Assembly: GCF_014645795.1 (NCBI RefSeq)
Contig: NZ_BMMK01000003.1
Location: forward strand, 62,001-126,000
Reading direction: 5' to 3'
From: Longimycelium tulufanense
GTDB lineage: Bacteria; Actinomycetota; Actinomycetes; Mycobacteriales; Pseudonocardiaceae
DNA length: 64,000 nt
Below are positions 1 to 64,000 of the stretch, piece after piece (positions within the stretch are counted from its first letter, which is position 1; every line of letters starts with the position of its first letter). Below the pieces are notes generated by a model. It saw only the letters and a program-made list of their open reading frames with translations. It ran no database searches and was not told where the DNA came from. Position numbers and translations under genes: made by a program.

Positions 1-145
1 CAGCCCCCTCACTGCCACCGCCTACCTCGCCGCCCGACCAGATCTCCACGGCGTCGCCCTCGACCAACGGCGGGCAATCGCGCTCGCCACACACCTGTTT
101 GGCCCGCTCCTGCGGCAGTGACGAGCCGAAGTAGACGACAGACAT
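1..145 (-). CDS. hypothetical protein, partial (runs off the left edge)
   Basis: An open frame starts at ATG 145 on the minus strand and stays open to the window edge (48 codons). It begins MSVVYFGSSLPQER and contains two cysteines (VCGERDC) followed by an acidic, glycine-rich stretch. I do not recognise the family. It lies 28 bases downstream of another small minus-strand gene and could be co-transcribed with it. I see no clear Shine-Dalgarno site, so the start is uncertain. A 39-codon plus-strand frame ending at a TGA at 119-121 overlaps it but looks less protein-like. Confidence 0.4.
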   Translation of the reverse strand, partial: MSVVYFGSSLPQERAKQVCGERDCPPLVEGDAVEIWSGGEVGGGSEGA

Positions 146-173
146 CGGGAGAGAAACGGGAGCCGACGCGACG

Positions 174-493
174 CTACCGTCCCGTCCTGGCGATGACCTC
201 GCCCTGATCGTCCAAATAGGACTGCGCGCCACAGATCATGGGATCGCAGCCGATCTCGAACTGGGCGACCATGTCGCAGTCCCCGCAGACCAGCAGCGCG
301 GTCCGCGCGAGGTCATCCGGCGCGCTCGCCGGGAGCAGCGCGCTGATCTACCGGATATGGCTGCCTCGTCGGCGGCCTGGTCCACCCGGAGCTGGAAGCA
401 GGACAGTTCAGCCAACGCATACCCGATGCCGTAGGTGATGACACTGCGGAGCAATGCAACCGCCCACGGCTCGGCAACCCCACCGTCGCGCAT
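174..493 (-). pseudogene. small CxxC protein with a frameshift
   Basis: ATG 493 is preceded by GAGGAGG five bases upstream, a strong start. The frame reads MRDGGVAEPWAVALLRSVITY and onward to about position 350, then loses sense. One frame over, sense resumes as a stretch with CGDCDMVAQFEIGCDPMICG and ends in TAG at 174-176. The two parts fit one protein of about 105 residues interrupted by a single indel near 345-352. The CxxC and C-x4-C pattern could bind zinc. No family is recognised. The break is either real decay or an assembly indel. Confidence 0.5.
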
Positions 494-571
494 CACAACC
501 TCCTCAGAGATCAACGGATCCCGGCCTCGATCGCTCACGCAGGTTGTTCGTGCCTGTCGTTCTCGCTGTGC

Positions 572-2038
572 TCATCCGCTGCTGACGGGGGTCGTCGGCC
601 CGCTTCCCGCTCCGGCCCGGGCGGGCAACGCGAAGAGCATCGCGACCGCGCAGGCGAGGAGGGCCAGCCCGCCAATCTGGAAAGCCAACGCATAGCCGGT
701 CACCAGTGCCGGCGCGTTCTCGCTCCCCGCGCTGCGCGAAGCGGCCGCCGTCGAGAGCACGGCCAGTCCCAGCGCTCCGCCCATGGTCCGTGAGGTGTTG
801 ATCAGTCCCGAGACCAGCCCTGTTTCACCGGGGGCCGCGCCCGCCGTAGCCACCGCGGCCAGCGGTGTGAGAGCCAGGCCCGAGCCGAACGCCATCAGGA
901 CTCCCGGGCCCAGAACCGTGGCGAGGTAGCCGCCAGCGGTATGCATGCCACCACTCTCCCAGAGAAAGCCGACACCGCTGACGGCGGTCCCGGCCATCGT
1001 GAGGTACCTGGCGCCCACCGCATGCATCAGCCGGGGGGCAAGCTTGGAGCCGAGAATGATGCTCATCGACTGCGAGAGGAAACCCAGGCCCGCCTCGAGT
1101 GGGGTGTAGCGAAGGACGTTCTGCATGTACAGGGACATGAAATACCACATGGCCACCATCGCGCCGCCGCAGACGAGCATCGCGACGTTCGCCACCGAAA
1201 CCAACCGCCGCCTGAACAGCCGCAGCGGAACCAGCGGTGCCGCCGTGCGGGCCTCTACCGCCACGAAGACGCCGAGCAGTGCGAGCCCGCCCAGCAACGG
1301 CAGTAGCGAGCCCACAGCCGCCCATCCCAGCGACTCGGTCCGTACGATCCCGTAAGCCAGCGTCCCCAACCCAACCGTGACCAGCAGCGCGCCCGGCACG
1401 TCCAACCGCCCACGCGCCGCCCGGTCGCTTTCCCCGCTTTCAGCAACCCACACCACGGTGGCGATCAGCACGAGCACACCGATGGGCACGTTGATGAGCA
1501 GCACCCAGCGCCAGGACAGCAGATCGGTCAGTACCCCACCGAAGAGTCCGCCGGCCGCTCCTCCTCCCGCGCCCACCGCCGTCCAAGTGCCAACTGCGCG
1601 GGTACGGGCCGCGCCGTGGGGAAAGGAAGTCGTCAACATCGTCAGCGTGGCCGGGGCGAGCACCGCGGCCCCGATCCCCTGGACCGCACGCGCCCCCAAC
1701 AGCTGCCAGGGCTCCTGCGCGAGCCCACCCGCCAGGCTGGCGGCAGCGAACAGGCCCAGACCGACCAGGAACATCCGCCTACGCCCGAACAGATCGGCGG
1801 TCCGGCCTCCCAACAGCAGGAAGCCCGCGAAGGTCAGGGCGTAGAGGTTCGCCACCCATTGCAGCCCCACCTCACTCAGCCCCAGGTCCGTCCGCATCGA
1901 CGGCAGCGCCACATTGACCACCGAGACGTCGAGTACGACCAGGAACTGTCCCCCGCACGCCGCGAGCGCCACCGCCCACAGATGCGGTGTGCCCCACCTG
2001 CTACCAGGCATGTCGGATTCAACAGAGGAAGTGGTCAT
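572..2038 (-). CDS. MFS drug exporter, 14-TM DHA2 type
   Basis: An integral membrane proton-coupled efflux pump of about 488 residues, the usual length for the EmrB/QacA (DHA2) family. Near the N-terminus the sequence LDVSVVNVALPSM carries the acidic TM1 residue (LDxSVVNVALP) typical of these pumps. The loop GRTADLFGRRRMF is motif A, and a long run of hydrophobic helices follows. The start chosen, ATG 2038 (MTTSSVESD), leaves a short hydrophilic leader; ATG 2056 or 2011 are alternatives because no strong ribosome site is visible. The substrate cannot be inferred. The neighbours on both sides are decayed. Confidence 0.85.
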   Translation of the reverse strand: MTTSSVESDMPGSRWGTPHLWAVALAACGGQFLVVLDVSVVNVALPSMRTDLGLSEVGLQWVANLYALTFAGFLLLGGRTADLFGRRRMFLVGLGLFAAASLAGGLAQEPWQLLGARAVQGIGAAVLAPATLTMLTTSFPHGAARTRAVGTWTAVGAGGGAAGGLFGGVLTDLLSWRWVLLINVPIGVLVLIATVVWVAESGESDRAARGRLDVPGALLVTVGLGTLAYGIVRTESLGWAAVGSLLPLLGGLALLGVFVAVEARTAAPLVPLRLFRRRLVSVANVAMLVCGGAMVAMWYFMSLYMQNVLRYTPLEAGLGFLSQSMSIILGSKLAPRLMHAVGARYLTMAGTAVSGVGFLWESGGMHTAGGYLATVLGPGVLMAFGSGLALTPLAAVATAGAAPGETGLVSGLINTSRTMGGALGLAVLSTAAASRSAGSENAPALVTGYALAFQIGGLALLACAVAMLFALPARAGAGSGPTTPVSSG

Positions 2039-2190
2039 ACAACTGCCAATCTTCATTCGGGACCTCAGTGGGCCAGATGACGGGAGGACGTCTTCTTGGA
2101 CCCATGGCTGGCCGTTCGGTACCCATGAGGTCACAGGGCTTCGTGTAGCGCTGTTCGCCGCAACAGCCGCAGTCGGCTGTGCAGGACAGG

Positions 2191-2841
2191 TCAGCCGGCG
2201 GTAAGGGTGCTGGCAAACAAAGACAACAGGTGGTCCCAATGCCGTTCGAGCCGGGAGGGACTGAACGCTGCCGTGTCGGACATGGTGAAGCCGTGCGCTG
2301 TGCCCGGGTAGGACTCTGACGTATAGCGGACACCGGCCGCGTCCAAGTCCTCGTTCGGCCCGCCAATGCCTCGGAAGTCATGGAGTCATCGTGTTCAGCG
2401 TGTCCGAAGTAGAACTCGGCAGCCAGGTACGGGGCGAGCCGGTGCGGGCTGGCGCGCGTCTCGGTGACGAGCGGGCCGGGGTGGAAGCAGGCGGTTGCGG
2501 CCACCTGGTCGAAGCGGGCTGCCGCCGTACGCACAGCCAGGACACCGCCCACGCAGTAGCCGGTCACCCCGACCGGGCCGGGGCGAGCCTCGGACTTCGC
2601 GGCGAGGAAATCCAGACAGGCACCGGCATCGCGGACCACGCGCTCCACGGCAAAGGCGTAGTGCTGCGTAACGACCTCACCTTCGACTTGCACGAAGTCG
2701 AGTGTGTCGCCGTTGTCCTTCCACACAACCGAGAACGCCCCGGAGGGTACCGGATCTACGAGATTGAAGATCCTCGCCGGAAAACGGCCGGCCGTCGTCG
2801 ACCACGGGAACGACTATGGTGTGGTCCATTTGCACTGACAT
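2191..2841 (-). pseudogene. dienelactone hydrolase family protein, frameshifted
   Basis: Minus-strand remnants of an alpha/beta-hydrolase of the dienelactone hydrolase type. The central part keeps GVTGYCVGG, with the nucleophile cysteine in the G-x-C-x-G-G elbow, and a later GHAEHDDSM carrying the acid residue. In another frame follow SYPGTAHGFTMSDTAAF, the catalytic-histidine segment, and a natural C-terminus ending at TGA 2191-2193. The N-terminal part from ATG 2841 does not resemble the family well. At least one frameshift, near 2340-2390, separates the triad members, so the gene is not functional as written unless the indel is an assembly error. Confidence 0.75.
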
Positions 2842-2847
2842 GACCCG

Positions 2848-2878
2848 ACCGTAAAACCTCCAGCATGCTAGAGGTCAA
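2848..2878 (-). promoter_or_regulatory. MerR-type promoter with dyad operator
   Basis: Read on the minus strand, a TTGACC -35 box (2873-2878) and a TACGGT -10 box (2848-2853) are separated by 19 bases instead of 17. The spacer is filled by a near-perfect dyad, CCTCTAGCATGCTGGAGG (2857-2874). An overlong spacer occupied by a dyad is the hallmark of promoters activated by MerR-family regulators through DNA underwinding. It points at the decayed hydrolase starting at 2841. No MerR gene is visible nearby. Confidence 0.6.
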
Positions 2879-3421
2879 GCCTCATGGTTCGGTCTCATAC
2901 GGTCGGTCAGGCGAGTTGAGTGTCTGCCAACCACCGACAACCGACGCAGCGCCCCCGCCAGGACCACACCCGCGGGTGTAAGCGATGAACGAGCCAAACG
3001 AAGGGCGCTCGAGGGTTGACGACTCAAGGAGTCTGCTCCGTCACGTCAGGTGGAAGGATCAGCAAGTCGGGAAGGACTGTCACTCGAGTTGGTCCCCCGA
3101 GAACGAGGTCATCCAGATCTCGCTCGAGTGGATCTCCCCTCCGGTCGGCGAGTAGACCTATCGCTGAGGGACCGGTGCCGCGGAGTTTCTCAAGCACGAG
3201 TCGTTGGCGCTGGTCGCGCCGTCGCTTGCCGATCGTGGAGCTGAACCACGCCGTGACGTCGCGGCAGGTCAGTTCACCCGAAACCGGCAAATCGACCGAT
3301 GTTCCAGCAGTTTTGGGTGATCAACTAAACATTCCTCAAAGCCTCGGATAAGCCGGCTTGCGTGCGATGCTGAGGACATCGTTGGATGACGTTGGGTACG
3401 CAACTGGGGAAGGGAACCTCC
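2879..3421. other. intergenic region, no convincing gene
   Basis: About 540 bases separate the decayed hydrolase from the oxidoreductase operon. The only candidate is an 88-codon minus-strand frame at 3024-3290 containing the basic stretch SSTIGKRRRDQRQRL, which I cannot assign. It has no obvious ribosome site and may be a fragment or chance. The promoter for the plus-strand operon starting at 3422 should lie here, but no box is clear. Confidence 0.4.
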
Positions 3422-6400
3422 ATGGCGCACGCCTGCGGCGGGTCGCTCGCCGACTACGCACCACGGGACGTGCTGCGCACCGCCTCCGGACCCGGCGCGT
3501 TGACCGGGGTGCAGGCGCTGGTCCGGCTCCTGGTCGAGCAACGCCGCGCGGACCGGGACCGGGGCTGGCGGACCGCGGGACTGGTCTCCGGGTACCGCGG
3601 CTCTCCCCTGGGCGGGCTCGACCTGTTGCTGGAGCGGAACAGCGACCTGTTGGCCGAGCACAACATTCGTTTCGTCCCCGGCGTCAACGAGGAGCTGGGC
3701 GCGACCGTTGTCTCCGGCTCCCAGCTGGCTACCCAGCTCCCCGACCCGCGGTACGAGGGCGTCTTCGGCTTGTGGTACGGCAAGGCACCGGGCGTGGATC
3801 GTTCAATGGACGCGTTCAAGCACGGCAACTGGATGGGCACCACCGAGCGGGGTGGAGTACTCGTGGTCGCCGGTGACGACCCGGCGTGCAAGTCGTCCAC
3901 GCTGCCGTCGAACTCGACCATGGCGCTCGCCGAGGCGGCCATGCCGGTACTCGCCCCTGTGGATGTCGCCGATGTCCTGCGCTTGGGCCGGTTCGGTTTC
4001 GAGATGTCCCGGTTCAGCGGGGCCTGGGTCGGTTTCCCGGTGGTCACCAACATCGCCGACGCCTACGAGATCGTCGGTCTCGGCACCCCGGTGGACGTCA
4101 TGACCCCGGAGTTCGAGTGGGGCGGCACGCTTTGGAAGCCGACGAACCACCCCGGGGTCACCATCGCCGAGGCGGTCGCCCTGGAGCCGGAGGTGCTGGA
4201 AGGCCGGCTGGCGGCTGCGGCCGCCTTCACCCGCGCCAATCGGTTGGACTTGGTCGAAGGGGCGAAGGCCGACGCGCGGCTCGGCCTGGTCGCCGCGGGC
4301 CACACCTACGCGCAGCTGCGCGCCGCGCTCGACCGGGTCGGCCTCACCGAGGAGGTCCTGCACCGACGGGGAGTCCGGTTGTTACGGCTAAGTCTGGTGT
4401 ATCCGGTCGACCGCGCGGTGGTGCGCGAGTTCGCGGCCGGTCTTTCGGAGCTGGTGGTCGTCGAGGACAAGCGCTCCTTCGTGGAGAGCCAGTTCAAGGA
4501 CGTGCTGTACGACCTTTCCGACCGCCCCCGGGTCTACGGCAAGCACGGACCGGATGGTGCGGCACTCGTCCCGGTGCACGGTGGGCTCGATGCCGACCGA
4601 CTCGCCGCCGTGCTCGGCCCCTTCCTTGCGGAGCGGCTGGGTTGTGAGCACGTCGACCTGCGCTCATCCGGTCCGGGGCCACGACGCATCTCGCTCTCCC
4701 TGACTCCGGTCAACCGCACCCCCTACTTCTGTTCCGGCTGTCCCCACAACCGGTCGACCAGCGTTCCGGAGGGTTCACTTGCGGGGGCGGGCATCGGGTG
4801 CCACATCATGACCACGTTCATGGGCCGCAGCCTCGGTGTGACGCAAATGGGCGGTGAGGGTGCCAATTGGGTCGGTGCAGCTTCCTTTACCGACGTCGAC
4901 CATTTCTTCCAGAACCTCGGCGACGGCACCTTCTTCCACTCCGGCCAGCTGGCCATCCGCCAGGCTATCGCCGCGAAAACCAACATCACGTTCAAGCTGC
5001 TCTACAACAGCGCGGTGGCGATGACCGGCGGGCAGCACGCTGACGGGTCAGTCGACCCAGTGGCCATTTCCTGGATGCTGCACGCGGAGGGGGTCGCGCG
5101 CACCGTCGTCGTCACCGAGGATCCGGCAAAGTACCCCCGGACGACGACCCGGTGGGCACCCGGTGTCCGGGTCCGGCACCGGGACGATCTTGACGACGTA
5201 CAGCGGGAGCTGCGCGGCGTTCCCGGTGTGACGATGTTGCTCTACGACCAAGCGTGCGCCGCCGAGAATCGCCGCAAGCGCAAGCGGGGCCAGGCACCGG
5301 AACCCAGACAGTGGGTGTTTATCAACGAGTCCGTCTGCGAGGGCTGCGGTGACTGCGGCCAGAAGTCGAACTGTCTGAGCGTGGAACCGGTCGCGACCGA
5401 GTTCGGACGGAAGACGCAGATCGATCAGACCTCCTGTAACAAGGACTTCTCCTGTCTGCTGGGCGACTGCCCGTCCTTTCTCACCGTCGTCCCCGGTTCC
5501 GGAGCCGAGCGGAACGTGCGGCGCGAGGAGCTGCCCGGCGACCTTCCGGAGCCGATGGCAACGCCGGCCCAGGCAAACGTGGTGATGGTTGGCATCGGTG
5601 GGACCGGTGTCGTCACCACGAACCAGATCCTGGCTACCGCAGCCCTGCTCGACGGGTTGGACGCCCGCGCGCTGGACCAGACCGGTCTGAGCCAGAAGGC
5701 CGGCGCTGTCGTGTCCCATCTCAGGATCAGCCCCGAGCCGGACCACCGACCCGGCTTGGTGGATGCCGGTGGTGCCGATGTCTACCTCGCATTCGACGCG
5801 GTGGCCGCGACGACCGAAGCCAACCTGTCCCGCTGCGCCGGTAATCGCACCATTGCCGTGGTGTCCACCAGCGAGGTGCCCACCGGACGGATGATTGTCG
5901 ACCCCACCGCGACGTATCCCAAGCGGAACGACCTGCTGGCGTCGGTACACGAGCGCACGCGCGACCTGGTGGCGGTGGACGCCCTCGCACTGTCCGAACG
6001 ACTGTTTGGTGCCACCACGGCGGCGAACTTCCTCGTCGTCGGTGCCGCATACCAGAAGGGGCTCCTTCCCCTGCGAGCAGCGACGATCGAACGTGCCATC
6101 GAGCTGAACGGCGTCGGCGTCGTTACTACCATCCAGGCGTTTCGCGCGGGGCGGAAGGCCGTCCTGGAGCCAGGCTGGCCGGTCGAGACGCGGCGGCCTG
6201 CGCCCATACCGACCGGCCGGGTGACCCGGTCCGCCGCCGCGCTCGTCAAGGCGACCGGAGTCACCGGGGAGTTGCGCCGCCTGCTGGAGATTCGGGTCGC
6301 CGATCTGGCCGCGTACCAGGACCTCGCCTACGCCCGCCGGTACCTGGACGTGGTGACCCGCGTCCTGGCCGCCGAACGCGACCTCGGTGGGCACATCCTT

Positions 6401-6901
6401 ACCGAGACCGTGGCGCGCAACCTCCATAGGCTCATGGCCTACAAGGACGAGTACGAGGTGGCCAGGCTCCACCTCAGCCCCGAGCTCGGCCGACAGGTGC
6501 AAGATCGGTTCGGCACCGGTGCCCGCATCCGGTATCTCCTACATCCTCCGGTTCTTCGTGCGTTTGGAATACGACGCAAGATCGCCCTCGGTCGAACCGC
6601 GCGTCCGGTCTTCGCCGTCTTGCGTGCCCTGCGACGGCTCCGCGGCACGCCGTTCGACCCCTTCGGCTACGCGCGGCTCCGGCGGATCGAACGCGAGCTG
6701 GTCACCGACTACCTCGGCGTCATCGACCGTCTGGTGGCCATAGTGTCCAAGGAGAACCGCGATCTGGCGGTCGAGATCGCCGGTCTGCCCGACCTCGTGC
6801 GCGGCTACGAGGACATCAAGCTCGTCTCGGTGGAGACCTACCGGACCAGGATGCGCGACCTCCTGACCCGGCTGGATTCCGTCCAGCCCACGCCCACGTA
6901 A
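3422..6901 (+). CDS. indolepyruvate ferredoxin oxidoreductase-type fused 2-oxoacid oxidoreductase
   Basis: A single-chain fusion of about 1159 residues from the 2-oxoacid:ferredoxin oxidoreductase superfamily. These enzymes decarboxylate aryl- or branched 2-oxoacids to acyl-CoA with TPP and pass electrons to ferredoxin. Order of parts: an alpha-type N-terminal domain (GLVSGYRGSPLGGLD near residue 55), a TPP-binding domain (GGEGANWVGAASF, then GDGTFF, about 480-505), a cysteine-rich 4Fe-4S segment (CEGCGDCGQKSNCLS near 639 and CNKDFSCLLGDC after it), a gamma domain (VGIGGTGVVTTNQIL near 725) and the C-terminal extension seen in the long bacterial form. The start is ATG 3422, with a GGGAAGGGAA ribosome site. 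It leads a four-gene plus-strand operon. Family assignment is firm; the substrate is not. Confidence 0.9.
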   Translation: MAHACGGSLADYAPRDVLRTASGPGALTGVQALVRLLVEQRRADRDRGWRTAGLVSGYRGSPLGGLDLLLERNSDLLAEHNIRFVPGVNEELGATVVSGSQLATQLPDPRYEGVFGLWYGKAPGVDRSMDAFKHGNWMGTTERGGVLVVAGDDPACKSSTLPSNSTMALAEAAMPVLAPVDVADVLRLGRFGFEMSRFSGAWVGFPVVTNIADAYEIVGLGTPVDVMTPEFEWGGTLWKPTNHPGVTIAEAVALEPEVLEGRLAAAAAFTRANRLDLVEGAKADARLGLVAAGHTYAQLRAALDRVGLTEEVLHRRGVRLLRLSLVYPVDRAVVREFAAGLSELVVVEDKRSFVESQFKDVLYDLSDRPRVYGKHGPDGAALVPVHGGLDADRLAAVLGPFLAERLGCEHVDLRSSGPGPRRISLSLTPVNRTPYFCSGCPHNRSTSVPEGSLAGAGIGCHIMTTFMGRSLGVTQMGGEGANWVGAASFTDVDHFFQNLGDGTFFHSGQLAIRQAIAAKTNITFKLLYNSAVAMTGGQHADGSVDPVAISWMLHAEGVARTVVVTEDPAKYPRTTTRWAPGVRVRHRDDLDDVQRELRGVPGVTMLLYDQACAAENRRKRKRGQAPEPRQWVFINESVCEGCGDCGQKSNCLSVEPVATEFGRKTQIDQTSCNKDFSCLLGDCPSFLTVVPGSGAERNVRREELPGDLPEPMATPAQANVVMVGIGGTGVVTTNQILATAALLDGLDARALDQTGLSQKAGAVVSHLRISPEPDHRPGLVDAGGADVYLAFDAVAATTEANLSRCAGNRTIAVVSTSEVPTGRMIVDPTATYPKRNDLLASVHERTRDLVAVDALALSERLFGATTAANFLVVGAAYQKGLLPLRAATIERAIELNGVGVVTTIQAFRAGRKAVLEPGWPVETRRPAPIPTGRVTRSAAALVKATGVTGELRRLLEIRVADLAAYQDLAYARRYLDVVTRVLAAERDLGGHILTETVARNLHRLMAYKDEYEVARLHLSPELGRQVQDRFGTGARIRYLLHPPVLRAFGIRRKIALGRTARPVFAVLRALRRLRGTPFDPFGYARLRRIERELVTDYLGVIDRLVAIVSKENRDLAVEIAGLPDLVRGYEDIKLVSVETYRTRMRDLLTRLDSVQPTPT

Positions 6902-7225
6902 TTCGGTCTCCCCACCGGAGGAACGAGCACGATCCAAAAGAATAGAAAGTGGATGGAAGGGGTCGACCTCCCACCTTTTCCACACACCGGACCTGCTAAC
7001 CCCGATTCAGGTTCGGGTCCGCACAACCGAGAACACGGAAACCGCAGTGTCAGCGAACTCTCCCGAATTCTCCGTCGATTTCAGCAGGGCGCAGCATTGC
7101 CGCGCCCCGAAATTGACCCCCGGACCGGGAAGACATTCGCTGGGAAGTACCGGACGGACCGCGCCGAGCGCGGTGTCCGCTGGTACGGACCACATTGCCA
7201 GAACCAGGCGAAGGTGGATTCGTCA

Positions 7226-8086
7226 ATGGAAGCCGTCCTGACCGCGTCGGAGACCGACCTTGCCCCGTTCGCCCGTATCTCCACCGAGGTGCGCCACGCG
7301 AACCGGGTCAGCGACAACGACCTCGTCGACCTCGCCGCCGGCCGGGTCCTCGCCATCGTCGTCGAGGATTACTGTCCGCCGGAGCTGTGCCGGGAGGCGG
7401 CCCGGAAGTTGATCAACGACCACCGGTACGGCGAGTACGACAACGTGCCCGGGGTCCACAAGTGGGGCCTCAACACGTACGAGGGCCTGTCCAGTGCCGA
7501 GCGCGAGCAGCGCTACTTCGCCGAAGCGGTGCCCGCCATCCAGGCACTTCGCGACAGCTGGTCCCCGCACCTCTCCCCGATCGACCGACTGCGTCTGGAG
7601 CTGCAGGAGGCGTGGCCGGCCGGCGCCAACATGGGCTTTTTCAAGGGCCACAAGCTATTTGTCGGCCAAGCTCGGGTGTTCCCGAGCGGCGGCAACGGCG
7701 CGATCCCGCACCAGGACTTCCTCCCCTGGGAACTGCAGGACCTCAACGGTGTCACCGACGTGGGCGAGGTGCCCACGCTCGTCGGGCAGTTGACCGTCAA
7801 CCTCTACCTCCAGACCCCGGCGAGCGGGGGCGAGCTGGAGCTATGGGCCCACGGCTACGACCACGACGAGTACGACGCACTACGGGCGAGTGCGGACAGT
7901 TACGGCCTGAACCGCGAGCTGGTGCCCGCCCCTGACGCGGTCCTGCGGCCGATCGCCGGCATGCTGATCATGTTCCACGCCTCCCGGGTGCACGCCGTCC
8001 GCCCCGCACAGGGCGTCGACCGCGTGGCGCTGAGCAGCTTCATCGGGGTCCACGCCCTGGACCAGCCACTCACCTACTGGAGCTGA
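7226..8086 (+). CDS. 2-oxoglutarate/Fe(II)-dependent oxygenase
   Basis: A protein of about 286 residues with a double-stranded beta-helix oxygenase signature. IPHQDFLPWE supplies the H-x-D pair of the facial iron triad. FHASRVHAVRPAQGVDRVALSSF supplies the distal histidine and the arginine that would hold the 2-oxoglutarate carboxylate. It would hydroxylate, desaturate or cyclise a small molecule or a carrier-bound amino acid. ATG 7226 is chosen because GAAGGTGG lies eight bases upstream and conserved-looking sequence starts there; the frame stays open upstream to 6953, but that part is poorly protein-like. It lies between the oxoacid oxidoreductase and a MetX-like acyltransferase, suggesting a tailoring role. 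Confidence 0.8.
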   Translation: MEAVLTASETDLAPFARISTEVRHANRVSDNDLVDLAAGRVLAIVVEDYCPPELCREAARKLINDHRYGEYDNVPGVHKWGLNTYEGLSSAEREQRYFAEAVPAIQALRDSWSPHLSPIDRLRLELQEAWPAGANMGFFKGHKLFVGQARVFPSGGNGAIPHQDFLPWELQDLNGVTDVGEVPTLVGQLTVNLYLQTPASGGELELWAHGYDHDEYDALRASADSYGLNRELVPAPDAVLRPIAGMLIMFHASRVHAVRPAQGVDRVALSSFIGVHALDQPLTYWS

Positions 8087-8130
8087 GTGCCCGCCGACGC
8101 GCGGCGGCAGCGGAGGCAGAGCAAGAGAAG

Positions 8131-9318
8131 GTGACAACAAAGGTGAGCTCTCCCATCACGTCCCAGGCCACCACACGGACCCGGCTGGCGAACACTGGCG
8201 CCTGGCAACCGGGCGATCCCGTCGGCCATCGTCGTCTCGCGGAGGTGTTCACCGAACAGTCTCCGCTCCAGCTGGTGTCCGGGGAGCTGTTCGCCCCGGT
8301 CACCGTCGCCTACGAGGCGTGGGGCGCGCTCAACGCGGACGCCTCCAACGCGATCCTCGTGCTGCCCCCGCTGACGATGGGCACCGACGCCGCGAGTCAT
8401 CCGGACGACCCGACGTCCTCCCCGGGGTGGTGGGAATACCTGATCGGACCGGGCCGGGCCCTGGACACCGACCGGTTCTTCGTGGTCTGCCCCAACACCT
8501 TCGGCAGCTGCCAGGGTACGACCGGCCCGGCCAGCCTCGACCCGAGCGGCCGGCCGTGGGGATCGCGCTTTCCCCGAATCGATGTGATCGACCAGGTCAC
8601 CGTGGAAGCCGCGCTCGCCGACGCGCTCGGCATCCGGCGCTGGGTCTCGGTGATCGGCATGTCTATCGGAGGGGCACGGGCCCTGGAATGGGCCGTGTCC
8701 CGCCCGGACCGGATGGGCAGCGTCGTCCTCATCGCCTCGACCGCCGCCACCCGACTCCAGCAGTGGGGTCTGCTCACCCTCCAGATCGAACTGATCCGGG
8801 AGCACCCGGGATTCCACGGGGGCGACTACTACGAGCTTCCCGAGGGGAACGGGCCGCGGGCCAGCATCGCGATGGCGCGCGCATTCGGGCACCTCGGTTA
8901 TGCGACGGAACGGTACTTCCAGGACCGTTTCGCCGAGACGGCCTGGGACGCCGACCCCGAGCAGGCACGGACGGAGTTCGAGGGCTACCTCTTCGCCCAA
9001 GGCCAGAAGGTCGCGGAACGCTTCGACGCCAACAGCTACGCAGTCCTGTGTGACGCCGCCCGCACCCACAACGTGGGTCGCGGCCGGAGCGGGATCTCCG
9101 CCGCCCTGAAGCGGGTGACCTGCCCCGCCCACGTCGTCGGCTTCGACACCGACACCGCCATGCCGCTGGAGGCCCAGCGCGAGCTGGTGACCACGATCCC
9201 AAAGGCCGAACTCACCGTCGTCGAGACCACCAACGGTCACTACTCGGTCTTCTACGAGCAGCAGCGACTGGACCCGGTACTCCGCAGGGCCGCTCGGGAT
9301 GCCGAGTCGGGGGAGTGA
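8131..9318 (+). CDS. MetX-like homoserine O-acyltransferase family protein
   Basis: An alpha/beta-hydrolase-fold acyltransferase of 395 residues, the usual MetX length. It has the family blocks FGSCQGTTGPASL, GRPWGSRFPRIDVIDQV and the nucleophile elbow GMSIGGARALEW (serine nucleophile; the textbook family motif is GGSMGG). The C-terminal TTNGHYSVF supplies the catalytic histidine and DTDTAMPLE the acid. Classical MetX moves an acetyl group from acetyl-CoA to homoserine. Here, next to an oxygenase and an acyl-CoA-forming oxidoreductase rather than methionine genes, acylation of a hydroxylated metabolite is more likely. GTG 8131 and GTG 8143 are both possible starts; the second has better spacing from GAGAAGG. 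Confidence 0.85.
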   Translation: MTTKVSSPITSQATTRTRLANTGAWQPGDPVGHRRLAEVFTEQSPLQLVSGELFAPVTVAYEAWGALNADASNAILVLPPLTMGTDAASHPDDPTSSPGWWEYLIGPGRALDTDRFFVVCPNTFGSCQGTTGPASLDPSGRPWGSRFPRIDVIDQVTVEAALADALGIRRWVSVIGMSIGGARALEWAVSRPDRMGSVVLIASTAATRLQQWGLLTLQIELIREHPGFHGGDYYELPEGNGPRASIAMARAFGHLGYATERYFQDRFAETAWDADPEQARTEFEGYLFAQGQKVAERFDANSYAVLCDAARTHNVGRGRSGISAALKRVTCPAHVVGFDTDTAMPLEAQRELVTTIPKAELTVVETTNGHYSVFYEQQRLDPVLRRAARDAESGE

Positions 9319-9321
9319 GGC

Positions 9322-10755
9322 ATGCGGCAGACCGCCGACAACGGGACGCTGCTGGTCGTCCTCACCGGTGCCTTCATGGGCATCCTCGACTTCTTCATCG
9401 TCAACGTCACAATTCCCTCCATCGAGGGTGATCTCGGTGCCACCACCGGCCAAATCCAGCTCGTCGTCGCCGGCTACGCCCTCGCCTACGCGCTCGGCCT
9501 GGTCACCGGCGGGAGGCTGGGCGACCTGCAGGGCCACCGCCGCGTGTTCGTCATCGGACTGACCGCCTTCACCGTGACCTCGCTGGCCTGCGGTCTGGCC
9601 ACCTCAGCCTGGCTGCTGGTGGCCTTCCGCGTCCTGCAGGGCGCGTCCGCGGCCCTACTGACCCCCCAGGTCCTGTCCATCCTCAACATCAACTTCACCG
9701 GGCCGGCCCGCGCCCGCGCCTTCGCCGCCTACGGCGCCACCCTCGGTCTGGCCGCGGCGTGCGGCCAGCTCATAGGTGGGTTGTTGGTGGCCTGGAACCC
9801 TTGGGGGTGGGGCTGGCGCACCTGCTTCCTGATCAACCTGCCGATCGGCCTAGCCGCTCTGGTGGCCGTCCGGTTCCTGGTACCGAAGTCCCGGTCAAGC
9901 CTCGTCCGCCGGCTGGACCTACCCGGTGTCGCGCTGGCCACCCTGAGTCTGGGTGCCCTCATCGTCCCACTGGTACTGGGCCGGGAAACTCACTGGCCGA
10001 CATGGGCATGGATGTGCCTGGCGCTCTCGCTTCCCGCGCTCACCGTGTTTGTGCGTTACGAACAGGGCCTTGCCCGCCGCGGCGGCTCCCCGCTGATCGA
10101 GACCTCCCTCTTCACCGATCGCAACTTCGTTACCGGGCTGGTCATCGTGCTGGCCTTCTACGCCAGTCTCGCCTCGTTCTTCCTGGTCCTGTCTGTCTTC
10201 CTGCAAAACGGCGCGCACCTGACCGCCCTCGCCGCGGGCACCGCGTTCACCCCGCTCGGCGTGGGTTTCGTCGCCACCTCCAGCCTCAGCGCCCGCATCG
10301 GCGCCGCCCTCGGCCGCCAGGCCCTGACCCTGGGCGCCGCCATCATGGCCGTCAGCTACGCAGTCCTATGGTCAGCAACCACGGACCCCAACCAGCTCAA
10401 CTGGCTCCTGCTCGGTACGGGCCTGTTCCTCAACGGCCTCGGCGAGGGGGTCGTGATGACTCTCCTCATCTCCACCGTCCTCACCGGTGTCCGGCCCGAC
10501 CACGCCGGCAGCGGCTCCGGCATTCTCACCACCACCCAACAGTTCTCCAGCGCCCTAGGCGTCGCCCTCATCGGTCTCATCTTCTACGGCGTCCTCGGCC
10601 CATCCAACTACCCCGCCGACCATGCCAACGCCTTCCACGCCAGTCTCCTCTACACCACCGGTCTCCTCCTCCTAGTGACGCTTCTGGTCCAACTCCTCCC
10701 CACACGCCGCAGCGCCCACCACATGACCTCCACTCCCGAAAAGGCATCAACGTAG
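9322..10755 (+). CDS. MFS exporter, DHA2 type
   Basis: A membrane pump of 477 residues with 14 predicted helices. TM1 reads MGILDFFIVNVTIPSIEGDLG, matching the DHA2 L-D-x-x-I-V-N-V pattern, and motif A is GGRLGDLQGHRRVF. It starts at ATG 9322 behind GGGGGAGTGAGGC, only three bases after the acyltransferase stop, so it is translated as part of the same operon. The natural inference is export of, or self-protection from, the product made by the three upstream enzymes. The C-terminus is hydrophilic and ends in TTRRSAHHMT-like sequence. Confidence 0.88.
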   Translation: MRQTADNGTLLVVLTGAFMGILDFFIVNVTIPSIEGDLGATTGQIQLVVAGYALAYALGLVTGGRLGDLQGHRRVFVIGLTAFTVTSLACGLATSAWLLVAFRVLQGASAALLTPQVLSILNINFTGPARARAFAAYGATLGLAAACGQLIGGLLVAWNPWGWGWRTCFLINLPIGLAALVAVRFLVPKSRSSLVRRLDLPGVALATLSLGALIVPLVLGRETHWPTWAWMCLALSLPALTVFVRYEQGLARRGGSPLIETSLFTDRNFVTGLVIVLAFYASLASFFLVLSVFLQNGAHLTALAAGTAFTPLGVGFVATSSLSARIGAALGRQALTLGAAIMAVSYAVLWSATTDPNQLNWLLLGTGLFLNGLGEGVVMTLLISTVLTGVRPDHAGSGSGILTTTQQFSSALGVALIGLIFYGVLGPSNYPADHANAFHASLLYTTGLLLLVTLLVQLLPTRRSAHHMTSTPEKAST

Positions 10756-10867
10756 ACGAACCGACGGGCGGAGTCTCCTCGGTGGTGGGAGTGGTCTTCC
10801 CCGCAGACCGAGGGCTTGGTGCGGCGGGTTGAGTGCGGCGGTGGTGTGGTCGGGGGTCTGTCAAATC

Positions 10868-10921
10868 AACGGCTCTGTCTTACTTTCGGCTCTGTCTCAC
10901 CGAAAGTGAGACAGAGCCGTT
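10868..10921. repeat. 22-bp inverted repeat resembling two abutted ISL3-type ends
   Basis: Arms 10868-10889 and 10900-10921 are complementary with one mismatch and enclose a 10-base loop. Each side contains GGCTCTGTCT followed by an ACTTTCG-like run, and a third partial copy lies in the loop. The same sequence with small changes (GGCTCTGTCTCGCTTTCG) opens the ISL3-type transposase remnant at 48520. This suggests transposon termini rather than a simple terminator, although the hairpin could still stop transcription of the operon that ends at 10755. Confidence 0.5.
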
Positions 10922-10997
10922 CATCCAAGCGGCACAAGTTGAGGGGGTACATCGAGTGCGTTCGCTGTCCGGATGATTCCTTCCTGCTGCTACGGCA

Positions 10998-11165
10998 ATG
11001 GTCGCGACTGCCGCGGTGTTCGACGGCACCGCCTCGGGAGCCGACGGGACGACCAGCAGCGGGGCGATCGCGGACTTCGAGAAAAAGAAGATCAACCTTG
11101 CGCAGGGGTGGAGTGAGACGCAGGCGTGCGTGGTGTTCTCGCCGAATGATGTGCGCTGCTATGCG
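10998..11165 (+). pseudogene. truncated secreted protein fragment
   Basis: The plus-strand frame reads MVATAAVFDGTASGADG, an alanine-rich stretch like the end of a signal peptide, then IADFEKKKINLAQGWSETQA and CVVFSPNDVRCY. A TGA at about 10974-10976 interrupts the likely earlier start (RSLSG before it). Sense is lost at about 11165, where an unrelated minus-strand transporter remnant begins. I read it as the first half of a small secreted protein with a cysteine pair, cut off by rearrangement. Confidence 0.4.
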
Positions 11166-11600
11166 GATCCAGGTTCGCACCCAGCGCTGCGGTCCGCGCG
11201 CGTCCAATCAGGCCCGGGTATCGGTGGCTTTGCTGGTGAGCCAGCAACTCCTCATACACGGGCGCTTCCAACGTTCCCGAAGTCAGCGCGTGACACGCTC
11301 CCCACAGCAAGACCCCGATCACGAAGTTCGGGTACGACGGCGCGACCGACCACAGCACCACGTGCCGCACCGCAGCAACGCGCCAAGCGCGAGCAGTTGT
11401 CGCCGCGAGGCCATGTCGGCCCACGCGCCCGCCGGGACTTCCAGTACCAGCGCTGCGGCGGTCAACAGCAGGAACAACGAGGAGACAGCGCCGGCGCCCA
11501 GGCCGGTGTCGGCGAACAGTAACGTCGCTACCGGCACCAGCGGAATGAAGTCATTGAGCACGACGAAGGCGTACAGCCGGATGTGGAGCCCATTCGGCGG
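11165..11600 (-). pseudogene. MFS transporter remnant, frameshifted
   Basis: Minus-strand pieces of an MFS transporter N-terminus in two frames. The first has IRLYAFVVLNDFIPLVPVAT followed by hydrophobic helices and the motif A-like AGAWADMASRRQLLALG. After a frameshift near 11390 it continues with APSYPNFVIGVLLWGACHAL and a loop ending at GANLDPHS. No C-terminal half remains. It abuts the secreted-protein fragment on the left and an IS3 fragment on the right, so this locus was assembled from broken pieces. Confidence 0.65.
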
Positions 11601-11611
11601 ATGAGAATCCG

Positions 11612-11723
11612 ATGTCGTCACGTCGCCGCCAGCTTCCGCGATGGTCATCTCACCGGAGAGCACGCTCAACACAACCCGGATCTTGTCCTCCACCGGGAAC
11701 ACCGGGGGACGGCTCATCGTCAA
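11612..11723 (-). mobile_element. IS3-family OrfA remnant (HTH part)
   Basis: The first 37 codons from ATG 11723 read MTMSRPPVFPVEDKIRVVLS followed by VLSGEMTIAEA, the helix-turn-helix start of IS3-type OrfA transposase proteins. The sequence then runs directly into the transporter remnant. Neither OrfB nor terminal repeats are seen. The 240 bases to the right, up to 11967, hold nothing recognisable. Confidence 0.55.
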
Positions 11724-11967
11724 ACCTCCTGCTCAGGACCCTACATAACCCCTGAGCCACAAAGTCTGACGCGGGAGACAAACTCAATCAGCGCCAGAGC
11801 CGAAAACTTGACGGTCCCGGACAATGCTGCCTTCTTGTCCAGGCGATGATGGAGGTCTGCTGCTGCTGAAGCCGCCAGGCGCCTACACCGTGCAGGGCGA
11901 CAGTCAGCTTCTGCTTGACGCCTTAACGAAGGAGAGGCAGAACCATCCGGTGCCCGCGGCCCCAGCG

Positions 11968-12783
11968 TTACGACCCGACCTTGTGGGGGTGGTGGCGGTA
12001 GGCCGTTTCCACCAGAGGCAGGTAGCCCTTGAGTTGACCGACGCGGTTGGGGTGGTAGGACTCCTGGATGGGCACGGCGAGTGAGTGAATGTAGGGGTTG
12101 GTGGAGCAGACCCCATGCCCGGCGAAGGCGTCTCGCGCGTCCGTGTAGTGGAACCCGGCGGCCTCAGCGCGGTGCTTGATGGTGTCGTTGAGCAGATCCG
12201 CCGCGTCATTCAGTGCGGCTCGGGTGTCGGCGCGGAGGAGTTCCTCGCAGTCGGAGAGCTCGAAGAGCCGGGGATAACCGAGTACGACGACCCTGGCTGC
12301 GGGGGCACGTTCCGCGATCTCCTGATAGGTCACGTCGAGCCGGTCCGGCAGCGTGGTGCGGGCGAACTTCTTCGCCCTGTCAATGGCGGTTTGGCACATC
12401 TGCTCGTGGCCCAGGATGCAGTTGACGAGCACACCGGGGAATCCGGCGTCATTGCCCCCGATCGTGATCGTGACGAAGGTGGTGCTCGTGCTCAGCGCGT
12501 CCATCTGCGTGGAGCGCACGGTCGCCGTGCTGGCACGTTCGCAGGCGACGAACGTGAACGAATCGACCCTGTGACGTTGCCGCCAGAGTTCGGGGTAGGC
12601 CATCTTGCTGCGTCTGCAGTCGCCGCTGGCGGGATCGTACTCACCCGCGCCCGTCCCGGCCGAGTACGAGTCACCCAAGGCCACGTAGTGGATCGGAGCC
12701 CGTGCCGCGGCAGTGCCGCTGGTCAGCGAAATACCCAGGAGGATGAAGACGAGGGCGCCCAGCACGGTGGTGCGACGACGCAT
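11968..12783 (-). CDS. secreted SGNH/GDSL-type lipase or esterase
   Basis: A protein of 271 residues starting at ATG 12783. It begins MRRRTTVLGALVFILLGISL and then has TSGTAAARA, a signal peptide with an A-x-A cleavage site near residue 30. The mature part opens with YVALGDSYSAGTG (block I serine), then ITIGGNDAGF (block III asparagine) and, near the end, ESYHPNRVGQ (block V histidine). This matches the Streptomyces-type SGNH esterase, and six cysteines probably form disulphides. It hydrolyses lipid or polysaccharide esters outside the cell. It stands alone between remnants. Confidence 0.88.
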   Translation of the reverse strand: MRRRTTVLGALVFILLGISLTSGTAAARAPIHYVALGDSYSAGTGAGEYDPASGDCRRSKMAYPELWRQRHRVDSFTFVACERASTATVRSTQMDALSTSTTFVTITIGGNDAGFPGVLVNCILGHEQMCQTAIDRAKKFARTTLPDRLDVTYQEIAERAPAARVVVLGYPRLFELSDCEELLRADTRAALNDAADLLNDTIKHRAEAAGFHYTDARDAFAGHGVCSTNPYIHSLAVPIQESYHPNRVGQLKGYLPLVETAYRHHPHKVGS

Positions 12784-12869
12784 GGTAACTCCCGTTCGGC
12801 CGACTGTGATGATGATCAGGCATACCACGGTGAACGAACTATGGGGAGGGATCGGCAGGAATTTGTGGA

Positions 12870-13078
12870 TCACCAGCTTTGCGGGGCGACTGTGCCGCGG
12901 TCGCCGCTGTCGTCGGGCCGCGCGGCCGTCGCGGGTGAAGATGGCGGCGCCGTCGCCCCACGGCGAGGAGTTGATCAGGCTGATCGCTTCCTCGTAGGTC
13001 CAGGCACGGGCCACACACAGCACCGGGCCGACCTCGCCGGCATGGGACTCCCCGAAATGAGGTGCTTCGAGACGGATG
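12870..13078 (-). pseudogene. aldehyde dehydrogenase (methylmalonate-semialdehyde type) fragment
   Basis: On the minus strand the piece GEVGPVLCVARAWTYEEAIS then LINSSPWGDGAAIFTRDGRA matches the region of CoA-acylating methylmalonate-semialdehyde dehydrogenases just before the C-terminal domain. Both ends are lost. Such genes often sit in inositol or valine catabolic clusters, which fits the LacI regulator next door, but nothing else of a pathway remains. Confidence 0.6.
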
Positions 13079-13086
13079 CCGCATCC

Positions 13087-14106
13087 TCACGACGGCAGGT
13101 TGTGGGGTGTGATCACCTGGATCTGGGAAGGGGCGGGTGGTGGGGTTGTGGGCAGTGCGCGGTGGGTCTGCATCACCACTTGGCAGGCGTGGCGCATGTC
13201 GGTGTGGAGGTCGTGATGCAGGACCGCGGAAATCCGGCCTTGGCGGAGCAACTGGATGTTGTCGACGTCGAGGTCGTGGGCGATGTACACCGCGCATTCC
13301 CGGCCGGCTGCGGCGAATGCGTCCAGTGTTGCGACGTTCCCGCCGCCGATGGAGTAGACAGCGTTGATGGTCAGGTCGTTGGACAGGCAGTCGTCGACGC
13401 GGTCACGAAGGGTTGCGTCAAGCCCGTCGGTGTCGCTGATTTCCACCACTGATCGGGAGAGCCGCCATGAGCGCATCGCGGCACGGAAGCCCATCTCCCG
13501 TTCCTCCTCGCCGCGGAAGAAGCCGCGGCTTACCGTGACTAGCACGCTCCCCGGCCGATCACCGAGCCACTGCTGGATGAGATAGGCGGCGGTGGCCCCG
13601 GCCGCTCGGTTGTCGATGCCGACATAGGCCGCCCGGCGACTTGTGGGCAGGTCGGTCACCAGGGCCACCACCGGGATTCCCGTCGTGGTCAGCCGATCGA
13701 CAGCGGCCACCATCTCGGGGACGTCGGGGGCCTTGAGCAGTACACCCTGGGATCCTCGACGAGCGATCGTGTCCAGGGTGTCGAGCAGGTCGTCGACCGG
13801 CCAGGACTCACGCAGGTGGAACCGGACCCGGATGACCACGGGCCGCAGCAGCGGTAGCTCTGCCTCCAAGGCGCCGCGGACCGCGTCGGAGAACCGCTGC
13901 GGGGCGTGCATCACGACGTCGATGAGGAAGGTGCGGCCAGTCAGCCGGAGTTGGGTCTCCTGGCGTTCCAGATCGGTGAGGGCCTGTTCGACGGCCCGGA
14001 CGGCGCGGGCGCTCACGCCGGGGCGCCGGTGCAGGACCCGGTCGACGGTTGCCTCGCTCAGCCCGGCCTGGCTGGCGATGTCCCGGATTCGGAAGCGCCC
14101 GGTCAT
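13087..14106 (-). CDS. LacI-family transcriptional regulator
   Basis: A protein of 339 residues. Residues 5-50 hold the helix-turn-helix FRIRDIASQAGLSEATVDRV with the hinge-like GVSARAVRAVEQAL after it. The rest is a periplasmic-binding-protein-like sensor (DLPTSRRAAYVGIDNRAAG, SIGGGNVATLDAFAAAG). These proteins repress sugar or polyol genes and release on ligand binding. It is divergent from a PhyH-family oxygenase starting at 14219, 112 bases away, and probably controls it. The effector is unknown. Confidence 0.85.
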   Translation of the reverse strand: MTGRFRIRDIASQAGLSEATVDRVLHRRPGVSARAVRAVEQALTDLERQETQLRLTGRTFLIDVVMHAPQRFSDAVRGALEAELPLLRPVVIRVRFHLRESWPVDDLLDTLDTIARRGSQGVLLKAPDVPEMVAAVDRLTTTGIPVVALVTDLPTSRRAAYVGIDNRAAGATAAYLIQQWLGDRPGSVLVTVSRGFFRGEEEREMGFRAAMRSWRLSRSVVEISDTDGLDATLRDRVDDCLSNDLTINAVYSIGGGNVATLDAFAAAGRECAVYIAHDLDVDNIQLLRQGRISAVLHHDLHTDMRHACQVVMQTHRALPTTPPPAPSQIQVITPHNLPS

Positions 14107-14218
14107 CCCGTCCCCGTGAGGTCTTCTTGAGGGATTTATGGGGTGGAGTGAGGTGTTCGAGCCTGCGAGCATAAGGCCACTCCCGCCCGATGGGAACCGC
14201 AGTGCGAAAGGACCTGCC

Positions 14219-15391
14219 GTGACCGTCTTGCCGACCTCGACCCGGGTGTGGCTGTCCGAGGACGACTGCCGCCTGGAGGACCTGCTCGCGATCATTGGCG
14301 CGACCACCAACATGGACGACTATCCGCACGCCCGTGCGGTGGAGCAGGGGGTGCTCGTCTACGACAGCGCGATGCTGCCCCGTAGCTCCGATCGAACTCG
14401 CCGGGAGATACAGGCCGAGTGGGTGCGCGCGTTGACCGATGGTCCCGGAGTCATCGTCTGCCACGGAGCCTTCGACGATCACGATGTGGTCGACCGCGCC
14501 ACCGACGCGTTCGCGGCGATGATCGCCGATCAACGCACCGGAGGTGGCACCTCCGGTGACCACTTCGCCAGGCCGGGCGCCAACGACCGGGTGTGGAATG
14601 CGCTGGAGAAGCTCGCGCTCCACGATCCCGCCACCTTCGTCGACTATTACGCCAACGACGTACTCGCTCTGGTGTGCGCCGCCTGGCTCGGCCCCGGGTA
14701 CCAGGTGACCTCACAGATCAACGTCGTCAACCCCGGTGGTCAGGGCCAGACGGTGCACCGTGACTACCACCTCGGGTTCCAGAGCAACGACGTCGCCGCG
14801 CAGTATCCGGCGCACACGCACGTCCTGTCCCCGGTGCTCACGTTACAAGGGGCGGTGGCCCACTGTGACATGCCGATCGAGTCCGGCCCCACGCTGTACC
14901 TGCCGCATTCCCAGAAGTACGAGCTGGGGTACCTCGCCTGGCGGCGGCCGGAGTTCCGCGAGTACTTCCAGACCCATCATGTCCAGCTTCCGCTGGCCAA
15001 GGGCGACGCGGTGTTCTTCAACCCGGCCCTCTATCACGCTGCGGGCAGCAATCATTCCCAGGACATCCGGCGCATGGCCAACCTGCTGCAGGTCTCCTCG
15101 GCCTTCGGACGCGCGATGGAGAGCGTCGACCGCACCCGGATGTGCCGGGCGTTGTATCCGGTCCTGCTCGAACGCAGGATCGCGGGGTGGGTCGAACCAT
15201 TGCTGGACAACGCGGTGGCCGCCGCGGCCGAGGGCTATTCCTTCCCCACCAATCTCGGCCACGACCAGCCTCTGGGCGGGTTGGCCTCACAAACCCAGGC
15301 CGACCTGGTTCGGCAAGCGCTCCGGGAGGGATGGGATCCCAGCCGGTTCGAGGCCGGGTTGGACGCGCACGCCCAACGGCGACTTGCCTGA
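14219..15391 (+). CDS. phytanoyl-CoA dioxygenase (PhyH) family oxygenase
   Basis: A non-haem iron oxygenase of about 390 residues. The facial triad is visible as TVHRDYHLGF (H-x-D) and, later, LYHAAGSNHSQDIRRMANLL, which supplies the distal histidine and the arginine for 2-oxoglutarate. GTG 14219 is chosen because AAAGGA lies six bases upstream; the frame is open further to 14138. It is divergent from the LacI-type regulator and may act on a polyol, a sugar-derived acid or a lipid; the substrate cannot be read from sequence. Confidence 0.82.
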   Translation: MTVLPTSTRVWLSEDDCRLEDLLAIIGATTNMDDYPHARAVEQGVLVYDSAMLPRSSDRTRREIQAEWVRALTDGPGVIVCHGAFDDHDVVDRATDAFAAMIADQRTGGGTSGDHFARPGANDRVWNALEKLALHDPATFVDYYANDVLALVCAAWLGPGYQVTSQINVVNPGGQGQTVHRDYHLGFQSNDVAAQYPAHTHVLSPVLTLQGAVAHCDMPIESGPTLYLPHSQKYELGYLAWRRPEFREYFQTHHVQLPLAKGDAVFFNPALYHAAGSNHSQDIRRMANLLQVSSAFGRAMESVDRTRMCRALYPVLLERRIAGWVEPLLDNAVAAAAEGYSFPTNLGHDQPLGGLASQTQADLVRQALREGWDPSRFEAGLDAHAQRRLA

Positions 15392-15509
15392 CGACAGGGA
15401 GAAAGCATGCGTACCTGTCGGTAGGAGGTGCCAGTGAACCGTGACGTGCGTCCCAAGCAGGCGGTGCCCGGACTGCCCCGTCCAAAGGTATCCCCTACCG
15501 GCGGGTGAA

Positions 15510-15754
15510 CACCCACACGGGGAAGAACTTCTGACGCGTCGGTGCCCCTCGCAGCGATCTCAGCCACGTCCAGAATGGACGTGAGGCCGTCGCCACCAAC
15601 AGCAGCTTGTCGTGGGTGTAGGTCCCGTCGTGCGCCACCACGACCAAGGACGTGCCCGTGCGCGAGAAACAGCGCGGTTTAAGAGGTTCCGATGACACCC
15701 GCACCGATCACAGCGACCTGACTGATTGTTCGGCCCCGGTGTTGCTGTGGTGAC
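15510..15754 (-). pseudogene. 3-hydroxyacyl-CoA dehydrogenase-like N-terminal fragment
   Basis: ATG 15754 follows GAGAGGGA and opens a frame with VAVIGAGVIGTS, the NAD-binding G-x-G-x-x-G of 3-hydroxyacyl-CoA and L-gulonate dehydrogenases. It then hits TAA exactly where the family has Trp or Ala, and goes on with TALFLAHGH. Downstream sense slips between frames and stops near 15510. It is a dead remnant. Confidence 0.6.
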
Positions 15755-15792
15755 ATAAGGTTGTTCCCTCTCTCGTGGAGATGGTCGGTTTA

Positions 15793-15893
15793 TCCGAGGC
15801 GGGGTAGGTATATTTGGTTGACGATCTGGTACTTGCCCGATTCGGTCACCTTCATCACGACGTAGCGGTGCTTGTCGGCAATGAACCACTACC
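15793..15893 (-). pseudogene. C-terminal fragment of a small protein
   Basis: A minus-strand stretch, ADKHRYVVMKVTESGKYQIV then NQIYLPRLG, ends at a stop codon near 15793. It resembles the last strand of a SnoaL/NTF2-like small protein. No start remains, and the region on its right (to 16010) holds nothing recognisable. Confidence 0.35.
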
Positions 15894-16010
15894 CTGTCAT
15901 GCGGTTGGGAACATTCAGCGGCCACTAGACCGTTTCTGTGAAATCTCGCCCGCAGACCCCGCCACCATCCCGTGGCGGGGTCCGGGCGGGGAGCCGTCGG
16001 TGCGGCATCA

Positions 16011-16586
16011 CTACTTCTTGCGGTTGCCGAGGATGGCTTCGGCCAGACGGACGCCGGCGTCGTAGACCTCGGTGCCCTCCGCAACGTCGAGTTCGAGGTC
16101 GAACACCGTACAGATCCGTGCGGTCATCCAGTAGTAGCCGACCAATCCCACGATCTCGACGAGCTGACGATCGTCCACGTGACGGCGGGCGGCCTCAAAG
16201 ATCGAGTCGGGAACCGTTGGCCCGTCGACGACCGCGACGGCGAAGGCCAGCACGGCCTGGTCTGTCTCGTCGAAACACGGCGCGGTCAGCTCGCCGCGAT
16301 CCAACGCCGCGATCTGCTCGTCGGTGGCGCCTGCCGCCTTGGCCGTCGCCACGTGTTGCACCCACTCGTACTCGCAACTCGCCCGTCGGGCGGTGGCGAG
16401 CGTGACCAGTTCCCGACGTAGACGTGAGAGCCGCAGGCCCGCGAACTGCGCGGCCCCCAACTCGATGACCGGCCGAATCGTGGCCTCCGAATACGCCCAC
16501 ATGGTGAACAAGTTGAGCCTCAGCCCCTTCGAGGCGAGGTTCTCAAGATCCGGGGGCAGTGTCTCCGGATACGGGATGCGCGCCAT
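16011..16586 (-). CDS. carboxymuconolactone decarboxylase (CMD) family protein
   Basis: A protein of 191 residues starting at ATG 16586 behind AAGGAG. It has the CMD/AhpD helical core, with LRRELVTLATARRASCEYEW followed by VQHVATAKAAGATDEQI, the E-x11-C-x-x-x-H-like region of this fold. True AhpD proteins have CxxC; here only one cysteine of the pair is present, so peroxide reduction is unlikely. It follows an amidohydrolase by 52 bases and probably serves the same aromatic or lactone catabolic route. Confidence 0.8.
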   Translation of the reverse strand: MARIPYPETLPPDLENLASKGLRLNLFTMWAYSEATIRPVIELGAAQFAGLRLSRLRRELVTLATARRASCEYEWVQHVATAKAAGATDEQIAALDRGELTAPCFDETDQAVLAFAVAVVDGPTVPDSIFEAARRHVDDRQLVEIVGLVGYYWMTARICTVFDLELDVAEGTEVYDAGVRLAEAILGNRKK

Positions 16587-16638
16587 GTCATACTCCTTCC
16601 ACTGGGACATAATCTCGTTTGATCGATTTCGAAGTGCG

Positions 16639-17742
16639 CTAGTCGACGGGTCCGTATACGCGTAGGGCGTTGTTTCGGAAGACCTTGCGCAGGACGTCAT
16701 CGCCCCGGGGTCCGAGAACGTCGACCAGCATGCCCGCAAGCGTGGGCACTGTCGCGTTCGGTTTGTCCATGGGGTAGTTCGATCCGAACATCAGACGGTC
16801 GGCTCCGAAAGCGTCCGTCACATGGTCGATCAGGGGACGCCAGAGTTCCTGGAGGATTTTGGGACCACCGATGTTGCCTTCCGATTCGTGGCCGTAGCCG
16901 AGTTGCGGAAACGCGAAACCCGAACACTTCACGACCACGTTCGGATGCTCGGCCAGCGCCCAGATGTGGTCCCGCCACTCACTGGCGATGCCGGCTCGCT
17001 GGGCCACGGTCCATCCCGTCCGTGATCCCATGGGCCCGAAGAGTCCGATCGGGGTTCCGCAGTGGGTCAGCACGATGGTTGCCTCCGGATACTCGCCAGC
17101 TAGCCGCGCGACGTCGCCGAGCTGGTTCGAGTAGACGGTGGCCTCGAAGGACAGGCCGCGTTCCACCAGCGCGGAAAACCCTGCGAGAAAATCCCGACTC
17201 GTCAGCAGTCCAGGTGCGTTGAACCAGCTCTTGACCTTCCGGTCGGGGTGCCACGCCGCGTTCAGGCGCACGGACCTGACCTTGGGGGTTACCGCGAGGT
17301 GGGCGTCGAGCAGAGTTCCGCATTCCGGTTTCCTCGGGTCCGCCTGTGCCACGATGGCGGCCAGGTTCGGTAGGCCGTTCCTGCCGAACGGGAGGGAGGT
17401 CAGCCACCTCGTCTCGTCGGCCGCCGCCAGTGGACCCTTGCCCTGCCATCCCGCCTCGACGTGCACGATGGAGGTGACCGGCGCACCCGCTGCCGCAGCG
17501 ACGCCCTCGGCGTCAGCGGCGTACTGTTCGGTGAGGTACGGTTGCGCAACATGTTTTGGAGTGAGAATGAGCTCCCTGTCGCGTTGCGTCGCCAGCGTGC
17601 TGAAAAGTTTTTCGACAAGATGGGGTGCCATTTGGTAGGGCCTCGCGAGAACGCTGGCTTCTCGCGGGGTCCGTAGTGGATCCCATTGATGGACGTGGGT
17701 ATCGACCACACCATCGACAATACCCTTGAGACTGTGTACCAT
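16639..17742 (-). CDS. TIM-barrel amidohydrolase (amidohydrolase-2 / PDC hydrolase type)
   Basis: A metal-dependent hydrolase of 367 residues. Residues 12-22 hold VVDTHVHQWDP, the first metal-binding H-x-H. VLTHCGTPIG has a further histidine and FGSNYPMDKPN the C-terminal aspartate or serine region of the amidohydrolase-2 family, which includes ACMSD and 2-pyrone-4,6-dicarboxylate hydrolase. ATG 17742 has GGGAGG seven bases upstream. It lies downstream of an FAD aromatic hydroxylase and upstream of the CMD protein, so hydrolysis or decarboxylation of a ring-derived acid is a fair guess. Confidence 0.82.
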   Translation of the reverse strand: MVHSLKGIVDGVVDTHVHQWDPLRTPREASVLARPYQMAPHLVEKLFSTLATQRDRELILTPKHVAQPYLTEQYAADAEGVAAAAGAPVTSIVHVEAGWQGKGPLAAADETRWLTSLPFGRNGLPNLAAIVAQADPRKPECGTLLDAHLAVTPKVRSVRLNAAWHPDRKVKSWFNAPGLLTSRDFLAGFSALVERGLSFEATVYSNQLGDVARLAGEYPEATIVLTHCGTPIGLFGPMGSRTGWTVAQRAGIASEWRDHIWALAEHPNVVVKCSGFAFPQLGYGHESEGNIGGPKILQELWRPLIDHVTDAFGADRLMFGSNYPMDKPNATVPTLAGMLVDVLGPRGDDVLRKVFRNNALRVYGPVD

Positions 17743-17768
17743 TTCGCCTCCCGAAAACCGACCGGATA

Positions 17769-18179
17769 TCAGCGGGGCGTTGTCGTTGTTCCGAAGGTTG
17801 TGCGTGAGAACCTGACCCCGTACTGGCCCCCGAGTGCGAGCGGATCCGCTTCTGGAACGAATGTGCGACCACACCTTTTCGGGTGACGCAGATCGCGAAC
17901 GCGGATCCACAACCGGGTGGTTTCCGGCGCAGGGGTGGAGGTGATTGTCCGGACGATGTTCCTGTCGTGGTGTGCGGCGCTCCGTGCTGCGGCGATCATG
18001 TCGTCGACGACATCGATCCTGGCCCTGTCTGGCACCGTCCGCGGCCGGTCGCCAAGTCGGGCTGGCCTTCCAGTATCGCCTCGGATCGCCCCGTGAGCAT
18101 CTGCTGAGGGCACCCTGTCGGGTGAGGCGTCCCCTGAATCTTGGGCGATGCTGAAGGCGTTGGTCTCACCGATGGCCAT
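17769..18179 (-). CDS. hypothetical ORF filling the operon gap
   Basis: A 136-codon minus-strand frame starts at ATG 18179, with AAGGAA nine bases upstream. It overlaps the end of the FAD hydroxylase gene by 14 bases and stops 26 bases before the amidohydrolase start. That spacing is what an operon gene would have. The protein itself (start MAIGETNAFSIAQDSGD, then arginine- and threonine-rich) has no recognisable domain and could be a degenerated gene. It is kept because the gap of about 420 bases is otherwise unexplained. Confidence 0.35.
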   Translation of the reverse strand: MAIGETNAFSIAQDSGDASPDRVPSADAHGAIRGDTGRPARLGDRPRTVPDRARIDVVDDMIAAARSAAHHDRNIVRTITSTPAPETTRLWIRVRDLRHPKRCGRTFVPEADPLALGGQYGVRFSRTTFGTTTTPR

Positions 18180-19986
18180 GGCAATTCCTTGATTTCGCGA
18201 CCCTGGTTTTTGGTGGGTGCGCACTGGTCGTTTGGACGGGCCTGGTGGCGCGGGTGGAGCCGGGCTGGATTGCGTGGTGGTGGCTGCCGAGGTGGAGGAG
18301 GGTCTTGATGGCGTCGGACAGTTCGCTCGACGCGTGGGTCGACGTGGAGGCCGACCGCCACGCCACATAGCCGTCTGGCCGGATGAGGACGGCTCCGTCC
18401 GGCGCGAGACCGTAGAGGTCGCAGAACCGTCCGTCGCGGTCCTGCAGGCCTTCGCTCCCGATGCGGTAGCGCGCAATCGGGACGTCCAACCGGTTTGCGA
18501 CCTCGTCGGCCGCGGCGATCCAGCCATGACCGTGTTCGGCGGCCAACAGCGTCAGACTCGTGCCGATGAGGTCAAGTGTTGACAGCGGAGATTGCGGATT
18601 GCCGAGCCAGAGATGTGGTGCTCGGCATCCCGGTGTCGCGCTGGGCACGTAGCCCGAGTAGGGGTCGTCGGCCTGCGGGGCGGCCGAGCCGTCGGGGACG
18701 ATGGCCCCGGAGTCGTAGACGGTTCCGAACTCGATCCCGAGCTGGTTGCCCCAGCGACGTACAGTCGTCGCGACATCGACCGGATCTGCTTCGGTGCCGT
18801 GACCCGCCAACATGCTTGCTCGGATCTTTTCGATCGAGTAATAGTTGTCCAGTGATTGCTCCACGGCCCAGCGTGCCGGATTCTTGCGCTCGGTTTCGTA
18901 GGTGTGAACGAGCGGCTCGCCGGCATGTCCGTCGAGGACGTAGGCGAGTTTCCATACCACGTTGTGCATGCCCTGGATGCCGGTGTTCACTCCAAGCCCG
19001 CCGGTCGGGGGGAGCTGGTGAGCGGCATCGCCACACAGGACAACTTTGCCGCGGGTGAACTGCTCGGCCACGGTGGCATTCATCCGCCAGCGCGTCGTCG
19101 CCAGGATCTCGACCTCCAGATCGGCGACTCCGGTACCCTGACGTATCCACTCGGTAAGGCGTTCGTTCGAAAAGTTCGCGAGGTCCCAGTCGTCCGGTGA
19201 CACCGCGATCTGACAGAGCCAGCGATTGTCGAAGCACAGCGGCTGGAACGCACCGGTTGCCACCTCACTGGAAACGAGATAGAAGTTGGCCGGCCGGTTG
19301 GCGAGAGAGGACTCGAGGCCGGCCCGGAAGTAACAATTGATGAAGTGCGCGACTCCACGTCGCCCCGCACGCCTGATGTGTAGTGCCCGCCGGATGAAGC
19401 TGTCCGAACCGTCGGCAGCGATCAGTGCGGCACCCTCAAGGGTGGTGTTTTCGCCGGTGGCAACGTCGGTCGTGGCGACGGCCACGTCCGTGGCATCCGG
19501 TTCCCCGCCGCGCAGCAGCGCCTCGACACGGTTCCCGAACCGCAGGGTGATATGCGGATCGGCAACCGCCGCGTCGAACAACACCGGCTCGAACCGGTCT
19601 TGTGAGGACATCACGGGTTCGGTCGGGGTGATCTGACTGCCCGGCCCGGCGAAGCCTCGTGTGGGAAAGCTGACACGTTCGTTGCCGACGACCGAGTCGA
19701 GCAAGCGGATGGAGTTCTTCCATTCCGGTGCGCAGTCGAGTCCTCGAAGTCGGCCCGCAACCTGGTTGCCCCATCCGCGTGCGATCTCCAGCGTGCGTGA
19801 GTTCAGGAAACGTGTCTTGGGATGATCCGAGGTGCCAGGACGCTGCTCGATGACGACGGACCGGACTCCGAAACGAGCAAGCTCAAGAGCTGTGGCGAGC
19901 CCAACGGGTCCGCCCCCGGCGATCAGCACAGGGCGTGTCGACGCCTCACCGGTCCCACCAGCTGAAGGGCGACTCTGTGCGGTCAT
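18166..19986 (-). CDS. FAD-dependent aromatic hydroxylase (MhpA/PheA-like)
   Basis: A flavoprotein monooxygenase of 606 residues. The N-terminal VLIAGGGPVGLATALELARFG is the FAD Rossmann motif. AALIAADGSDSFIRRALHI is the DG motif, and VVLCGDAAHQLPPTGGLGVN is the GD motif contacting FAD ribityl. The C-terminal thioredoxin-like domain of phenol and 3-hydroxyphenylpropionate hydroxylases follows to about residue 560, with a basic tail after it. It hydroxylates an aromatic ring using NAD(P)H and oxygen. It heads a minus-strand operon and faces a TetR regulator. Confidence 0.88.
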   Translation of the reverse strand: MTAQSRPSAGGTGEASTRPVLIAGGGPVGLATALELARFGVRSVVIEQRPGTSDHPKTRFLNSRTLEIARGWGNQVAGRLRGLDCAPEWKNSIRLLDSVVGNERVSFPTRGFAGPGSQITPTEPVMSSQDRFEPVLFDAAVADPHITLRFGNRVEALLRGGEPDATDVAVATTDVATGENTTLEGAALIAADGSDSFIRRALHIRRAGRRGVAHFINCYFRAGLESSLANRPANFYLVSSEVATGAFQPLCFDNRWLCQIAVSPDDWDLANFSNERLTEWIRQGTGVADLEVEILATTRWRMNATVAEQFTRGKVVLCGDAAHQLPPTGGLGVNTGIQGMHNVVWKLAYVLDGHAGEPLVHTYETERKNPARWAVEQSLDNYYSIEKIRASMLAGHGTEADPVDVATTVRRWGNQLGIEFGTVYDSGAIVPDGSAAPQADDPYSGYVPSATPGCRAPHLWLGNPQSPLSTLDLIGTSLTLLAAEHGHGWIAAADEVANRLDVPIARYRIGSEGLQDRDGRFCDLYGLAPDGAVLIRPDGYVAWRSASTSTHASSELSDAIKTLLHLGSHHHAIQPGSTRATRPVQTTSAHPPKTRVAKSRNCHGHR

Positions 19987-20007
19987 AACGCCTCCGAGTT
20001 TCTTTAC

Positions 20008-20022
20008 GTTACGGTGCGTAAC
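20008..20022. promoter_or_regulatory. TetR-type operator
   Basis: A perfect 6-3-6 inverted repeat, GTTACG-GTG-CGTAAC, lies in the 76-base gap between the divergent FAD hydroxylase (start 19986) and the TetR gene (start 20063). Its location is ideal for a repressor that controls both directions. Confidence 0.6.
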
Positions 20023-20062
20023 TTTAATAAGCGCAGCGTATGGGTGTGATAGCGTTCGTCAC

Positions 20063-20689
20063 GTGCCGGAGCGAACATCATCAGCGTCGACCGCGACGAA
20101 GCGTCGCCCCGGCCGCCCTCGCAGTGACTGGGCACGGTCCGCCGTAATGGAGGCGACCTGGGAACTGGTCCAGCAGTCACCGGTGAGCGACGTCACGATC
20201 CAGGCGATCTCGAAGCGCTCGGGAGTGAGCAAGCCGACGATCTACCGCTGGTGGCCGAACCGGAACGCCGTGGTCATCGACTCCGTCTTCGCCAGGGTCG
20301 CGGACGAGATGACGTTTGACGAAACCGGGTCAGCAGTCGAGACACTGAGCGACCAGTTCAGACGTGCTCTTTCCCTGCTACGTAGCCGTCCGGGCCGGAT
20401 CCTGGCCGAAATTCTGGCCGAAGGCCAGTCCGATCCGACAGCGCTGGCCAGCTTCAATGAGTTGTTTCTCCAGGTTCGTCGCGCCGAGGCTCGTACGCTG
20501 ATCGAACGTGGTATCGCTACGGGTGAATTCGATCCACGTCTCGATGTCGACGTCGCGATCGACATGATCTACGGGCCCTTGTACTTCCGGCTGTTGGCGC
20601 GGCATCTCCCGCTGACTGACGCCGGTGACAGCATTCTGTACTGGGTGCTGTCAGGGTTGCGGCCACGTCGTGACCCTCCTTCGTCGTGA
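20063..20689 (+). CDS. TetR-family regulator
   Basis: A protein of 208 residues starting at GTG 20063. Residues 25-75 carry the DNA-binding domain, with TIQAISKRSGVSKPTIYRWW as its helix-turn-helix. The C-terminal half is helical with ILAEILAEGQSDPTALASF and MIYGPLYFRLLARHLPLTD, typical of the TetR_C_11-like group. It is divergent from the aromatic hydroxylase and most likely represses the catabolic operon until an aromatic effector binds. Confidence 0.88.
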   Translation: MPERTSSASTATKRRPGRPRSDWARSAVMEATWELVQQSPVSDVTIQAISKRSGVSKPTIYRWWPNRNAVVIDSVFARVADEMTFDETGSAVETLSDQFRRALSLLRSRPGRILAEILAEGQSDPTALASFNELFLQVRRAEARTLIERGIATGEFDPRLDVDVAIDMIYGPLYFRLLARHLPLTDAGDSILYWVLSGLRPRRDPPSS

Positions 20690-20904
20690 GCACGGCCAGC
20701 GCTGCGGTGCGACGACCGGGAACTGGTGAGCTCCTGACTTCAACGCGTCCTGCCTAGCCAGAAACCGCTCCAACAGTCGGGCGCGGTACTGGATCCGTTG
20801 TCGAGACGCAACTGCACGAGGCGACATTGCGCCGACGACTCCACCCCCGGACGCCCCGATCGGGCGCGAGCGGGTGTGTCCTCCACCGCTGCTGCCTGTT
20901 CCGG

Positions 20905-21714
20905 CTAGAGCCCGTGGCGGCGGGCGGTGACCCGTTCCATGGCGCGCCGTGGCAGCAGCCGTCGCAGGGTGAGGGCCAAGGGTGCCTCGCGGGCGACGGC
21001 GTAGAAGGGCTTCGGGTCCTGCGCCTCGATGGCCTTGACGATGGTCCGGGCGACCCTGACTGGAGGGACGCCGCGGGCTTCGGCGGAGTCGATGGCGTTC
21101 GCGACGCGACGACAGCGCTCGGTGTAGGGCGATCCCGCGGTGAGGGTGCGGTCCCGGCGGGCGCTGATCCCGGTGTTGACCGATCCTGGTTCGATCACGG
21201 TACAGGTCACACCGAACGGCTCGACCTCGGTACGGAGTGCGAGTCCGAATCCCTTGAGCGCCGCCTTGGACGCCACGTAGCTGGAGCGGAAGGCGACCGG
21301 GAAGCTGGCCTGCATCGAGCCGACCATCACCACCCGCCCGTAACCGCGTTCCCGCATTCCCGGCAGCACCAGTTGGGTGAGCTGAACCGGGCCGAACACG
21401 TTGGTCGCGAACTGTAGTTCCAGGGCTTGCCGCGGGACGTCCTCCAACGGGCCGACCTGACTCTGTCCGGCGTTGTTGACCAGCACGTCGACCGGCCCGG
21501 CGAGTTCCGCGCAGCGCGCGACGCTGTCCGGGTCGCCAAGGTCGAGCGGGAGGTAGTGCACTCCCGGCACCCGCTCGGTCTCGGGCAGCGACTCGGGGTT
21601 CCGGCACGTGCCCAACACGCGGTACCCGCGCTCGGCCAGCAGCCGGGCCGTCTCCCGGCCAATCCCCGACGAGGCCCCGGTGACCAGGGCAGTTCGCGTT
21701 TCTGAGTGACTCAC
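20905..21714 (-). CDS. short-chain dehydrogenase/reductase
   Basis: A classical SDR of 269 residues. It has TGASSGIGRETA (NAD(P) binding, residues 12-23), VLVNNAG (about 78-84), a serine in MVGSMQASF and the catalytic YVASKAALKG. An arginine after the first motif (GTCRNPESL) hints at NADPH. The C-terminus is basic. It is divergent from a TetR gene, and duplicated operators flank the promoters, so it is probably induced by a lipophilic or carbonyl substrate. Confidence 0.88.
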   Translation of the reverse strand: MSHSETRTALVTGASSGIGRETARLLAERGYRVLGTCRNPESLPETERVPGVHYLPLDLGDPDSVARCAELAGPVDVLVNNAGQSQVGPLEDVPRQALELQFATNVFGPVQLTQLVLPGMRERGYGRVVMVGSMQASFPVAFRSSYVASKAALKGFGLALRTEVEPFGVTCTVIEPGSVNTGISARRDRTLTAGSPYTERCRRVANAIDSAEARGVPPVRVARTIVKAIEAQDPKPFYAVAREAPLALTLRRLLPRRAMERVTARRHGL

Positions 21715-21737
21715 GTCTCATCACCACCCCTCAAACG

Positions 21738-21770
21738 AATACACCTCTGTATCTGATACGACACTGTATC
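21738..21770. promoter_or_regulatory. tandem TetR-type operator, SDR side
   Basis: Two 16-base palindromic sites lie one base apart upstream of the SDR start: AATACACCTCTGTATC (21738-21753) and GATACGACACTGTATC (21755-21770). The first is the reverse complement, with one change, of a site on the TetR side. Confidence 0.65.
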
Positions 21771-21865
21771 TACAGCCCTACCGAGACTGCAAGCACAACC
21801 CCGACAACCCGAAGCAACCAGGGCAGACATCACTCAATAGAGGGAGCATGGCCACCTTGCGATCG

Positions 21866-21898
21866 GATACAGAGGTGTATCGGATACGTTCATGTATG
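21866..21898. promoter_or_regulatory. tandem TetR-type operator, regulator side
   Basis: The same arrangement is found upstream of the TetR gene: GATACAGAGGTGTATC (21866-21881), then GATACGTTCATGTATG (21883-21898), again one base apart. The consensus half-site is GATAC...GTATC with a 6-base centre. Confidence 0.65.
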
Positions 21899-21945
21899 TC
21901 ACGTTCGTGCGGTGCGAGGACGCCGTGCCGATCAGGGAGACGCCG

Positions 21946-22569
21946 ATGTCGAAGAGTCCGACGAAGCGACGTCCGCAGACGTTGGCCAACCTTCTGGACG
22001 CGGCCTTGGAGGTGTTCGCGGAGCGCAGCTTCTACGGTGCGTCCATTGAGGACATATGTGACCGTGCTGGCTACACACGTGGTGCGTTCTACTCCAACTT
22101 CAGTAGCAAGGAAGAGCTGTTCCTGGCACTGTTCGACCGGCACAACCAGCAGGTACTGGACGAGCTGGAAGAGGTGGTGACCCGCGCGGAACACGCCGCG
22201 GACCCCGCCGAGGTGGTGGCGAAGTGGACCAGCGGGCGAGATGCCGCCGAGCGTCGGTGGTATCTGGTGTCGGCCGAGTTCTCGCTGTTCGCCGCGCGTA
22301 ACCCGGACACGGCCGCCCGGCTGGCCCAGCATGCGGCTCAGGTGCGTGCCAGGATCGTGCGGCTGCTGGAGGTGTTGTTCGAACGGAGGGGCGCGCGGTC
22401 CCAGGTCGACCTGGACCTGGTGGCGCGGCTTGCCGTGGCCATCCGTGAAGGCGGCATTCTGCAGTCGCCGGCGGAACCGGAGGAGCTGCCCGCGGGTGAG
22501 CTGGAACGACGGTTCCTTCCCTTGATCCTGCGCGTCATCGCGGCCGAGCATCAAGGAAAACCGAAGTGA
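21946..22569 (+). CDS. TetR-family regulator
   Basis: A protein of 207 residues from ATG 21946 (MSKSPTKRRPQTLANLL), with GGGAGA upstream. An ATG at 21892 is in frame but lies inside the operator, so I reject it. The helix-turn-helix is ASIEDICDRAGYTRGAFYSN followed by FSSKEELFLALFDRH, a pattern seen in AcrR-like repressors. The ligand-binding half is helical and has a leucine- and arginine-rich end. It likely represses both itself and the divergent SDR through the paired operators. Confidence 0.88.
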   Translation: MSKSPTKRRPQTLANLLDAALEVFAERSFYGASIEDICDRAGYTRGAFYSNFSSKEELFLALFDRHNQQVLDELEEVVTRAEHAADPAEVVAKWTSGRDAAERRWYLVSAEFSLFAARNPDTAARLAQHAAQVRARIVRLLEVLFERRGARSQVDLDLVARLAVAIREGGILQSPAEPEELPAGELERRFLPLILRVIAAEHQGKPK

Positions 22570-23088
22570 CTCAGGGCAACAACCACGAAGCCCATGGTCG
22601 TCCTCGGTGGTCCCGCGACGAGCAAATGCCGCGGTGGCGGGACGGACACCCAGATGCTGTGTACCACGAAGACGGTCGGTCCGGAGCATGCTGGCGCCGA
22701 ACGCGCCTCGGCGTACCGAATCCATCCGCATGGCGGGAGCAGATGGGGACGAACTCCAAACCGCACGTCACCACGCCCACGACAGGCCCGAATACCTACA
22801 CGTGAGGAACAACGCGCTCCAAGCCTACTCCAGCAGGGAAAACGGCCAACGCCTCACACACGATCACCGACACCCAACGCCCAGATGACCATCCCCCTGA
22901 CCTGCACAAACACAGCATCAGAGGGACCCGATCACCACGTGGAGGTTGGAGGAGCTTACTCGAACACTGGCGACCGTGATGGGGGTCCGGGGGCGTGTCC
23001 CCGGTTGGGGTGTGGGGGCTCGGCCCCCACAAAACACAACGGGCGACGCGGCTTGCGCTCTCCGCAGGCACACGTCGCCCAGTCGCCC
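22570..23088. other. non-coding flank left of the island
   Basis: No gene is convincing in these 519 bases. Two hairpins lie close to the tRNA remnant: a perfect one, GTGGGGGCTCGGCCCCCAC (23012-23030), and a second built from GGGCGAC and GTCGCCC arms (about 23041-23080). The latter would fit a native terminator of the former tRNA gene read on the minus strand. Confidence 0.45.
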
Positions 23089-23131
23089 GTGGAGCTGACG
23101 GGATTCGAACCCGTGACCCCCACACTGCCAG
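23089..23131 (-). repeat. attachment-site remnant: 3' half of tRNA-Ala (copy 1)
   Basis: These 43 bases are identical to the 3' half of the intact tRNA-Ala gene (63467-63509), including the T-arm GTTCGAA loop and acceptor 3' strand. They then diverge just past the anticodon loop. The next 20 bases (to 23151) match those after the second copy at 49571 instead. This is the footprint left by site-specific integration into a tRNA gene. Confidence 0.85.
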
Positions 23132-23219
23132 AATTGTCCACAAAGGACACTAACCTGAAACCCCTGCCCTGAAGTATAACCGGCTCCGTTTGCCATCGTT
23201 GAGTGTAGTTCAGCGAAGT

Positions 23220-23267
23220 TCAATGCGCACCCTCGCTCCAGACTTGCTCCACCTGCTGCGGTGTGAA
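23220..23267 (-). pseudogene. tail of a tyrosine integrase gene (copy 1)
   Basis: A minus-strand stretch encodes FTPQQVEQVWSEGAH and a stop, 88 bases from the attachment remnant. The same pattern (Q-x-E-Q-x-W-S) recurs beside the second remnant and near the intact tRNA. I infer it is the last codons of an integrase gene whose body is deleted. The remaining sequence up to 23640 has no recognisable gene. Confidence 0.4.
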
Positions 23268-23658
23268 GGCGCGCGAACCCGGTGCCGCAGCAGGGATACT
23301 CCCTACGAACTCCGGGTGGAGCCCAGGGGGTGATCGATCTTCCTGCCGAGGCAGCGATCTACTCCAGCGACGGTGTGTGACTCGCCCCCTACGCGCTCAC
23401 CGGCATCGGGCTCGTCCTCGTCGGCACCGCTCACCCAGCTCGACCAGGCGCTACCGGACAGCGCGAATGCGCTGTCGTTGCGCGCTCACAGCGCCGCATT
23501 GGCGCACACGTCCACAGTGTCGTTTCTGTGCTGTTGACCTGTGCAAGCTCATGACAAGTGGGAGACAAGGCACCGCTTCTAACGTACTTGGTACGAGGGC
23601 GTCAGGCCATAGCAGTGACTGACGTTCTCGCTGCTACCACAACACGGAGGAGAACAAG

Positions 23659-23775
23659 ATGCGCAAGAACTACGAGCGCCCGACCGTTCGCAAGACCGGC
23701 ACGTTCACCAAGGACACCGGCTACTTCCTGGGCCGGCACCGCGACGGCTTCAACGCGCTGCGCACCCACAACTGA
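23659..23775 (+). CDS. lasA: lasso peptide precursor
   Basis: A 38-residue precursor starting at ATG 23659 behind GGAGG. The leader has the Y-x-x-P recognition motif (Y5-P8: YERP), G14 and F16, and a threonine at position 20, the -2 residue demanded by lasso proteases. This predicts cleavage after G21 and a 17-residue core, YFLGRHRDGFNALRTHN. The core N-terminus would join the side chain of D8 in an 8-membered macrolactam ring, leaving the tail GFNALRTHN threaded. If cleavage fell one residue earlier, G1 and D9 would form a 9-membered ring; the T-G ending favours the first. The core is unusually basic and histidine-containing. Confidence 0.85.
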   Translation: MRKNYERPTVRKTGTFTKDTGYFLGRHRDGFNALRTHN

Positions 23776-23791
23776 CGGTGCGGTAGTTGAT

Positions 23792-23841
23792 GGCAAGGGG
23801 CTTGGGCGACGTTCAAACCATCGTTGCTCAAGCCCCTTGCC
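23792..23841 (+). terminator. attenuating hairpin between precursor and cyclase
   Basis: GGCAAGGGGCTTGGGC (23792-23807) pairs, with one mismatch, with GCTCAAGCCCCTTGCC (23826-23841) across an 18-base loop. A stable stem-loop here would reduce transcription of the processing genes relative to the precursor, a common arrangement in RiPP operons. There is no strong U-run, so it is probably partial. Confidence 0.6.
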
Positions 23842-23883
23842 CCATAACGTGACCGGCTGGTAGTCCTTCCCCGGAGAGTCCAG

Positions 23884-25707
23884 ATGCGCGCATTCCCCCA
23901 ACCAACATCCGGTGATTCCTGGTTCGTGGTGTTTCCGGACCACCCCGATGTCACGGACCTGTGGGAGCGGTTGCGGCCGCACATCTCCTGCGTGCAGCAC
24001 CATGCGAGCGGCCGACCGTGGATTGTCGGCGAGTGGGCCGAGAAGGAAATGAGTGTCGGAGCCGCTGGCGACACACGGCTCGCCGTGCTCGGGGAGCATC
24101 GGGTGTCGCCGGGTCGGCTGGCCCGCCTGGCGCGTCGGGTTTCCGCGCCCGGCGACCTAGACGCGTTCGCCCGGTCCGAGCCCGGCTCGTTCCATCTCGT
24201 CGCCTCGGTGGACGGGCTGGTGCGGGTGCAGTCCCCCGTGCTACGCCTGCGGCGGGTGGTGCGGGGCGCCACGCCGGCCGGTCAGGTCCTGGCGGCGTCC
24301 CGGGCCGACGTGTTGGCGTGGCTACTCGATCGGGACGTCGACCCAGCCAGGGTGGCGTTGCGGTTGCTCGACGGAGGAATCCCCTACCCGATAGACGCGC
24401 TGCCGTTGTTCACGGGCCTGGAGATCGTGGCTCTGGGCCATTATCTCGTCATCTCCCCGGCCGGTGCCGCCCGCGAGGTGCGTTGGTGGTGGCCACCCGA
24501 GCCCAGCCGCCCACTCCGGGAAGGCGCGTTGCTGCTGCGCGACGCCTTGGTCGAGGCGGTCCATCTCCGTGCCGCACACCTGAGCAACGCCAGCTGCGAC
24601 CTCGGCGGCGTCGACTCGACCGCGGTGTGCAGCCTGCTGGCTGGTGAGCGGCTCCCGGTGCGGGCATGGACGGTCGCCAGTCCGGACCCATTCGACGAGG
24701 ACCTGAGCTACGCGGGAAAGACCAGTGCCGCGCTGGGGATCGAACACGAGGTCATCGGTGCGGGGGAGATGCCGGTGGTCTACGACGGGCTCGGCGACGG
24801 TGCCCCGGTCGTGGACGAGCCCAGCCTGCTGATGATCGAGGAGAGCCGGTGCCACGCCCTGTTCGCGGCCGTCGCGTCCCGCGGTTCGCAAGCGCACTTC
24901 GGCGGCTACGGCGGCGACGAGCTGCTCCACGGGGAGCCGGCCTGGTTCCGGCACTACCTTCGTACCAATCCGGGCCTGGCCATCCGCAACATCCGTGGCT
25001 CGCGTGCCAACGGACGGTGGCCCTGGCGCGCGACCCTGCGCCAGCTCCTCGACCGCCGACCCTACGGGCAGTGGCTCCGGGGTTTCGCGCACGCCTTGGA
25101 CCAGGGCCCGGCCGACGAGCACGAGCCGGTCCTGGACTGGAGCTACCCCGCCCGGTTCGCGCCCTGGACGACCGCGGAAGCGGTACAGGCCGCACGGGAC
25201 CTGGTCCTGCGGGCCGCGGCAGACGCCGAACCGTTGGCGCCGAGCCACGGGATGCACCGCGAGCTGGCCATGATGGCCTCCTGCTCGCGGCTGCTCAGCC
25301 ACCAACACGCGTTGGCCGCACGACATGACCTGACCCTGCACGCTGTGTTCTACGACATGCGGGTGATCGAGGCTGGTCTGTCCGTCCGCCCGCAGGAACG
25401 GATCTCCCGCTGGCAGTACAAGCCGTTGCTCGCCGAGGCCATGCGGGGCACGGTGCCCGAGGTGTCGCTGCACCGGGCCACCAAGGCCGAGGGCTCAGCC
25501 GTGGAGTACCAGGGAATCTGGCGGAACCGCCAGGCCCTGCTGGACTACTTCAACCGCCCGGTGCTCGCCGAACTCGGTCTACTCGACCGCAACCGGTTCC
25601 GCGACCTCCTCGAACGCACCCCGCCTACCGATCCGGTCTTCGCCACCCAGCTCGGTCCGACCGTGGCCGCCGAGGTGTGGCTCCGCCAGCACCACCACAG
25701 CCCCTGA
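23884..25707 (+). CDS. lasC: lasso cyclase (asparagine synthetase-like)
   Basis: A protein of 607 residues related to asparagine synthetase B. The ATP-pyrophosphatase domain carries LGGVDST (about residues 240-246; normal family form SGGxDSS/T) and HFGGYGGDELLHG (about 340-352). The N-terminal domain lacks the Cys2 nucleophile (it begins MRAF), so it cannot use glutamine, as expected for lasso cyclases. It adenylates the core aspartate side chain and lets the freed N-terminus attack it, closing the ring around the tail. It starts at ATG 23884 with GGAGAG upstream and leads directly into the RRE gene. Confidence 0.92.
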   Translation: MRAFPQPTSGDSWFVVFPDHPDVTDLWERLRPHISCVQHHASGRPWIVGEWAEKEMSVGAAGDTRLAVLGEHRVSPGRLARLARRVSAPGDLDAFARSEPGSFHLVASVDGLVRVQSPVLRLRRVVRGATPAGQVLAASRADVLAWLLDRDVDPARVALRLLDGGIPYPIDALPLFTGLEIVALGHYLVISPAGAAREVRWWWPPEPSRPLREGALLLRDALVEAVHLRAAHLSNASCDLGGVDSTAVCSLLAGERLPVRAWTVASPDPFDEDLSYAGKTSAALGIEHEVIGAGEMPVVYDGLGDGAPVVDEPSLLMIEESRCHALFAAVASRGSQAHFGGYGGDELLHGEPAWFRHYLRTNPGLAIRNIRGSRANGRWPWRATLRQLLDRRPYGQWLRGFAHALDQGPADEHEPVLDWSYPARFAPWTTAEAVQAARDLVLRAAADAEPLAPSHGMHRELAMMASCSRLLSHQHALAARHDLTLHAVFYDMRVIEAGLSVRPQERISRWQYKPLLAEAMRGTVPEVSLHRATKAEGSAVEYQGIWRNRQALLDYFNRPVLAELGLLDRNRFRDLLERTPPTDPVFATQLGPTVAAEVWLRQHHHSP

Positions 25708-25723
25708 ACGCCGGGAGAACGCC

Positions 25724-25975
25724 ATGAAGCTCGTCGACGACGTCGTCATCACCGAGACCGACTACGGCTACGTCCTGCTCAACGTGGTTGAGGGAACCTA
25801 CTTCAACGTCAACCCGACGGGGACGGTGGTGTTGCGTGCCCTACTCGAGGGCGGCGCCGCCGCCGAGGCGGCCGACCGCCTCACCCAGGAGTTCGACGTC
25901 ACCCCGGAGGAGGCGGCGCGCGACGTCGCAGACCTCATCGCCGAGTTCCGTCGGGAACGGCTCCTCGCCCCCTAG
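25724..25975 (+). CDS. lasB1: RiPP recognition element protein (PqqD-like)
   Basis: A protein of 83 residues with the PqqD-like winged-helix RRE fold: VVITETDYGYVLLNVVEGTY, then FNVNPTGTVVLRALLEGG and the C-terminal helices of FDVTPEEAARDVADLIAEF. It binds the Y-x-x-P part of the leader peptide and delivers the precursor to the protease and cyclase. It starts 16 bases after the cyclase stop and is followed by the protease gene, the usual split-B order of actinobacterial lasso operons. Confidence 0.9.
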   Translation: MKLVDDVVITETDYGYVLLNVVEGTYFNVNPTGTVVLRALLEGGAAAEAADRLTQEFDVTPEEAARDVADLIAEFRRERLLAP

Positions 25976-26010
25976 AGCCAGCAGACCCCTGATGAGGAGG
26001 TGCGCTCGCG

Positions 26011-26448
26011 GTGACCACCCCCGAAGCGATTCCCTATGCGCCGAAACAGGTCCCGCCCGCCCGGCGATGGATAGTGTTCGCCGTGTCCATGGCCGGTAAG
26101 GCGCTGGCCCGGCTCAACCCCCGTTCCGTGCAGCGGGTGCTCTCGACGGTGCGGCGTGGCGCGCGACCGGCCCGCTGCCAGGAAGTCGAGGAGATCCGGC
26201 GCACCCTGCTCCTAGTGAGCCTCGCCTGCGCGGCCCGGGAGGGCTGCCTGCGCCGCTCGATCACCGTGGCGCTGCTGTGCCGGCTGCGCGGCAGCTGGCC
26301 GACCTGGCACGTGGGGGTCCGCGCGGTTCCCCCCTTTGCCGCCCATGCCTGGGTCGAGGCGGAGGGGATCCCGGTTGGGGAGCACGTGCCGGCCAGCTAC
26401 CTCCGTCCCCTGCTGTCGGTGCCGCCGACCCGCGGCACCGCGGGCTGA
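26011..26448 (+). CDS. lasB2: lasso leader peptidase (transglutaminase-like)
   Basis: A protein of 145 residues starting at GTG 26011 behind GAGGAGG. The catalytic cysteine is in CAAREGCLRRSITVALLC, the histidine in FAAHAWVEAEG, and the acidic member may be the one after GIPVGEH. This C-R-S...H-A-W pattern marks the transglutaminase-like proteases that remove lasso leaders, cutting after the residue following the conserved threonine. It works only together with the separate RRE protein. It overlaps or nearly abuts the transporter gene at 26454. Confidence 0.9.
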   Translation: MTTPEAIPYAPKQVPPARRWIVFAVSMAGKALARLNPRSVQRVLSTVRRGARPARCQEVEEIRRTLLLVSLACAAREGCLRRSITVALLCRLRGSWPTWHVGVRAVPPFAAHAWVEAEGIPVGEHVPASYLRPLLSVPPTRGTAG

Positions 26449-26453
26449 CCACG

Positions 26454-28193
26454 ATGGTGCGGCCGGACCGGGGCGGGCTCGGCCAGCTGGTTCCGCTGCT
26501 GCGGGGACACCGGCGCTGGGTGGCGGGCGCGATCGCGTTGGCGCTACTCGGCTCTCTGGTGGGCCTGGCCCAGCCCTTGGTCGTGCGAGAGGTGGTGGAC
26601 CAGGCCGGCGCCGGCGTGATCGAGGTGAGCGCGCTTGGGGTGCTGGCGCTGCTCTTCGCCGGCCAAGCGGCGTTGGGTGCGGTGGGCCGGTTCGTCCTCC
26701 ACCGCACCGGGGAGGGCGTCGTCCTCGGTATCCGGCTGCGGCTCGTCCGCCGGCTCCTCGAGGGTCGGATGGAGGTCTACCACCGACACCGAGTCGGTGA
26801 CCTCATCTCCCGGGCCGGTGCGGACGGCAACGCGGTGCGGGCGCTGGTCGCGGGCGGGGCGAGCGACCTGTTCACCGGCCTGCTCGGCCTCGTCGGGACG
26901 ATCGCGGTGATGGTCTGGCTGGATTGGACGCTGCTTCTCGTCGTGGCCGGGATGATTCTGGTGTCCGCGCTCGCGTTGCGCGGGGTGTTCACCGGCCTGG
27001 AAACCACGTCCCTGCAAACGCAACAGTCGCTCGGCGAGATGAGCTCGGATCTCGAACGCGCGTTGGGTGCCATCCGCACCGTCCGGGCCTACCGGGCCAC
27101 CGAGCGGGAATGCGCGCGGATCGGAAGCCGGGCGCGCGCCGCCTACACCAGCGGTGTACGCATGGCGCGTTACCGCGCGCTGTCGGTACCAGCCATGGAA
27201 TTGGCCGTCAACGGCTCGTTCCTCGTCGTACTGCTGGTGGGCGGTGTCCGGACCGCCGCCGGCTCGAGCACGGTCGCCGACATGGTCGCCTTCCTGCTCT
27301 ACATGACTTACCTCACCGTGCCCATCAGCTCCATCTTCGAGGCGCTCACGACCATCCGGGAAGGCACCGGCGCGTTGCTGCGCGTGGGCGAGACCCTCCA
27401 GTTTCCACTGGAGGAGACCAGCGTCCGCCAGGCTCCACGCCAACCGGTCCCGGCCGTTGGCCGGACCGGAGCGCTGCTGGAACTACAGGACGTGCACTTT
27501 CGCCACGGGGCGGAACCCGTCCTGCGAGGTGTCTCGTTCGAGGTGCCGCGCCGCGGCTACACGGCGCTCGTCGGGCCGTCGGGCGCGGGGAAATCCACCC
27601 TGTTCGCGCTCATCATGCGGTTCTACGAGCCATCCCGGGGACATATCCGGTTCGACGGTCGGGACGTGCGTACGATGTCGATCAATGACTACCGGTCCCG
27701 GCTTGCCCTCGTGGACCAGGACGCCCCCGTGTTGTACGGAACGCTGCTGGAGAATCTCCGCTACGGCAACGAACACGCGACCGACACCGAGCTGTGGCGT
27801 GCATTGCGGACCGTGCGGCTGGACCGATTCGTTGAGCACCTACCGGACGGGCTGGACACCATGCTCGGTGAACGGGGTGCCACGCTGTCGGGTGGGCAGC
27901 GCCAACGGGTTGCCATCGCACGTGCCCTGCTGACCAAGCCCGAGCTGTTGCTGCTGGACGAGCCAACGTCTGCGCTCGATGCGGACACGGAGGCTGCGGT
28001 GACCGCCGCACTGCGGGCCCTCGCCCGGGACCGGGCGGTCCTGGTCATCGCGCATCGCGCGTCGACGATCGAGGTTGCCGACCACGTGATCCTGCTCGAC
28101 GACGGACAGATTCGGCCGCGGTTCGTGCCGGCAGGTCAGCATGAACCGGCCCCCGACGGCCCGGTGGTACCGGAGACGCGACCCACCGGCTAG
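26454..28193 (+). CDS. lasD: lasso peptide ABC exporter
   Basis: A half-transporter of 579 residues, with an N-terminal six-helix membrane domain (residues 20-300) fused to an ATPase. Walker A is VGPSGAGKST, the signature LSGGQRQRVAIARALL, Walker B LLLLDEPTSALD and the switch histidine VIAHRAS. It exports the mature lasso peptide and gives immunity. ATG 26454 lies five bases after the protease stop. The operon ends here with a strong hairpin (28214-28245). Confidence 0.9.
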   Translation: MVRPDRGGLGQLVPLLRGHRRWVAGAIALALLGSLVGLAQPLVVREVVDQAGAGVIEVSALGVLALLFAGQAALGAVGRFVLHRTGEGVVLGIRLRLVRRLLEGRMEVYHRHRVGDLISRAGADGNAVRALVAGGASDLFTGLLGLVGTIAVMVWLDWTLLLVVAGMILVSALALRGVFTGLETTSLQTQQSLGEMSSDLERALGAIRTVRAYRATERECARIGSRARAAYTSGVRMARYRALSVPAMELAVNGSFLVVLLVGGVRTAAGSSTVADMVAFLLYMTYLTVPISSIFEALTTIREGTGALLRVGETLQFPLEETSVRQAPRQPVPAVGRTGALLELQDVHFRHGAEPVLRGVSFEVPRRGYTALVGPSGAGKSTLFALIMRFYEPSRGHIRFDGRDVRTMSINDYRSRLALVDQDAPVLYGTLLENLRYGNEHATDTELWRALRTVRLDRFVEHLPDGLDTMLGERGATLSGGQRQRVAIARALLTKPELLLLDEPTSALDADTEAAVTAALRALARDRAVLVIAHRASTIEVADHVILLDDGQIRPRFVPAGQHEPAPDGPVVPETRPTG

Positions 28194-28213
28194 CCCGAAA
28201 CGATGCGTTCGCG

Positions 28214-28245
28214 GGTTGGCCGCCCGACGGAGCGGGCGGCCAACC
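28214..28245. terminator. bidirectional terminator
   Basis: GGTTGGCCGCCCG and CGGGCGGCCAACC form a perfect 13-bp stem with a 6-base loop, between the convergent exporter gene (ends 28193) and SARP gene (ends 28254). It would stop transcription from both sides. Confidence 0.7.
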
Positions 28246-28253
28246 CGGCGCGG

Positions 28254-29012
28254 TCAGACTACTGCCAACTGCAGCGCGGGATCATCCCGCAGGATGCGGT
28301 CGTGCAGCTCGGCCAACCCGCGGGCGGGTTCCAGGCCGTGCGTGCTGACTATCGACTCCCGGGCCGACCGGTAGATGGCCAGGGCTTCGACTGTCCGTCC
28401 GCTGCGGTGGAGAGCGAGCATGAGCTGGGCTGTGGTCCGGGTCCGTCCCGGGTGATGACCGACCAGCGAGGTCAGCTCCGGAATCAGCTCCTGATGGCCG
28501 CCGGAGGAGAGCATCAGCTCGTTGCGGGCCTCCAGCACGTGGAGCCGCAACTCCTCCAGTGGGCGGACCAGCAGCTCCCGGGAGCGTTCCGGAGTCAGGT
28601 CGGCCAGCGCCGAGGTACCCCGCCACAGCGCCAATGCCCGATCGTACCGCTCGATCGCGCGGTCGCCGTTTCGCGCCGCGGCTTCGGCGGCGAGGCGCCG
28701 GAACTCGTGCGCGTCCACCTGGTCAGGGCTGCCACGCAGGACGTACGACCGTCCCATCGTGCGCAGTTCCACATCGGTGGTGGGAATGCGGCGGAGCTGG
28801 CTCCTGATTCGCGACACGTGTGCCTGCACGTTGCCCGCCGCTGACTCCGGTACGTCGTCTCCCCACAGGACATGCGCGATCGAGCCGATCTGGACCGGCT
28901 TGTTCATGTGCAGCACCAGCGTCGCAAAGACCAGCCGGCGTTGGTTCGGTCCAAGCTCGGCCTCGCCCCGGTCCGACAGGAATCGAAAAGAGCCCAGGAC
29001 CTCGAACCGCAT
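28254..29012 (-). CDS. SARP-family pathway activator
   Basis: A protein of 252 residues. Residues 1-90 hold an OmpR-like winged helix (LGPNQRRLVFATLVLHMNKP, then NVQAHVSRIRSQLRR), and 95-245 hold the bacterial transcriptional activation domain of tetratricopeptide helices (AHEFRRLAAEAAARNGDRAI, then LAELHDRILRDDPAL). AfsR/DnrI/RedD-type SARPs switch on antibiotic clusters by binding direct repeats near -35 sites. It converges on the lasso operon and diverges from the nSTAND gene, so it may control the lasso genes, the nSTAND gene or the phosphonate genes. Confidence 0.9.
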   Translation of the reverse strand: MRFEVLGSFRFLSDRGEAELGPNQRRLVFATLVLHMNKPVQIGSIAHVLWGDDVPESAAGNVQAHVSRIRSQLRRIPTTDVELRTMGRSYVLRGSPDQVDAHEFRRLAAEAAARNGDRAIERYDRALALWRGTSALADLTPERSRELLVRPLEELRLHVLEARNELMLSSGGHQELIPELTSLVGHHPGRTRTTAQLMLALHRSGRTVEALAIYRSARESIVSTHGLEPARGLAELHDRILRDDPALQLAVV

Positions 29013-29123
29013 CGATTTCCCCCATTTCCTCGTGTACGGGAGGCACCGTCACACGGATACCCGCTCCGCAAACCGCCTCCCACCGGGTGACCACGCCGTC
29101 CGGGCGTGTTCACCAGTGGGTTT

Positions 29124-29169
29124 ACCCGCGTGCGGGTTGTCCGGCGTCGGGTATTGGACGCCGGACAAC
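29124..29169. promoter_or_regulatory. nested palindromes in the SARP/nSTAND divergent region
   Basis: A 14-base palindrome, ACCCGCGTGCGGGT (29124-29137), runs into a perfect 13-bp inverted repeat, GTTGTCCGGCGTC (29136-29148) with GACGCCGGACAAC (29157-29169). The latter ends 12 bases before the nSTAND start and would sit at the ribosome site or transcription start. It could be an operator for the XRE domain of the nSTAND protein or an RNA hairpin that hides the start. Confidence 0.5.
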
Positions 29170-29181
29170 AGGAACCGGATA

Positions 29182-32100
29182 ATGGCACGAGAGGGGGTGA
29201 CGCCGGTGCCGAGGCCGGAGCGGTCGTTGGATGCCGACGCGACAGCATTGACACGGTTCGCGGCTGACCTTCGGTTGTTACGGCAGAAGGCGGGTACTCC
29301 GACCTATCGTGAGCTGAGCCACCGGGTGCACTATTCGGCGACCACGCTGTGCGATGCCGCGGGCGGCAAGAAACTCCCGAGCCTGGCGGTCGCGCTTGCG
29401 TACGTCCGAGCCTGCGGCGGCGACGAAGGCGAATGGGAGCAACGCTGGCGCGCGGTCGCCGCCGAGTCGAATACCAACGGCGCTTCGGCGGAAGCCACCG
29501 CGACCGAATCGCCCTACGTCGGCCTCGCCGCCTTCGGGACAGCCGACGCGGATCGTTTCTTCGGCCGGGAGTGCCTGGTCGACAACCTGACGTGCCAGCT
29601 GCGCAGCGGTCGTTTCCTCGCCCTGTTCGGGGCGTCCGGGGCCGGAAAATCCTCGCTGCTGCGCGCCGGGTTGATCCCGCAGCTCCAGGACGCCGGGTGG
29701 GAACACCTGCTGCTGACCCCCGGTGCCCACCCGCTGGAAAACTGCGCAGCACAGTTGGCCCGGCTCACCGGCAACACGGCACACCAGCTCTACCTCGATC
29801 TCGACCGAGACGAGCGGGCACTGCACCGGGTTGTGCTCCAAGCGCTGACCGATCGGCCACAGAGCGTCGACCTCGTGCTGATCGTCGACCAGTTCGAGGA
29901 GCTGTTCACCCTCTGCCGCGATGACGCCGAGCGCGACCGCTTCGTGGCCATGCTGCTGGCCGCGGCGGAGGCCGCGAACAGCCGCGCCCGGGTCGTGCTC
30001 GGCGTCCGCGCCGACTTCTACGGTCGGTGCGCCCTGCACCCCGGTCTGGCCCGGGCCGTCAACGCCGGCCAGCTGCTCCTGGGGCCGATGAGCACCGACG
30101 AGCTGCGCCGCGCCATCACCCAACCCGCGGCCCGGTCCGGCTGTACCGTCGAGGGCGCGCTGCTGGCCCAGCTGGTCGCGGAGGCCGCGGGGCGGCCCGG
30201 CGTGCTGCCCCTGCTCTCGCACGCGCTGCGGGAGACGTGGGCGCGCAGACGCGGAACCGCCCTGACCCTGACTGGATACCAGGCGACCGGCGGCATCCCA
30301 CACGCGCTCGCACTGACCGCTGAGCGGGCCTACCAAGACCTGACCGAACACCAGCGGGAGATCGCCAGATCTTTGTTCCTCCGCGCCGTGGCCCCGGGCG
30401 AGGGCACCGAGGACACCAAACGGCGGATCGGTCTCGACGAGCTGGACACCGAGGACCCGGACACCGCGGCCGTGGTCGAGGCCCTGGCTGCCACCCGGCT
30501 GCTGACCGTGGACACCGACACGGTCGAGCTGTCCCACGAGGCCCTGATCACCAGTTGGCCGCGGCTTCGGAGGTGGGTGGAGACCAACCGGGAGGGACTG
30601 CGCGTCCACCGCAGGCTTACCGAGGCGGCACAGTCCTGGGCCGCGACCGGGCAAGATGCCGCCCTGCTCCACCGGGGTAGCCGACTGGCCGCTGCCCAGG
30701 AGTGGGCCCGGGACAACCCGACCGCCGTAACCGCCCTGGAGCGGGCGTTCCTCGACGCCAGCCGGGACGTCGAACAGCAGCGGGGCCGACGCCGGCGCCT
30801 GCTCACCGTGCTCGGGGTCCTCCTGGTCCTCCTGGCAGTGGCGACCAGTGTCGTGGCCGTTCACCAGCGGCGGATGGTGGAGGCCCAGCACCGGCAGGCC
30901 CAGTCGCGCGCCCTGGCCGCCAAGGCGATGGCCATCCTGGGGGTGCAGCCGGAGGCGGCGGTGCGGCTGGCTACCCGGGCCTTCCGGCTCTCCCCCACCC
31001 GCGAGGCACGCAGCGCGCTGCTCACCGCCGACTCCGGGCCGTTCGCCGCTCGGCTCGTGGGGCACACCGACCGGGTCACCGGCGTCGTGTTCAGTCCCGA
31101 CGGCAACCAGGTCGCCACGAGCAGCAGGGATCGCACCGTGCGACTGTGGGACCGTGGTCACCGCCGGGAGGTCGCACGGTTCCAGGGACACACCGACGCC
31201 GTGCAGGACGTGGCCTTCAGCCCGGACGGGACCCTGCTGGCGAGCGTGGGTGACGACGGGACCGCCCGACTGTGGTCCGCGACCGAACGGCGCGAGGTTA
31301 CGGTGCTGGGCACGGGCCTCGGCCAGGTGTACCGGGTCAGGTTCAGCCCGGACGGGCGGCTGGTCGCCGGCGCGGGACAGACTGGCGTGGTGCACCTGTG
31401 GGACGTGGGCAGCGGGGCGCGGGTCACCGACGTACCCACTGGATCCACGGGTGTGAATGACCTGGCGTTCAGCCCGGACGGGCGCACCCTCGTCACCGCC
31501 GGTGCCGACGGCAAGGTCCGCCTGTGGGACGTCGAAACCCGGACCGAGACAGCGGCCATCGCCGCCCACGGCAATGGGGCCACCAGCGTCACCTTCTCCC
31601 CCGACGGCCATCTGCTGGCCACGACCGGCTTCGACTGGACGATCCGGCTGTGGGACGTCGACACGCGGCAGGAGCGGACGACAATCGCCACGGACTTCGG
31701 GGGTGTACCCAGGATCGCGTTCAGCCCGGACGGCCAAGTGCTGGCCACGGCGGGCGGTGGCGGTGGGAAGGGCATCAACCTCTGGGAGATCAGCAGCAGG
31801 CGGAAGATCACGAGCCTCTCGAGTGACGCACTGACCTCCGCGATCGCCGTCAGCCCCGACGGAGCGACCGTGGCCGGCGACTCCGGGGACTACAGCGTGC
31901 GGCTGTGGCACACCCGGGGAACCGCGCTGCGGTCCAGCCCGTTCGCAGCCTTCACTGGCGTCGCGTTCAGCCCGGACGGCGAGATCCTCGCCACCGGGCG
32001 GACCGACGGCACACTCCGACTCTGGGACGTGCCCGCCCGACGCGAGATCGGCGTCTTGACAGGCTCGGACCGGCCCCTAGGTGGCGTCGCGTTCAGCCCC

Positions 32101-32910
32101 GACGGAACGACCGTGGCGGCCGGCGTCCAGGACGGAACGGTACAGCTGTGGGACGTGGTCAATCGCACCGAGATCGTTACACTCCGCGGGCACGGTGGAC
32201 CCGTCGTGGCGGGCGTGGCGTTCAGCCCCGACGGCTCGCTCCTGGCAACCACGAGCACCGACGGGACCCTGAAGCTGTGGGACGTCGCCCGCCGCGTCGA
32301 AGTCGCCACCATCCCCAGTCCCACCACCCACTTCACCGAAGTGAAGTTCGCGCCGGACGGGCGGACGGTGGCCACCGCCGGGGAGGACGGTGTGGTGCGG
32401 CTGTGGGACGTCGACACGCATCGCGAGCTCGCCATCCTCCACGGGCACACCGCCCCCATCCTCGGCATGGAGTTCCGGCCGGACGGGCGGGTCCTGGCGA
32501 CCGCTGGCGCCGACCAGACCGTGCGGACCTGGGATCTGGTCGAGCACCGGGAGCTGGCCACGCTCACCGGCCACACCGGACCGGTCGAGGGCCTGGCGTT
32601 CAGCCCAGACGGCCGCACGGTCGCCTCCACCGGTTACGACCGGACGGTGCGGTTGTGGGACACGGTCAACCAGACCGAGATCGCCACTCTCAGCGGACAC
32701 ACCGACCTCGTCGTCGGCGCGGAATTCGATCCGGACGGTACGGTCCTGGCCACCACCGGCCTCGATGGCACCACGCGGTTGTGGCGGCTCGACGCGGACC
32801 AGTCGGCCGTCCGGCTGTGCCGCCTGGCCGGTGACAACCTCACCGACGACGAGTGGCGGCGGCTCACCCCCGACGCCCAGCTCGACCCGGGCTGCCGGTC
32901 GGCGGACTGA
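29182..32910 (+). CDS. XRE-nSTAND NTPase with 14 WD40 repeats
   Basis: A protein of 1242 residues. Order: an XRE-like helix-turn-helix (residues 15-70: YRELSHRVHYSATTLCDAAG), a STAND NTPase with Walker A FGASGAGKSS (about 148-157) and Walker B LVLIVDQFEELF (about 230-241), one predicted membrane helix near residue 545 (RRLLTVLGVLLVLLAVATSV), then 14 WD40 repeats from about 626 to 1220, mostly ending RLWD. Fourteen repeats make two seven-bladed propellers. Such proteins are common in multicellular actinomycetes as signal-sensing switches or phage sensors. ATG 29182 fits the ribosome site GGAACC weakly; GTG 29197 is possible. The role here is unknown. Confidence 0.85.
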   Translation: MAREGVTPVPRPERSLDADATALTRFAADLRLLRQKAGTPTYRELSHRVHYSATTLCDAAGGKKLPSLAVALAYVRACGGDEGEWEQRWRAVAAESNTNGASAEATATESPYVGLAAFGTADADRFFGRECLVDNLTCQLRSGRFLALFGASGAGKSSLLRAGLIPQLQDAGWEHLLLTPGAHPLENCAAQLARLTGNTAHQLYLDLDRDERALHRVVLQALTDRPQSVDLVLIVDQFEELFTLCRDDAERDRFVAMLLAAAEAANSRARVVLGVRADFYGRCALHPGLARAVNAGQLLLGPMSTDELRRAITQPAARSGCTVEGALLAQLVAEAAGRPGVLPLLSHALRETWARRRGTALTLTGYQATGGIPHALALTAERAYQDLTEHQREIARSLFLRAVAPGEGTEDTKRRIGLDELDTEDPDTAAVVEALAATRLLTVDTDTVELSHEALITSWPRLRRWVETNREGLRVHRRLTEAAQSWAATGQDAALLHRGSRLAAAQEWARDNPTAVTALERAFLDASRDVEQQRGRRRRLLTVLGVLLVLLAVATSVVAVHQRRMVEAQHRQAQSRALAAKAMAILGVQPEAAVRLATRAFRLSPTREARSALLTADSGPFAARLVGHTDRVTGVVFSPDGNQVATSSRDRTVRLWDRGHRREVARFQGHTDAVQDVAFSPDGTLLASVGDDGTARLWSATERREVTVLGTGLGQVYRVRFSPDGRLVAGAGQTGVVHLWDVGSGARVTDVPTGSTGVNDLAFSPDGRTLVTAGADGKVRLWDVETRTETAAIAAHGNGATSVTFSPDGHLLATTGFDWTIRLWDVDTRQERTTIATDFGGVPRIAFSPDGQVLATAGGGGGKGINLWEISSRRKITSLSSDALTSAIAVSPDGATVAGDSGDYSVRLWHTRGTALRSSPFAAFTGVAFSPDGEILATGRTDGTLRLWDVPARREIGVLTGSDRPLGGVAFSPDGTTVAAGVQDGTVQLWDVVNRTEIVTLRGHGGPVVAGVAFSPDGSLLATTSTDGTLKLWDVARRVEVATIPSPTTHFTEVKFAPDGRTVATAGEDGVVRLWDVDTHRELAILHGHTAPILGMEFRPDGRVLATAGADQTVRTWDLVEHRELATLTGHTGPVEGLAFSPDGRTVASTGYDRTVRLWDTVNQTEIATLSGHTDLVVGAEFDPDGTVLATTGLDGTTRLWRLDADQSAVRLCRLAGDNLTDDEWRRLTPDAQLDPGCRSAD

Positions 32911-33499
32911 TCGTCCCCTTGTTCCACATCGACACCGAACACGGCATGTCATCCCCGTGGGAAAGGGAAAAACGCCTACGTAGGTGACAAGCGACTAACG
33001 TCGACCGTGCCAGGCCGCGCGGCGCGGATCTCGGTCGCGTACCACCCGGCAACGTTTCCGGGAGGAAAAGACCATGTCTGTGGACCAGCTTGGGTTCCGT
33101 TCTCCCTCAAGCCAGCTCATACCCGTTGTTCCCACTGCTCGTACCGGGGGCTGTCCGGTTGACCAGCGCCCCGCCACAGATGGCAACCTCGACGTGGCCA
33201 AGCCGAAGATTCGGACAGAGCCGCCATGTCCCGAATTGACCTTCAACGGGCAACGGCGCAGAGGCGACACAAAAACCGTAGAGCCCCCAGAACTCTTCAG
33301 CCCGGAGCGTGAACGACGTGACCACCCTTCTTCCTACTCTCTGTTGCAGGTCGAGCAAGCTGCAGCACGGACACGTGCTGAACGGGATCGCCCGATTGTG
33401 AACTGAACCGGCTTTCCTGCAGGGCAAAGGTTTTTTCGGATAGCCGCCGTGATCGCCCTCCCGCCGGGCCGCCCGTCGTTGGTATGATCCAGACGGCTT
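32911..33499. other. intergenic region with one possible small gene
   Basis: About 590 bases separate the nSTAND gene and the riboswitch. It holds a palindrome CCTACGTAGG near 32974 and the possible small gene at 33074-33406. Base composition is less GC-rich in the third codon positions than in the neighbours. Confidence 0.4.
33074..33406 (+). CDS. hypothetical small protein with a strong ribosome site
   Basis: A 110-codon frame from ATG 33074, with GGGAGGAAAAGACC directly upstream, a very good Shine-Dalgarno arrangement. The protein begins MSVDQLGFRSPSSQLIPVVP, has two cysteines (near residues 27 and 52), and is rich in proline, arginine and glutamate without any known domain. Codon bias is weak for this genome, so it may be a decayed gene or a chance frame behind a real ribosome site. 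I cannot assign a function. Confidence 0.35.
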   Translation: MSVDQLGFRSPSSQLIPVVPTARTGGCPVDQRPATDGNLDVAKPKIRTEPPCPELTFNGQRRRGDTKTVEPPELFSPERERRDHPSSYSLLQVEQAAARTRAERDRPIVN

Positions 33500-33632
33500 G
33501 TGGTTGCGCCTAGGGTTCCGCGACGGCCCTGCCTCTCCGCCATGACAACCAGGGTGCCGTTGGACTGGACCGAGCGGCGCCAGGGCCGAGGTCTCGGCCC
33601 CACACCTGATGGGACAAAAACCCCGAGGGCTT
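33500..33632 (+). promoter_or_regulatory. ykkC-type riboswitch (guanidine-I class likely)
   Basis: The conserved blocks of ykkC RNAs occur in order: CTAGGGTTCCG (33510-33520), a variable helix, CTGGACCGAGCGGC (about 33565-33578), a hairpin GGCCGAGGTCTCGGCC, and ACACCTGATGGGACAAAAACC (33602-33622), followed by CCGAGGG. GCGCC at the 5' side can pair with GGCGC at the 3' side. Family knowledge: subtype 1 binds guanidine and controls exporters or guanidine-degrading enzymes; subtype 2 binds ppGpp, PRPP or nucleoside diphosphates. I infer subtype 1 because a transporter follows, but base-level subtype evidence is incomplete. Confidence 0.7.
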
Positions 33633-33685
33633 CCCTATCAGCCTGCCCGCCTTCCGGCCGGGCCGGACCCAGGGAGGTATTCTCC

Positions 33686-33742
33686 GTGGACCCCGTCAGG
33701 ACCGTCAACCACGCATCCGCCGAACGGGCGGCCTGGTTATGA
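33686..33742 (+). CDS. 18-residue leader peptide coupled to the permease
   Basis: GTG 33686 follows GGGAGGT at seven bases, the strongest ribosome site in this area. The frame encodes MDPVRTVNHASAERAAWL and stops at TGA 33740-33742, overlapping the ATG of the permease gene (33739) in an ATGA junction. The permease has no ribosome site of its own, so its translation probably depends on this leader. The peptide sits 54 bases after the riboswitch, where translation could be blocked or opened by RNA folding. Confidence 0.6.
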   Translation: MDPVRTVNHASAERAAWL

Positions 33743-34509
33743 CCAGCCTTGGCAGCGGTGCAGTGTTGGCCTCCGCAGGGATACTCGCCGGACTGGTCGG
33801 CACCGCAGGCGGCGTCACCTCCCTGATCTCCTACCCCGCCCTGCTCGCGGCGGGCCTTCCTGCTCTGTCAGCGAACGTGACCAACAATGTTGCGCTCGTC
33901 GCATGCTGGCCCGGTGCGGCCCTCGCATCCCAGCCTGAGCTGGCCGGGCAAGGACCGTGGTTGCGCCGCTGGCTGCCGCTCTCCGCGCTGGGCGGCGCGG
34001 CGGGCTCGATGCTGCTGCTGTCGACCCCTCCGGGCATCTTCGCCCGCGTCGTTCCGTTTCTGGTGGCCGTGGGCTCGTTGGCCCTGCTCGCCCAACCCTG
34101 GCTCGCCGCCCGGCACCAGAAGCACCGGCGCGGCCGTACGCAAGGAACGCGCGGCGTCGTCCTTCCGTTCGGGCTGATCGCCACGTCGGTGTACAACGGC
34201 TACTTCGGTGCCGGGTCCGGCGTGATGATCCTCGCCCTTCTCCTGATCACTGCCTCGCCCAGCCTGGCCACCGCCAACGCCTTGAAGAACATGCTCATCG
34301 GTTCCGCGGCGTTCATCTCCGCGACCACCTTCGCCGCCTTCGGGCCAGTGGACTGGGCGGCCGTCGCACCCCTTGGTGTGGGCATGTTCGTTGGCTCTAC
34401 GCTCGGGCCCCGGATCGTGCGTTGTCTCCCCGCCACCCTGCTGCGCTGGCTGGTGGGCGTGATCGGCATCATCCTGGCGATCCGGCTGTGGATTGCCCCG
34501 AGCGGCTGA
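33739..34509 (+). CDS. TauE/SafE-family permease
   Basis: A membrane protein of 256 residues with seven to eight helices and the two family repeats: LAGLVGTAGGVTSLISYPAL near the N-terminus and YNGYFGAGSGVMILALLLI at about residue 153. Members export sulfite, sulfoacetate or other small organic anions, but many are unassigned. It lies behind a ykkC-type riboswitch and a coupled leader, and beside the phosphonate genes with convergent orientation. It could export guanidine-related compounds or a phosphonate; the riboswitch favours the first. Confidence 0.82.
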   Translation: MTSLGSGAVLASAGILAGLVGTAGGVTSLISYPALLAAGLPALSANVTNNVALVACWPGAALASQPELAGQGPWLRRWLPLSALGGAAGSMLLLSTPPGIFARVVPFLVAVGSLALLAQPWLAARHQKHRRGRTQGTRGVVLPFGLIATSVYNGYFGAGSGVMILALLLITASPSLATANALKNMLIGSAAFISATTFAAFGPVDWAAVAPLGVGMFVGSTLGPRIVRCLPATLLRWLVGVIGIILAIRLWIAPSG

Positions 34510-34653
34510 TCCACAGCCGGATCGCGTCTTCTGGTGTGCCACCCACTGCGCAACCTGTCCGACCCGGTGCGCGCCGCGGTCGGTCGCGCCGGCCGGTGCC
34601 AAGACCCGCCGGCTTCGCCGAGCTGTCCCGGCGAGGGAGGCGCCGGAGCGAGC

Positions 34654-37500
34654 TCAACTCCCGTTGTGCGCACCGGAGCTCCCACTCGGCAGGGCGCGCA
34701 GCAGGAGCTGCGCTAGATGCTCGGCGCGTCGGATGTCCCGGACGCCGCTCTGGCCGATCTGGGTCCGGCACGAGAACCCGTTCGCCAGGACGGCCGTGCC
34801 GGGGGACGCCGCCCGCAGCGTGGGGAAAAGTCCGCGCTCTGCCGCGGCGCGGGAGACCTCCCAGTGGCCAGGCTCGTAACCGAAGTTCCCGGCCATGCCG
34901 CAGCAGCCAGTCCGTACGACGTCGACCGCCACCCCCAGCCGGGCGAGCACGTCGGTCTCGGGCCGGTGCCCGTGGCCCGCCTCTTGGTGGCAGTGCGGCT
35001 GGAGTACGGCCGATCCGTTGAGCCTGCCGAAGGGCCAGGGGCCCTGGTGTCCGGCCACCACCTCGGCCAGCGTGCGGACCTGGTTGGGCAAGCTCCGCAC
35101 GGCGGCGGAGTCGGGCAGCAGCTGCGCCGCGGTCTCCCGAAGTGCCTGGGTGCAGGAGGGCTCGACACCAATGATGGTGCGACCCGCGCGCAGGTGGCCC
35201 TCCAGAGAGCGCACGGAGCGGGCGAGGACCTCGCGCGCCACCTTGAGCTGGCCGGTGGAGTACCAGGTGAGTCCGCAGCAGACGGGCCCGTCGGGGAGCG
35301 CCACGCGGTAACCCAGCGCCTCAAGGACCTGTGTGGCTGCCTGTGCGCCAGCCGGGTCGAGGAAGTTGCTGAACGTGTCGGGCCACAGCACGACGGTGCC
35401 GGACTCGGGGGCTGACGCGCGGGACCGCGTGCGGCGGGCGAACCACCGACGGAAGGTCTGCGGCGGAAGCGATATCAGGGGCCGGCGCGGCTCAAGACCG
35501 GCCACTACGCTCAGCCACCGGGACGGTGTCGGCCGGCTGGTCAGCCAGTTGAGCATACGAGGTGCCACGGAGGCGATCCGGGCGAGCACGGGTAGCCAGC
35601 CCAGTGTGTAGTGCGCGCGCGGCCGCAGCCGGAACCGGTAGTGGTGATGGAGGAACTCCGCCTTGTAGGTGGCCATGTCCACGTTGACGGAGCACTCGCT
35701 CTTGCATGCCTGGCAAGCGAGGCAGAGGTCGAGTGCGTCGCGTACCTGTTTGGAGCGCCAGCCGTCGGGGAGCGTCTCGCCGCGCAGCATCTCGCTGAGC
35801 ACCCGCGCCCGACCCCGGGTGGAGTGCACCTCGTCCTTCGTCGCCTGGTACGAGGGACACATGGTGCCGGAGGCGTCGCGGCAGCTGCCGACTCCGCTGC
35901 ATCGCTGCACGGCCCGGGCCAGCGAGTCCGAGTCGGCGTGCAGCCGCTGGACCAGTGGTAGCTCCAGGCGGTCGCGGCCGGGGCCTGGCCGGATGTCCGC
36001 GTCGAAGGGCACCGGGTTGACGATGATGCCCGGATTGAGTACCCCGGCGGGGTCCCAGATGTTCTTGAAGGCGGCGAAGGCACCGAGGAGCTCGGGGGAG
36101 TAGGTTCGCGCAAGCAGCTCCGACCGGGCCCTGCCGTCGCCGTGCTCGCCCGAGGCGCAGCCGCCGTGTGCCACCACGAGCTCCCCTGCCGCGGCGATGA
36201 AGTTCCGGTAGCTCGCCATACCGTGCTTGGACTCCAGGTCCCAGTCAATCCGCACGTGCAGGCAGCCTTCGCCGAAGTGTCCGGTGATGGTGCCGTTACA
36301 GCCGTGCTCGTCCATCAGGAAGTGCAGGTCCCGCAGATAGCTGGCGAGCCGCTTCGGTGGGACGGCGGAGTCCTCCCAGCCGGGCCAGGCGGCCCGTCCG
36401 TCGGCCATCCGGGTGGCGGTGCCGGCACCGTTGCGGCGGATAGCCCACAGTGCGGCAATCTGCCCGGGGTCGGTGGTGACCCGGCCGGGCACACCGGCCT
36501 GTCGGGCGAGCCGTCGGGCGTCCGAGACCGCGGCGGCATCGTTCGCACCCTGGACCTCGCAGTACAGCCAGGCCCTACCAGAGGGCAGCAGCTCGAGGCC
36601 CGGGGCGCGGCCGGGGCGCGATCGTAGTGCCTCGACCAGCGGAGCATCCAGGCCCTCCACCGTCAGTGCCCCGGCCTTGGCCAGCATGGGGGCGCACTCG
36701 GCGGCGGCGTAGACATCGGGGAAACCGAGCACCAGCAGGACACGGGCGGGCGGCACCCGAGTGAGCCGGAGTCGGGCGCCGAGCACAACCGCGCAGGTGC
36801 CCTCGCTGCCTACCAGGGAACGGGCGACATGGAAGCCCTTCTCGGGAAGCAGTGCGTCGAGGTTGTATCCCGATACTTGGCGGGTAAAACGGCCGAGTTC
36901 CGTGCGGAGCGCCGCGAGATACCGGTCGCGCAACTGCCGCAGCCGCAGGTCGATGTTGGCGTCTCCGCTGCCGCCGCGGGTGGCGCTGAGCACGCGGCCG
37001 TCGGCGAGCAGCAACTCGAGCCTGTCGGTGATGTCTGCCGTGGTGCCCCAAGCCACCGAGTGCGGGCCACACGCGTGGTTGCCCACCATGCCGCCCACGG
37101 TGCACCGGGAATAGGTGGACGGATCGGGGCCGACGGTCAGCCCGTGTGTGGCCGCGTGCTGGCGGAGCGCCCCGAGCACCACGCCGGGCTCGACGGTGGC
37201 CGTGGCGCCGTCCGGGTCCAGCTCGATGATCCGATTCATATGCCGGGAGAAGTCGAGAACCAGGCCGGTGCCGACAGCGTTTCCGGCTACGGATGTACCC
37301 CCACCGCGGCAGGTCACCGCGACGCCGTGCTCGGCGGCGATGCGCACGGCGGTGACCACCTCCGTCGTGTCCCGCGGCTCGAACACCGCCGCCGGCATGG
37401 CGCGGTAGATCGAGGCGTCGGAGGTGTAAGCGGCGCGGGTCGTCAGGTCGATGCGGGCCGTGGGCAGGCGGGAGCAAAGGTGACGGGCGAAGTCGTTCAC
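34654..37500 (-). CDS. FAD-linked oxidase with C-terminal Fe-S (D-lactate/glycolate dehydrogenase type)
   Basis: A protein of 948 residues that fuses a VAO-type flavoprotein to a GlpC-like iron-sulfur part. The FAD-binding half has CRGGGTSVAGNAVG (near 60-73), a TVGGMVGNHACG block and LVGSEGTCAVV. The Fe-S half has CLACQACKSECSVNVDMA and, near the end, paired CCG motifs (VCCGLTW, TGCCGMAGNFG). Such enzymes oxidise 2-hydroxyacids and pass electrons to the quinone pool. GTG 37500 is preceded by GAGAGGGGG and overlaps a short upstream ORF. In this cluster it may oxidise a phosphonate-bearing 2-hydroxyacid. Confidence 0.85.
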   Translation of the reverse strand: MNDFARHLCSRLPTARIDLTTRAAYTSDASIYRAMPAAVFEPRDTTEVVTAVRIAAEHGVAVTCRGGGTSVAGNAVGTGLVLDFSRHMNRIIELDPDGATATVEPGVVLGALRQHAATHGLTVGPDPSTYSRCTVGGMVGNHACGPHSVAWGTTADITDRLELLLADGRVLSATRGGSGDANIDLRLRQLRDRYLAALRTELGRFTRQVSGYNLDALLPEKGFHVARSLVGSEGTCAVVLGARLRLTRVPPARVLLVLGFPDVYAAAECAPMLAKAGALTVEGLDAPLVEALRSRPGRAPGLELLPSGRAWLYCEVQGANDAAAVSDARRLARQAGVPGRVTTDPGQIAALWAIRRNGAGTATRMADGRAAWPGWEDSAVPPKRLASYLRDLHFLMDEHGCNGTITGHFGEGCLHVRIDWDLESKHGMASYRNFIAAAGELVVAHGGCASGEHGDGRARSELLARTYSPELLGAFAAFKNIWDPAGVLNPGIIVNPVPFDADIRPGPGRDRLELPLVQRLHADSDSLARAVQRCSGVGSCRDASGTMCPSYQATKDEVHSTRGRARVLSEMLRGETLPDGWRSKQVRDALDLCLACQACKSECSVNVDMATYKAEFLHHHYRFRLRPRAHYTLGWLPVLARIASVAPRMLNWLTSRPTPSRWLSVVAGLEPRRPLISLPPQTFRRWFARRTRSRASAPESGTVVLWPDTFSNFLDPAGAQAATQVLEALGYRVALPDGPVCCGLTWYSTGQLKVAREVLARSVRSLEGHLRAGRTIIGVEPSCTQALRETAAQLLPDSAAVRSLPNQVRTLAEVVAGHQGPWPFGRLNGSAVLQPHCHQEAGHGHRPETDVLARLGVAVDVVRTGCCGMAGNFGYEPGHWEVSRAAAERGLFPTLRAASPGTAVLANGFSCRTQIGQSGVRDIRRAEHLAQLLLRALPSGSSGAHNGS

Positions 37501-37649
37501 GGGGTACACCCCCTCTCGAGCACGCCGTCCCGGCACAGCCACAGCGGTGGAGGGGCTAGCACTCGCAGCACGCCCACGACCGCGACGACGGCAGGCGGGG
37601 CGGGAGAGCCCGCCCCGCCGATGCTGCTGTCGACGCCCTGGAGCAGCAT
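37497..37649 (-). CDS. possible 50-residue coupled ORF
   Basis: ATG 37649 has GGAGG at 10 bases and GAAGG nearer. The frame begins MLLQGVDSSIGGAGSPAPPA, has a hydrophobic valine-rich middle, and ends at TGA 37497-37499, overlapping the GTG of the FAD oxidase (GTGA). Its own start overlaps the stop of the preceding 20-residue ORF (TGATG). Coupling at both ends suggests translation, but a perfect hairpin inside the frame (37594-37619) argues that this may simply be an intergenic spacer. Confidence 0.35.
   Translation of the reverse strand: MLLQGVDSSIGGAGSPAPPAVVAVVGVLRVLAPPPLWLCRDGVLERGCTP
37594..37619 (-). terminator. 11-bp perfect hairpin upstream of the FAD oxidase
   Basis: GGCGGGGCGGG and CCCGCCCCGCC pair perfectly around a 4-base loop. 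There is no U-run. It may attenuate read-through from the aminotransferase gene into the FAD oxidase gene. Confidence 0.45.
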
Positions 37650-37711
37650 CACCTTCTGCCTCCGATCAGCAGCACTCCCTGCTCGGCCTTCAATCCGACC
37701 AACGGGGTCAC
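37649..37711 (-). CDS. possible 20-residue coupled ORF
   Basis: GTG 37711 overlaps the aminotransferase stop (TGA 37708-37710), and the frame, VTPLVGLKAEQGVLLIGGRR, ends in a TGA sharing one base with the next ATG (37649). The chain of overlaps is neat, but 20 codons is short enough to occur by chance. No homology is known to me. Confidence 0.25.
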   Translation of the reverse strand: MTPLVGLKAEQGVLLIGGRR

Positions 37712-38847
37712 CCTTTTTGGCAGGCGGTTGCGTCTGCCAGCGCGGAGCCCAGCCGGGTGAGCCCCTCGTCCAACTGCTCGGCCGGAAGGGCGAATGAGAG
37801 CCTGATGTGCCCCGGAGCCCCGAAGGCCGCGCCGTCCACCACGGTGATCCGGTGCTTGTCGCGGAGCCATCCGGTAAGGTCGCGGCGCGCCTGCTCGGGG
37901 GCGTGGTCGGCCAGCCAGCCGGTCAGGTTGGGAAAGAGGAAGATCCCGCCCCCTGGTTCGGGACAACTGACCCCGGGCAGCTCTGCCAATCGACGCCGGG
38001 CGAGCACCAGCTGGTCCGCGAGGACCTTGCCGATCCCGGCCTGGATGGCCTCGCCATCCCTCAGAATGTCAGCCGCGATCGACTGGACCGCCGTCGACGT
38101 CCCGCCGAGCAGGTGCGAGGCGACGGCGGCCACGCGACGAGTGAGGCCCCCCGCGGTGATCGCCCATCCGGCGCGCAGCCCGGCGAGCGCGTGGCTCTTG
38201 CTGAGGCCGTCCACCACGACGCAGTGGTCGGGCAGGTGCGGGAGGACGTCGAGGATCGAGGGGGCCGGATCCGCGGTACAGGCCACGCCTCGGTACACCT
38301 CGTCGCACAGCACGGTGATTCCGTGGCGCTCGGCCCACGCGGTGGCGGCGGCGAGGTCTTCCGCCGGGGTCACCGCACCGTCGGGGTTGCGTGGAGAGTT
38401 GACCACGAGTACTCGGGTGCGTGGTGTGCGGTGCGCCTCCAGGGTGTCGAGGTCGATGCGCCCATCACCCACCTGGGCTGGCAGTGCGACGATGCTTCCG
38501 CCGGACCGCTTCACCAGTTCCGGGTAGCTCGCCCAGTACGGGGTGGGCAGCAGCACCTCGCCGCCGTCGTTGAGAAGGGTGGCCAGCACGGCGTAGATGG
38601 CGAGCCGCGCCCCGGGCGCGACCAGCACCTGTGTTGGGTCGACTTGGCCGCCGGCCGCGGCAACCCGACCGGCGACCGCTTCGCGCAGGTCCGCGGTGCC
38701 GGTGGGGGCCTGGTATGTCTGGTCAGCGCGCAGCGGTGCGCGTGCGGCGCCGCTCTGCGGATGGACCGGGATGCGGACGTCACCCGTAGAGAGCACCACC
38801 AGGCCGCTGTCTTGGTGCACTGCTGCGGTGGGGGACATGGCGGTCAC
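37708..38847 (-). CDS. class I/II PLP aminotransferase
   Basis: A fold-type I aminotransferase of 379 residues. The PLP lysine is in VVDGLSKSHALAGLRAGW (S-x-S-K-like), with NSPRNPDGAVTP (asparagine that contacts the cofactor) and CDEVYRGV (aspartate for the pyridine nitrogen) upstream, and a C-terminal arginine in HIRLSFA for the substrate carboxylate. It would swap an amino group onto a 2-oxoacid, here perhaps a phosphonate-bearing one. GTG 38847 overlaps the stop of the preceding dehydrogenase gene (GTGA), so the two are translationally coupled and probably act in series. Confidence 0.87.
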   Translation of the reverse strand: MTAMSPTAAVHQDSGLVVLSTGDVRIPVHPQSGAARAPLRADQTYQAPTGTADLREAVAGRVAAAGGQVDPTQVLVAPGARLAIYAVLATLLNDGGEVLLPTPYWASYPELVKRSGGSIVALPAQVGDGRIDLDTLEAHRTPRTRVLVVNSPRNPDGAVTPAEDLAAATAWAERHGITVLCDEVYRGVACTADPAPSILDVLPHLPDHCVVVDGLSKSHALAGLRAGWAITAGGLTRRVAAVASHLLGGTSTAVQSIAADILRDGEAIQAGIGKVLADQLVLARRRLAELPGVSCPEPGGGIFLFPNLTGWLADHAPEQARRDLTGWLRDKHRITVVDGAAFGAPGHIRLSFALPAEQLDEGLTRLGSALADATACQKG

Positions 38848-39878
38848 TTGCGCACCGCCTCATCGCACAGCAGGCCGACCGTTGGCGTCCGGCCTGCCAG
38901 CCGGTCCCGAACGAGCTCGGCGACCCGGCGCCGGCTGCTCGCCTCGGCATCCTCGGACAAGAAGGCGCGATGGCTGGTCACCACGGTGGCCGGATGCTCG
39001 AGCACCGGCTGCCAGCGCGAGTCGTCATGCGGGTTCTCGGGGAAGAAGACATCGAGTCCCGCGCCCGCGATCCAGCCCTCGTTGAGCGCCTTGCCGAGGG
39101 CGACCGGGTCGATCAGCTTGCCGCGTGCCGCGTTGAGCAGGTACGCGTCCGGCCGCATCAGGCGCAGTTGGTCGGCGCCGATCATCTGTTCGGTCTCCTG
39201 ATTCAGCGGACAGTGCAATGTCACCGTGTGCGACCGTTGGAGCAGTTCCGCCAAAGTGTCGACCGCCTTGGCGCGGTAACCCTCGGGGAGATCACGCCCA
39301 ACGTGTGGGTCGTAGACGAGGACCTGGCCGTAGAACGCGCTGAGCTTGGCCGCGACAGCCCGACCGATCCGTCCAAAGCCAACAATGCCGAGCGTGCGGC
39401 GGCTGATGCGGTTCGGGGTGCCGCCTGCGTAGATGGCGAAGGAGCCACTTTTCAGCGTCTGGTGCTGTGGAATCAGCCGTCGCTCCAAAGCGAGCCCCAA
39501 CGACGCGGTGTGTGCGGCCACTTCGTCCACGCAGTAGTCCGGCACGTGGTAGCCGAACAAGCCGCGCTCAGTGAGCAGCGGGACGTTCAGATTGTCAATG
39601 CCGACGCCCTGCCGGACGATACCGCGCAGCTGATCGCCGGCGGCGTCGAGCAGCTCGGGCGTGACCTGGCAGCGGTAGACGACGAGAATCTCGCTGCCCG
39701 CGACCCGCTCCAGCAACTCGGGGCAGTCGATCCGGTAGCGCCCGTCGGCGTGCGGGCCGAAACGCAGGTCCACGTCCCCGCCCAACACCTCGTGCTCCAC
39801 CGTGGCCCGACCTGCGTCGAACCTCCCGTCCGCGACCAGCCACGGCGGATCGGTGTAGGTGACAGTATGTGCGTTCAT
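38844..39878 (-). CDS. D-isomer-specific 2-hydroxyacid dehydrogenase
   Basis: An NAD-dependent dehydrogenase of 344 residues. The Rossmann motif is GIVGFGRIGRAVA (near 165-177). The catalytic set is the arginine in LNAARGKLID, the glutamate in DVFFPENPHDDSRW and the histidine in VTSHRAFLSEDAE. PhpE of phosphinothricin biosynthesis and other phosphonate-cluster enzymes belong to this family; they act on hydroxyphosphonates or phosphonolactate-like acids. ATG 39878 has GAGG eight bases upstream. It starts 137 bases after the reductase gene and is coupled to the aminotransferase. Confidence 0.87.
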   Translation of the reverse strand: MNAHTVTYTDPPWLVADGRFDAGRATVEHEVLGGDVDLRFGPHADGRYRIDCPELLERVAGSEILVVYRCQVTPELLDAAGDQLRGIVRQGVGIDNLNVPLLTERGLFGYHVPDYCVDEVAAHTASLGLALERRLIPQHQTLKSGSFAIYAGGTPNRISRRTLGIVGFGRIGRAVAAKLSAFYGQVLVYDPHVGRDLPEGYRAKAVDTLAELLQRSHTVTLHCPLNQETEQMIGADQLRLMRPDAYLLNAARGKLIDPVALGKALNEGWIAGAGLDVFFPENPHDDSRWQPVLEHPATVVTSHRAFLSEDAEASSRRRVAELVRDRLAGRTPTVGLLCDEAVRK

Positions 39879-40014
39879 CGTCGAGCCTCTATCTCTGTGT
39901 TTCTTCTGCCTGTTCTTCTTGGCCGACTCGCGGCGGCAGTCGGCCCGGCCGGTGTCCGGCCTTGGTTACCTGGCGTCGTACGAACGGGCGAGGACCGCCC
40001 GCGGACCCCTTGCT

Positions 40015-41235
40015 TCAGGAGCTGAGCGCTGCCAGCGCGTCCTCGACCGTGACGACCCGCGGGTTGTTGCCGGCCCGGCCGGAGTCCAGGGCCGCGTCCA
40101 GGATTGGTGCCCACTCGCGCGGGGCCAGCCGTAGGTCGGCCAGTGACTGCGGATAGCCGCCGAGTCCCAGCAGTCGTTCCAGCAGCGGCTCGATCGGGCC
40201 GCCGGTCTCCCGAACCGAGCGCTCCTGAACGTCGGAGACCAGGCCGCTCAGTCGTTCGGGGCCGTCGGGATGCCGGCAGTCGTCAGCCTCGGCCGCCTCG
40301 TTGTAGCCGAGAAGCCAGCGCAGATGTAGGGCCACGGCCACCCCGTGGGTGATGCCGAGACGCGCGGTCAGGCTGTAGGAGAGCGCGTGCGCGGCGGTGG
40401 TCCTGGTCTGGTTGATGGCCGCGCCCGAGAGCGCCGCACCGACGGCGAGCCGCCCGCGGATCTGCGGGTCGGCGAAGGAACCATGCTCCGCCACCGCGCC
40501 CAGCGCTGGGAACAGGTCCTGAAGAGCGCCCTGGGCAAGCTGCCGGGAGCCAGCCGTGGCAGCAGCGGCCCAGTACGACTCGATGGCCTGGCTCAGCGCG
40601 TCGAGACCGCTCGCCACAGCGCTCGGGCTGGGCAGCGACGCCGTCAGATCGGGGTCGACCAAGGCGACGTCGGACCGCAGCGCCGGATGGTCAAGGGAAT
40701 ATTTCTGCTCGCCTATGTACACCGTCGCGAAACTGGTCAGTTCGCTGCCAGATCCCGAGGTGGTCGGTACGAGCACGAGCGCACAGTCCTCGCGCATGCC
40801 GAGCAGCGCCGGATCGCGCAGGCAGTCGTACGTAACGGCCGGCTGCCGGTACAACGCCGCCGCCGACTTGGCCACGTCCAGGGAGCTACCCCCGCCGATG
40901 CCGACGACGGCATCGGGGCGGAACTCCCGAGCCGCCGCCACCGCCGCCTCGACCGTGGCGAGGTCTGGGTTGGGGCGAACCCCGCCGAACCGCCTTACGG
41001 CTAGGCGGCCCTCCAGCGCGACCACCGCGGCTTCGGCCCCGCAGCGACGGAACGCACCGCCACCGTGGACCACCAGGACGCGGCGCGCACCGAGCGCGTC
41101 GAGCACCTCGGGCAGCCGGCCAAGAGCACCGGGGCTGGCGAAGGCAGCCGGGTGCCCGGGCAGCCTGCGCAGGTCGGCCGAGGCCAATCCGGGCAGCACA
41201 TCGGGTGTCTGCACCGGGTCGCATGCCGCGGCCAT
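40015..41235 (-). CDS. phpC: phosphonoacetaldehyde reductase (iron-type alcohol dehydrogenase)
   Basis: An iron-containing alcohol dehydrogenase of 406 residues. It has VGIGGGSSLDVAKS and VPTTSGSGSELT for NAD(P) binding, and the metal ligands in SGLDALSQAIESYW (Asp), TTAAHALSYSL (His) and ITHGVAVAL (His). PhpC-type enzymes reduce phosphonoacetaldehyde to 2-hydroxyethylphosphonate, pulling the unfavourable PEP mutase step forward. ATG 41235 shares one base with the stop of a 29-residue ORF, and that ORF overlaps the decarboxylase stop, so the three are tightly coupled. The symbol is given by pathway logic; other Fe-ADH roles are possible. Confidence 0.85.
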   Translation of the reverse strand: MAAACDPVQTPDVLPGLASADLRRLPGHPAAFASPGALGRLPEVLDALGARRVLVVHGGGAFRRCGAEAAVVALEGRLAVRRFGGVRPNPDLATVEAAVAAAREFRPDAVVGIGGGSSLDVAKSAAALYRQPAVTYDCLRDPALLGMREDCALVLVPTTSGSGSELTSFATVYIGEQKYSLDHPALRSDVALVDPDLTASLPSPSAVASGLDALSQAIESYWAAAATAGSRQLAQGALQDLFPALGAVAEHGSFADPQIRGRLAVGAALSGAAINQTRTTAAHALSYSLTARLGITHGVAVALHLRWLLGYNEAAEADDCRHPDGPERLSGLVSDVQERSVRETGGPIEPLLERLLGLGGYPQSLADLRLAPREWAPILDAALDSGRAGNNPRVVTVEDALAALSS

Positions 41236-41324
41236 CACGCACCCCCTGCGCAGCTGGCGGGATTGCCGAGCGCGACCGGCTCGACGCCGTACCACTCGTC
41301 GTCGGTCGCCACCGCGGATGTCAT
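41235..41324 (-). CDS. 29-residue protein coupled between decarboxylase and reductase
   Basis: ATG 41324 overlaps the phosphonopyruvate decarboxylase stop (ATGA) and its TGA (41235-41237) overlaps the reductase ATG. The peptide begins MTSAVATDDEWYGVEPVALG and ends NPASCAGGA, with one cysteine three residues after a proline. About 24 of 28 third positions are G or C, matching real genes in this genome. No homologue is known to me. It could be a small subunit, a regulatory or leader peptide, or a peptide scaffold. Confidence 0.5.
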   Translation of the reverse strand: MTSAVATDDEWYGVEPVALGNPASCAGGA

Positions 41325-42457
41325 ATGATCCCCTCCGCGCGCCACGGCGCCGAGGCACCCAAGACAGCCGTGAACCGCCGGTGGATGTCGCCTGCGCTCA
41401 CTGCGGAGGTGGCACGGGGCGGGGCCGCGTCCACACTCGGCGCAGTCCGGACCGCCAACAGATGCGGCCCGGGTTCTTGGGCGATGCGGACGACGGCCGC
41501 CTTGAGTTCGGACTCCGTGCGACATAGCTCGTGGGTGCGGTACCCCGTGGCGCGGCCGAGGGATGCGAAGTCCACCCGCGTGGACCGGGTCGGCTGGGCG
41601 CCGGTCGACTCGTAGACGCCGTTGTCGAGGATGACGTGGACGAGGTTCGCGGGCGCCGAGGCACCGATGGTGGACATCGAACCCAGGTGCATCAGGGCAC
41701 CACCGTCACCATCGAACACCACGACGTGCTTCTGTTCGGGCCGGGCGAGGGCGATGCCGAGGCCGAAGGCCATGGCGTGCCCCATCGAGCCCTGCATGTA
41801 GAAGTTGCGGTCCGCATCCCCCAGCGCGAAGAGTTCCCGCGCGGTGTACCCGGTGGTGGCCACCGTCCGCGCGTCCGGCAGCCCCTCGAGCACCAACCGC
41901 ATGACGTCCCTGCGCTGCAAGCGCTCCTCGGCGGCCAAGTCGGGCGGCAAACAGGGTTTGGCCGAGCCAATCGCGCCCTTCTGCACCAGGACGAACGCCG
42001 GCCGGCCCTGGGCGAGCTCGGCCATGGCGGGCGTCAGCACCTCGTCCAAGACCGTGCTGGTCTCCCGCAGCGTCCAGTGCCGCACGCCCATTGCGTCCAG
42101 CATTGGGTGCGTGGACGTTCCCATGACAGCGTGCTGCGGCTCGTCCTGCCCGGGATCGGGCCACCCGCGCAGCGTCATGAAGACCAACACCGGGATGTCG
42201 TACGGAATCAGGAGCGAGGTGAGCGGGTTGATGAGGTTGCCGAATCCGGAGTTCTGCGCCAAAACCGCGCCGCGCCGTCCGGAGGCCGCGGCACCGGCCG
42301 CGATCGCCAGGGCCGCGCCTTCGTTGGCTGCCGGTACGTATCGGTTCTGCTCGGTGAGCTGGGCGATGGGGCCGGTGAAGTACGAACAGGGCACGCCTGT
42401 CACGAAATCCACGCCGTGCGCGGCCAGGCTCGCGGTGAAGTCCTCTGGTGTGATCAT
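41321..42457 (-). CDS. ppd: phosphonopyruvate decarboxylase
   Basis: A TPP-dependent enzyme of 378 residues. The N-terminal domain has VTGVPCSYFTGPIAQL and PAANEGAALAIAAG, where the glutamate activates the cofactor. The C-terminal domain has the GDG...N TPP/Mg motif (FDGDGGALMHLGSM then VILDNGVYESTG). It converts phosphonopyruvate to phosphonoacetaldehyde and CO2, the irreversible step that drives phosphonate synthesis. ATG 42457 overlaps the PEP mutase stop (ATGA), so both are co-translated. Length and motifs match the family closely; the related sulfopyruvate decarboxylases are less likely given PEP mutase next door. Confidence 0.92.
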   Translation of the reverse strand: MITPEDFTASLAAHGVDFVTGVPCSYFTGPIAQLTEQNRYVPAANEGAALAIAAGAAASGRRGAVLAQNSGFGNLINPLTSLLIPYDIPVLVFMTLRGWPDPGQDEPQHAVMGTSTHPMLDAMGVRHWTLRETSTVLDEVLTPAMAELAQGRPAFVLVQKGAIGSAKPCLPPDLAAEERLQRRDVMRLVLEGLPDARTVATTGYTARELFALGDADRNFYMQGSMGHAMAFGLGIALARPEQKHVVVFDGDGGALMHLGSMSTIGASAPANLVHVILDNGVYESTGAQPTRSTRVDFASLGRATGYRTHELCRTESELKAAVVRIAQEPGPHLLAVRTAPSVDAAPPRATSAVSAGDIHRRFTAVLGASAPWRAEGII

Positions 42458-43320
42458 GAGTCGAGCGCGGTCCACTCCTGAAGCTTCTGCAGCCGGAAGA
42501 CTTCAGCCATCGGTGCGATCTCGTCCTCCACCGGGGTGGAGGTGCCCTTCTCCCGGATCAGCTTCAGGGTGCTGCTCACCGCCTGCACCGTCGCGCGCAA
42601 CGCCTGGTTGGCATAGATGATGACGGAAACACCCGCGCGGTGGGCGTCCTCTGCGTGCCAGTCCGGATAGGTGGTCGGCACGATGACCACGGGAACCCGG
42701 CCGTCCCAGGCGGCCAGGAACTCCTGCACCTCCGAGGGGGCCTTGGCCTTGGAGTGCACCAGAACGGCGTCAGCGCCCGCATCCGCGTACATCTTGCAGC
42801 GTCGCAGCGCCTCGTCGGTGCCCATTCCGGCGATCAGAGCTTCGGTGCGGGCGATCAAATAGAACTCGGGACTCTCCTGGACAGACTTGGCGACCTGGAG
42901 CTTGCTGCAGAAGGCATCCGCGTCCAGGAGCAACTGCCCCCGGTCCACGAAGCTGTTCATCTTCGGAAAGTGCTTGTCCTCGATGCAGACAGCGGTGATG
43001 CCCATCCGCTCGTATTCACGCACCATGTGCGCGACATTCATGTTCCCGCCAAAACCGGTGTCCACATCTGCAACCACTGGAATGCTGCAAGATGCCTGGA
43101 TCTGGGCCGCTGCGGCGAGGTAGTCAGTCATCGTCAGCAAGCTCGCGTCCGGCAGGCAGCGCGCCGCCGAAATCTCCAGGCTCGACGCCCATACGGCGTC
43201 GAATCCGGTCTCCTGCACGAGCGCGGCCCCCAGTGGGCTGTGCGCACCCGCGAGGCGGACCAGTCCTCCTCGGTTCATCACCTGGCGGAACGACGGGGAA
43301 CAGGTAGAGCTACTGAGCAT
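42454..43320 (-). CDS. pepM: phosphoenolpyruvate phosphomutase
   Basis: A TIM-barrel enzyme of 288 residues from the PEP mutase/isocitrate lyase superfamily. The diagnostic E-D-K-x5-N-S motif is present as EDKHFPKMNS (residues 114-123), which separates true mutases from lyases. VVADVDTGFGG (83-92) gives the Mg-binding aspartates and DAVWASSLE the substrate pocket. It forms the carbon-phosphorus bond by rearranging PEP to phosphonopyruvate, the entry to nearly all natural phosphonates. It is 51 bases downstream of the methylphosphonate synthase-like gene and coupled to the decarboxylase. Confidence 0.95.
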   Translation of the reverse strand: MLSSSTCSPSFRQVMNRGGLVRLAGAHSPLGAALVQETGFDAVWASSLEISAARCLPDASLLTMTDYLAAAAQIQASCSIPVVADVDTGFGGNMNVAHMVREYERMGITAVCIEDKHFPKMNSFVDRGQLLLDADAFCSKLQVAKSVQESPEFYLIARTEALIAGMGTDEALRRCKMYADAGADAVLVHSKAKAPSEVQEFLAAWDGRVPVVIVPTTYPDWHAEDAHRAGVSVIIYANQALRATVQAVSSTLKLIREKGTSTPVEDEIAPMAEVFRLQKLQEWTALDS

Positions 43321-43371
43321 GGGGTCAATCTCCGGTTATGACTGCGTACTTTGGGCGGACGCGTTCGCGCG

Positions 43372-44745
43372 TCAGTACCACTGGCGGTCTTCATTGAGCA
43401 GCCGCTCGAGACTTCCGGGGTGCATCGAACCGAGCGCCACCCGCGCCTCGACGCCGATGCGGCCGGCGATGCGCAGGGCCAGCAAGCGAGCGGCGGACGC
43501 CTGTGCGGCCGGTGCGCTGTCGACTGTGAAGGACGTGGGGATGAACGGCATGACATAGGCCGAGTCGCCCGGGGCAAGCCGTGCCTCGTAACGCTTGCCC
43601 AGGTACTCCCACCGCATCGTCATCGGCGTCTCGCCGACGTTGTAGAGGTACTGGTGCTGATGCGTCGAGATCGCTGCGGCGTCGCTGTCCCGCAGCGGCT
43701 GGATTTCCAGGGCACGTGTGTACGGATGCAGCTTGTTTCCAGCCAACTGCCGCACCGAGTAATCAGCCTGCTGCGCCGATGGATATAGCCACCGACGGCT
43801 GTCAACGGCCCTGACCAGACTGATTCCTCCTGGCGAGTCCGGCGAGACCGGAAGCAGATCGCGAACCGAAACCCGCAGAGCCGCCGCAAGGGACTCGATT
43901 TCGGAATATGACGGAATCGCCGCACCTTCGACGAGCTCGGTGATGCGATCCTGTGTGACTTTGGATCGTTGTGCCACTTCCGCCACGGAAAGCATGGCCG
44001 CATCGATGTGCGAACGCAGCAGTCGGATCTGCGTTGTCCACGGGTTCTCGTCCCAGGCGAACTTCCTGGCGGTGCTGGGTCCTAAAGCAGCGAGCTCATG
44101 CTGGGCGTCACCCATGAGCTCACCGCCATAGGTCAGGGCGAGAATATAGGCTGGCTCGCTGTCGTTACGAGCAGTGAAGGTATGCGGCGAGAACGGCAGA
44201 CCCCAAATCGAGTCACCGGTTTCCATACGTAGCACATGGGACTCACCGTTCCATCGGTAGTAGTAGTTGACGGGGCCGACGAAATAGGTGAACTGGTAGA
44301 GAAGGTGCCCCTTGTTCCAGTGCACGTTGGGGTTGTTCGGATCATCGTCGTCGACCACCGACAACATCCTGATCCACTCGGGTCGGAAGGACGCGAGCCG
44401 AGACATGGCGGTGTCGCGGTACTCGTAATAGTCGATGTCTTCACGCTGGAACACCCGAGACGAGGACTTCGACGCCGCCACGTCGAGGACTATGACCCCC
44501 TCGGGGCAGTCGTTACGCACCGGCAACAGATCGCGTTCGTTCAGCGGCCAAACGGCGGCCGCCTTGCTGTGCACGGAACCCGGGATCTCGTGCCGTCCGG
44601 AAAAATACTCCTGGATCTGCTCCTCGGTGACGCCGAGCTCCTCGGCGCTCGCAGCCGTGTTGCGCTTCAGGTCGTTGGCAGCGCTGCGCAACAGCGCACC
44701 GGCGCGACGTCGGAAACCTTCGTCGTCGACTGAATGTACATTCAC
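43372..44745 (-). CDS. methylphosphonate synthase/HEPD-family non-haem iron enzyme
   Basis: A protein of 457 residues with two HTH-cupin modules, the layout of 2-hydroxyethylphosphonate dioxygenase (HEPD) and methylphosphonate synthase (MPnS). In the first cupin, NKGHLLYQFTYF gives H147-x3-Q151 and GLPFSPHTF gives H188. MPnS uses exactly this 2-His-1-Gln triad (H148, Q152, H190 in the archaeal enzyme), while HEPD has a glutamate from the GDS...PH strand instead; here that strand reads GDSIWGLPFSPH with no glutamate. K27 aligns with the HEPD active-site lysine. The second cupin has lost a ligand (FIPTSF). It should cleave 2-hydroxyethylphosphonate to methylphosphonate or hydroxymethylphosphonate. 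The start is GTG 44745, with GGGGAGG upstream. Confidence 0.85.
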   Translation of the reverse strand: MNVHSVDDEGFRRRAGALLRSAANDLKRNTAASAEELGVTEEQIQEYFSGRHEIPGSVHSKAAAVWPLNERDLLPVRNDCPEGVIVLDVAASKSSSRVFQREDIDYYEYRDTAMSRLASFRPEWIRMLSVVDDDDPNNPNVHWNKGHLLYQFTYFVGPVNYYYRWNGESHVLRMETGDSIWGLPFSPHTFTARNDSEPAYILALTYGGELMGDAQHELAALGPSTARKFAWDENPWTTQIRLLRSHIDAAMLSVAEVAQRSKVTQDRITELVEGAAIPSYSEIESLAAALRVSVRDLLPVSPDSPGGISLVRAVDSRRWLYPSAQQADYSVRQLAGNKLHPYTRALEIQPLRDSDAAAISTHQHQYLYNVGETPMTMRWEYLGKRYEARLAPGDSAYVMPFIPTSFTVDSAPAAQASAARLLALRIAGRIGVEARVALGSMHPGSLERLLNEDRQWY

Positions 44746-45797
44746 CTGAGTCCTCCCCTGCTCGCACTTGCGCTTTCAACGACTAATTCAAGTAGGGCAC
44801 GGCGACCAACCTTCGATTCCTGGTGCGGATGCAGGATCACCTTGACATGACAAACATCGACAGCAGCAATGAGGCGGTGCTGGAACAGGCACGCTATGCC
44901 CCGGGCCGGACGTTTGTCCCGCGATCGATCTCCAACATAAGACAGGCCGAAAGCGATGGTGTCAATGATCTTGAAGAGTGACACATACCACAGCCCGAGA
45001 ATGGGGGTTAGACTGGACTTGGCAATACGCGCTCGCGTACAGATGAGAGTCGCCGAGCCGGGGGAAGGTTGTCCGATTAATGGTTTTCGGGTCGTGTGGC
45101 ACGTTCTACTGGGAGGGACGTCCGTTATTCGGTGAGAGGCAAGTGTGCGTGAGCCGTCCGTTATTCGGTGGGAGACAAGTTTGTGGAGGTGGGCGACGCC
45201 GGGCATGGTCTGGTGCGCGCCATCTCTCTTTGGGTGGCGGTCGTGGAAAGTCTGGGGACAAAGGCTCGGTCGATGTGGGTGGCTAGCCAACGGTGGGAGG
45301 CGTTGTGTTCTTCCAGGTGGGCAGCTCGCGGGCAATGCAACCGTGCGGCATGCCTAAACCGATGCCGATGGAGCCGCCCTCAGCGAATGTGGTGGCCGCC
45401 CCGGCGATGGCTTGGTGCCGGACTCCGGTCTGGCCCAGCGGTCGTTGCAGTTACCCGGCCGGGGCCGGTCCACCGCGCCATCAGCCCGGTGCCGGCATCT
45501 CGGTGACGACTTGGTGGTGAGGGGAGAGCCGGTAGCTCTTCGAGAGGGCCACCGCCGTCAGGGCACGGATAGAGACCGGGTGCTGTCCACGATGAAGATC
45601 GCCTTCCTCGCGGGTCCGGCGCACCATCATCTCGTGCCCAAGCGGGACTCACGAAACAACCTCCGGTTCCTCGGTATGCTCACGCAAAGGCGGACCGAAC
45701 GTCCCGGCTGATAAGAGTAGATCGAAAATCGGCCAGCAAAATGTGGCAGCCGAAGCTGGCCGAGCAATGACATCGTCCTTTCGTTGGGAGCCCTACG
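44746..45797. other. 1-kb divergent region, no convincing gene
   Basis: This gap separates the minus-strand phosphonate operon from the plus-strand ATP-grasp gene. It contains the 36-base-period direct repeat at 45119-45180. Several frames are open on both strands, but none resembles a known protein or has a good start. It should hold the promoters for both directions. Some sequence near 45240-45650 may be a decayed gene. Confidence 0.5.
45119..45180. repeat. direct repeat, 26 bp with 36-bp period
   Basis: CGTCCGTTATTCGGTG followed by AGAGGCAAGT at 45119-45144 recurs at 45155-45180 with two changes. A 36-base spacing is close to three and a half helical turns. The position, in the divergent promoter region, suggests paired activator sites, although a duplicated insertion remnant is possible. 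Confidence 0.5.
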
Positions 45798-47042
45798 ATG
45801 CAGGTATCGCATCCGCACGTGCCCGTTGACGCGGGAACAGGTCACGTGATCGTCGTTCACCCGTGGCAGGACCGGTACGCTCACTACACGAGCTATTTGG
45901 ACCATTCCGCCAGGCCGGTCACTTACGTGACGACCGAGGTCGGGCAGAAAGGGGTACCTGTGGAAGCGGCCGCGGTTGTCGTTCTCGGCGAGACGACGGA
46001 CCAGGAAGCACTTGACAGCGCAGTATCCGATCTTGTGCGGAAGTTCGGCAACCCAGAGGGGATCGTAGCGCTGAAGGAGGCGGATCTTCCCGCTGTTTCG
46101 CGCCTCCGAGCTCAGTACGGGGCCCCCGGCGCTCGCCCTGAAGAGCTCTCGCGGTTTCTTGACAAGTACGAGATGCTACAGGCGGTCAGCGCTCTCGGCT
46201 TGCCGCTCCCTAAGTTCTCCTTGGCGCATTCAACCAACGAGGTTCTGGCGTTTGCCGAGGATGCTGGCTGGCCTCTGATCACCAAGAAGCTTTCCGGTAG
46301 TGCCAGTCAAGGAGTGTCTCAGCTCGACGGTCCGGAAGATCTGCATCGGGTACGTCTCGACGGCCCGATGGTGCTTCAGGAGTACCGGCAGCACCCCATC
46401 ATTCATGTCGACGGTTTCTGCAGCGGCGATCGCCTGGGCCCGTGGCGGGCTTCTCGCTATATCGGCACGTGCCTGGCATTCACCACAGGTGACCCGTTGG
46501 GGTCCGTCGAGATCGACGACCCTGCGATCCTGGATGTTGTGGGACGTTTCACGGAAGACCTCCTGACCGGGCTTAGCAGTAAACCGCGTGTCTTTCACCT
46601 TGAGCTTTTCTTGTATCAGGACCGTGACGGTGGCTGGAAATGCGAGTTCTTGGAAGTGGGATCTCGCACAGGCGGTGCCGAGGTCTCCTTTGTGTGGCGT
46701 GACGTCCATGGGATTGACCTCATGGGTGCCGAGACGGCCCTCCAGATGGGGCACGTGCCAAGCCTGCGGGGGTTCCACCAGGACGAGCCCGTTGCTGGCT
46801 GGCTTCTGGCACCAGTCCCGATGAAGCGGCCTTGCCGGGTGGTTGAAGCGAGTTCCATGGTAGGTCCTGGGCAGGCCTATGCAGAAAAGGTGACGTCTGC
46901 AGGCGGAGTTATCCCGGCAGGCGGATCTTTTTATGAACACGTCGGAGGACGATTTCGTTTCTCTGGCAGCTCCAGCTCTGAGGTGGAGAAGGCCGTGCGC
47001 CGCACAATCGAAGGGTTCCATCTTGTATGCGAGCCGGCATAG
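45798..47042 (+). CDS. ATP-grasp ligase
   Basis: A protein of 414 residues. The ATP-grasp core spans about residues 120-330: ITKKLSGSASQGVSQL (161-176) is the flexible glycine/serine loop with the ATP-binding lysine, LQEYRQHPIIHVDG (193-206) the second nucleotide segment, and CEFLEVGSRTGGAEV (about 284-298) the Mg-binding glutamate and following arginine. Such enzymes activate a carboxylate as an acyl phosphate and join it to an amine. In phosphonate clusters they commonly add amino acids. GGGAG lies eight bases before ATG 45798. Third-position GC is lower than in the phosphonate core, so it may have been acquired separately. Confidence 0.82.
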   Translation: MQVSHPHVPVDAGTGHVIVVHPWQDRYAHYTSYLDHSARPVTYVTTEVGQKGVPVEAAAVVVLGETTDQEALDSAVSDLVRKFGNPEGIVALKEADLPAVSRLRAQYGAPGARPEELSRFLDKYEMLQAVSALGLPLPKFSLAHSTNEVLAFAEDAGWPLITKKLSGSASQGVSQLDGPEDLHRVRLDGPMVLQEYRQHPIIHVDGFCSGDRLGPWRASRYIGTCLAFTTGDPLGSVEIDDPAILDVVGRFTEDLLTGLSSKPRVFHLELFLYQDRDGGWKCEFLEVGSRTGGAEVSFVWRDVHGIDLMGAETALQMGHVPSLRGFHQDEPVAGWLLAPVPMKRPCRVVEASSMVGPGQAYAEKVTSAGGVIPAGGSFYEHVGGRFRFSGSSSSEVEKAVRRTIEGFHLVCEPA

Positions 47043-47111
47043 CTCTGAAGCTCCAGAGCCCGCCACAGGAGGACCTCTGAGGACGCCCGGCTACGGGGAG
47101 GATAGAACGGA

Positions 47112-48368
47112 ATGCATGGTGGTTCTCGCGTGGACGGCGCGGGAGAACAGATCGAAGTGTCCAACAGGTCGTGGCTGACCGGCTCCACGCGTCGCCTTCT
47201 CGTGGCCGGGGCAGTCGATTGGCTGGGTACCGGACTCCTCGTTGCGGCGTCTGCGGTGTATTTCACCCAGGTCGTTGGGATTCCGACTCGGCAGGTAGGT
47301 CTTGGCCTGACACTCGCTGGTGTCCTCGCGATGTCGGCGGCCGGGCTCGTGGGCATGCTGGCGGACCGATTCGGCGTGAAGCGGGTGCTGATCGGCCTCT
47401 ACCTGGTGCGCGCCGGAGCAACGTTTGCCTACATGGCCGTCACTGGGTGGTTGGGATTGGTCGGCGCAGCAGTGTTTCGACTGCTCGGCGATCAGGCGAC
47501 ATCTCCCCTGGTCCAGTCTCTGGTCGCCGAGGTCACCGAGGACGGGAACACCAGGGTCCGGATCATGGCCTCCTACCGAGTCGTGGCCAACGTCGCGACG
47601 GCCGTCAGCACTCCCTTGGCCGGCTATGCCATTGCAATAGGTACGTACCAAGCATTTGCCTTCTTACTGATCGGCAACGCGTTCGCCTTCGTCGCTACCG
47701 CAGTCCTCCTGATGTGGATGCCTGCCGGAGTACGGCGACGGTCCCGCCCCACCGCAACGCCAAAGGCTGCTGTGATACGCGATGGAACCCTGCTCAGCCT
47801 GACTGGAGTCGACGGCTTGCTGGCCTTATGGCAGCCTGTCCTCTCGATCGCGATGCCCCTGTGGATCGTAGCAAGCACAGACGCCCCCAAGTTCATGGCC
47901 GGCGTACTCTTCGCACTAAACACGATCGGCTGCATCGTTTGCCAGGTCTCTGCAGCCCGGCTGACATCACGAATCAGACTGGCCACCCGATCCTATACGG
48001 CCGTGCCCCTACTGTTGTTGGCCTCCTGTGGCTTCTTCGCAGCATCAGGATCCAGCCACGGGGGAGCTACCATCGCCTTACTCGTGGCAGCGGTCGTCAC
48101 GCTCACCGGCGCTGAACTACTTCAGACCAGTGCTTCCTGGACGCTGTCCTACGCTATCGCGCCAGATGAAAAGAGAAGCCAGTACCTGTCCGTATTCGGC
48201 CTGGGGCGAGCCGCCTCCAGAAACCTCATCGGTCCCCTGGTGTTGACAACTGTGGTCACTATGCCTCATGCACAGGGATGGTTCCTTCTGGCACTGGGAT
48301 TCCTGCTCGTCACAGGAGTTACCTACGTGGTCGGGCGTAAGTGTACCCAGGTGCCCTCTCGAGCCTGA
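47112..48368 (+). CDS. MFS transporter (12-TM)
   Basis: A protein of 418 residues with 12 predicted helices: RLLVAGAVDWLGTGLLVAAS near the start, motif A as GMLADRFGVKRVLIG, and a C-terminal half starting after a basic loop (GVRRRSRPTATPK). It lies 69 bases after the ATP-grasp gene on the same strand and shares its lower GC bias, so the two form a transcription unit. Export of the ligated product or self-resistance is the simplest reading. It ends just before an ISL3 remnant. Confidence 0.82.
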   Translation: MHGGSRVDGAGEQIEVSNRSWLTGSTRRLLVAGAVDWLGTGLLVAASAVYFTQVVGIPTRQVGLGLTLAGVLAMSAAGLVGMLADRFGVKRVLIGLYLVRAGATFAYMAVTGWLGLVGAAVFRLLGDQATSPLVQSLVAEVTEDGNTRVRIMASYRVVANVATAVSTPLAGYAIAIGTYQAFAFLLIGNAFAFVATAVLLMWMPAGVRRRSRPTATPKAAVIRDGTLLSLTGVDGLLALWQPVLSIAMPLWIVASTDAPKFMAGVLFALNTIGCIVCQVSAARLTSRIRLATRSYTAVPLLLLASCGFFAASGSSHGGATIALLVAAVVTLTGAELLQTSASWTLSYAIAPDEKRSQYLSVFGLGRAASRNLIGPLVLTTVVTMPHAQGWFLLALGFLLVTGVTYVVGRKCTQVPSRA

Positions 48369-48519
48369 TGCTGCCGTCCCGGAGCAGGGTGAGTAAGCCG
48401 TCATGGCGACCTCGAAGGCGTGCCAAGCCCCGGGGCCGGACGTGACGAGGGGCTGCTCGGGTTCGTCAGCGACCGTGCCGGTTCTGCCAGCATCGACGTT
48501 CTGGGGGCGTTCGACCAGG

Positions 48520-49118
48520 GGCTCTGTCTCGCTTTCGTGGTCGCGGGGCGTTGTCGATGACGCCACGTGTCCGTGCGCCAGGTGAGTGTTGCTGTCAGCG
48601 TGGTGTTTTCGCGGTTGTCGCCGCTGGTGGTCGATGATGTGATCGATGGGAGTGAACGGACCCTGGTGCGGGCGCGGACATCGGATGTTCCGGCCGCGTG
48701 CCCAGGGCCGTGGGGCGAAGTCCGCACGTGTGCACGGGTAGCACCAGCGGCGGGTGACGGATCTGCCATCGACGGCCGGCCCGTGACGGTGTGGGTGCGG
48801 GTTCGGCGGCTGGTATGCCCGACACTGAACTGCCACACCACCTTTCGGGAACAGGTGCCCGGCGTCCTGGAACGTTACCAGCGGCGCACCACGCACCCGA
48901 CGGTCCAGGAGCGGTCGGTAGTGCGGGAACTGGCCGGACAGGCCGGGGCTCGGGTGCTCTCGGCGCTGTCGATCCAGTTGTCACGCCATAGCGCCCTCGT
49001 TTGCCTGCTGCGCACCCCCGCTCCCCCTGCGGTCGGATCGGTGCCGACGGTGTTGAGCGTGGACGACTTCGCGCTGCGTCGCCGCCACCGTCCGCCCCAG
49101 CGCGGCACCACTTGCTGA
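48520..49118 (+). mobile_element. ISL3-family element remnant (left end and transposase N-terminus)
   Basis: The end-like sequence GGCTCTGTCTCGCTTTCG (48520-48537) precedes a 183-codon frame from 48567. The protein has the ISL3-type N-terminal zinc-finger-like region (CPTLNCHTTFREQVPG with earlier cysteines), a helix-turn-helix and the first catalytic motif SVDDFALRRR. It then breaks off at 49118, about 40% of a full transposase. It marks the right limit of the phosphonate gene group. Confidence 0.75.
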
Positions 49119-49215
49119 CCACCGCACGTGGCTCGCGACCGCCCTGACCACGCGCCCGGCGCGCCGACTCGACAGGCTGTTGTAAGCCTCCACATGCGCC
49201 GACCACTCCGCCCGA

Positions 49216-49464
49216 GCCGACATCGCTCGCATTGACCCGGACCGTGGCGTTCCCCTCACTAATGACCAGATCATCGACGAGTTCATGGTCATCCTCACGC
49301 AACCTGACGATGTCTACCAGCGCTGCGACGACCACCAGCGCCGACTACTCAACCAAGCCCTCTTCCACCGCCTGTACCTCACCGACAGAGCCGTCACCGA
49401 CCACGAACTGACGCCGCTGCTCCAACCCACAACCGGGCCGCGGCAAGACACCTTGCGGGATTAG
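49216..49464 (+). pseudogene. large serine recombinase C-terminal fragment
   Basis: The frame reads LTNDQIIDEFMVILTQPDDV, then YQRCDDHQRRLLNQALFHRL and YLTDRAVTDHELTPLL, ending at TAG 49464. This is the C-terminal coiled region of large serine integrases or resolvase-like recombinases (the NQALF-x-x-LYL pattern). The catalytic domain is missing. Confidence 0.6.
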
Positions 49465-49570
49465 AAACACAAAATAGCCCATGATCAAGGAAAACACAAT
49501 CCGAGCCGAACGCGACTCTGATGTCCTACTCGGCGCAAACCCTGGTCAGGGGCACTTTTCGAATCTACTT

Positions 49571-49613
49571 GTGGAGCTGACTGGATTCGAACCCGTGACC
49601 CCCACACTGCCAG
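49571..49613 (-). repeat. attachment-site remnant: 3' half of tRNA-Ala (copy 2)
   Basis: Forty-two of 43 bases match the 3' half of the intact tRNA-Ala gene at 63467-63509; the single change is at 49582. Beyond the tRNA part the next 20 bases match those following copy 1. It divides the island into two tandem segments. Confidence 0.85.
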
Positions 49614-49705
49614 AATTGTCCACAAAGGACACTCCCCTGCGAAAACCGATAAACCGCAGGAAAATCCGGTTCCGTTCACCACTGTTCAATGCGGTTCAGC
49701 GACGT

Positions 49706-49756
49706 TCAGCATGCGCCTGTGCTCCAGCTTTGCTCCACCTGCCGTGGTGTGAAGCC
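49706..49756 (-). pseudogene. tail of a tyrosine integrase gene (copy 2)
   Basis: The minus strand encodes FTPRQVEQSWSTGAC and a stop, 92 bases from the attachment remnant, closely matching the arrangement at copy 1 (88 bases). The body of the gene is absent. Its integrase identity is inferred from position and repetition. Confidence 0.4.
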
Positions 49757-49949
49757 TGTCGAGTAAGGCGAGCACGTACCAGTCTGCCCGCGCTTGCTGC
49801 CAGTGACGCGCGGCTGACTCGGGCGAATCCTCGTCGCCATGGCTGTTGGCAAAGTCTCGGTCATCCTCCTCTCAACCTGAGCCAGGGCGGGCGGTCGAAG
49901 CAATCAACGAGTAGCTGGTCGGAACCGAGACCTGTGACTTTCGGGCACG

Positions 49950-50186
49950 ATGGCGGAGTGCGGCATGACACTGCGGTACGCCGTCTGCGCGCGATCGCCC
50001 ACCGTTGCGAGCAAGGCACAACACCACTGTGATGCCGACCCCTCAGCCAAGACGCTGAAGATTTGGGAACGCTGGCTCGATAAAGTCGATCAAATATTCG
50101 CAAGAACATACAAGCTCACAGGCGATGACTACCTACTCCTTGAAGGAATTTTAGTGGAAGCAGCTCTCCAGTCCGGCTGGAGCTGA
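49950..50186 (+). CDS. hypothetical small protein or fragment
   Basis: The C-terminal 43 residues, LKIWERWLDKVDQIFARTYK then LTGDDYLLLEGILVEAALQS, look like real helical protein and have lower GC than the surroundings. The N-terminal half is cysteine-rich and less convincing. There is no clear ribosome site. It may be the surviving end of an element-borne gene. Confidence 0.3.
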   Translation: MAECGMTLRYAVCARSPTVASKAQHHCDADPSAKTLKIWERWLDKVDQIFARTYKLTGDDYLLLEGILVEAALQSGWS

Positions 50187-50390
50187 CGCGCATCCTCTCT
50201 ACGCGGTGAGCGCAGTCCGCCCAAACTGACGGATGCGCTTGGTAGGTAGGCCCCGGCTCGAGGGACGGTGGGTGGGTCGGCACGGCGACGAACCGACCCA
50301 CCCACCTGGCTGCAGCCGCTCATAGGGACCGAACGGAGGCGCGCTTTCGCGGCGCAGCACGGACACCTCCACCTCAGCTCGACGTTGCCC

Positions 50391-50618
50391 GTGTTGGACT
50401 CGATCATCACCGCGTGGTCCACGCTACTGCTCGCCCTCGCCGGCTGCGCCGGAGTCGTCACGCTGTTCGTCCAAAACAAGGAAGGCCGCGACCACCTCTA
50501 CACGGTCCTCAAGTACGTGGTCACCGGCGCCCCGGGCATGCTCGGCGCCGCCACCCCCTACACGAGCTCGGGTGGTGGCGGTCTCTGGCCAGCTCCACCA
50601 CCTGAGGGCGCTCGTTGA
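50391..50618 (+). CDS. small membrane protein
   Basis: A 75-codon frame from GTG 50391 with one clear membrane helix (ITAWSTLLLALAGCAGVVTL), a charged stretch (QNKEGRDHLYTVLKY) and a proline/glycine-rich tail. Proteins of this size and shape are frequent on actinomycete integrative elements; I cannot assign a role. It is followed by about 210 bases without a visible gene. Confidence 0.4.
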   Translation: MLDSIITAWSTLLLALAGCAGVVTLFVQNKEGRDHLYTVLKYVVTGAPGMLGAATPYTSSGGGGLWPAPPPEGAR

Positions 50619-50830
50619 CTCGTCTATTTAGACCGTCAGCATCGCCTGCACCTACTGCCTCTTCAATCAGTGCTCCGGGGAGCGGCCGACGCCCTCCCCC
50701 AGCAACCCAGCCTCCGCCAAGCCTCCGCTTCACCCCGATGGTCGAATCGACCATCACTCTGTCGGGTGGTGCATGTGGTTGACCTGCTGTGACAAGGTCC
50801 CTGAACCGGTTGAGGGGAGCAACCTAAGGG

Positions 50831-52084
50831 GTGCTGGTGACAGCCAACGACAAGTTCTTCCAGAAGAAACAGGCGCTTGCTGTGCTCAAGCACGGCATCC
50901 TGCGCCGCTACCTCCCGATCTACGCCACGATGACTGGTTCTACCAGCGAGAGCGGGAGGGTGGTGTATCTCGACGGTTATGCGGGGCCCGGGCGCTACGA
51001 ACCGGAAGAACCGGGAGGTGTCGGAGCGCCAGGTTCTCCCCTCTTGGCAGTGGAGACAGCCAAGAGAGTCCAGGGTTGGAAGCGCGACTTGCACTGCGTC
51101 TTTGTCGAGCGAGATCCCAGCTATGTAGGGAACTTGAGAGCTGTTCTTGCGGAGGCAGCGCCGGAGGGGATGCGGTACGACGTTCTGCCTGGCGACGTGA
51201 AGGACCGGCTTGGTGAGGCGCTCGATCTAACCGGAGACAGGCCGTTGTTTGCCTTCCTCGACCCGTTCGGCACCGCACTTCCGTACCAGGACATGGTGGA
51301 GCGACTGTTGGGACGCGGGACTGCGCTCAAGACCGAGGTGCTACTCAACTTCAATCTCGGATCCGTCTGGCGGATCGGTGGTCTCCTCACCGGCGACGAG
51401 GCGGAACCGAACGGCGAGAACGGGCGCCGTGAGGCCGCCATTTCCCGGGTCGACGCGTTCCTCGGCGGGGACTGGTGGCGCGAACGGTTCATGGCGGCAC
51501 GCCGGGGCGAGGTGGTCGCTTCCCGCGCAGCACAGGAGGTGGGCCGCGAGTTTTGCCAGCGGATCGGCAATGATGCTGGCTGTGGCTCCTTTACCGTTCC
51601 CATCCGCCGCCACCCAAACCATGAGCCTCTCTTTCTGATGATTCTCTTCTTCCGGCATGACGCCGCCCCTTACCAGTTCAACGAGGCAGTCTCGATGGCA
51701 AACGCGGAGTGGCGGGGACTGTGGCGGGCCCGAGATCTGGACGCCGATCTGCGGGCCGACCGGGAACGCCGGGGCGGACAGGAAGACCTATTCGGCAACT
51801 CGTTGATCATGGACTACTCCGAGCAGGAAGCACAGCGGGCGGAGACGTTGCTCGAGAATCAGTGGATCGAGGAGGTTGCCGAGAACTTGAGGGCACTGAC
51901 CATCCAGCAGGTGGCAATCAAGATCCGGGAGAACATGTCCGGCATCTTCGGACGGACGCTGGGAATGGCGCGTGAAAGACATCTCCGCAAGGCGTGGGAC
52001 CAGCTCGCGGAGGAGGATGTCTTGGACGCCAGGCCGAAGAAGGGGAAGATGCTTTGGCAGACGATCTACCGCAGGGGCAGGTAG
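50831..52084 (+). CDS. tcmP: three-Cys-motif partner protein TcmP
   Basis: A protein of about 417 residues matching the TcmP family: KKQALAVLKHGILRRYLPIY at the N-terminus, VVYLDGYAGPGRYEPEEPG (near 45-63), CVFVERDP and FAFLDPFGTALP (about 135-147). The fold resembles a Rossmann-like methyltransferase, but the function is unknown. Its family is defined by its companion, a protein with a three-cysteine motif. Here that companion, a DUF5131 protein, lies tail-to-tail with three bases between the stops. The pair is typical of mobile or defence-rich DNA. GTG 50837 is an alternative start. Confidence 0.88.
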   Translation: MLVTANDKFFQKKQALAVLKHGILRRYLPIYATMTGSTSESGRVVYLDGYAGPGRYEPEEPGGVGAPGSPLLAVETAKRVQGWKRDLHCVFVERDPSYVGNLRAVLAEAAPEGMRYDVLPGDVKDRLGEALDLTGDRPLFAFLDPFGTALPYQDMVERLLGRGTALKTEVLLNFNLGSVWRIGGLLTGDEAEPNGENGRREAAISRVDAFLGGDWWRERFMAARRGEVVASRAAQEVGREFCQRIGNDAGCGSFTVPIRRHPNHEPLFLMILFFRHDAAPYQFNEAVSMANAEWRGLWRARDLDADLRADRERRGGQEDLFGNSLIMDYSEQEAQRAETLLENQWIEEVAENLRALTIQQVAIKIRENMSGIFGRTLGMARERHLRKAWDQLAEEDVLDARPKKGKMLWQTIYRRGR

Positions 52085-52087
52085 GCC

Positions 52088-52834
52088 CTACACCTGCGCT
52101 GGAAGCGGCATCTCATCCCAGGTCCGACCCTCCAGTTCCCGGCCGCCTGCCTTCGGGGTGCGACCGCCCCACTGCTTGAAGAAGAAGGGAACCTCATGGC
52201 GCAGGCAGAGGTCCCGCAAGCTGCGGATCCACTCCTCCCTGGCGGGGCGCGCCTTGGGTCCCGACTCGCCACCCGCAATGACCCAGTCGATGCCGTCAAC
52301 TCGCAAGTTCGGCAGTGGCCCTAGAAGGGGTTCGCAGGACAGGAACCGCACCGCAGCGGAAACCTGTCGGAGATCATCCACGCGGTCCAGCACGTCCTCG
52401 TTCTCCACGGACACGCCAATCCACACGTTGTCCGGCCACTCCAACCCGCCAGCCAACCGCCGTAACCGCCGGGCACGCTTGGTCAGAATCTGGTACGTGT
52501 GCTGCGGCGTCGCCTTCATCACGGCGAACACGCGCCGGATGAACTCGACAGGAACCTTGGCGTGGAACAGGTCGCTCATCGAGTTGACGAACACCAATCG
52601 CGGCGTGCGCCACCGGAAGGGCTCGGCCAACGAGGGCGCGTGTACGGTCACCCCGAACCCCGGTCCGCTCGTGCGATCGTCCCCATCGGTCTGGTACTTC
52701 TCCACACCCATGGCCTTCAGGCGCCGGGCCATGACAAGCGCATAGCAGTTGTCGCACCCCACCGACACCTTGTCGCACCCGGTGGTGGGGTTCCACGTGA
52801 CCTCGGTCCACTCGATACGAGATCGCGCACCCAC
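52088..52834 (-). CDS. DUF5131 (phage Gp37/Gp68) three-Cys-motif protein
   Basis: A protein of 248 residues starting at ATG 52834. The signature is near the N-terminus: IEWTEVTWNPTTGCDKVSVG followed by CDNCYA, giving three cysteines in a C-x7-C-x2-C arrangement that could hold a 4Fe-4S cluster as in radical-SAM-like enzymes. Later blocks are FVNSMSDLFH, TKRARRLRRL, IGVSVEN and FLSCEPLLGPL, all typical of the family. It is the partner expected for TcmP and is convergent with it. The biochemical role is unknown; association with phage and defence loci is established. Confidence 0.88.
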   Translation of the reverse strand: MGARSRIEWTEVTWNPTTGCDKVSVGCDNCYALVMARRLKAMGVEKYQTDGDDRTSGPGFGVTVHAPSLAEPFRWRTPRLVFVNSMSDLFHAKVPVEFIRRVFAVMKATPQHTYQILTKRARRLRRLAGGLEWPDNVWIGVSVENEDVLDRVDDLRQVSAAVRFLSCEPLLGPLPNLRVDGIDWVIAGGESGPKARPAREEWIRSLRDLCLRHEVPFFFKQWGGRTPKAGGRELEGRTWDEMPLPAQV

Positions 52835-52909
52835 GTTGTCACCACCCTTCCACGCCGACGATCACCGTAGAGGTTGCTCTTCAAGCCGCTCGGCGACCTC
52901 CCACAACCT

Positions 52910-53840
52910 AATAATCGGACACCCGTTCGACACACCGCGCTACCGGTGGGACGAGTGATCCCGGTGACGCTATGCCCGTCGTGATCGGTGACACGCAGCT
53001 GCGCACCGGGATGCGGCGGCTCCTTCCGCAGGATGAGCCGGGTGTCCTCGGGCCAGGCCGAGAGGTCCACCAGTTCCGTGACCTCGACCACCAAGGCCCT
53101 GTCGCATTCGCGGCCGTCGACGTCGTAGGCCGGGCTCCACGCCTGTGTCGGGACGAGCGCGAGCACGCGGGCGATGTCGAACTGGTGCAGATGCGACCCG
53201 ACCGAGAAGTGCATGTCCAACTCCGCGATGCGGGCGGTGAAGCCGTGGGTGGCCCCCGGCCGCGTCGGTAGCACCAGAATCGCCCGCCGCCCGTGGGCGT
53301 CGACGGCCCGCGCCTGTTCGGGCAGTTGCGCGAGTGCCTCCTCCAGCACGGTGACGTGGTCGGCGGTGGTGTTCGAGCCGGCGTTACCGGGGCGCAGCAG
53401 GGCAACCACCGGCTCCCCGGTACCGCCACCACCGTGATCCACAAAGGCCAGCAGCGGGTGGAACCCGGAGGTCTTCTTCCACGTCTTGGCCGCATCTTCC
53501 TTCTCGGAGTGTCTGATCACCACCGTGGCGTCGACATCCACCACGACCTAGTCGTGCTGGGTGGGTGGCCCAGCGTGCCGCCACACCCGCTCCCGCGCGG
53601 CCAGCGGGCAGCGCGGATCGCGGCCAGCACCTCATCACCGGCCCGGGCCAAATCGTCGATCACCCGTGACACCGTGGGGCCGGAGGCCATCCTGCCCGAA
53701 CACCTTCGGTTGGGCACGCAGCAACGCGATGTCGGCCGCACAGTCCCCACCCAGGGCGACCGCGAGAGCCAAATCCACCACCACCTTGGCAGCATCATGC
53801 ACCGCCTGTGCCCGCCGCCACGGCCGCAGCTGGAAGCCAA
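52910..53840 (-). mobile_element. IS1380-family transposase remnant, frameshifted
   Basis: The minus strand keeps DIALLRAQPKVFGQD, then in other frames the region of DDLARAGDEVLAAIRAARWP and VVDVDATVVIRHSEKEDAAK with FHPLLAFVDHGGGGTGEPVV, the DDE core order of IS1380 transposases. At least two frameshifts occur, near 53550 and 53690, and the C-terminus is lost after about 52915. No terminal repeats were identified. Confidence 0.7.
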
Positions 53841-54131
53841 GCGGTGGAAGGACCCGCTCGGGGTCGACGGGGTCTCGCAGCACTTGGTGCGGATCTACAG
53901 CCGGACCAGCGTGCATGGCCTGATCGTGTCTGCCAAGGGGTTCGCGGACACCGCCGTGGAGCAGTATCGGATCGCATTGGGACAGAAGGGCATTGTCCTG
54001 CGGAGCTGCGCGAGATCGTGCTGTTGCTGGAATGCCAGGGAGACTTTGCGGCCTGGCTCCGCACGAAGACGCGCGCCGCGGCTGTGGACCGCAACCCACT
54101 GTTCTTCCCTGAGCTGGACCAGGTTGCGTGA
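53808..54131 (+). pseudogene. restriction-endonuclease-like C-terminal fragment
   Basis: In two plus-strand frames, joined near 53998, the sequence reads SQHLVRIYSRTSVHGLIVSA then KGFADTAVEQYRIALGQKGI and ELREIVLLLECQGDFAAWLR, ending RNPLFFPELDQVA. This resembles the C-terminal half of Mrr-like restriction endonuclease domain proteins (strand with visible SAKG-F, then L-x-E-I-V-L-L-L-E). The N-terminus is replaced by the transposase remnant. Confidence 0.4.
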
Positions 54132-54209
54132 CGGCCGCGAGCGTCGCAAGCGGCAGGAGAGGACTCAACAGTTCACTCTATCGAATGATCCGCAACGGGA
54201 TCGCTCCCG

Positions 54210-55193
54210 TCATCGCGAGTAGCGCCGCCGCTGCGTCCAGGCGACGAAGCTATCTAGGTCGTCTTGGACCGTGGCGTAGAACTCCTCGCGTAGCGCGCTC
54301 AGCTGTGGGGTGGGTCCAGGGCTGGCCGCGCGGAGGAGCTCGGTGAGGGGGCAGGTCAGGAGCTGGGCCTGTACTCCGGTGTACACGGCGACGCCATCGA
54401 GGTGGAGGGCGTCGCCACGGTCCAGGAGCACGTAGCCCAGCAACTGCCGCAGCCACTGGTCAAGGTGGCTGGTCGGGTCCCTCGTGACCTTAACGTCGAC
54501 CACGGTGCAGCCGACCACGAGGTCGCCGACACCGAATCCGTGGCCGAACTCGGGCGCGACCACAACCCGCTCGCCAAGGGCACCGAGGGCATCGCGCCCA
54601 TGCCGCAGATAGCCATCCCAGGTGTGGGTAAGGGCATCGAGCAGCTGCACGTCGCCGCCCAGGCGACCCTGCTCGATGATTGCCAGGAACCAGGACCGTC
54701 GTTCCTCCACCGCGCACGTCTCACCCCACTTGTGGGCTAGGTCCCGCATCTCGACCAGGTCCAGGCACAGGGCGAGAGCGTTCCGCTGCGCCTCGTCGGT
54801 GGCGTTGTGCGGATTCCAGGCGCGGGACCAATGCTGCAGCGCGGGGTCGGCCGTGCCGCTGTCGGGAAGCGGGCCCACGCGGGCATGCTCGAACCCCACC
54901 GCGGTCAGCAGTGCCACGCACTGGTCGGCCGGGAGGTAGGACAGCAAGCTCCACGGCGCCGGCTGCCGGGCGAGGTCCAGCCCGATCCGCAGTTCCAGCG
55001 CGCACCCCAGATTGTCCCACCCACCCTCCAGCTCGGGCCCAGCCCACGATGGAGCGTTAAGTGATTGCCTCCAGGCATCCGTGACGCTGGTGCAGTGAGG
55101 CAGGTACGCGTCCAGGAACTGACTCAGTTTGCTCGAGGAATCCTTCGACTGGCGCTGGATCGACACAAGGCCACGGTCGACGAAGGGGACCAT
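54210..55193 (-). CDS. hypothetical protein with a possible PD-(D/E)XK nuclease core
   Basis: A complete frame of 327 residues from ATG 55193. The C-terminal half has GFGVGDLVVGCTVVDVKVTR followed by LDQWLRQLLGYVLLD. An acidic residue in a beta-strand, then D-V-K, then a Q-L-x-G-Y helix is the usual layout of PD-(D/E)XK nucleases such as Cas4-like proteins. The N-terminal half is helical (HCTSVTDAWRQSLNAPSW) and matches nothing I know. It stands between decayed genes, so it may be part of a lost defence or recombination unit. Confidence 0.55.
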   Translation of the reverse strand: MVPFVDRGLVSIQRQSKDSSSKLSQFLDAYLPHCTSVTDAWRQSLNAPSWAGPELEGGWDNLGCALELRIGLDLARQPAPWSLLSYLPADQCVALLTAVGFEHARVGPLPDSGTADPALQHWSRAWNPHNATDEAQRNALALCLDLVEMRDLAHKWGETCAVEERRSWFLAIIEQGRLGGDVQLLDALTHTWDGYLRHGRDALGALGERVVVAPEFGHGFGVGDLVVGCTVVDVKVTRDPTSHLDQWLRQLLGYVLLDRGDALHLDGVAVYTGVQAQLLTCPLTELLRAASPGPTPQLSALREEFYATVQDDLDSFVAWTQRRRYSR

Positions 55194-55539
55194 TTATGAC
55201 ATCCGCCAGCAGGAGGCACTCCATGCGGTCGTTCGTGGCGCCGAACCTGGGCGTCCCGCTGGCCCGGACAGCTCCGGGCATCGAGCAAGAGCCGAGCTGC
55301 GAGCATCATCCGGACGCGGCGCGCATCCCCTCGCGGCTCAACATCACAGGCAGCACGCATGGCGATGCGCCGAGTTCCTGGTGACGCGAACACCGCCATG
55401 CCCGCCCTCCGAGGCAGGGTTGGTGCCGGAGGCCACAAGCAGTGGGCACGGGGGTCGGGAACGTCACCTCCCACCGGCTGGCAGAGAAGGCGTGTCCGCC
55501 ATTGAGGCCAGGTTGCGAGAGCGAGGTGCCCAGCACGAC

Positions 55540-56385
55540 GTCCGGATGGACGTAACGTGTGGATGGGGTTTCCCCGCTGCCCGACGCGGGCGTGCACAAG
55601 CTGAAGGCCGATCGCTCCGGCCTCATCGAGCATCGACCACAGCTGACGGGACTCGAACGACAACAGGTCAATCGACCTGTCGTCGGCAGAGGAGCTGTAG
55701 TAACCGTAGGAGTAGTAGCCTGGCCGGTAGAGGGCAGACATCTCCGGCAGCACCCGCACGTGTGCGGCACGATACTGATCAACACGGTAGGCCGAACCCA
55801 GCGTGCTCCAGCTGAGCCCGGCACCGACCCACCCGTTGCGACCCGGCTTCACCAGCCGCGCCATCAGCCGCACGGGCGAGCCGCCGACGCCCTCCGCCAA
55901 CGTCAGCTCAACGGCCAAGGGAACCGCACCCGCTCCACCCCCGAACCAGCCGAACCAGAGGCCAGCACCGAGCCCAAGGACTCTTCCCAGGTCAGTGGCC
56001 GCCGTGACCGTTTCGGTGTACCGCGTGGCTGGTCAGAGACCGCCACCACCAGCGCCGCGACGTGCTTACAGTTGAACCCCACCGGGCAGCTGCAGTCCCC
56101 CTCCTCGAACACCAGGGACTCGTCATCGTCACGCACGAAGTACACGGTCACCGAATAGACGGCACCCCGGCCGACCACCTCCCCCTGCAATGCGGTCTCC
56201 GCGCCGTCCCACCGAGACCGGACGACACGGCCCTGCCGCACATACTGAACGCCCCGGTCGTAGAAAGTGGCACGGACGGCTTCCTCGACACTGGCCAGAT
56301 CAATACCGCAGGGAAGCGCAAGTGGCATAGCGGCGAGGATATCGGCCCCGGCGATCGTCGGGCGGGAGGCATCCACCCACATCAA
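55540..56385 (-). pseudogene. SWIM zinc finger/SNF2-type helicase, N-terminal part, frameshifted
   Basis: From ATG 56385 the frame shows a SWIM zinc finger, GDCSCPVGFNCKHVAALVVA (C-x-C...C-x-H). After a frameshift near 55915 it continues with VELTLAEGVGGSPVRLMARL, GAGLSWSTLG and RSIDLLSFESRQLWSMLDEA, matching the linker region of bacterial SWIM-containing SNF2 helicases. Sense ends near 55540; the ATPase core is missing. The 340 bases down to 55194 hold nothing recognisable. Confidence 0.65.
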
Positions 56386-56516
56386 GGTGCAAGAAACCCT
56401 ACCGTCCAGCAGCCCGCAGGACGTACCACGCCACCATCACGCCGGGCCCTCGACTCATCCCCACAAAGCAACTGGCGCGTGAACTGGACATGAAGCCATG
56501 GCCTGGCCACGACCCG

Positions 56517-56813
56517 TCATGTCACCACCCGATCAACGACAGGGCTGGAATCCGGCTCCCACCAGCGGAAGGGGGGCCAGACCTGGTAGGGGCTGCCGGG
56601 TTCACCGAACATCACCCGAGTGAAATGGGGTAGCCAGATGAGGCGGAAGTCGAAGTCCTCAGCGAACAGGGCTTCCTCCACCGCCTCCCAGTCATCTTCG
56701 GCATCACCGTGGTCAGGGAGAAAGGCCGCTGTCTCCGGGTCACCCTCGATCATGTCCCGGGCGATATCGACCTCGGTGTCCTGAGCATGTTCGAGGATGA
56801 CCCACAGGGCCAC
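56517..56813 (-). CDS. hypothetical acidic protein
   Basis: A 98-residue frame from GTG 56813. It is strongly acidic (DPETAAFLPDHGDAEDDWEA then VEEALFAEDFDF) with an aromatic C-terminal part (QVWPPFRWWEPDSS). No motif is known. It begins where the glycosyltransferase remnant loses sense, so it may be a real small gene or part of a rearranged one. Confidence 0.45.
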   Translation of the reverse strand: MALWVILEHAQDTEVDIARDMIEGDPETAAFLPDHGDAEDDWEAVEEALFAEDFDFRLIWLPHFTRVMFGEPGSPYQVWPPFRWWEPDSSPVVDRVVT

Positions 56814-57414
56814 GCGTCAGCCATGCACCGCGGGTAGGGCACTTCCCCTTGCTCGATCTTGCGGCCGATCTCGGCGAACACCTCCCCCGCAGGAAATCGC
56901 CCAGCAGGACGCCCACGCCCAGGCAGGCGAGCGTGGCGGTGACCCGACCGAGGAAGGCGGTCAGCGCTGCGGGCTCTGCATCGGCGGTGGCGAAGGCGAC
57001 GTCCGCCACGGAGTAGTGCTCGTTCTCCGCGGAGATGGGCAGGAACCGGACGGCGGGCCACCACCACCGGGCCAATCGGTGACCGAAATGCGTCAGCGAC
57101 TCGTCATAGACCACGACGTCGGGCCGGTCGTCGGCCAATGCGTCCTCAGCAGCGGCCACGATCCGCGCCAGGTCCTCCAGGAAGGTGACGATGCCCTCGC
57201 CGAGGAGCGCGCCGAACGCACCCTGCCGGTTCTTCTCGGTCGTCCCCGGCTCGTAGCGCACCACCTCCGCGCCGGCTTGCCGCACAGCATCGGCCACGTC
57301 GCCCGCGGTCACGTAGGTAGCCCGGTGGCCGCAGCGCACCAGTTCGGCCACGACGGCGAAAATGGGGAACACGTGCCCCCGGTCATCAGTGTTGAGAAAT
57401 AGGACGTGGCTCAC
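56740..57414 (-). pseudogene. macrolide-type glycosyltransferase, N-terminal half
   Basis: GTG 57414 starts a GT1-family protein: MSHVLFLNTDDRGHVFPIFA, VVAELVRCGHRATYVTAGDV, then PDVVVYDESLTHFGHRLARW as in the acceptor-binding domain of OleD/MGT-type enzymes. Sense is lost near 56900, and the UDP-sugar-binding C-terminal domain is absent. In full form such enzymes inactivate macrolides or decorate polyketides. The start overlaps the stop of the preceding coding stretch (GTGA). Confidence 0.6.
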
Positions 57415-57680
57415 CGCGGCGCACCCCCACGGGCCGCCGCGGGCGCGGGCCGGGGGTCGGGCACGGGCCACCACTCCCCACCCATCTGGGCGTAGCCCCA
57501 CCGAGGCCCGTCGCGCACCGCGGCGGCGAACCGCTCGACGTGCTCGGCAGCCTTGCCCAGCCCCAGGTTGGCCCGCACCGTCTGCTCCGCGCTGCGGAGC
57601 TTGTCCAGTGCGCGTCCAAGCTGCTTGGGGTTCTTTGGTTCGACAGCTCGACGCCGGGGCGCGCGTCCGGTGCCGCCTTC
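57411..57680 (-). pseudogene. coding-like stretch without a start
   Basis: The frame ending at TGA 57411-57413 encodes NPKQLGRALDKLRSAEQTVR, LGLGKAAEHVERFAAAVRDG and GYAQMGGEWWPVPDPRPAPA, clearly protein-like and coupled to the glycosyltransferase start. Upstream it meets a stop inside the end of the PH-domain gene, and no ATG, GTG or TTG precedes the conserved part. It is probably the C-terminus of a gene that lost its start. Confidence 0.4.
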
Positions 57681-58548
57681 AGCCGTCGAGTCGTCGCTTG
57701 ATCAGGTCGACCGCACTCGGGGCGTCGTCCGCCCACAGCGCAACCGCGGTGACCTCCCAAACTCCGTGCTTGCCCAGGTGCATGCGGTGGGGCTCGCGGA
57801 GCTGGACCAAGACGTTGGTCTCCTTCTCTATCTCCGCGACCAGCACGCCGTCCACCACCTCGACGGAGCGTTTTACCTGCCACCGCTTCCTGGTGAACCG
57901 CACGGATTGGATTTTCGCTGCCGGCACAGAATAGTTGTGGAAAGCGGACCATCGCACCCGTAATGTGCGCGGGTCAATCGTGTGAGGGTATTTGTAGAGG
58001 GTTGCGATGAAAGCGAGGTACCAGATTATGCCGAGGATTCCGAGGATCAACAGCACGAGTCGGACAGTCGGCCACGGCAGCAGGAGCTCGACCAGGACGG
58101 CTTCGATGGGGAAGATGAAGAAGAAAACCCAGAACATGGGGCGCAGCTGCTTGCTGTAGTGGATCGCGGCCCCGTCATGTGAGACGTCCTGCTGGCCGTG
58201 GAGGACGAACCAGATCGCCCGCCACATGATCAGGTCGTGCCGGATGATCCGAGCGCCCCAAGGTGGCAGGACTTGGTCCAGCGAGTCCAGAACGGCCTGG
58301 AACAGCGTCTGGCCGCGAGCCCTGGCCCGCTTGACCGCGCGGCGCATGGCCAGCAGCTCGGCAATCACCACCAAGGCGATCGTGGCCTCGAGGATGACGA
58401 CAACCATGACGCCGTCGCTGAGGCTGATCACCCCACCGAAGATCAGGACCAGCTCGACAAGCAGCACAGCCGGGAGAATCCAGCGGGTGTACCGGCTGAG
58501 CTTCGTCAAGCGCGTCGGCTCGGTTTCCGCGGATTCCCCCGTCGCCAC
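57679..58548 (-). CDS. bacterial PH-domain membrane protein
   Basis: A protein of 289 residues from ATG 58548. Hydrophobic segments at about 25-70 (WILPAVLLVELVLIFGGVIS onward) and 140-195 (FWVFFFIFPIEAVLVELLLP, LVLLILGILGIIWYLAFIAT) make four or so membrane helices. The C-terminal part (WSAFHNYSVPAAKIQSVRFT, RSVEVVDGVLVAEI) resembles bacterial PH-like domains. The role is unknown; such proteins sit in the envelope. Confidence 0.6.
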   Translation of the reverse strand: MATGESAETEPTRLTKLSRYTRWILPAVLLVELVLIFGGVISLSDGVMVVVILEATIALVVIAELLAMRRAVKRARARGQTLFQAVLDSLDQVLPPWGARIIRHDLIMWRAIWFVLHGQQDVSHDGAAIHYSKQLRPMFWVFFFIFPIEAVLVELLLPWPTVRLVLLILGILGIIWYLAFIATLYKYPHTIDPRTLRVRWSAFHNYSVPAAKIQSVRFTRKRWQVKRSVEVVDGVLVAEIEKETNVLVQLREPHRMHLGKHGVWEVTAVALWADDAPSAVDLIKRRLDG

Positions 58549-58792
58549 GACATCCCTCCCACACCCTGATCATAACCCAGAAGTGGGCACCGGTGACGGC
58601 GCGTGCACATCCCGGTCTTTGGGTCATCAGGAGTGGATTTCCATGATCGACAACGCGCTCTTTCCCCTTCACCTGCTCTGGTCGCCGCGCTGCTCGACCG
58701 AGGCGTGGTGTCTGGTCAACCTCGTGTCTGTTCGCATATCTCATGCGCCGGCTCCGTGCGCACGTCGGCCACCAACCACTCACAGGTCCTGT

Positions 58793-59554
58793 CTACCGTC
58801 CCCCGGCGAGGTCGATGAATGAGCCGGTGACATAGGAGGCCCGCTCTGAAAGGAGCCAGACGATCGCTTGCGCGACCTCCTGGGGTTGGCCGCCGCGGCG
58901 CATGGGCAGGCCCGCGGCGAGGCGGGCGACGCGTTGCGGGTCACCGCCGCTGGCATGGATGTCCGTGTAGATGAACCCGGGGCGGACCGCATTGACACGG
59001 ATACCTTCAGCAGCGACCTCGAGGGCCAGCCCCCTGGTGAAGGTGTCCACGGCCCCCTTCGACGCCGCGTAGTCCACGTACTCCCCAGGCGACCCGAGTC
59101 GGGACGCCGCCGACGAGACGTTCACGATCGCCCCGCCACGGCCGCCGTGGGCGGTGGACATCCGCAGCACTGCCTGCTTCGCACACAGGAAGTAGCCGGC
59201 GACGTTCGTGGTCAAGATCCGATGCAGGCGCTCCTCGTCAAGCTGGTCCACCCGGCATTGCGGGCCGAGGATGCCAACGTTGTTCACCAGCCCTGCCAAG
59301 GTCCCCAGCTCGGTATCGACGGCACGGAACAGCTTGTCGATCTCGCTCGACCGGCTCGTGTCAGCCTGTACCGCGATGGCCTGGCCACCGTTGTTTTCGA
59401 TGTCGGTAACCACCGCCTCGGCCGCCGCCGCGTCGTTGAGGTAGTTAACGCAGATCCGGTAACCCTGGGTGGCGGCGAGCCGCGCGGTCGCCGCCCCGAT
59501 GCCCCGACTCGCCCCAGTGATGATCAGAGCACCCGTCACCTCAGATGTCTCCAT
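58793..59554 (-). CDS. short-chain dehydrogenase/reductase
   Basis: A classical SDR of 253 residues: ITGASRGIGAATARLAATQG (NAD(P) binding), LVNNVGILG, the serine in IVNVSSAASRLGSPG and the catalytic YVDYAASKGAVDTF, then PGFIYTDIHAS. It is closest to glucose-1-dehydrogenase or 3-oxoacyl reductase-like SDRs. It lies between an IS630 remnant and the PH-domain gene with no obvious operon partner. Confidence 0.85.
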   Translation of the reverse strand: METSEVTGALIITGASRGIGAATARLAATQGYRICVNYLNDAAAAEAVVTDIENNGGQAIAVQADTSRSSEIDKLFRAVDTELGTLAGLVNNVGILGPQCRVDQLDEERLHRILTTNVAGYFLCAKQAVLRMSTAHGGRGGAIVNVSSAASRLGSPGEYVDYAASKGAVDTFTRGLALEVAAEGIRVNAVRPGFIYTDIHASGGDPQRVARLAAGLPMRRGGQPQEVAQAIVWLLSERASYVTGSFIDLAGGR

Positions 59555-59674
59555 TCGTCTGGTCGATAAGGTGGTCCGACCACCGACACTTCAGACAGCC
59601 GCAAGCAGCCCGAACGGCAACCTTGCTGAAGAATGCCCGACCGCCGCCTGGTGTGTTCGTGAACAGAGGCGCGA

Positions 59675-60085
59675 CTACTGAGGTTTCAGGCGTGATGTCG
59701 TCAGGATGAGTCCGGTTGCGGTGAGGCATCCGTCGAGGATGTCGCTGCGGTACTGGAGTTGACGGAGGCCGTGGCGCAGGACGCGCAACAGATGCTCGGG
59801 GGTGGTGAAGGCGGTGTTGGCCTGGCTGCTGCGGCGCACCAACGACCAGATGCCCTCGACGGGGTTGAGGTCGGGTGCGTAGGTCGGCAAGGTGGTAGGA
59901 GGTGATCCAGTCCTGGGCGTCGATGAAGGCCCTCATCCGGGCATCCCGATGGACGTTGAGGTTGTCCCAGACCACACGAGCGCCCCACCGAGCTGGTGGT
60001 GGGCCGCGATGAGCAGGTCGCGGTAGTCGGTCCAGGTGAGGCTGCGGCGTCGGGCTTGCTTGTGGTTCCCGTCCCGTCGCCCCTG
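59675..60085 (-). mobile_element. IS630-family transposase C-terminal remnant
   Basis: The minus strand keeps VVWDNLNVHRDARMRAFIDA and, one frame over, LPTYAPDLNPVEGIWSLVRR, the second and third catalytic blocks (D-N and D-L-N-P-V-E-x-x-W) of IS630 transposases, ending at the stop at 59675. The N-terminal DNA-binding part is gone. It abuts the 3' end of the rifampin monooxygenase gene without damaging it. Confidence 0.75.
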
Positions 60086-60090
60086 CAAAC

Positions 60091-62162
<2,072 letters not shown>

Positions 62163-62354
62163 CTAGCACTTGTTGCACGACGTCTTCCTTTTCTTTGTCT
62201 TCCTACCACTGCCGTGACGCGATCGATGGCGAAACTCAAGATAGCGCCAGATATGGGGATGTTTGAAGAGGGATCGTATCGCAATACTCAGTATCACTGA
62301 GATTCCAGCGAATGCAAGCGTCGCGGGTGGGAGATGGGCAATAATGCTCCACAC
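62163..62354 (-). CDS. small membrane protein with a basic tail
   Basis: GTG 62354 follows CAGGAGACAGCC, a good ribosome site. The 63-residue product has a helix (LPPATLAFAGISVILSIAIR) and a strongly basic tail (RHRSRHGSGRKTKKRKTSC). It is divergent from the HTH gene at 62617, with two palindromes between them. Small TM proteins paired with HTH regulators occur on actinomycete integrative elements; the function is unknown. Confidence 0.5.
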   Translation of the reverse strand: MWSIIAHLPPATLAFAGISVILSIAIRSLFKHPHIWRYLEFRHRSRHGSGRKTKKRKTSCNKC

Positions 62355-62469
62355 GGCTGTCTCCTGACGGTTCAGTTCCGCACCTCGCCAAGCCTCCCGA
62401 CCCCACGTGCCGCTCGACAACCGTCTGCGGCCCACTTGCGTACTGTCCCGGACTCCGGTTTTCCTACGT

Positions 62470-62586
62470 CAAGGCTAACTTGACCAGGTCTGATAAAGGC
62501 ACACAGGTAGTAGCAACGAAGGTGTGGATCACCGGACGATCGGCTGTCAAGGTAACCCAGAATCAGGTCGTCAAGACTAGCTTGAC
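62470..62586. promoter_or_regulatory. paired palindromic operators exactly 100 bp apart
   Basis: GTCAAGGCTAACTTGAC (62470-62486) and GTCAAGACTAGCTTGAC (62570-62586) are perfect 6-5-6 inverted repeats with the same arms, GTCAAG and CTTGAC. A half-site GTCAAG lies at about 62546. They sit between the divergent small membrane gene and the HTH gene, so they are probably that regulator's binding sites. Confidence 0.65.
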
Positions 62587-62616
62587 AGAGGGATTGGGTA
62601 ACCGGATCATTGCTCC

Positions 62617-63150
62617 GTGAGCAGGACGTACCGGAACACGCTTCGCGCCCATGCGGAGTCGCTGGCCTCGCTGGGACGCGCATACGGGGACCTGGCCAGG
62701 CGTCATCGCGTTGTTGCAGATGCAGTGGCACGCGGGAAGAGGCAAGTCACCGCGGACAGTGAGTTCAGCGAATGGATCTTTCGGGCTTGTGAGTTCATGG
62801 CGGCGGCTGAGCGCTTGCTGGCCCTAGAGGTCGAACTTGCCCGCAGCTTCGGAGTCACATGGGAAGACATAGCTGATGCACTCGGCATTAGCCGACAGGC
62901 CGCGTGGGAGCGCTTCGCGAAGCAGTCTCGATGGAACAAGACCAGACGCCTGTCGCAGGCTGGTCAGGCTCGCCGAGCCGCATGGATCCGAGACCTCCGC
63001 AAGAGCATCGGCGACGACGCCGACCAACTCCTGGCTTTCCAACAATGGCGTGAACAAGAACGTGACGCATCGTCGCCCCAAGACTATTCACATTATCGTC
63101 GGCAAACCACACATCCGCCTCGTGAACCCGGGGTTCCCGATGCTACCTGA
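62617..63150 (+). CDS. HTH-domain protein of an integrative element
   Basis: A protein of 177 residues from GTG 62617. The N-terminal two thirds is helical (SEWIFRACEFMAAAERLLAL), followed by a helix-turn-helix, VTWEDIADALGISRQAAWER, and the conserved FAKQSRW after it. Actinomycete proteins of this type often read GVSWEEIGRALGVSRQAAHERF. The tail after residue 150 is proline- and arginine-rich and poorly conserved-looking. It likely binds the paired palindromes upstream. Confidence 0.7.
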   Translation: MSRTYRNTLRAHAESLASLGRAYGDLARRHRVVADAVARGKRQVTADSEFSEWIFRACEFMAAAERLLALEVELARSFGVTWEDIADALGISRQAAWERFAKQSRWNKTRRLSQAGQARRAAWIRDLRKSIGDDADQLLAFQQWREQERDASSPQDYSHYRRQTTHPPREPGVPDAT

Positions 63151-63312
63151 CCGCCCGTGCCGTCGTGTAAGGCGGCCGCAGCGTTGGGTCGCGGCTGCCC
63201 TATTGATGCTCGGTCCTGCAGTTTCAGCAACGCCAGCGCTTCGCGGATGGCGTGCACGAGATCGTCATCCGTCAACGAAGTTCGACCTCTGAGGCCCAAT
63301 GGAGCACAAGCT

Positions 63313-63372
63313 GACCCCATTCACACGGGGTCAGACCGCCTGCTCCAGTTTTGCTCCAGTTGACCATCCAAC
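63313..63372 (-). pseudogene. integrase tail-like fragment (copy 3) with hairpin
   Basis: The minus strand encodes QLEQNWSRRSDPV and a stop, matching the Q-x-E-Q-x-W-S tails at the two attachment remnants. It overlaps a hairpin, TGACCCC with GGGGTCA (63312-63333). It lies on the 3' side of the intact tRNA and implies a further insertion event whose other attachment copy is not visible. Confidence 0.35.
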
Positions 63373-63413
63373 AAGATCAACAAATGGTCGGAGTAGATGA
63401 TCACCCGAGATCA

Positions 63414-63456
63414 AGAAAAACCCGCTGACCTGCGGCAATACGCCAGTCAACGGGTT
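63414..63456 (-). terminator. rho-independent terminator of tRNA-Ala
   Basis: Read on the minus strand, AACCCGTTGAC pairs with GTCAGCGGGTT across a 16-base loop, followed by TTTTTCTT. The stem and U-run, 12 bases after the tRNA 3' end, make a convincing terminator. Confidence 0.8.
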
Positions 63457-63467
63457 CTTGGTGGGAG

Positions 63468-63540
63468 TGGAGCTGACGGGATTCGAACCCGTGACCCCCA
63501 CACTGCCAGTGTGGTGCGCTACCAACTGCGCTACAGCCCC
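63468..63540 (-). tRNA. tRNA-Ala (anticodon GGC)
   Basis: A 73-nucleotide cloverleaf. The acceptor stem is GGGGCTG with CAGCTCC, including the G3-U70 wobble pair that identifies alanine tRNAs. The D-arm stem is GCGC/GCGC, the anticodon stem CCACA/TGTGG with loop CTGGCAG (anticodon GGC), and the T-arm ACGGG-TTCGAAT-CCCGT. CCA is not encoded. It is the attachment target of the island. Confidence 0.95.
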
Positions 63541-63686
63541 TTGGCTTCCTGCCCCGGCCGGGGTTGACTTCCCCGTCGCCGCTGCGATGCATACGCTACA
63601 ACATGCCACCCCGAAGAACGAAATCGGGGGGCCCGTTGGGCTGCGCGGATCTACCGACAGACGCTCTGACCTGCTAAGACGGGTCG

Positions 63687-64000
63687 ATGACCGGCATCAA
63701 CGACGCTCCGGAGGCCACCGGCAACGCCGCCACCCGAGCCGGGCGAGCGGGCGCACCCGAGGAGGTCCAGGCCGCCCCACCCCTGGTCGACCCGGTCGCC
63801 GAGGGCATGGATCCCAACCTCCGACGCGGGCTCCAACAGCGGCGACTACGCCTGTTGGTCGATCGATTACTGGCCGCAGGAGGACTCCAGTCTGAGCGAC
63901 TCCGGGCCACGGGTGTGCACCGTGGTGCGGATGTGACGCTGGACAACATCGACGAGCTCCCGATGGTCACCAAGCAGGACCTGTGGGATCACTACCCGTT
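63687..64000 (+). CDS. phenylacetate-CoA ligase-like protein, partial (runs off the right edge)
   Basis: ATG 63687 opens a frame that stays open to the edge (104 codons). The first 40 residues are alanine- and glycine-rich. Then LRRGLQQRRLRLLVDRLLAA and VTLDNIDELPMVTKQDLWDH match the N-terminal region of PaaK-like adenylating enzymes (the L-P-x-x-T-K-x-D-L pattern). It would activate an aryl or short carboxylic acid to its CoA or carrier thioester. ATG 63808 is an alternative start. Confidence 0.7.
   Translation, partial: MTGINDAPEATGNAATRAGRAGAPEEVQAAPPLVDPVAEGMDPNLRRGLQQRRLRLLVDRLLAAGGLQSERLRATGVHRGADVTLDNIDELPMVTKQDLWDHYP

Follow-up and report, generated by a model that had tools for sequence, protein, structure and literature searches.

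Aminomethylphosphonate is a known antibiotic building block. In Streptomyces monomycini the argolaphos cluster includes alpGHIJKL as its aminomethylphosphonate part, and the six genes gave aminomethylphosphonate, little of it at first, in S. lividans, according to the passages of PMC8976061 that deal with them. The same passages report that purified AlpG, which has a Tyr-Gly pair, converts 2-hydroxyethylphosphonate (2-HEP) to hydroxymethylphosphonate, and that AlpK and AlpL in vitro form aminomethylphosphonate from hydroxymethylphosphonate.

The stretch of DNA analyzed here (64,000 nt, hereafter the window) is from Longimycelium tulufanense (GCF_014645795.1, NZ_BMMK01000003.1, positions 62,001 to 126,000, forward strand). 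A run of genes on its minus strand (37708-44745) agrees with alpG-H-I-J-K-L, as given in Table 1 of PMC8976061, in the six gene kinds, in their order and in the use of a single strand. The encoded proteins have 457, 288, 384, about 406, 344 and 379 aa, against 444, 290, 379, 402, 348 and 374 aa for AlpG to AlpL as given in that paper. Likeness was judged by gene kind, order and length, with a related locus, L028, standing in for the AlpG-AlpL sequences. We predict, with a probability of roughly 90%, that these six genes form an argolaphos-type aminomethylphosphonate cassette that proceeds via hydroxymethylphosphonate; the product is assigned from sequence and by analogy.

Gene layout of the locus

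The features of the locus, with the evidence for each, are:

43372-44745, minus strand: class II HEPD-like enzyme (alpG-type), 457 aa, with H147, Q151, Y161, G182 and H188 (ORF, PDB match, alignment, tree)
42454-43320, minus strand: phosphoenolpyruvate mutase PepM (alpH-type), 288 aa, EDKHFPKMNS (PF13714, NCBIfam comparison, motif)
41321-42475, minus strand: phosphonopyruvate decarboxylase (alpI-type), 384 aa (TIGR03297 above cut-off)
40015-41358, minus strand: Fe-ADH, probable phosphonoacetaldehyde reductase (alpJ-type), about 406 aa (family match, start analysis)
38844-39878, minus strand: CtBP/PGDH-type 2-hydroxyacid dehydrogenase (alpK-type), 344 aa (family match, PDB relatives, homologues)
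37708-38847, minus strand: PLP class I/II aminotransferase (alpL-type), 379 aa (family match, homologues, gene overlap)
45798-47042, plus strand: gene for a divergent ATP-grasp-like protein of 414 aa, perhaps a peptide ligase belonging to the cluster (weak matches)
47112-48368, plus strand: MFS transporter, possible cluster exporter (family match)

An earlier note on this DNA had described PepM, the decarboxylase, the Fe-ADH and the cupin (HEPD-like) enzyme as an actinomycete phosphonate natural-product operon with a 2-His-1-Gln type enzyme. That description holds, and the four ORFs and their families were confirmed, but the operon was drawn too short: the two same-strand genes downstream (38844-39878 and 37708-38847) had been missed. 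PepM matches PF13714 with 190.1 bits and carries EDKHFPKMNS from residue 114, and it scores under the NCBIfam PEP mutase cut-off (291.9 versus 319.55 bits). The decarboxylase clears TIGR03297 (371.4 bits, cut-off 312.5). The Fe-ADH reductase falls under the cut-off of TIGR03405, the nearest phosphonate-linked model (194 versus 423.7).

Counted downstream from the HEPD gene, the intergenic gaps are 51, -22, -38 and 136 bases, followed by a 4-base overlap of the dehydrogenase and aminotransferase genes. The -38 gap before the Fe-ADH frame is probably a start artefact, and the true start of this gene probably lies near 41235-41238 (406-407 aa) rather than at 41358. Given the 136-base gap between the Fe-ADH and dehydrogenase genes, the last two genes could form a separate transcript.

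Third-position GC is 0.76-0.88 in the cassette, versus 0.67 in the ATP-grasp-like gene and 0.70 in the MFS gene, so these two may lie outside the cluster. Neither the gene for a 962-aa FAD/Fe-S protein (34654-37542) nor a TauE-like gene (33739-34509) had a tblastn match at E 1e-6 among nine related loci, and both were thus excluded from the cassette. A plasmid search returned zero matches.

Active site and class of the cupin enzyme

The earlier note had proposed that the cupin enzyme may make methylphosphonate, on the strength of H147-x3-Q151 and H188; because of a glycine where methylphosphonate synthase (MPnS) has Ile184, it had left product specificity open. These residues were recovered in our alignment, G182 being the residue in the Ile184 column; the proposed product is not supported. 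The alignment has 12 rows (the window enzyme, nine related loci, of which L002 is partial, and PDB chains 6b9r and 6b9s). The His-Gln-His set occurs in 12 of the 12, in HEPD 6b9r and MPnS 6b9s alike, and thus cannot tell MPnS from these HEPDs. An NCBIfam search with the cupin enzyme gave no match. Its top PDB chain is 6b9r (448.6 bits), a complex with 2-HEP and Fe(II) deposited under the name of Streptomyces albus HEPD, ahead of MPnS 6b9s (320.5 bits). Identity is 50.8% to 6b9r versus 37.7% to 6b9s (over 435 positions). The MPnS entries 6b9s and 6b9t, which we take to be from Nitrosopumilus maritimus, belong to the same family and have ligands of the His148-Gln152-His type.

A second pair of residues does separate these enzymes. 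The window enzyme has Tyr161 and Gly182 and lacks equivalents of the MPnS-type Phe162 and Ile184. Tyr-Gly is found in 10 of the 12 rows (the window enzyme, eight of the nine related loci and 6b9r), the exceptions being MPnS 6b9s (Phe162-Ile184) and L022 (His-Thr). The spacing of 21 between Tyr and Gly equals that of Tyr158-Gly179 in AlpG, a pair termed diagnostic of class II HEPD in the part of PMC8976061 that treats this enzyme.

The class I enzyme PhpD (3g7d) is a distant relative. It was not found by a single-sequence PDB search with the cupin enzyme at E up to 10, and was recovered, at 46.1 bits, with a profile of eight family members. In the profile alignment, with positions counted by hand, PhpD Glu176 falls opposite G182 and PhpD Ala133 opposite Q151; the class I-type Glu176 metal ligand is not present in the cupin enzyme, which has glycine in that column. 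The earlier note had characterized HEPD as a 2-His-1-Glu enzyme and had named a glutamate in the HEPD position as an observation that would count against methylphosphonate synthesis. No such glutamate is present, but the residue was ill-chosen, since its absence is shared by class II HEPDs: 2-His-1-Glu fits class I PhpD only, and the S. albus HEPD has His-Gln-His. As read from the alignments, the ligand pattern of the cupin enzyme is that of class II HEPD, His-x3-Gln plus His without the class I glutamate. The enzyme is most likely a class II HEPD, predicted to produce hydroxymethylphosphonate from 2-hydroxyethylphosphonate.

A tree of 11 rows, from which the partial L002 row was omitted and in which there is one known MPnS and L022 is a long branch, separates the nine Tyr-Gly rows from a branch of MPnS and L022 (support 100/99). 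In this small tree the cupin enzyme groups with S. albus HEPD and not with MPnS; of 500 shuffles of the labels, 48 gave a group as tight as the Tyr-Gly one. The tree backs the residue evidence and is insufficient to carry the class II HEPD case alone. It was used in place of an earlier one in which the PhpD segment served as outgroup, four of nine inner branches were open and MPnS was not split from the Tyr-Gly rows. The structure predicted for the enzyme from eight aligned rows was poor (mean pLDDT 60.6, pTM 0.33). A structure search with this model placed HppE-type entries at the top of the 50 matches listed, with MPnS at Z 13.3, S. albus HEPD at 12.6 and PhpD E176H at 10.8; the first two of these scores are tied, and thus the search does not choose between MPnS and S. 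albus HEPD.

The idea of a methylphosphonate synthase, with this actinomycete operon yielding methylphosphonate or its ester, draws on the MPnS-like His-Gln-His set of the cupin enzyme, the lack of a HEPD-type glutamate and the 37.7% identity to MPnS. We consider it very unlikely, as the S. albus HEPD shares the same residue set and is closer, the diagnostic pair is Tyr-Gly rather than Phe-Ile, and the tree, small as it is, splits accordingly. The downstream dehydrogenase and aminotransferase also oppose it: they suit hydroxymethylphosphonate as a substrate and would have no evident substrate were the product methylphosphonate. For genome mining, a 2-His-1-Gln site alone does not flag methylphosphonate synthesis, and hence a methane source, as this site is common to MPnS and class II HEPDs; MPnS is told from class II HEPD by the Phe-Ile versus Tyr-Gly pair together with the neighbouring genes.

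Related loci and the predicted fate of hydroxymethylphosphonate

A pattern-limited scan of genome contigs matched 27 stretches, and five loci were confirmed (L001-L005). The genus of the window is represented by one genome in the set searched. With four candidates scored per genome, the order-level search found matches in 1 of 397 genomes (that of the window itself), the class-level search in 3 of 394 (one being that of the window) and the search of the genus of G750 in 4 of 392, two of which are already L001 and L003. The genus of G751 gave a match in 1 of 35 genomes, G751 itself. Given the pattern limit of the contig scan and the four-candidate limit of the order, class and G750 searches, some less common relatives may have escaped them.

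Nine loci (L001-L005, L021, L022, L027 and L028) were compared by tblastn. The full six-gene run occurs in two, L021 and L028, and is not visible within the stretch compared in the other seven. In L027 five genes of the run are present and that for the aminotransferase is missing, and L003, L004 and L005 have only those for HEPD, Fe-ADH and dehydrogenase in the stretch compared. L001 is a 5.9-kb contig in which, from reading its translation, the HEPD gene adjoins an adenylation-domain-like gene. L002 is a degraded copy, and L022, the His-Thr type, has neither a dehydrogenase nor an aminotransferase match.

The best solved relatives of the dehydrogenase are CtBP proteins, and its homologues in six of the nine loci are 69-71% identical; second matches in three of these six stretches reach 30-32%. 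By analogy, it is predicted to oxidize hydroxymethylphosphonate. The aminotransferase was found in three of the nine loci (56-63% identity). We take cd05299 to be the CtBP dehydrogenase group. Table 1 of PMC8976061 lists AlpK as cd05299 and AlpL as an aminotransferase.

In phosphinothricin-like pathways a dehydrogenase carries hydroxymethylphosphonate on to phosphonoformate, and the class II HEPD product in the window might likewise be taken to phosphonoformate or another end product, with the aminotransferase serving a different step. This would agree with L003, L004, L005 and L027, which have the HEPD, Fe-ADH and dehydrogenase genes and no aminotransferase gene in the stretch compared, so that the dehydrogenase seemingly serves pathways lacking an aminotransferase. 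We nevertheless judge such a route unlikely. In the window the dehydrogenase and aminotransferase genes share 4 bases, and the aminotransferase is 56-57% identical to the products of the equally placed genes of L021 and L028. Among the genomes of L001-L005, five in all, this aminotransferase class is matched just once, at the locus of L002 (449.6 bits, 63%); the next-best match has 208.8 bits and 37% identity, with 76-residue pieces up to 40%.

Under the aminomethylphosphonate reading, PepM would convert PEP to phosphonopyruvate, the decarboxylase would form phosphonoacetaldehyde, and the Fe-ADH would reduce this to 2-hydroxyethylphosphonate. The class II HEPD would then use Fe(II) and O2 to cleave the C-C bond of this compound, yielding hydroxymethylphosphonate; formate is the co-product of HEPD C-C cleavage. 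The CtBP-type dehydrogenase would oxidize hydroxymethylphosphonate to phosphonoformaldehyde, which the aminotransferase would convert to aminomethylphosphonate. Two further steps may follow: coupling of aminomethylphosphonate to an amino acid by the ATP-grasp-like protein, and export of the end product by the MFS protein. The first six steps presume that the window proteins act as AlpG to AlpL do; the last two are suggested by the adjacent genes.

End product and comparison with the argolaphos cluster

The ATP-grasp assignment of 45798-47042 is a weak one, made from sequence. Family models match region 56-196 only, under their cut-offs, and PDB matches include L-amino acid ligases (E 2e-4 to 0.015). 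The protein is 26% identical over 317 aa to the ATP-grasp protein of L028 (8e-13) and 26% identical to a stretch of L003 (7e-8, tblastn). A single-sequence structure model was unusable (pLDDT 35.1). The sole match of the MFS transporter among the nine related loci is in L002 (28-35%, tblastn).

Beyond the six-gene run, L028 encodes YqcI/YcgG, NDK, GNAT, nucleotidyltransferase, ATP-grasp and MFS proteins, a set that resembles that of the argolaphos cluster as tabulated in PMC8976061 and marks L028 as argolaphos-like. The last genes are nucleotidyltransferase, GNAT and MFS in L028, and nucleotidyltransferase, MFS and GNAT in Table 1 of that paper. L021 has additional GNAT, NDK and MFS genes.

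With the cassette order shared and ATP-grasp-like and MFS genes alongside, the end product might be argolaphos itself or a close analogue. However, YqcI/YcgG, the argolaphos N-hydroxylase gene, had no match in the genome of the window (0 of 1; control, 2 of 14 genomes), and no relatives of the GNAT, NDK, nucleotidyltransferase and MFS proteins of L028 and L021 were identified within the 64-kb window at E 0.01. We thus regard argolaphos as an exceedingly improbable product. The ATP-grasp-like and MFS genes suggest instead an aminomethylphosphonate conjugate other than argolaphos, and our likeliest guess is a conjugate with an amino acid made via the ATP-grasp protein. The GNAT ligases of argolaphos are tRNA-dependent. 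It is tentatively proposed that the ATP-grasp ligase (45798-47042) could form the amide of a new conjugate in their place, a possibility that we hold at somewhat less than even odds.

Set beside the argolaphos cluster, which has YqcI/YcgG and GNAT ligase genes where none were matched here (in the genome and the window, respectively), the Longimycelium locus probably shares the aminomethylphosphonate cassette and is probably another aminomethylphosphonate cluster, possibly with a new tailoring set. With a ligase set that may differ from that of argolaphos, it is a candidate source of a new phosphonate natural product.

Other regions of the window

Three regions of the window were annotated from family and domain matches:

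23884-28193, strand not given: asparagine-synthase-like protein followed by an ABC transporter (family-model matches)
28522-32910, strand not given: nSTAND1 NTPase with WD40 repeats, 1462 aa (domain matches)
50831-52834, convergent: Three-Cys-motif partner protein TcmP and an adjoining DUF5131 protein (family matches)

The first region is perhaps a lasso-peptide cluster; its asparagine-synthase-like protein scores 222.5 bits against the albusnodin/ikarugamycin macrolactam cyclase model, below the 300-bit cut-off. A DDE transposase match (52717-53544) lies in the same region as TcmP and DUF5131.

Streptomyces relatives of the HEPD and its cassette

L001 1937-5898, strand not given: HEPD relative and NRPS-like gene, Streptomyces diastatochromogenes NRRL B-1698
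L002 10001-12957, strand not given: degraded relative of the cassette, Streptomyces sp. PH10-H1

Among the related loci compared, the L001 HEPD is the closest intact relative of the window HEPD (62%). Its gene directly precedes one whose translation reads like an NRPS, and thus L001 perhaps encodes a further HEPD-linked phosphonate pathway. In L002, the HEPD gene contains a stop and is split over two frames. A fragment of PepM (phosphoenolpyruvate mutase) there continues directly into the aminotransferase.

A family member with a His-Thr pair

L022 9954-11288, + strand: HEPD/MPnS-family enzyme, genome G682, same class as the window's organism

The gene is adjoined by those for PepM, phosphonopyruvate decarboxylase, Fe-containing alcohol dehydrogenase and a methyltransferase. 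By alignment, the enzyme shares 34-36% identity with the window enzyme, Streptomyces albus HEPD (6b9r) and MPnS (6b9s), and has the His-Gln-His ligands. We consider it a better candidate for unusual activity than the window enzyme. It carries His-Thr at the positions of Tyr-Gly (class II HEPD) or Phe-Ile (MPnS), and neither known pair allows its product to be guessed.
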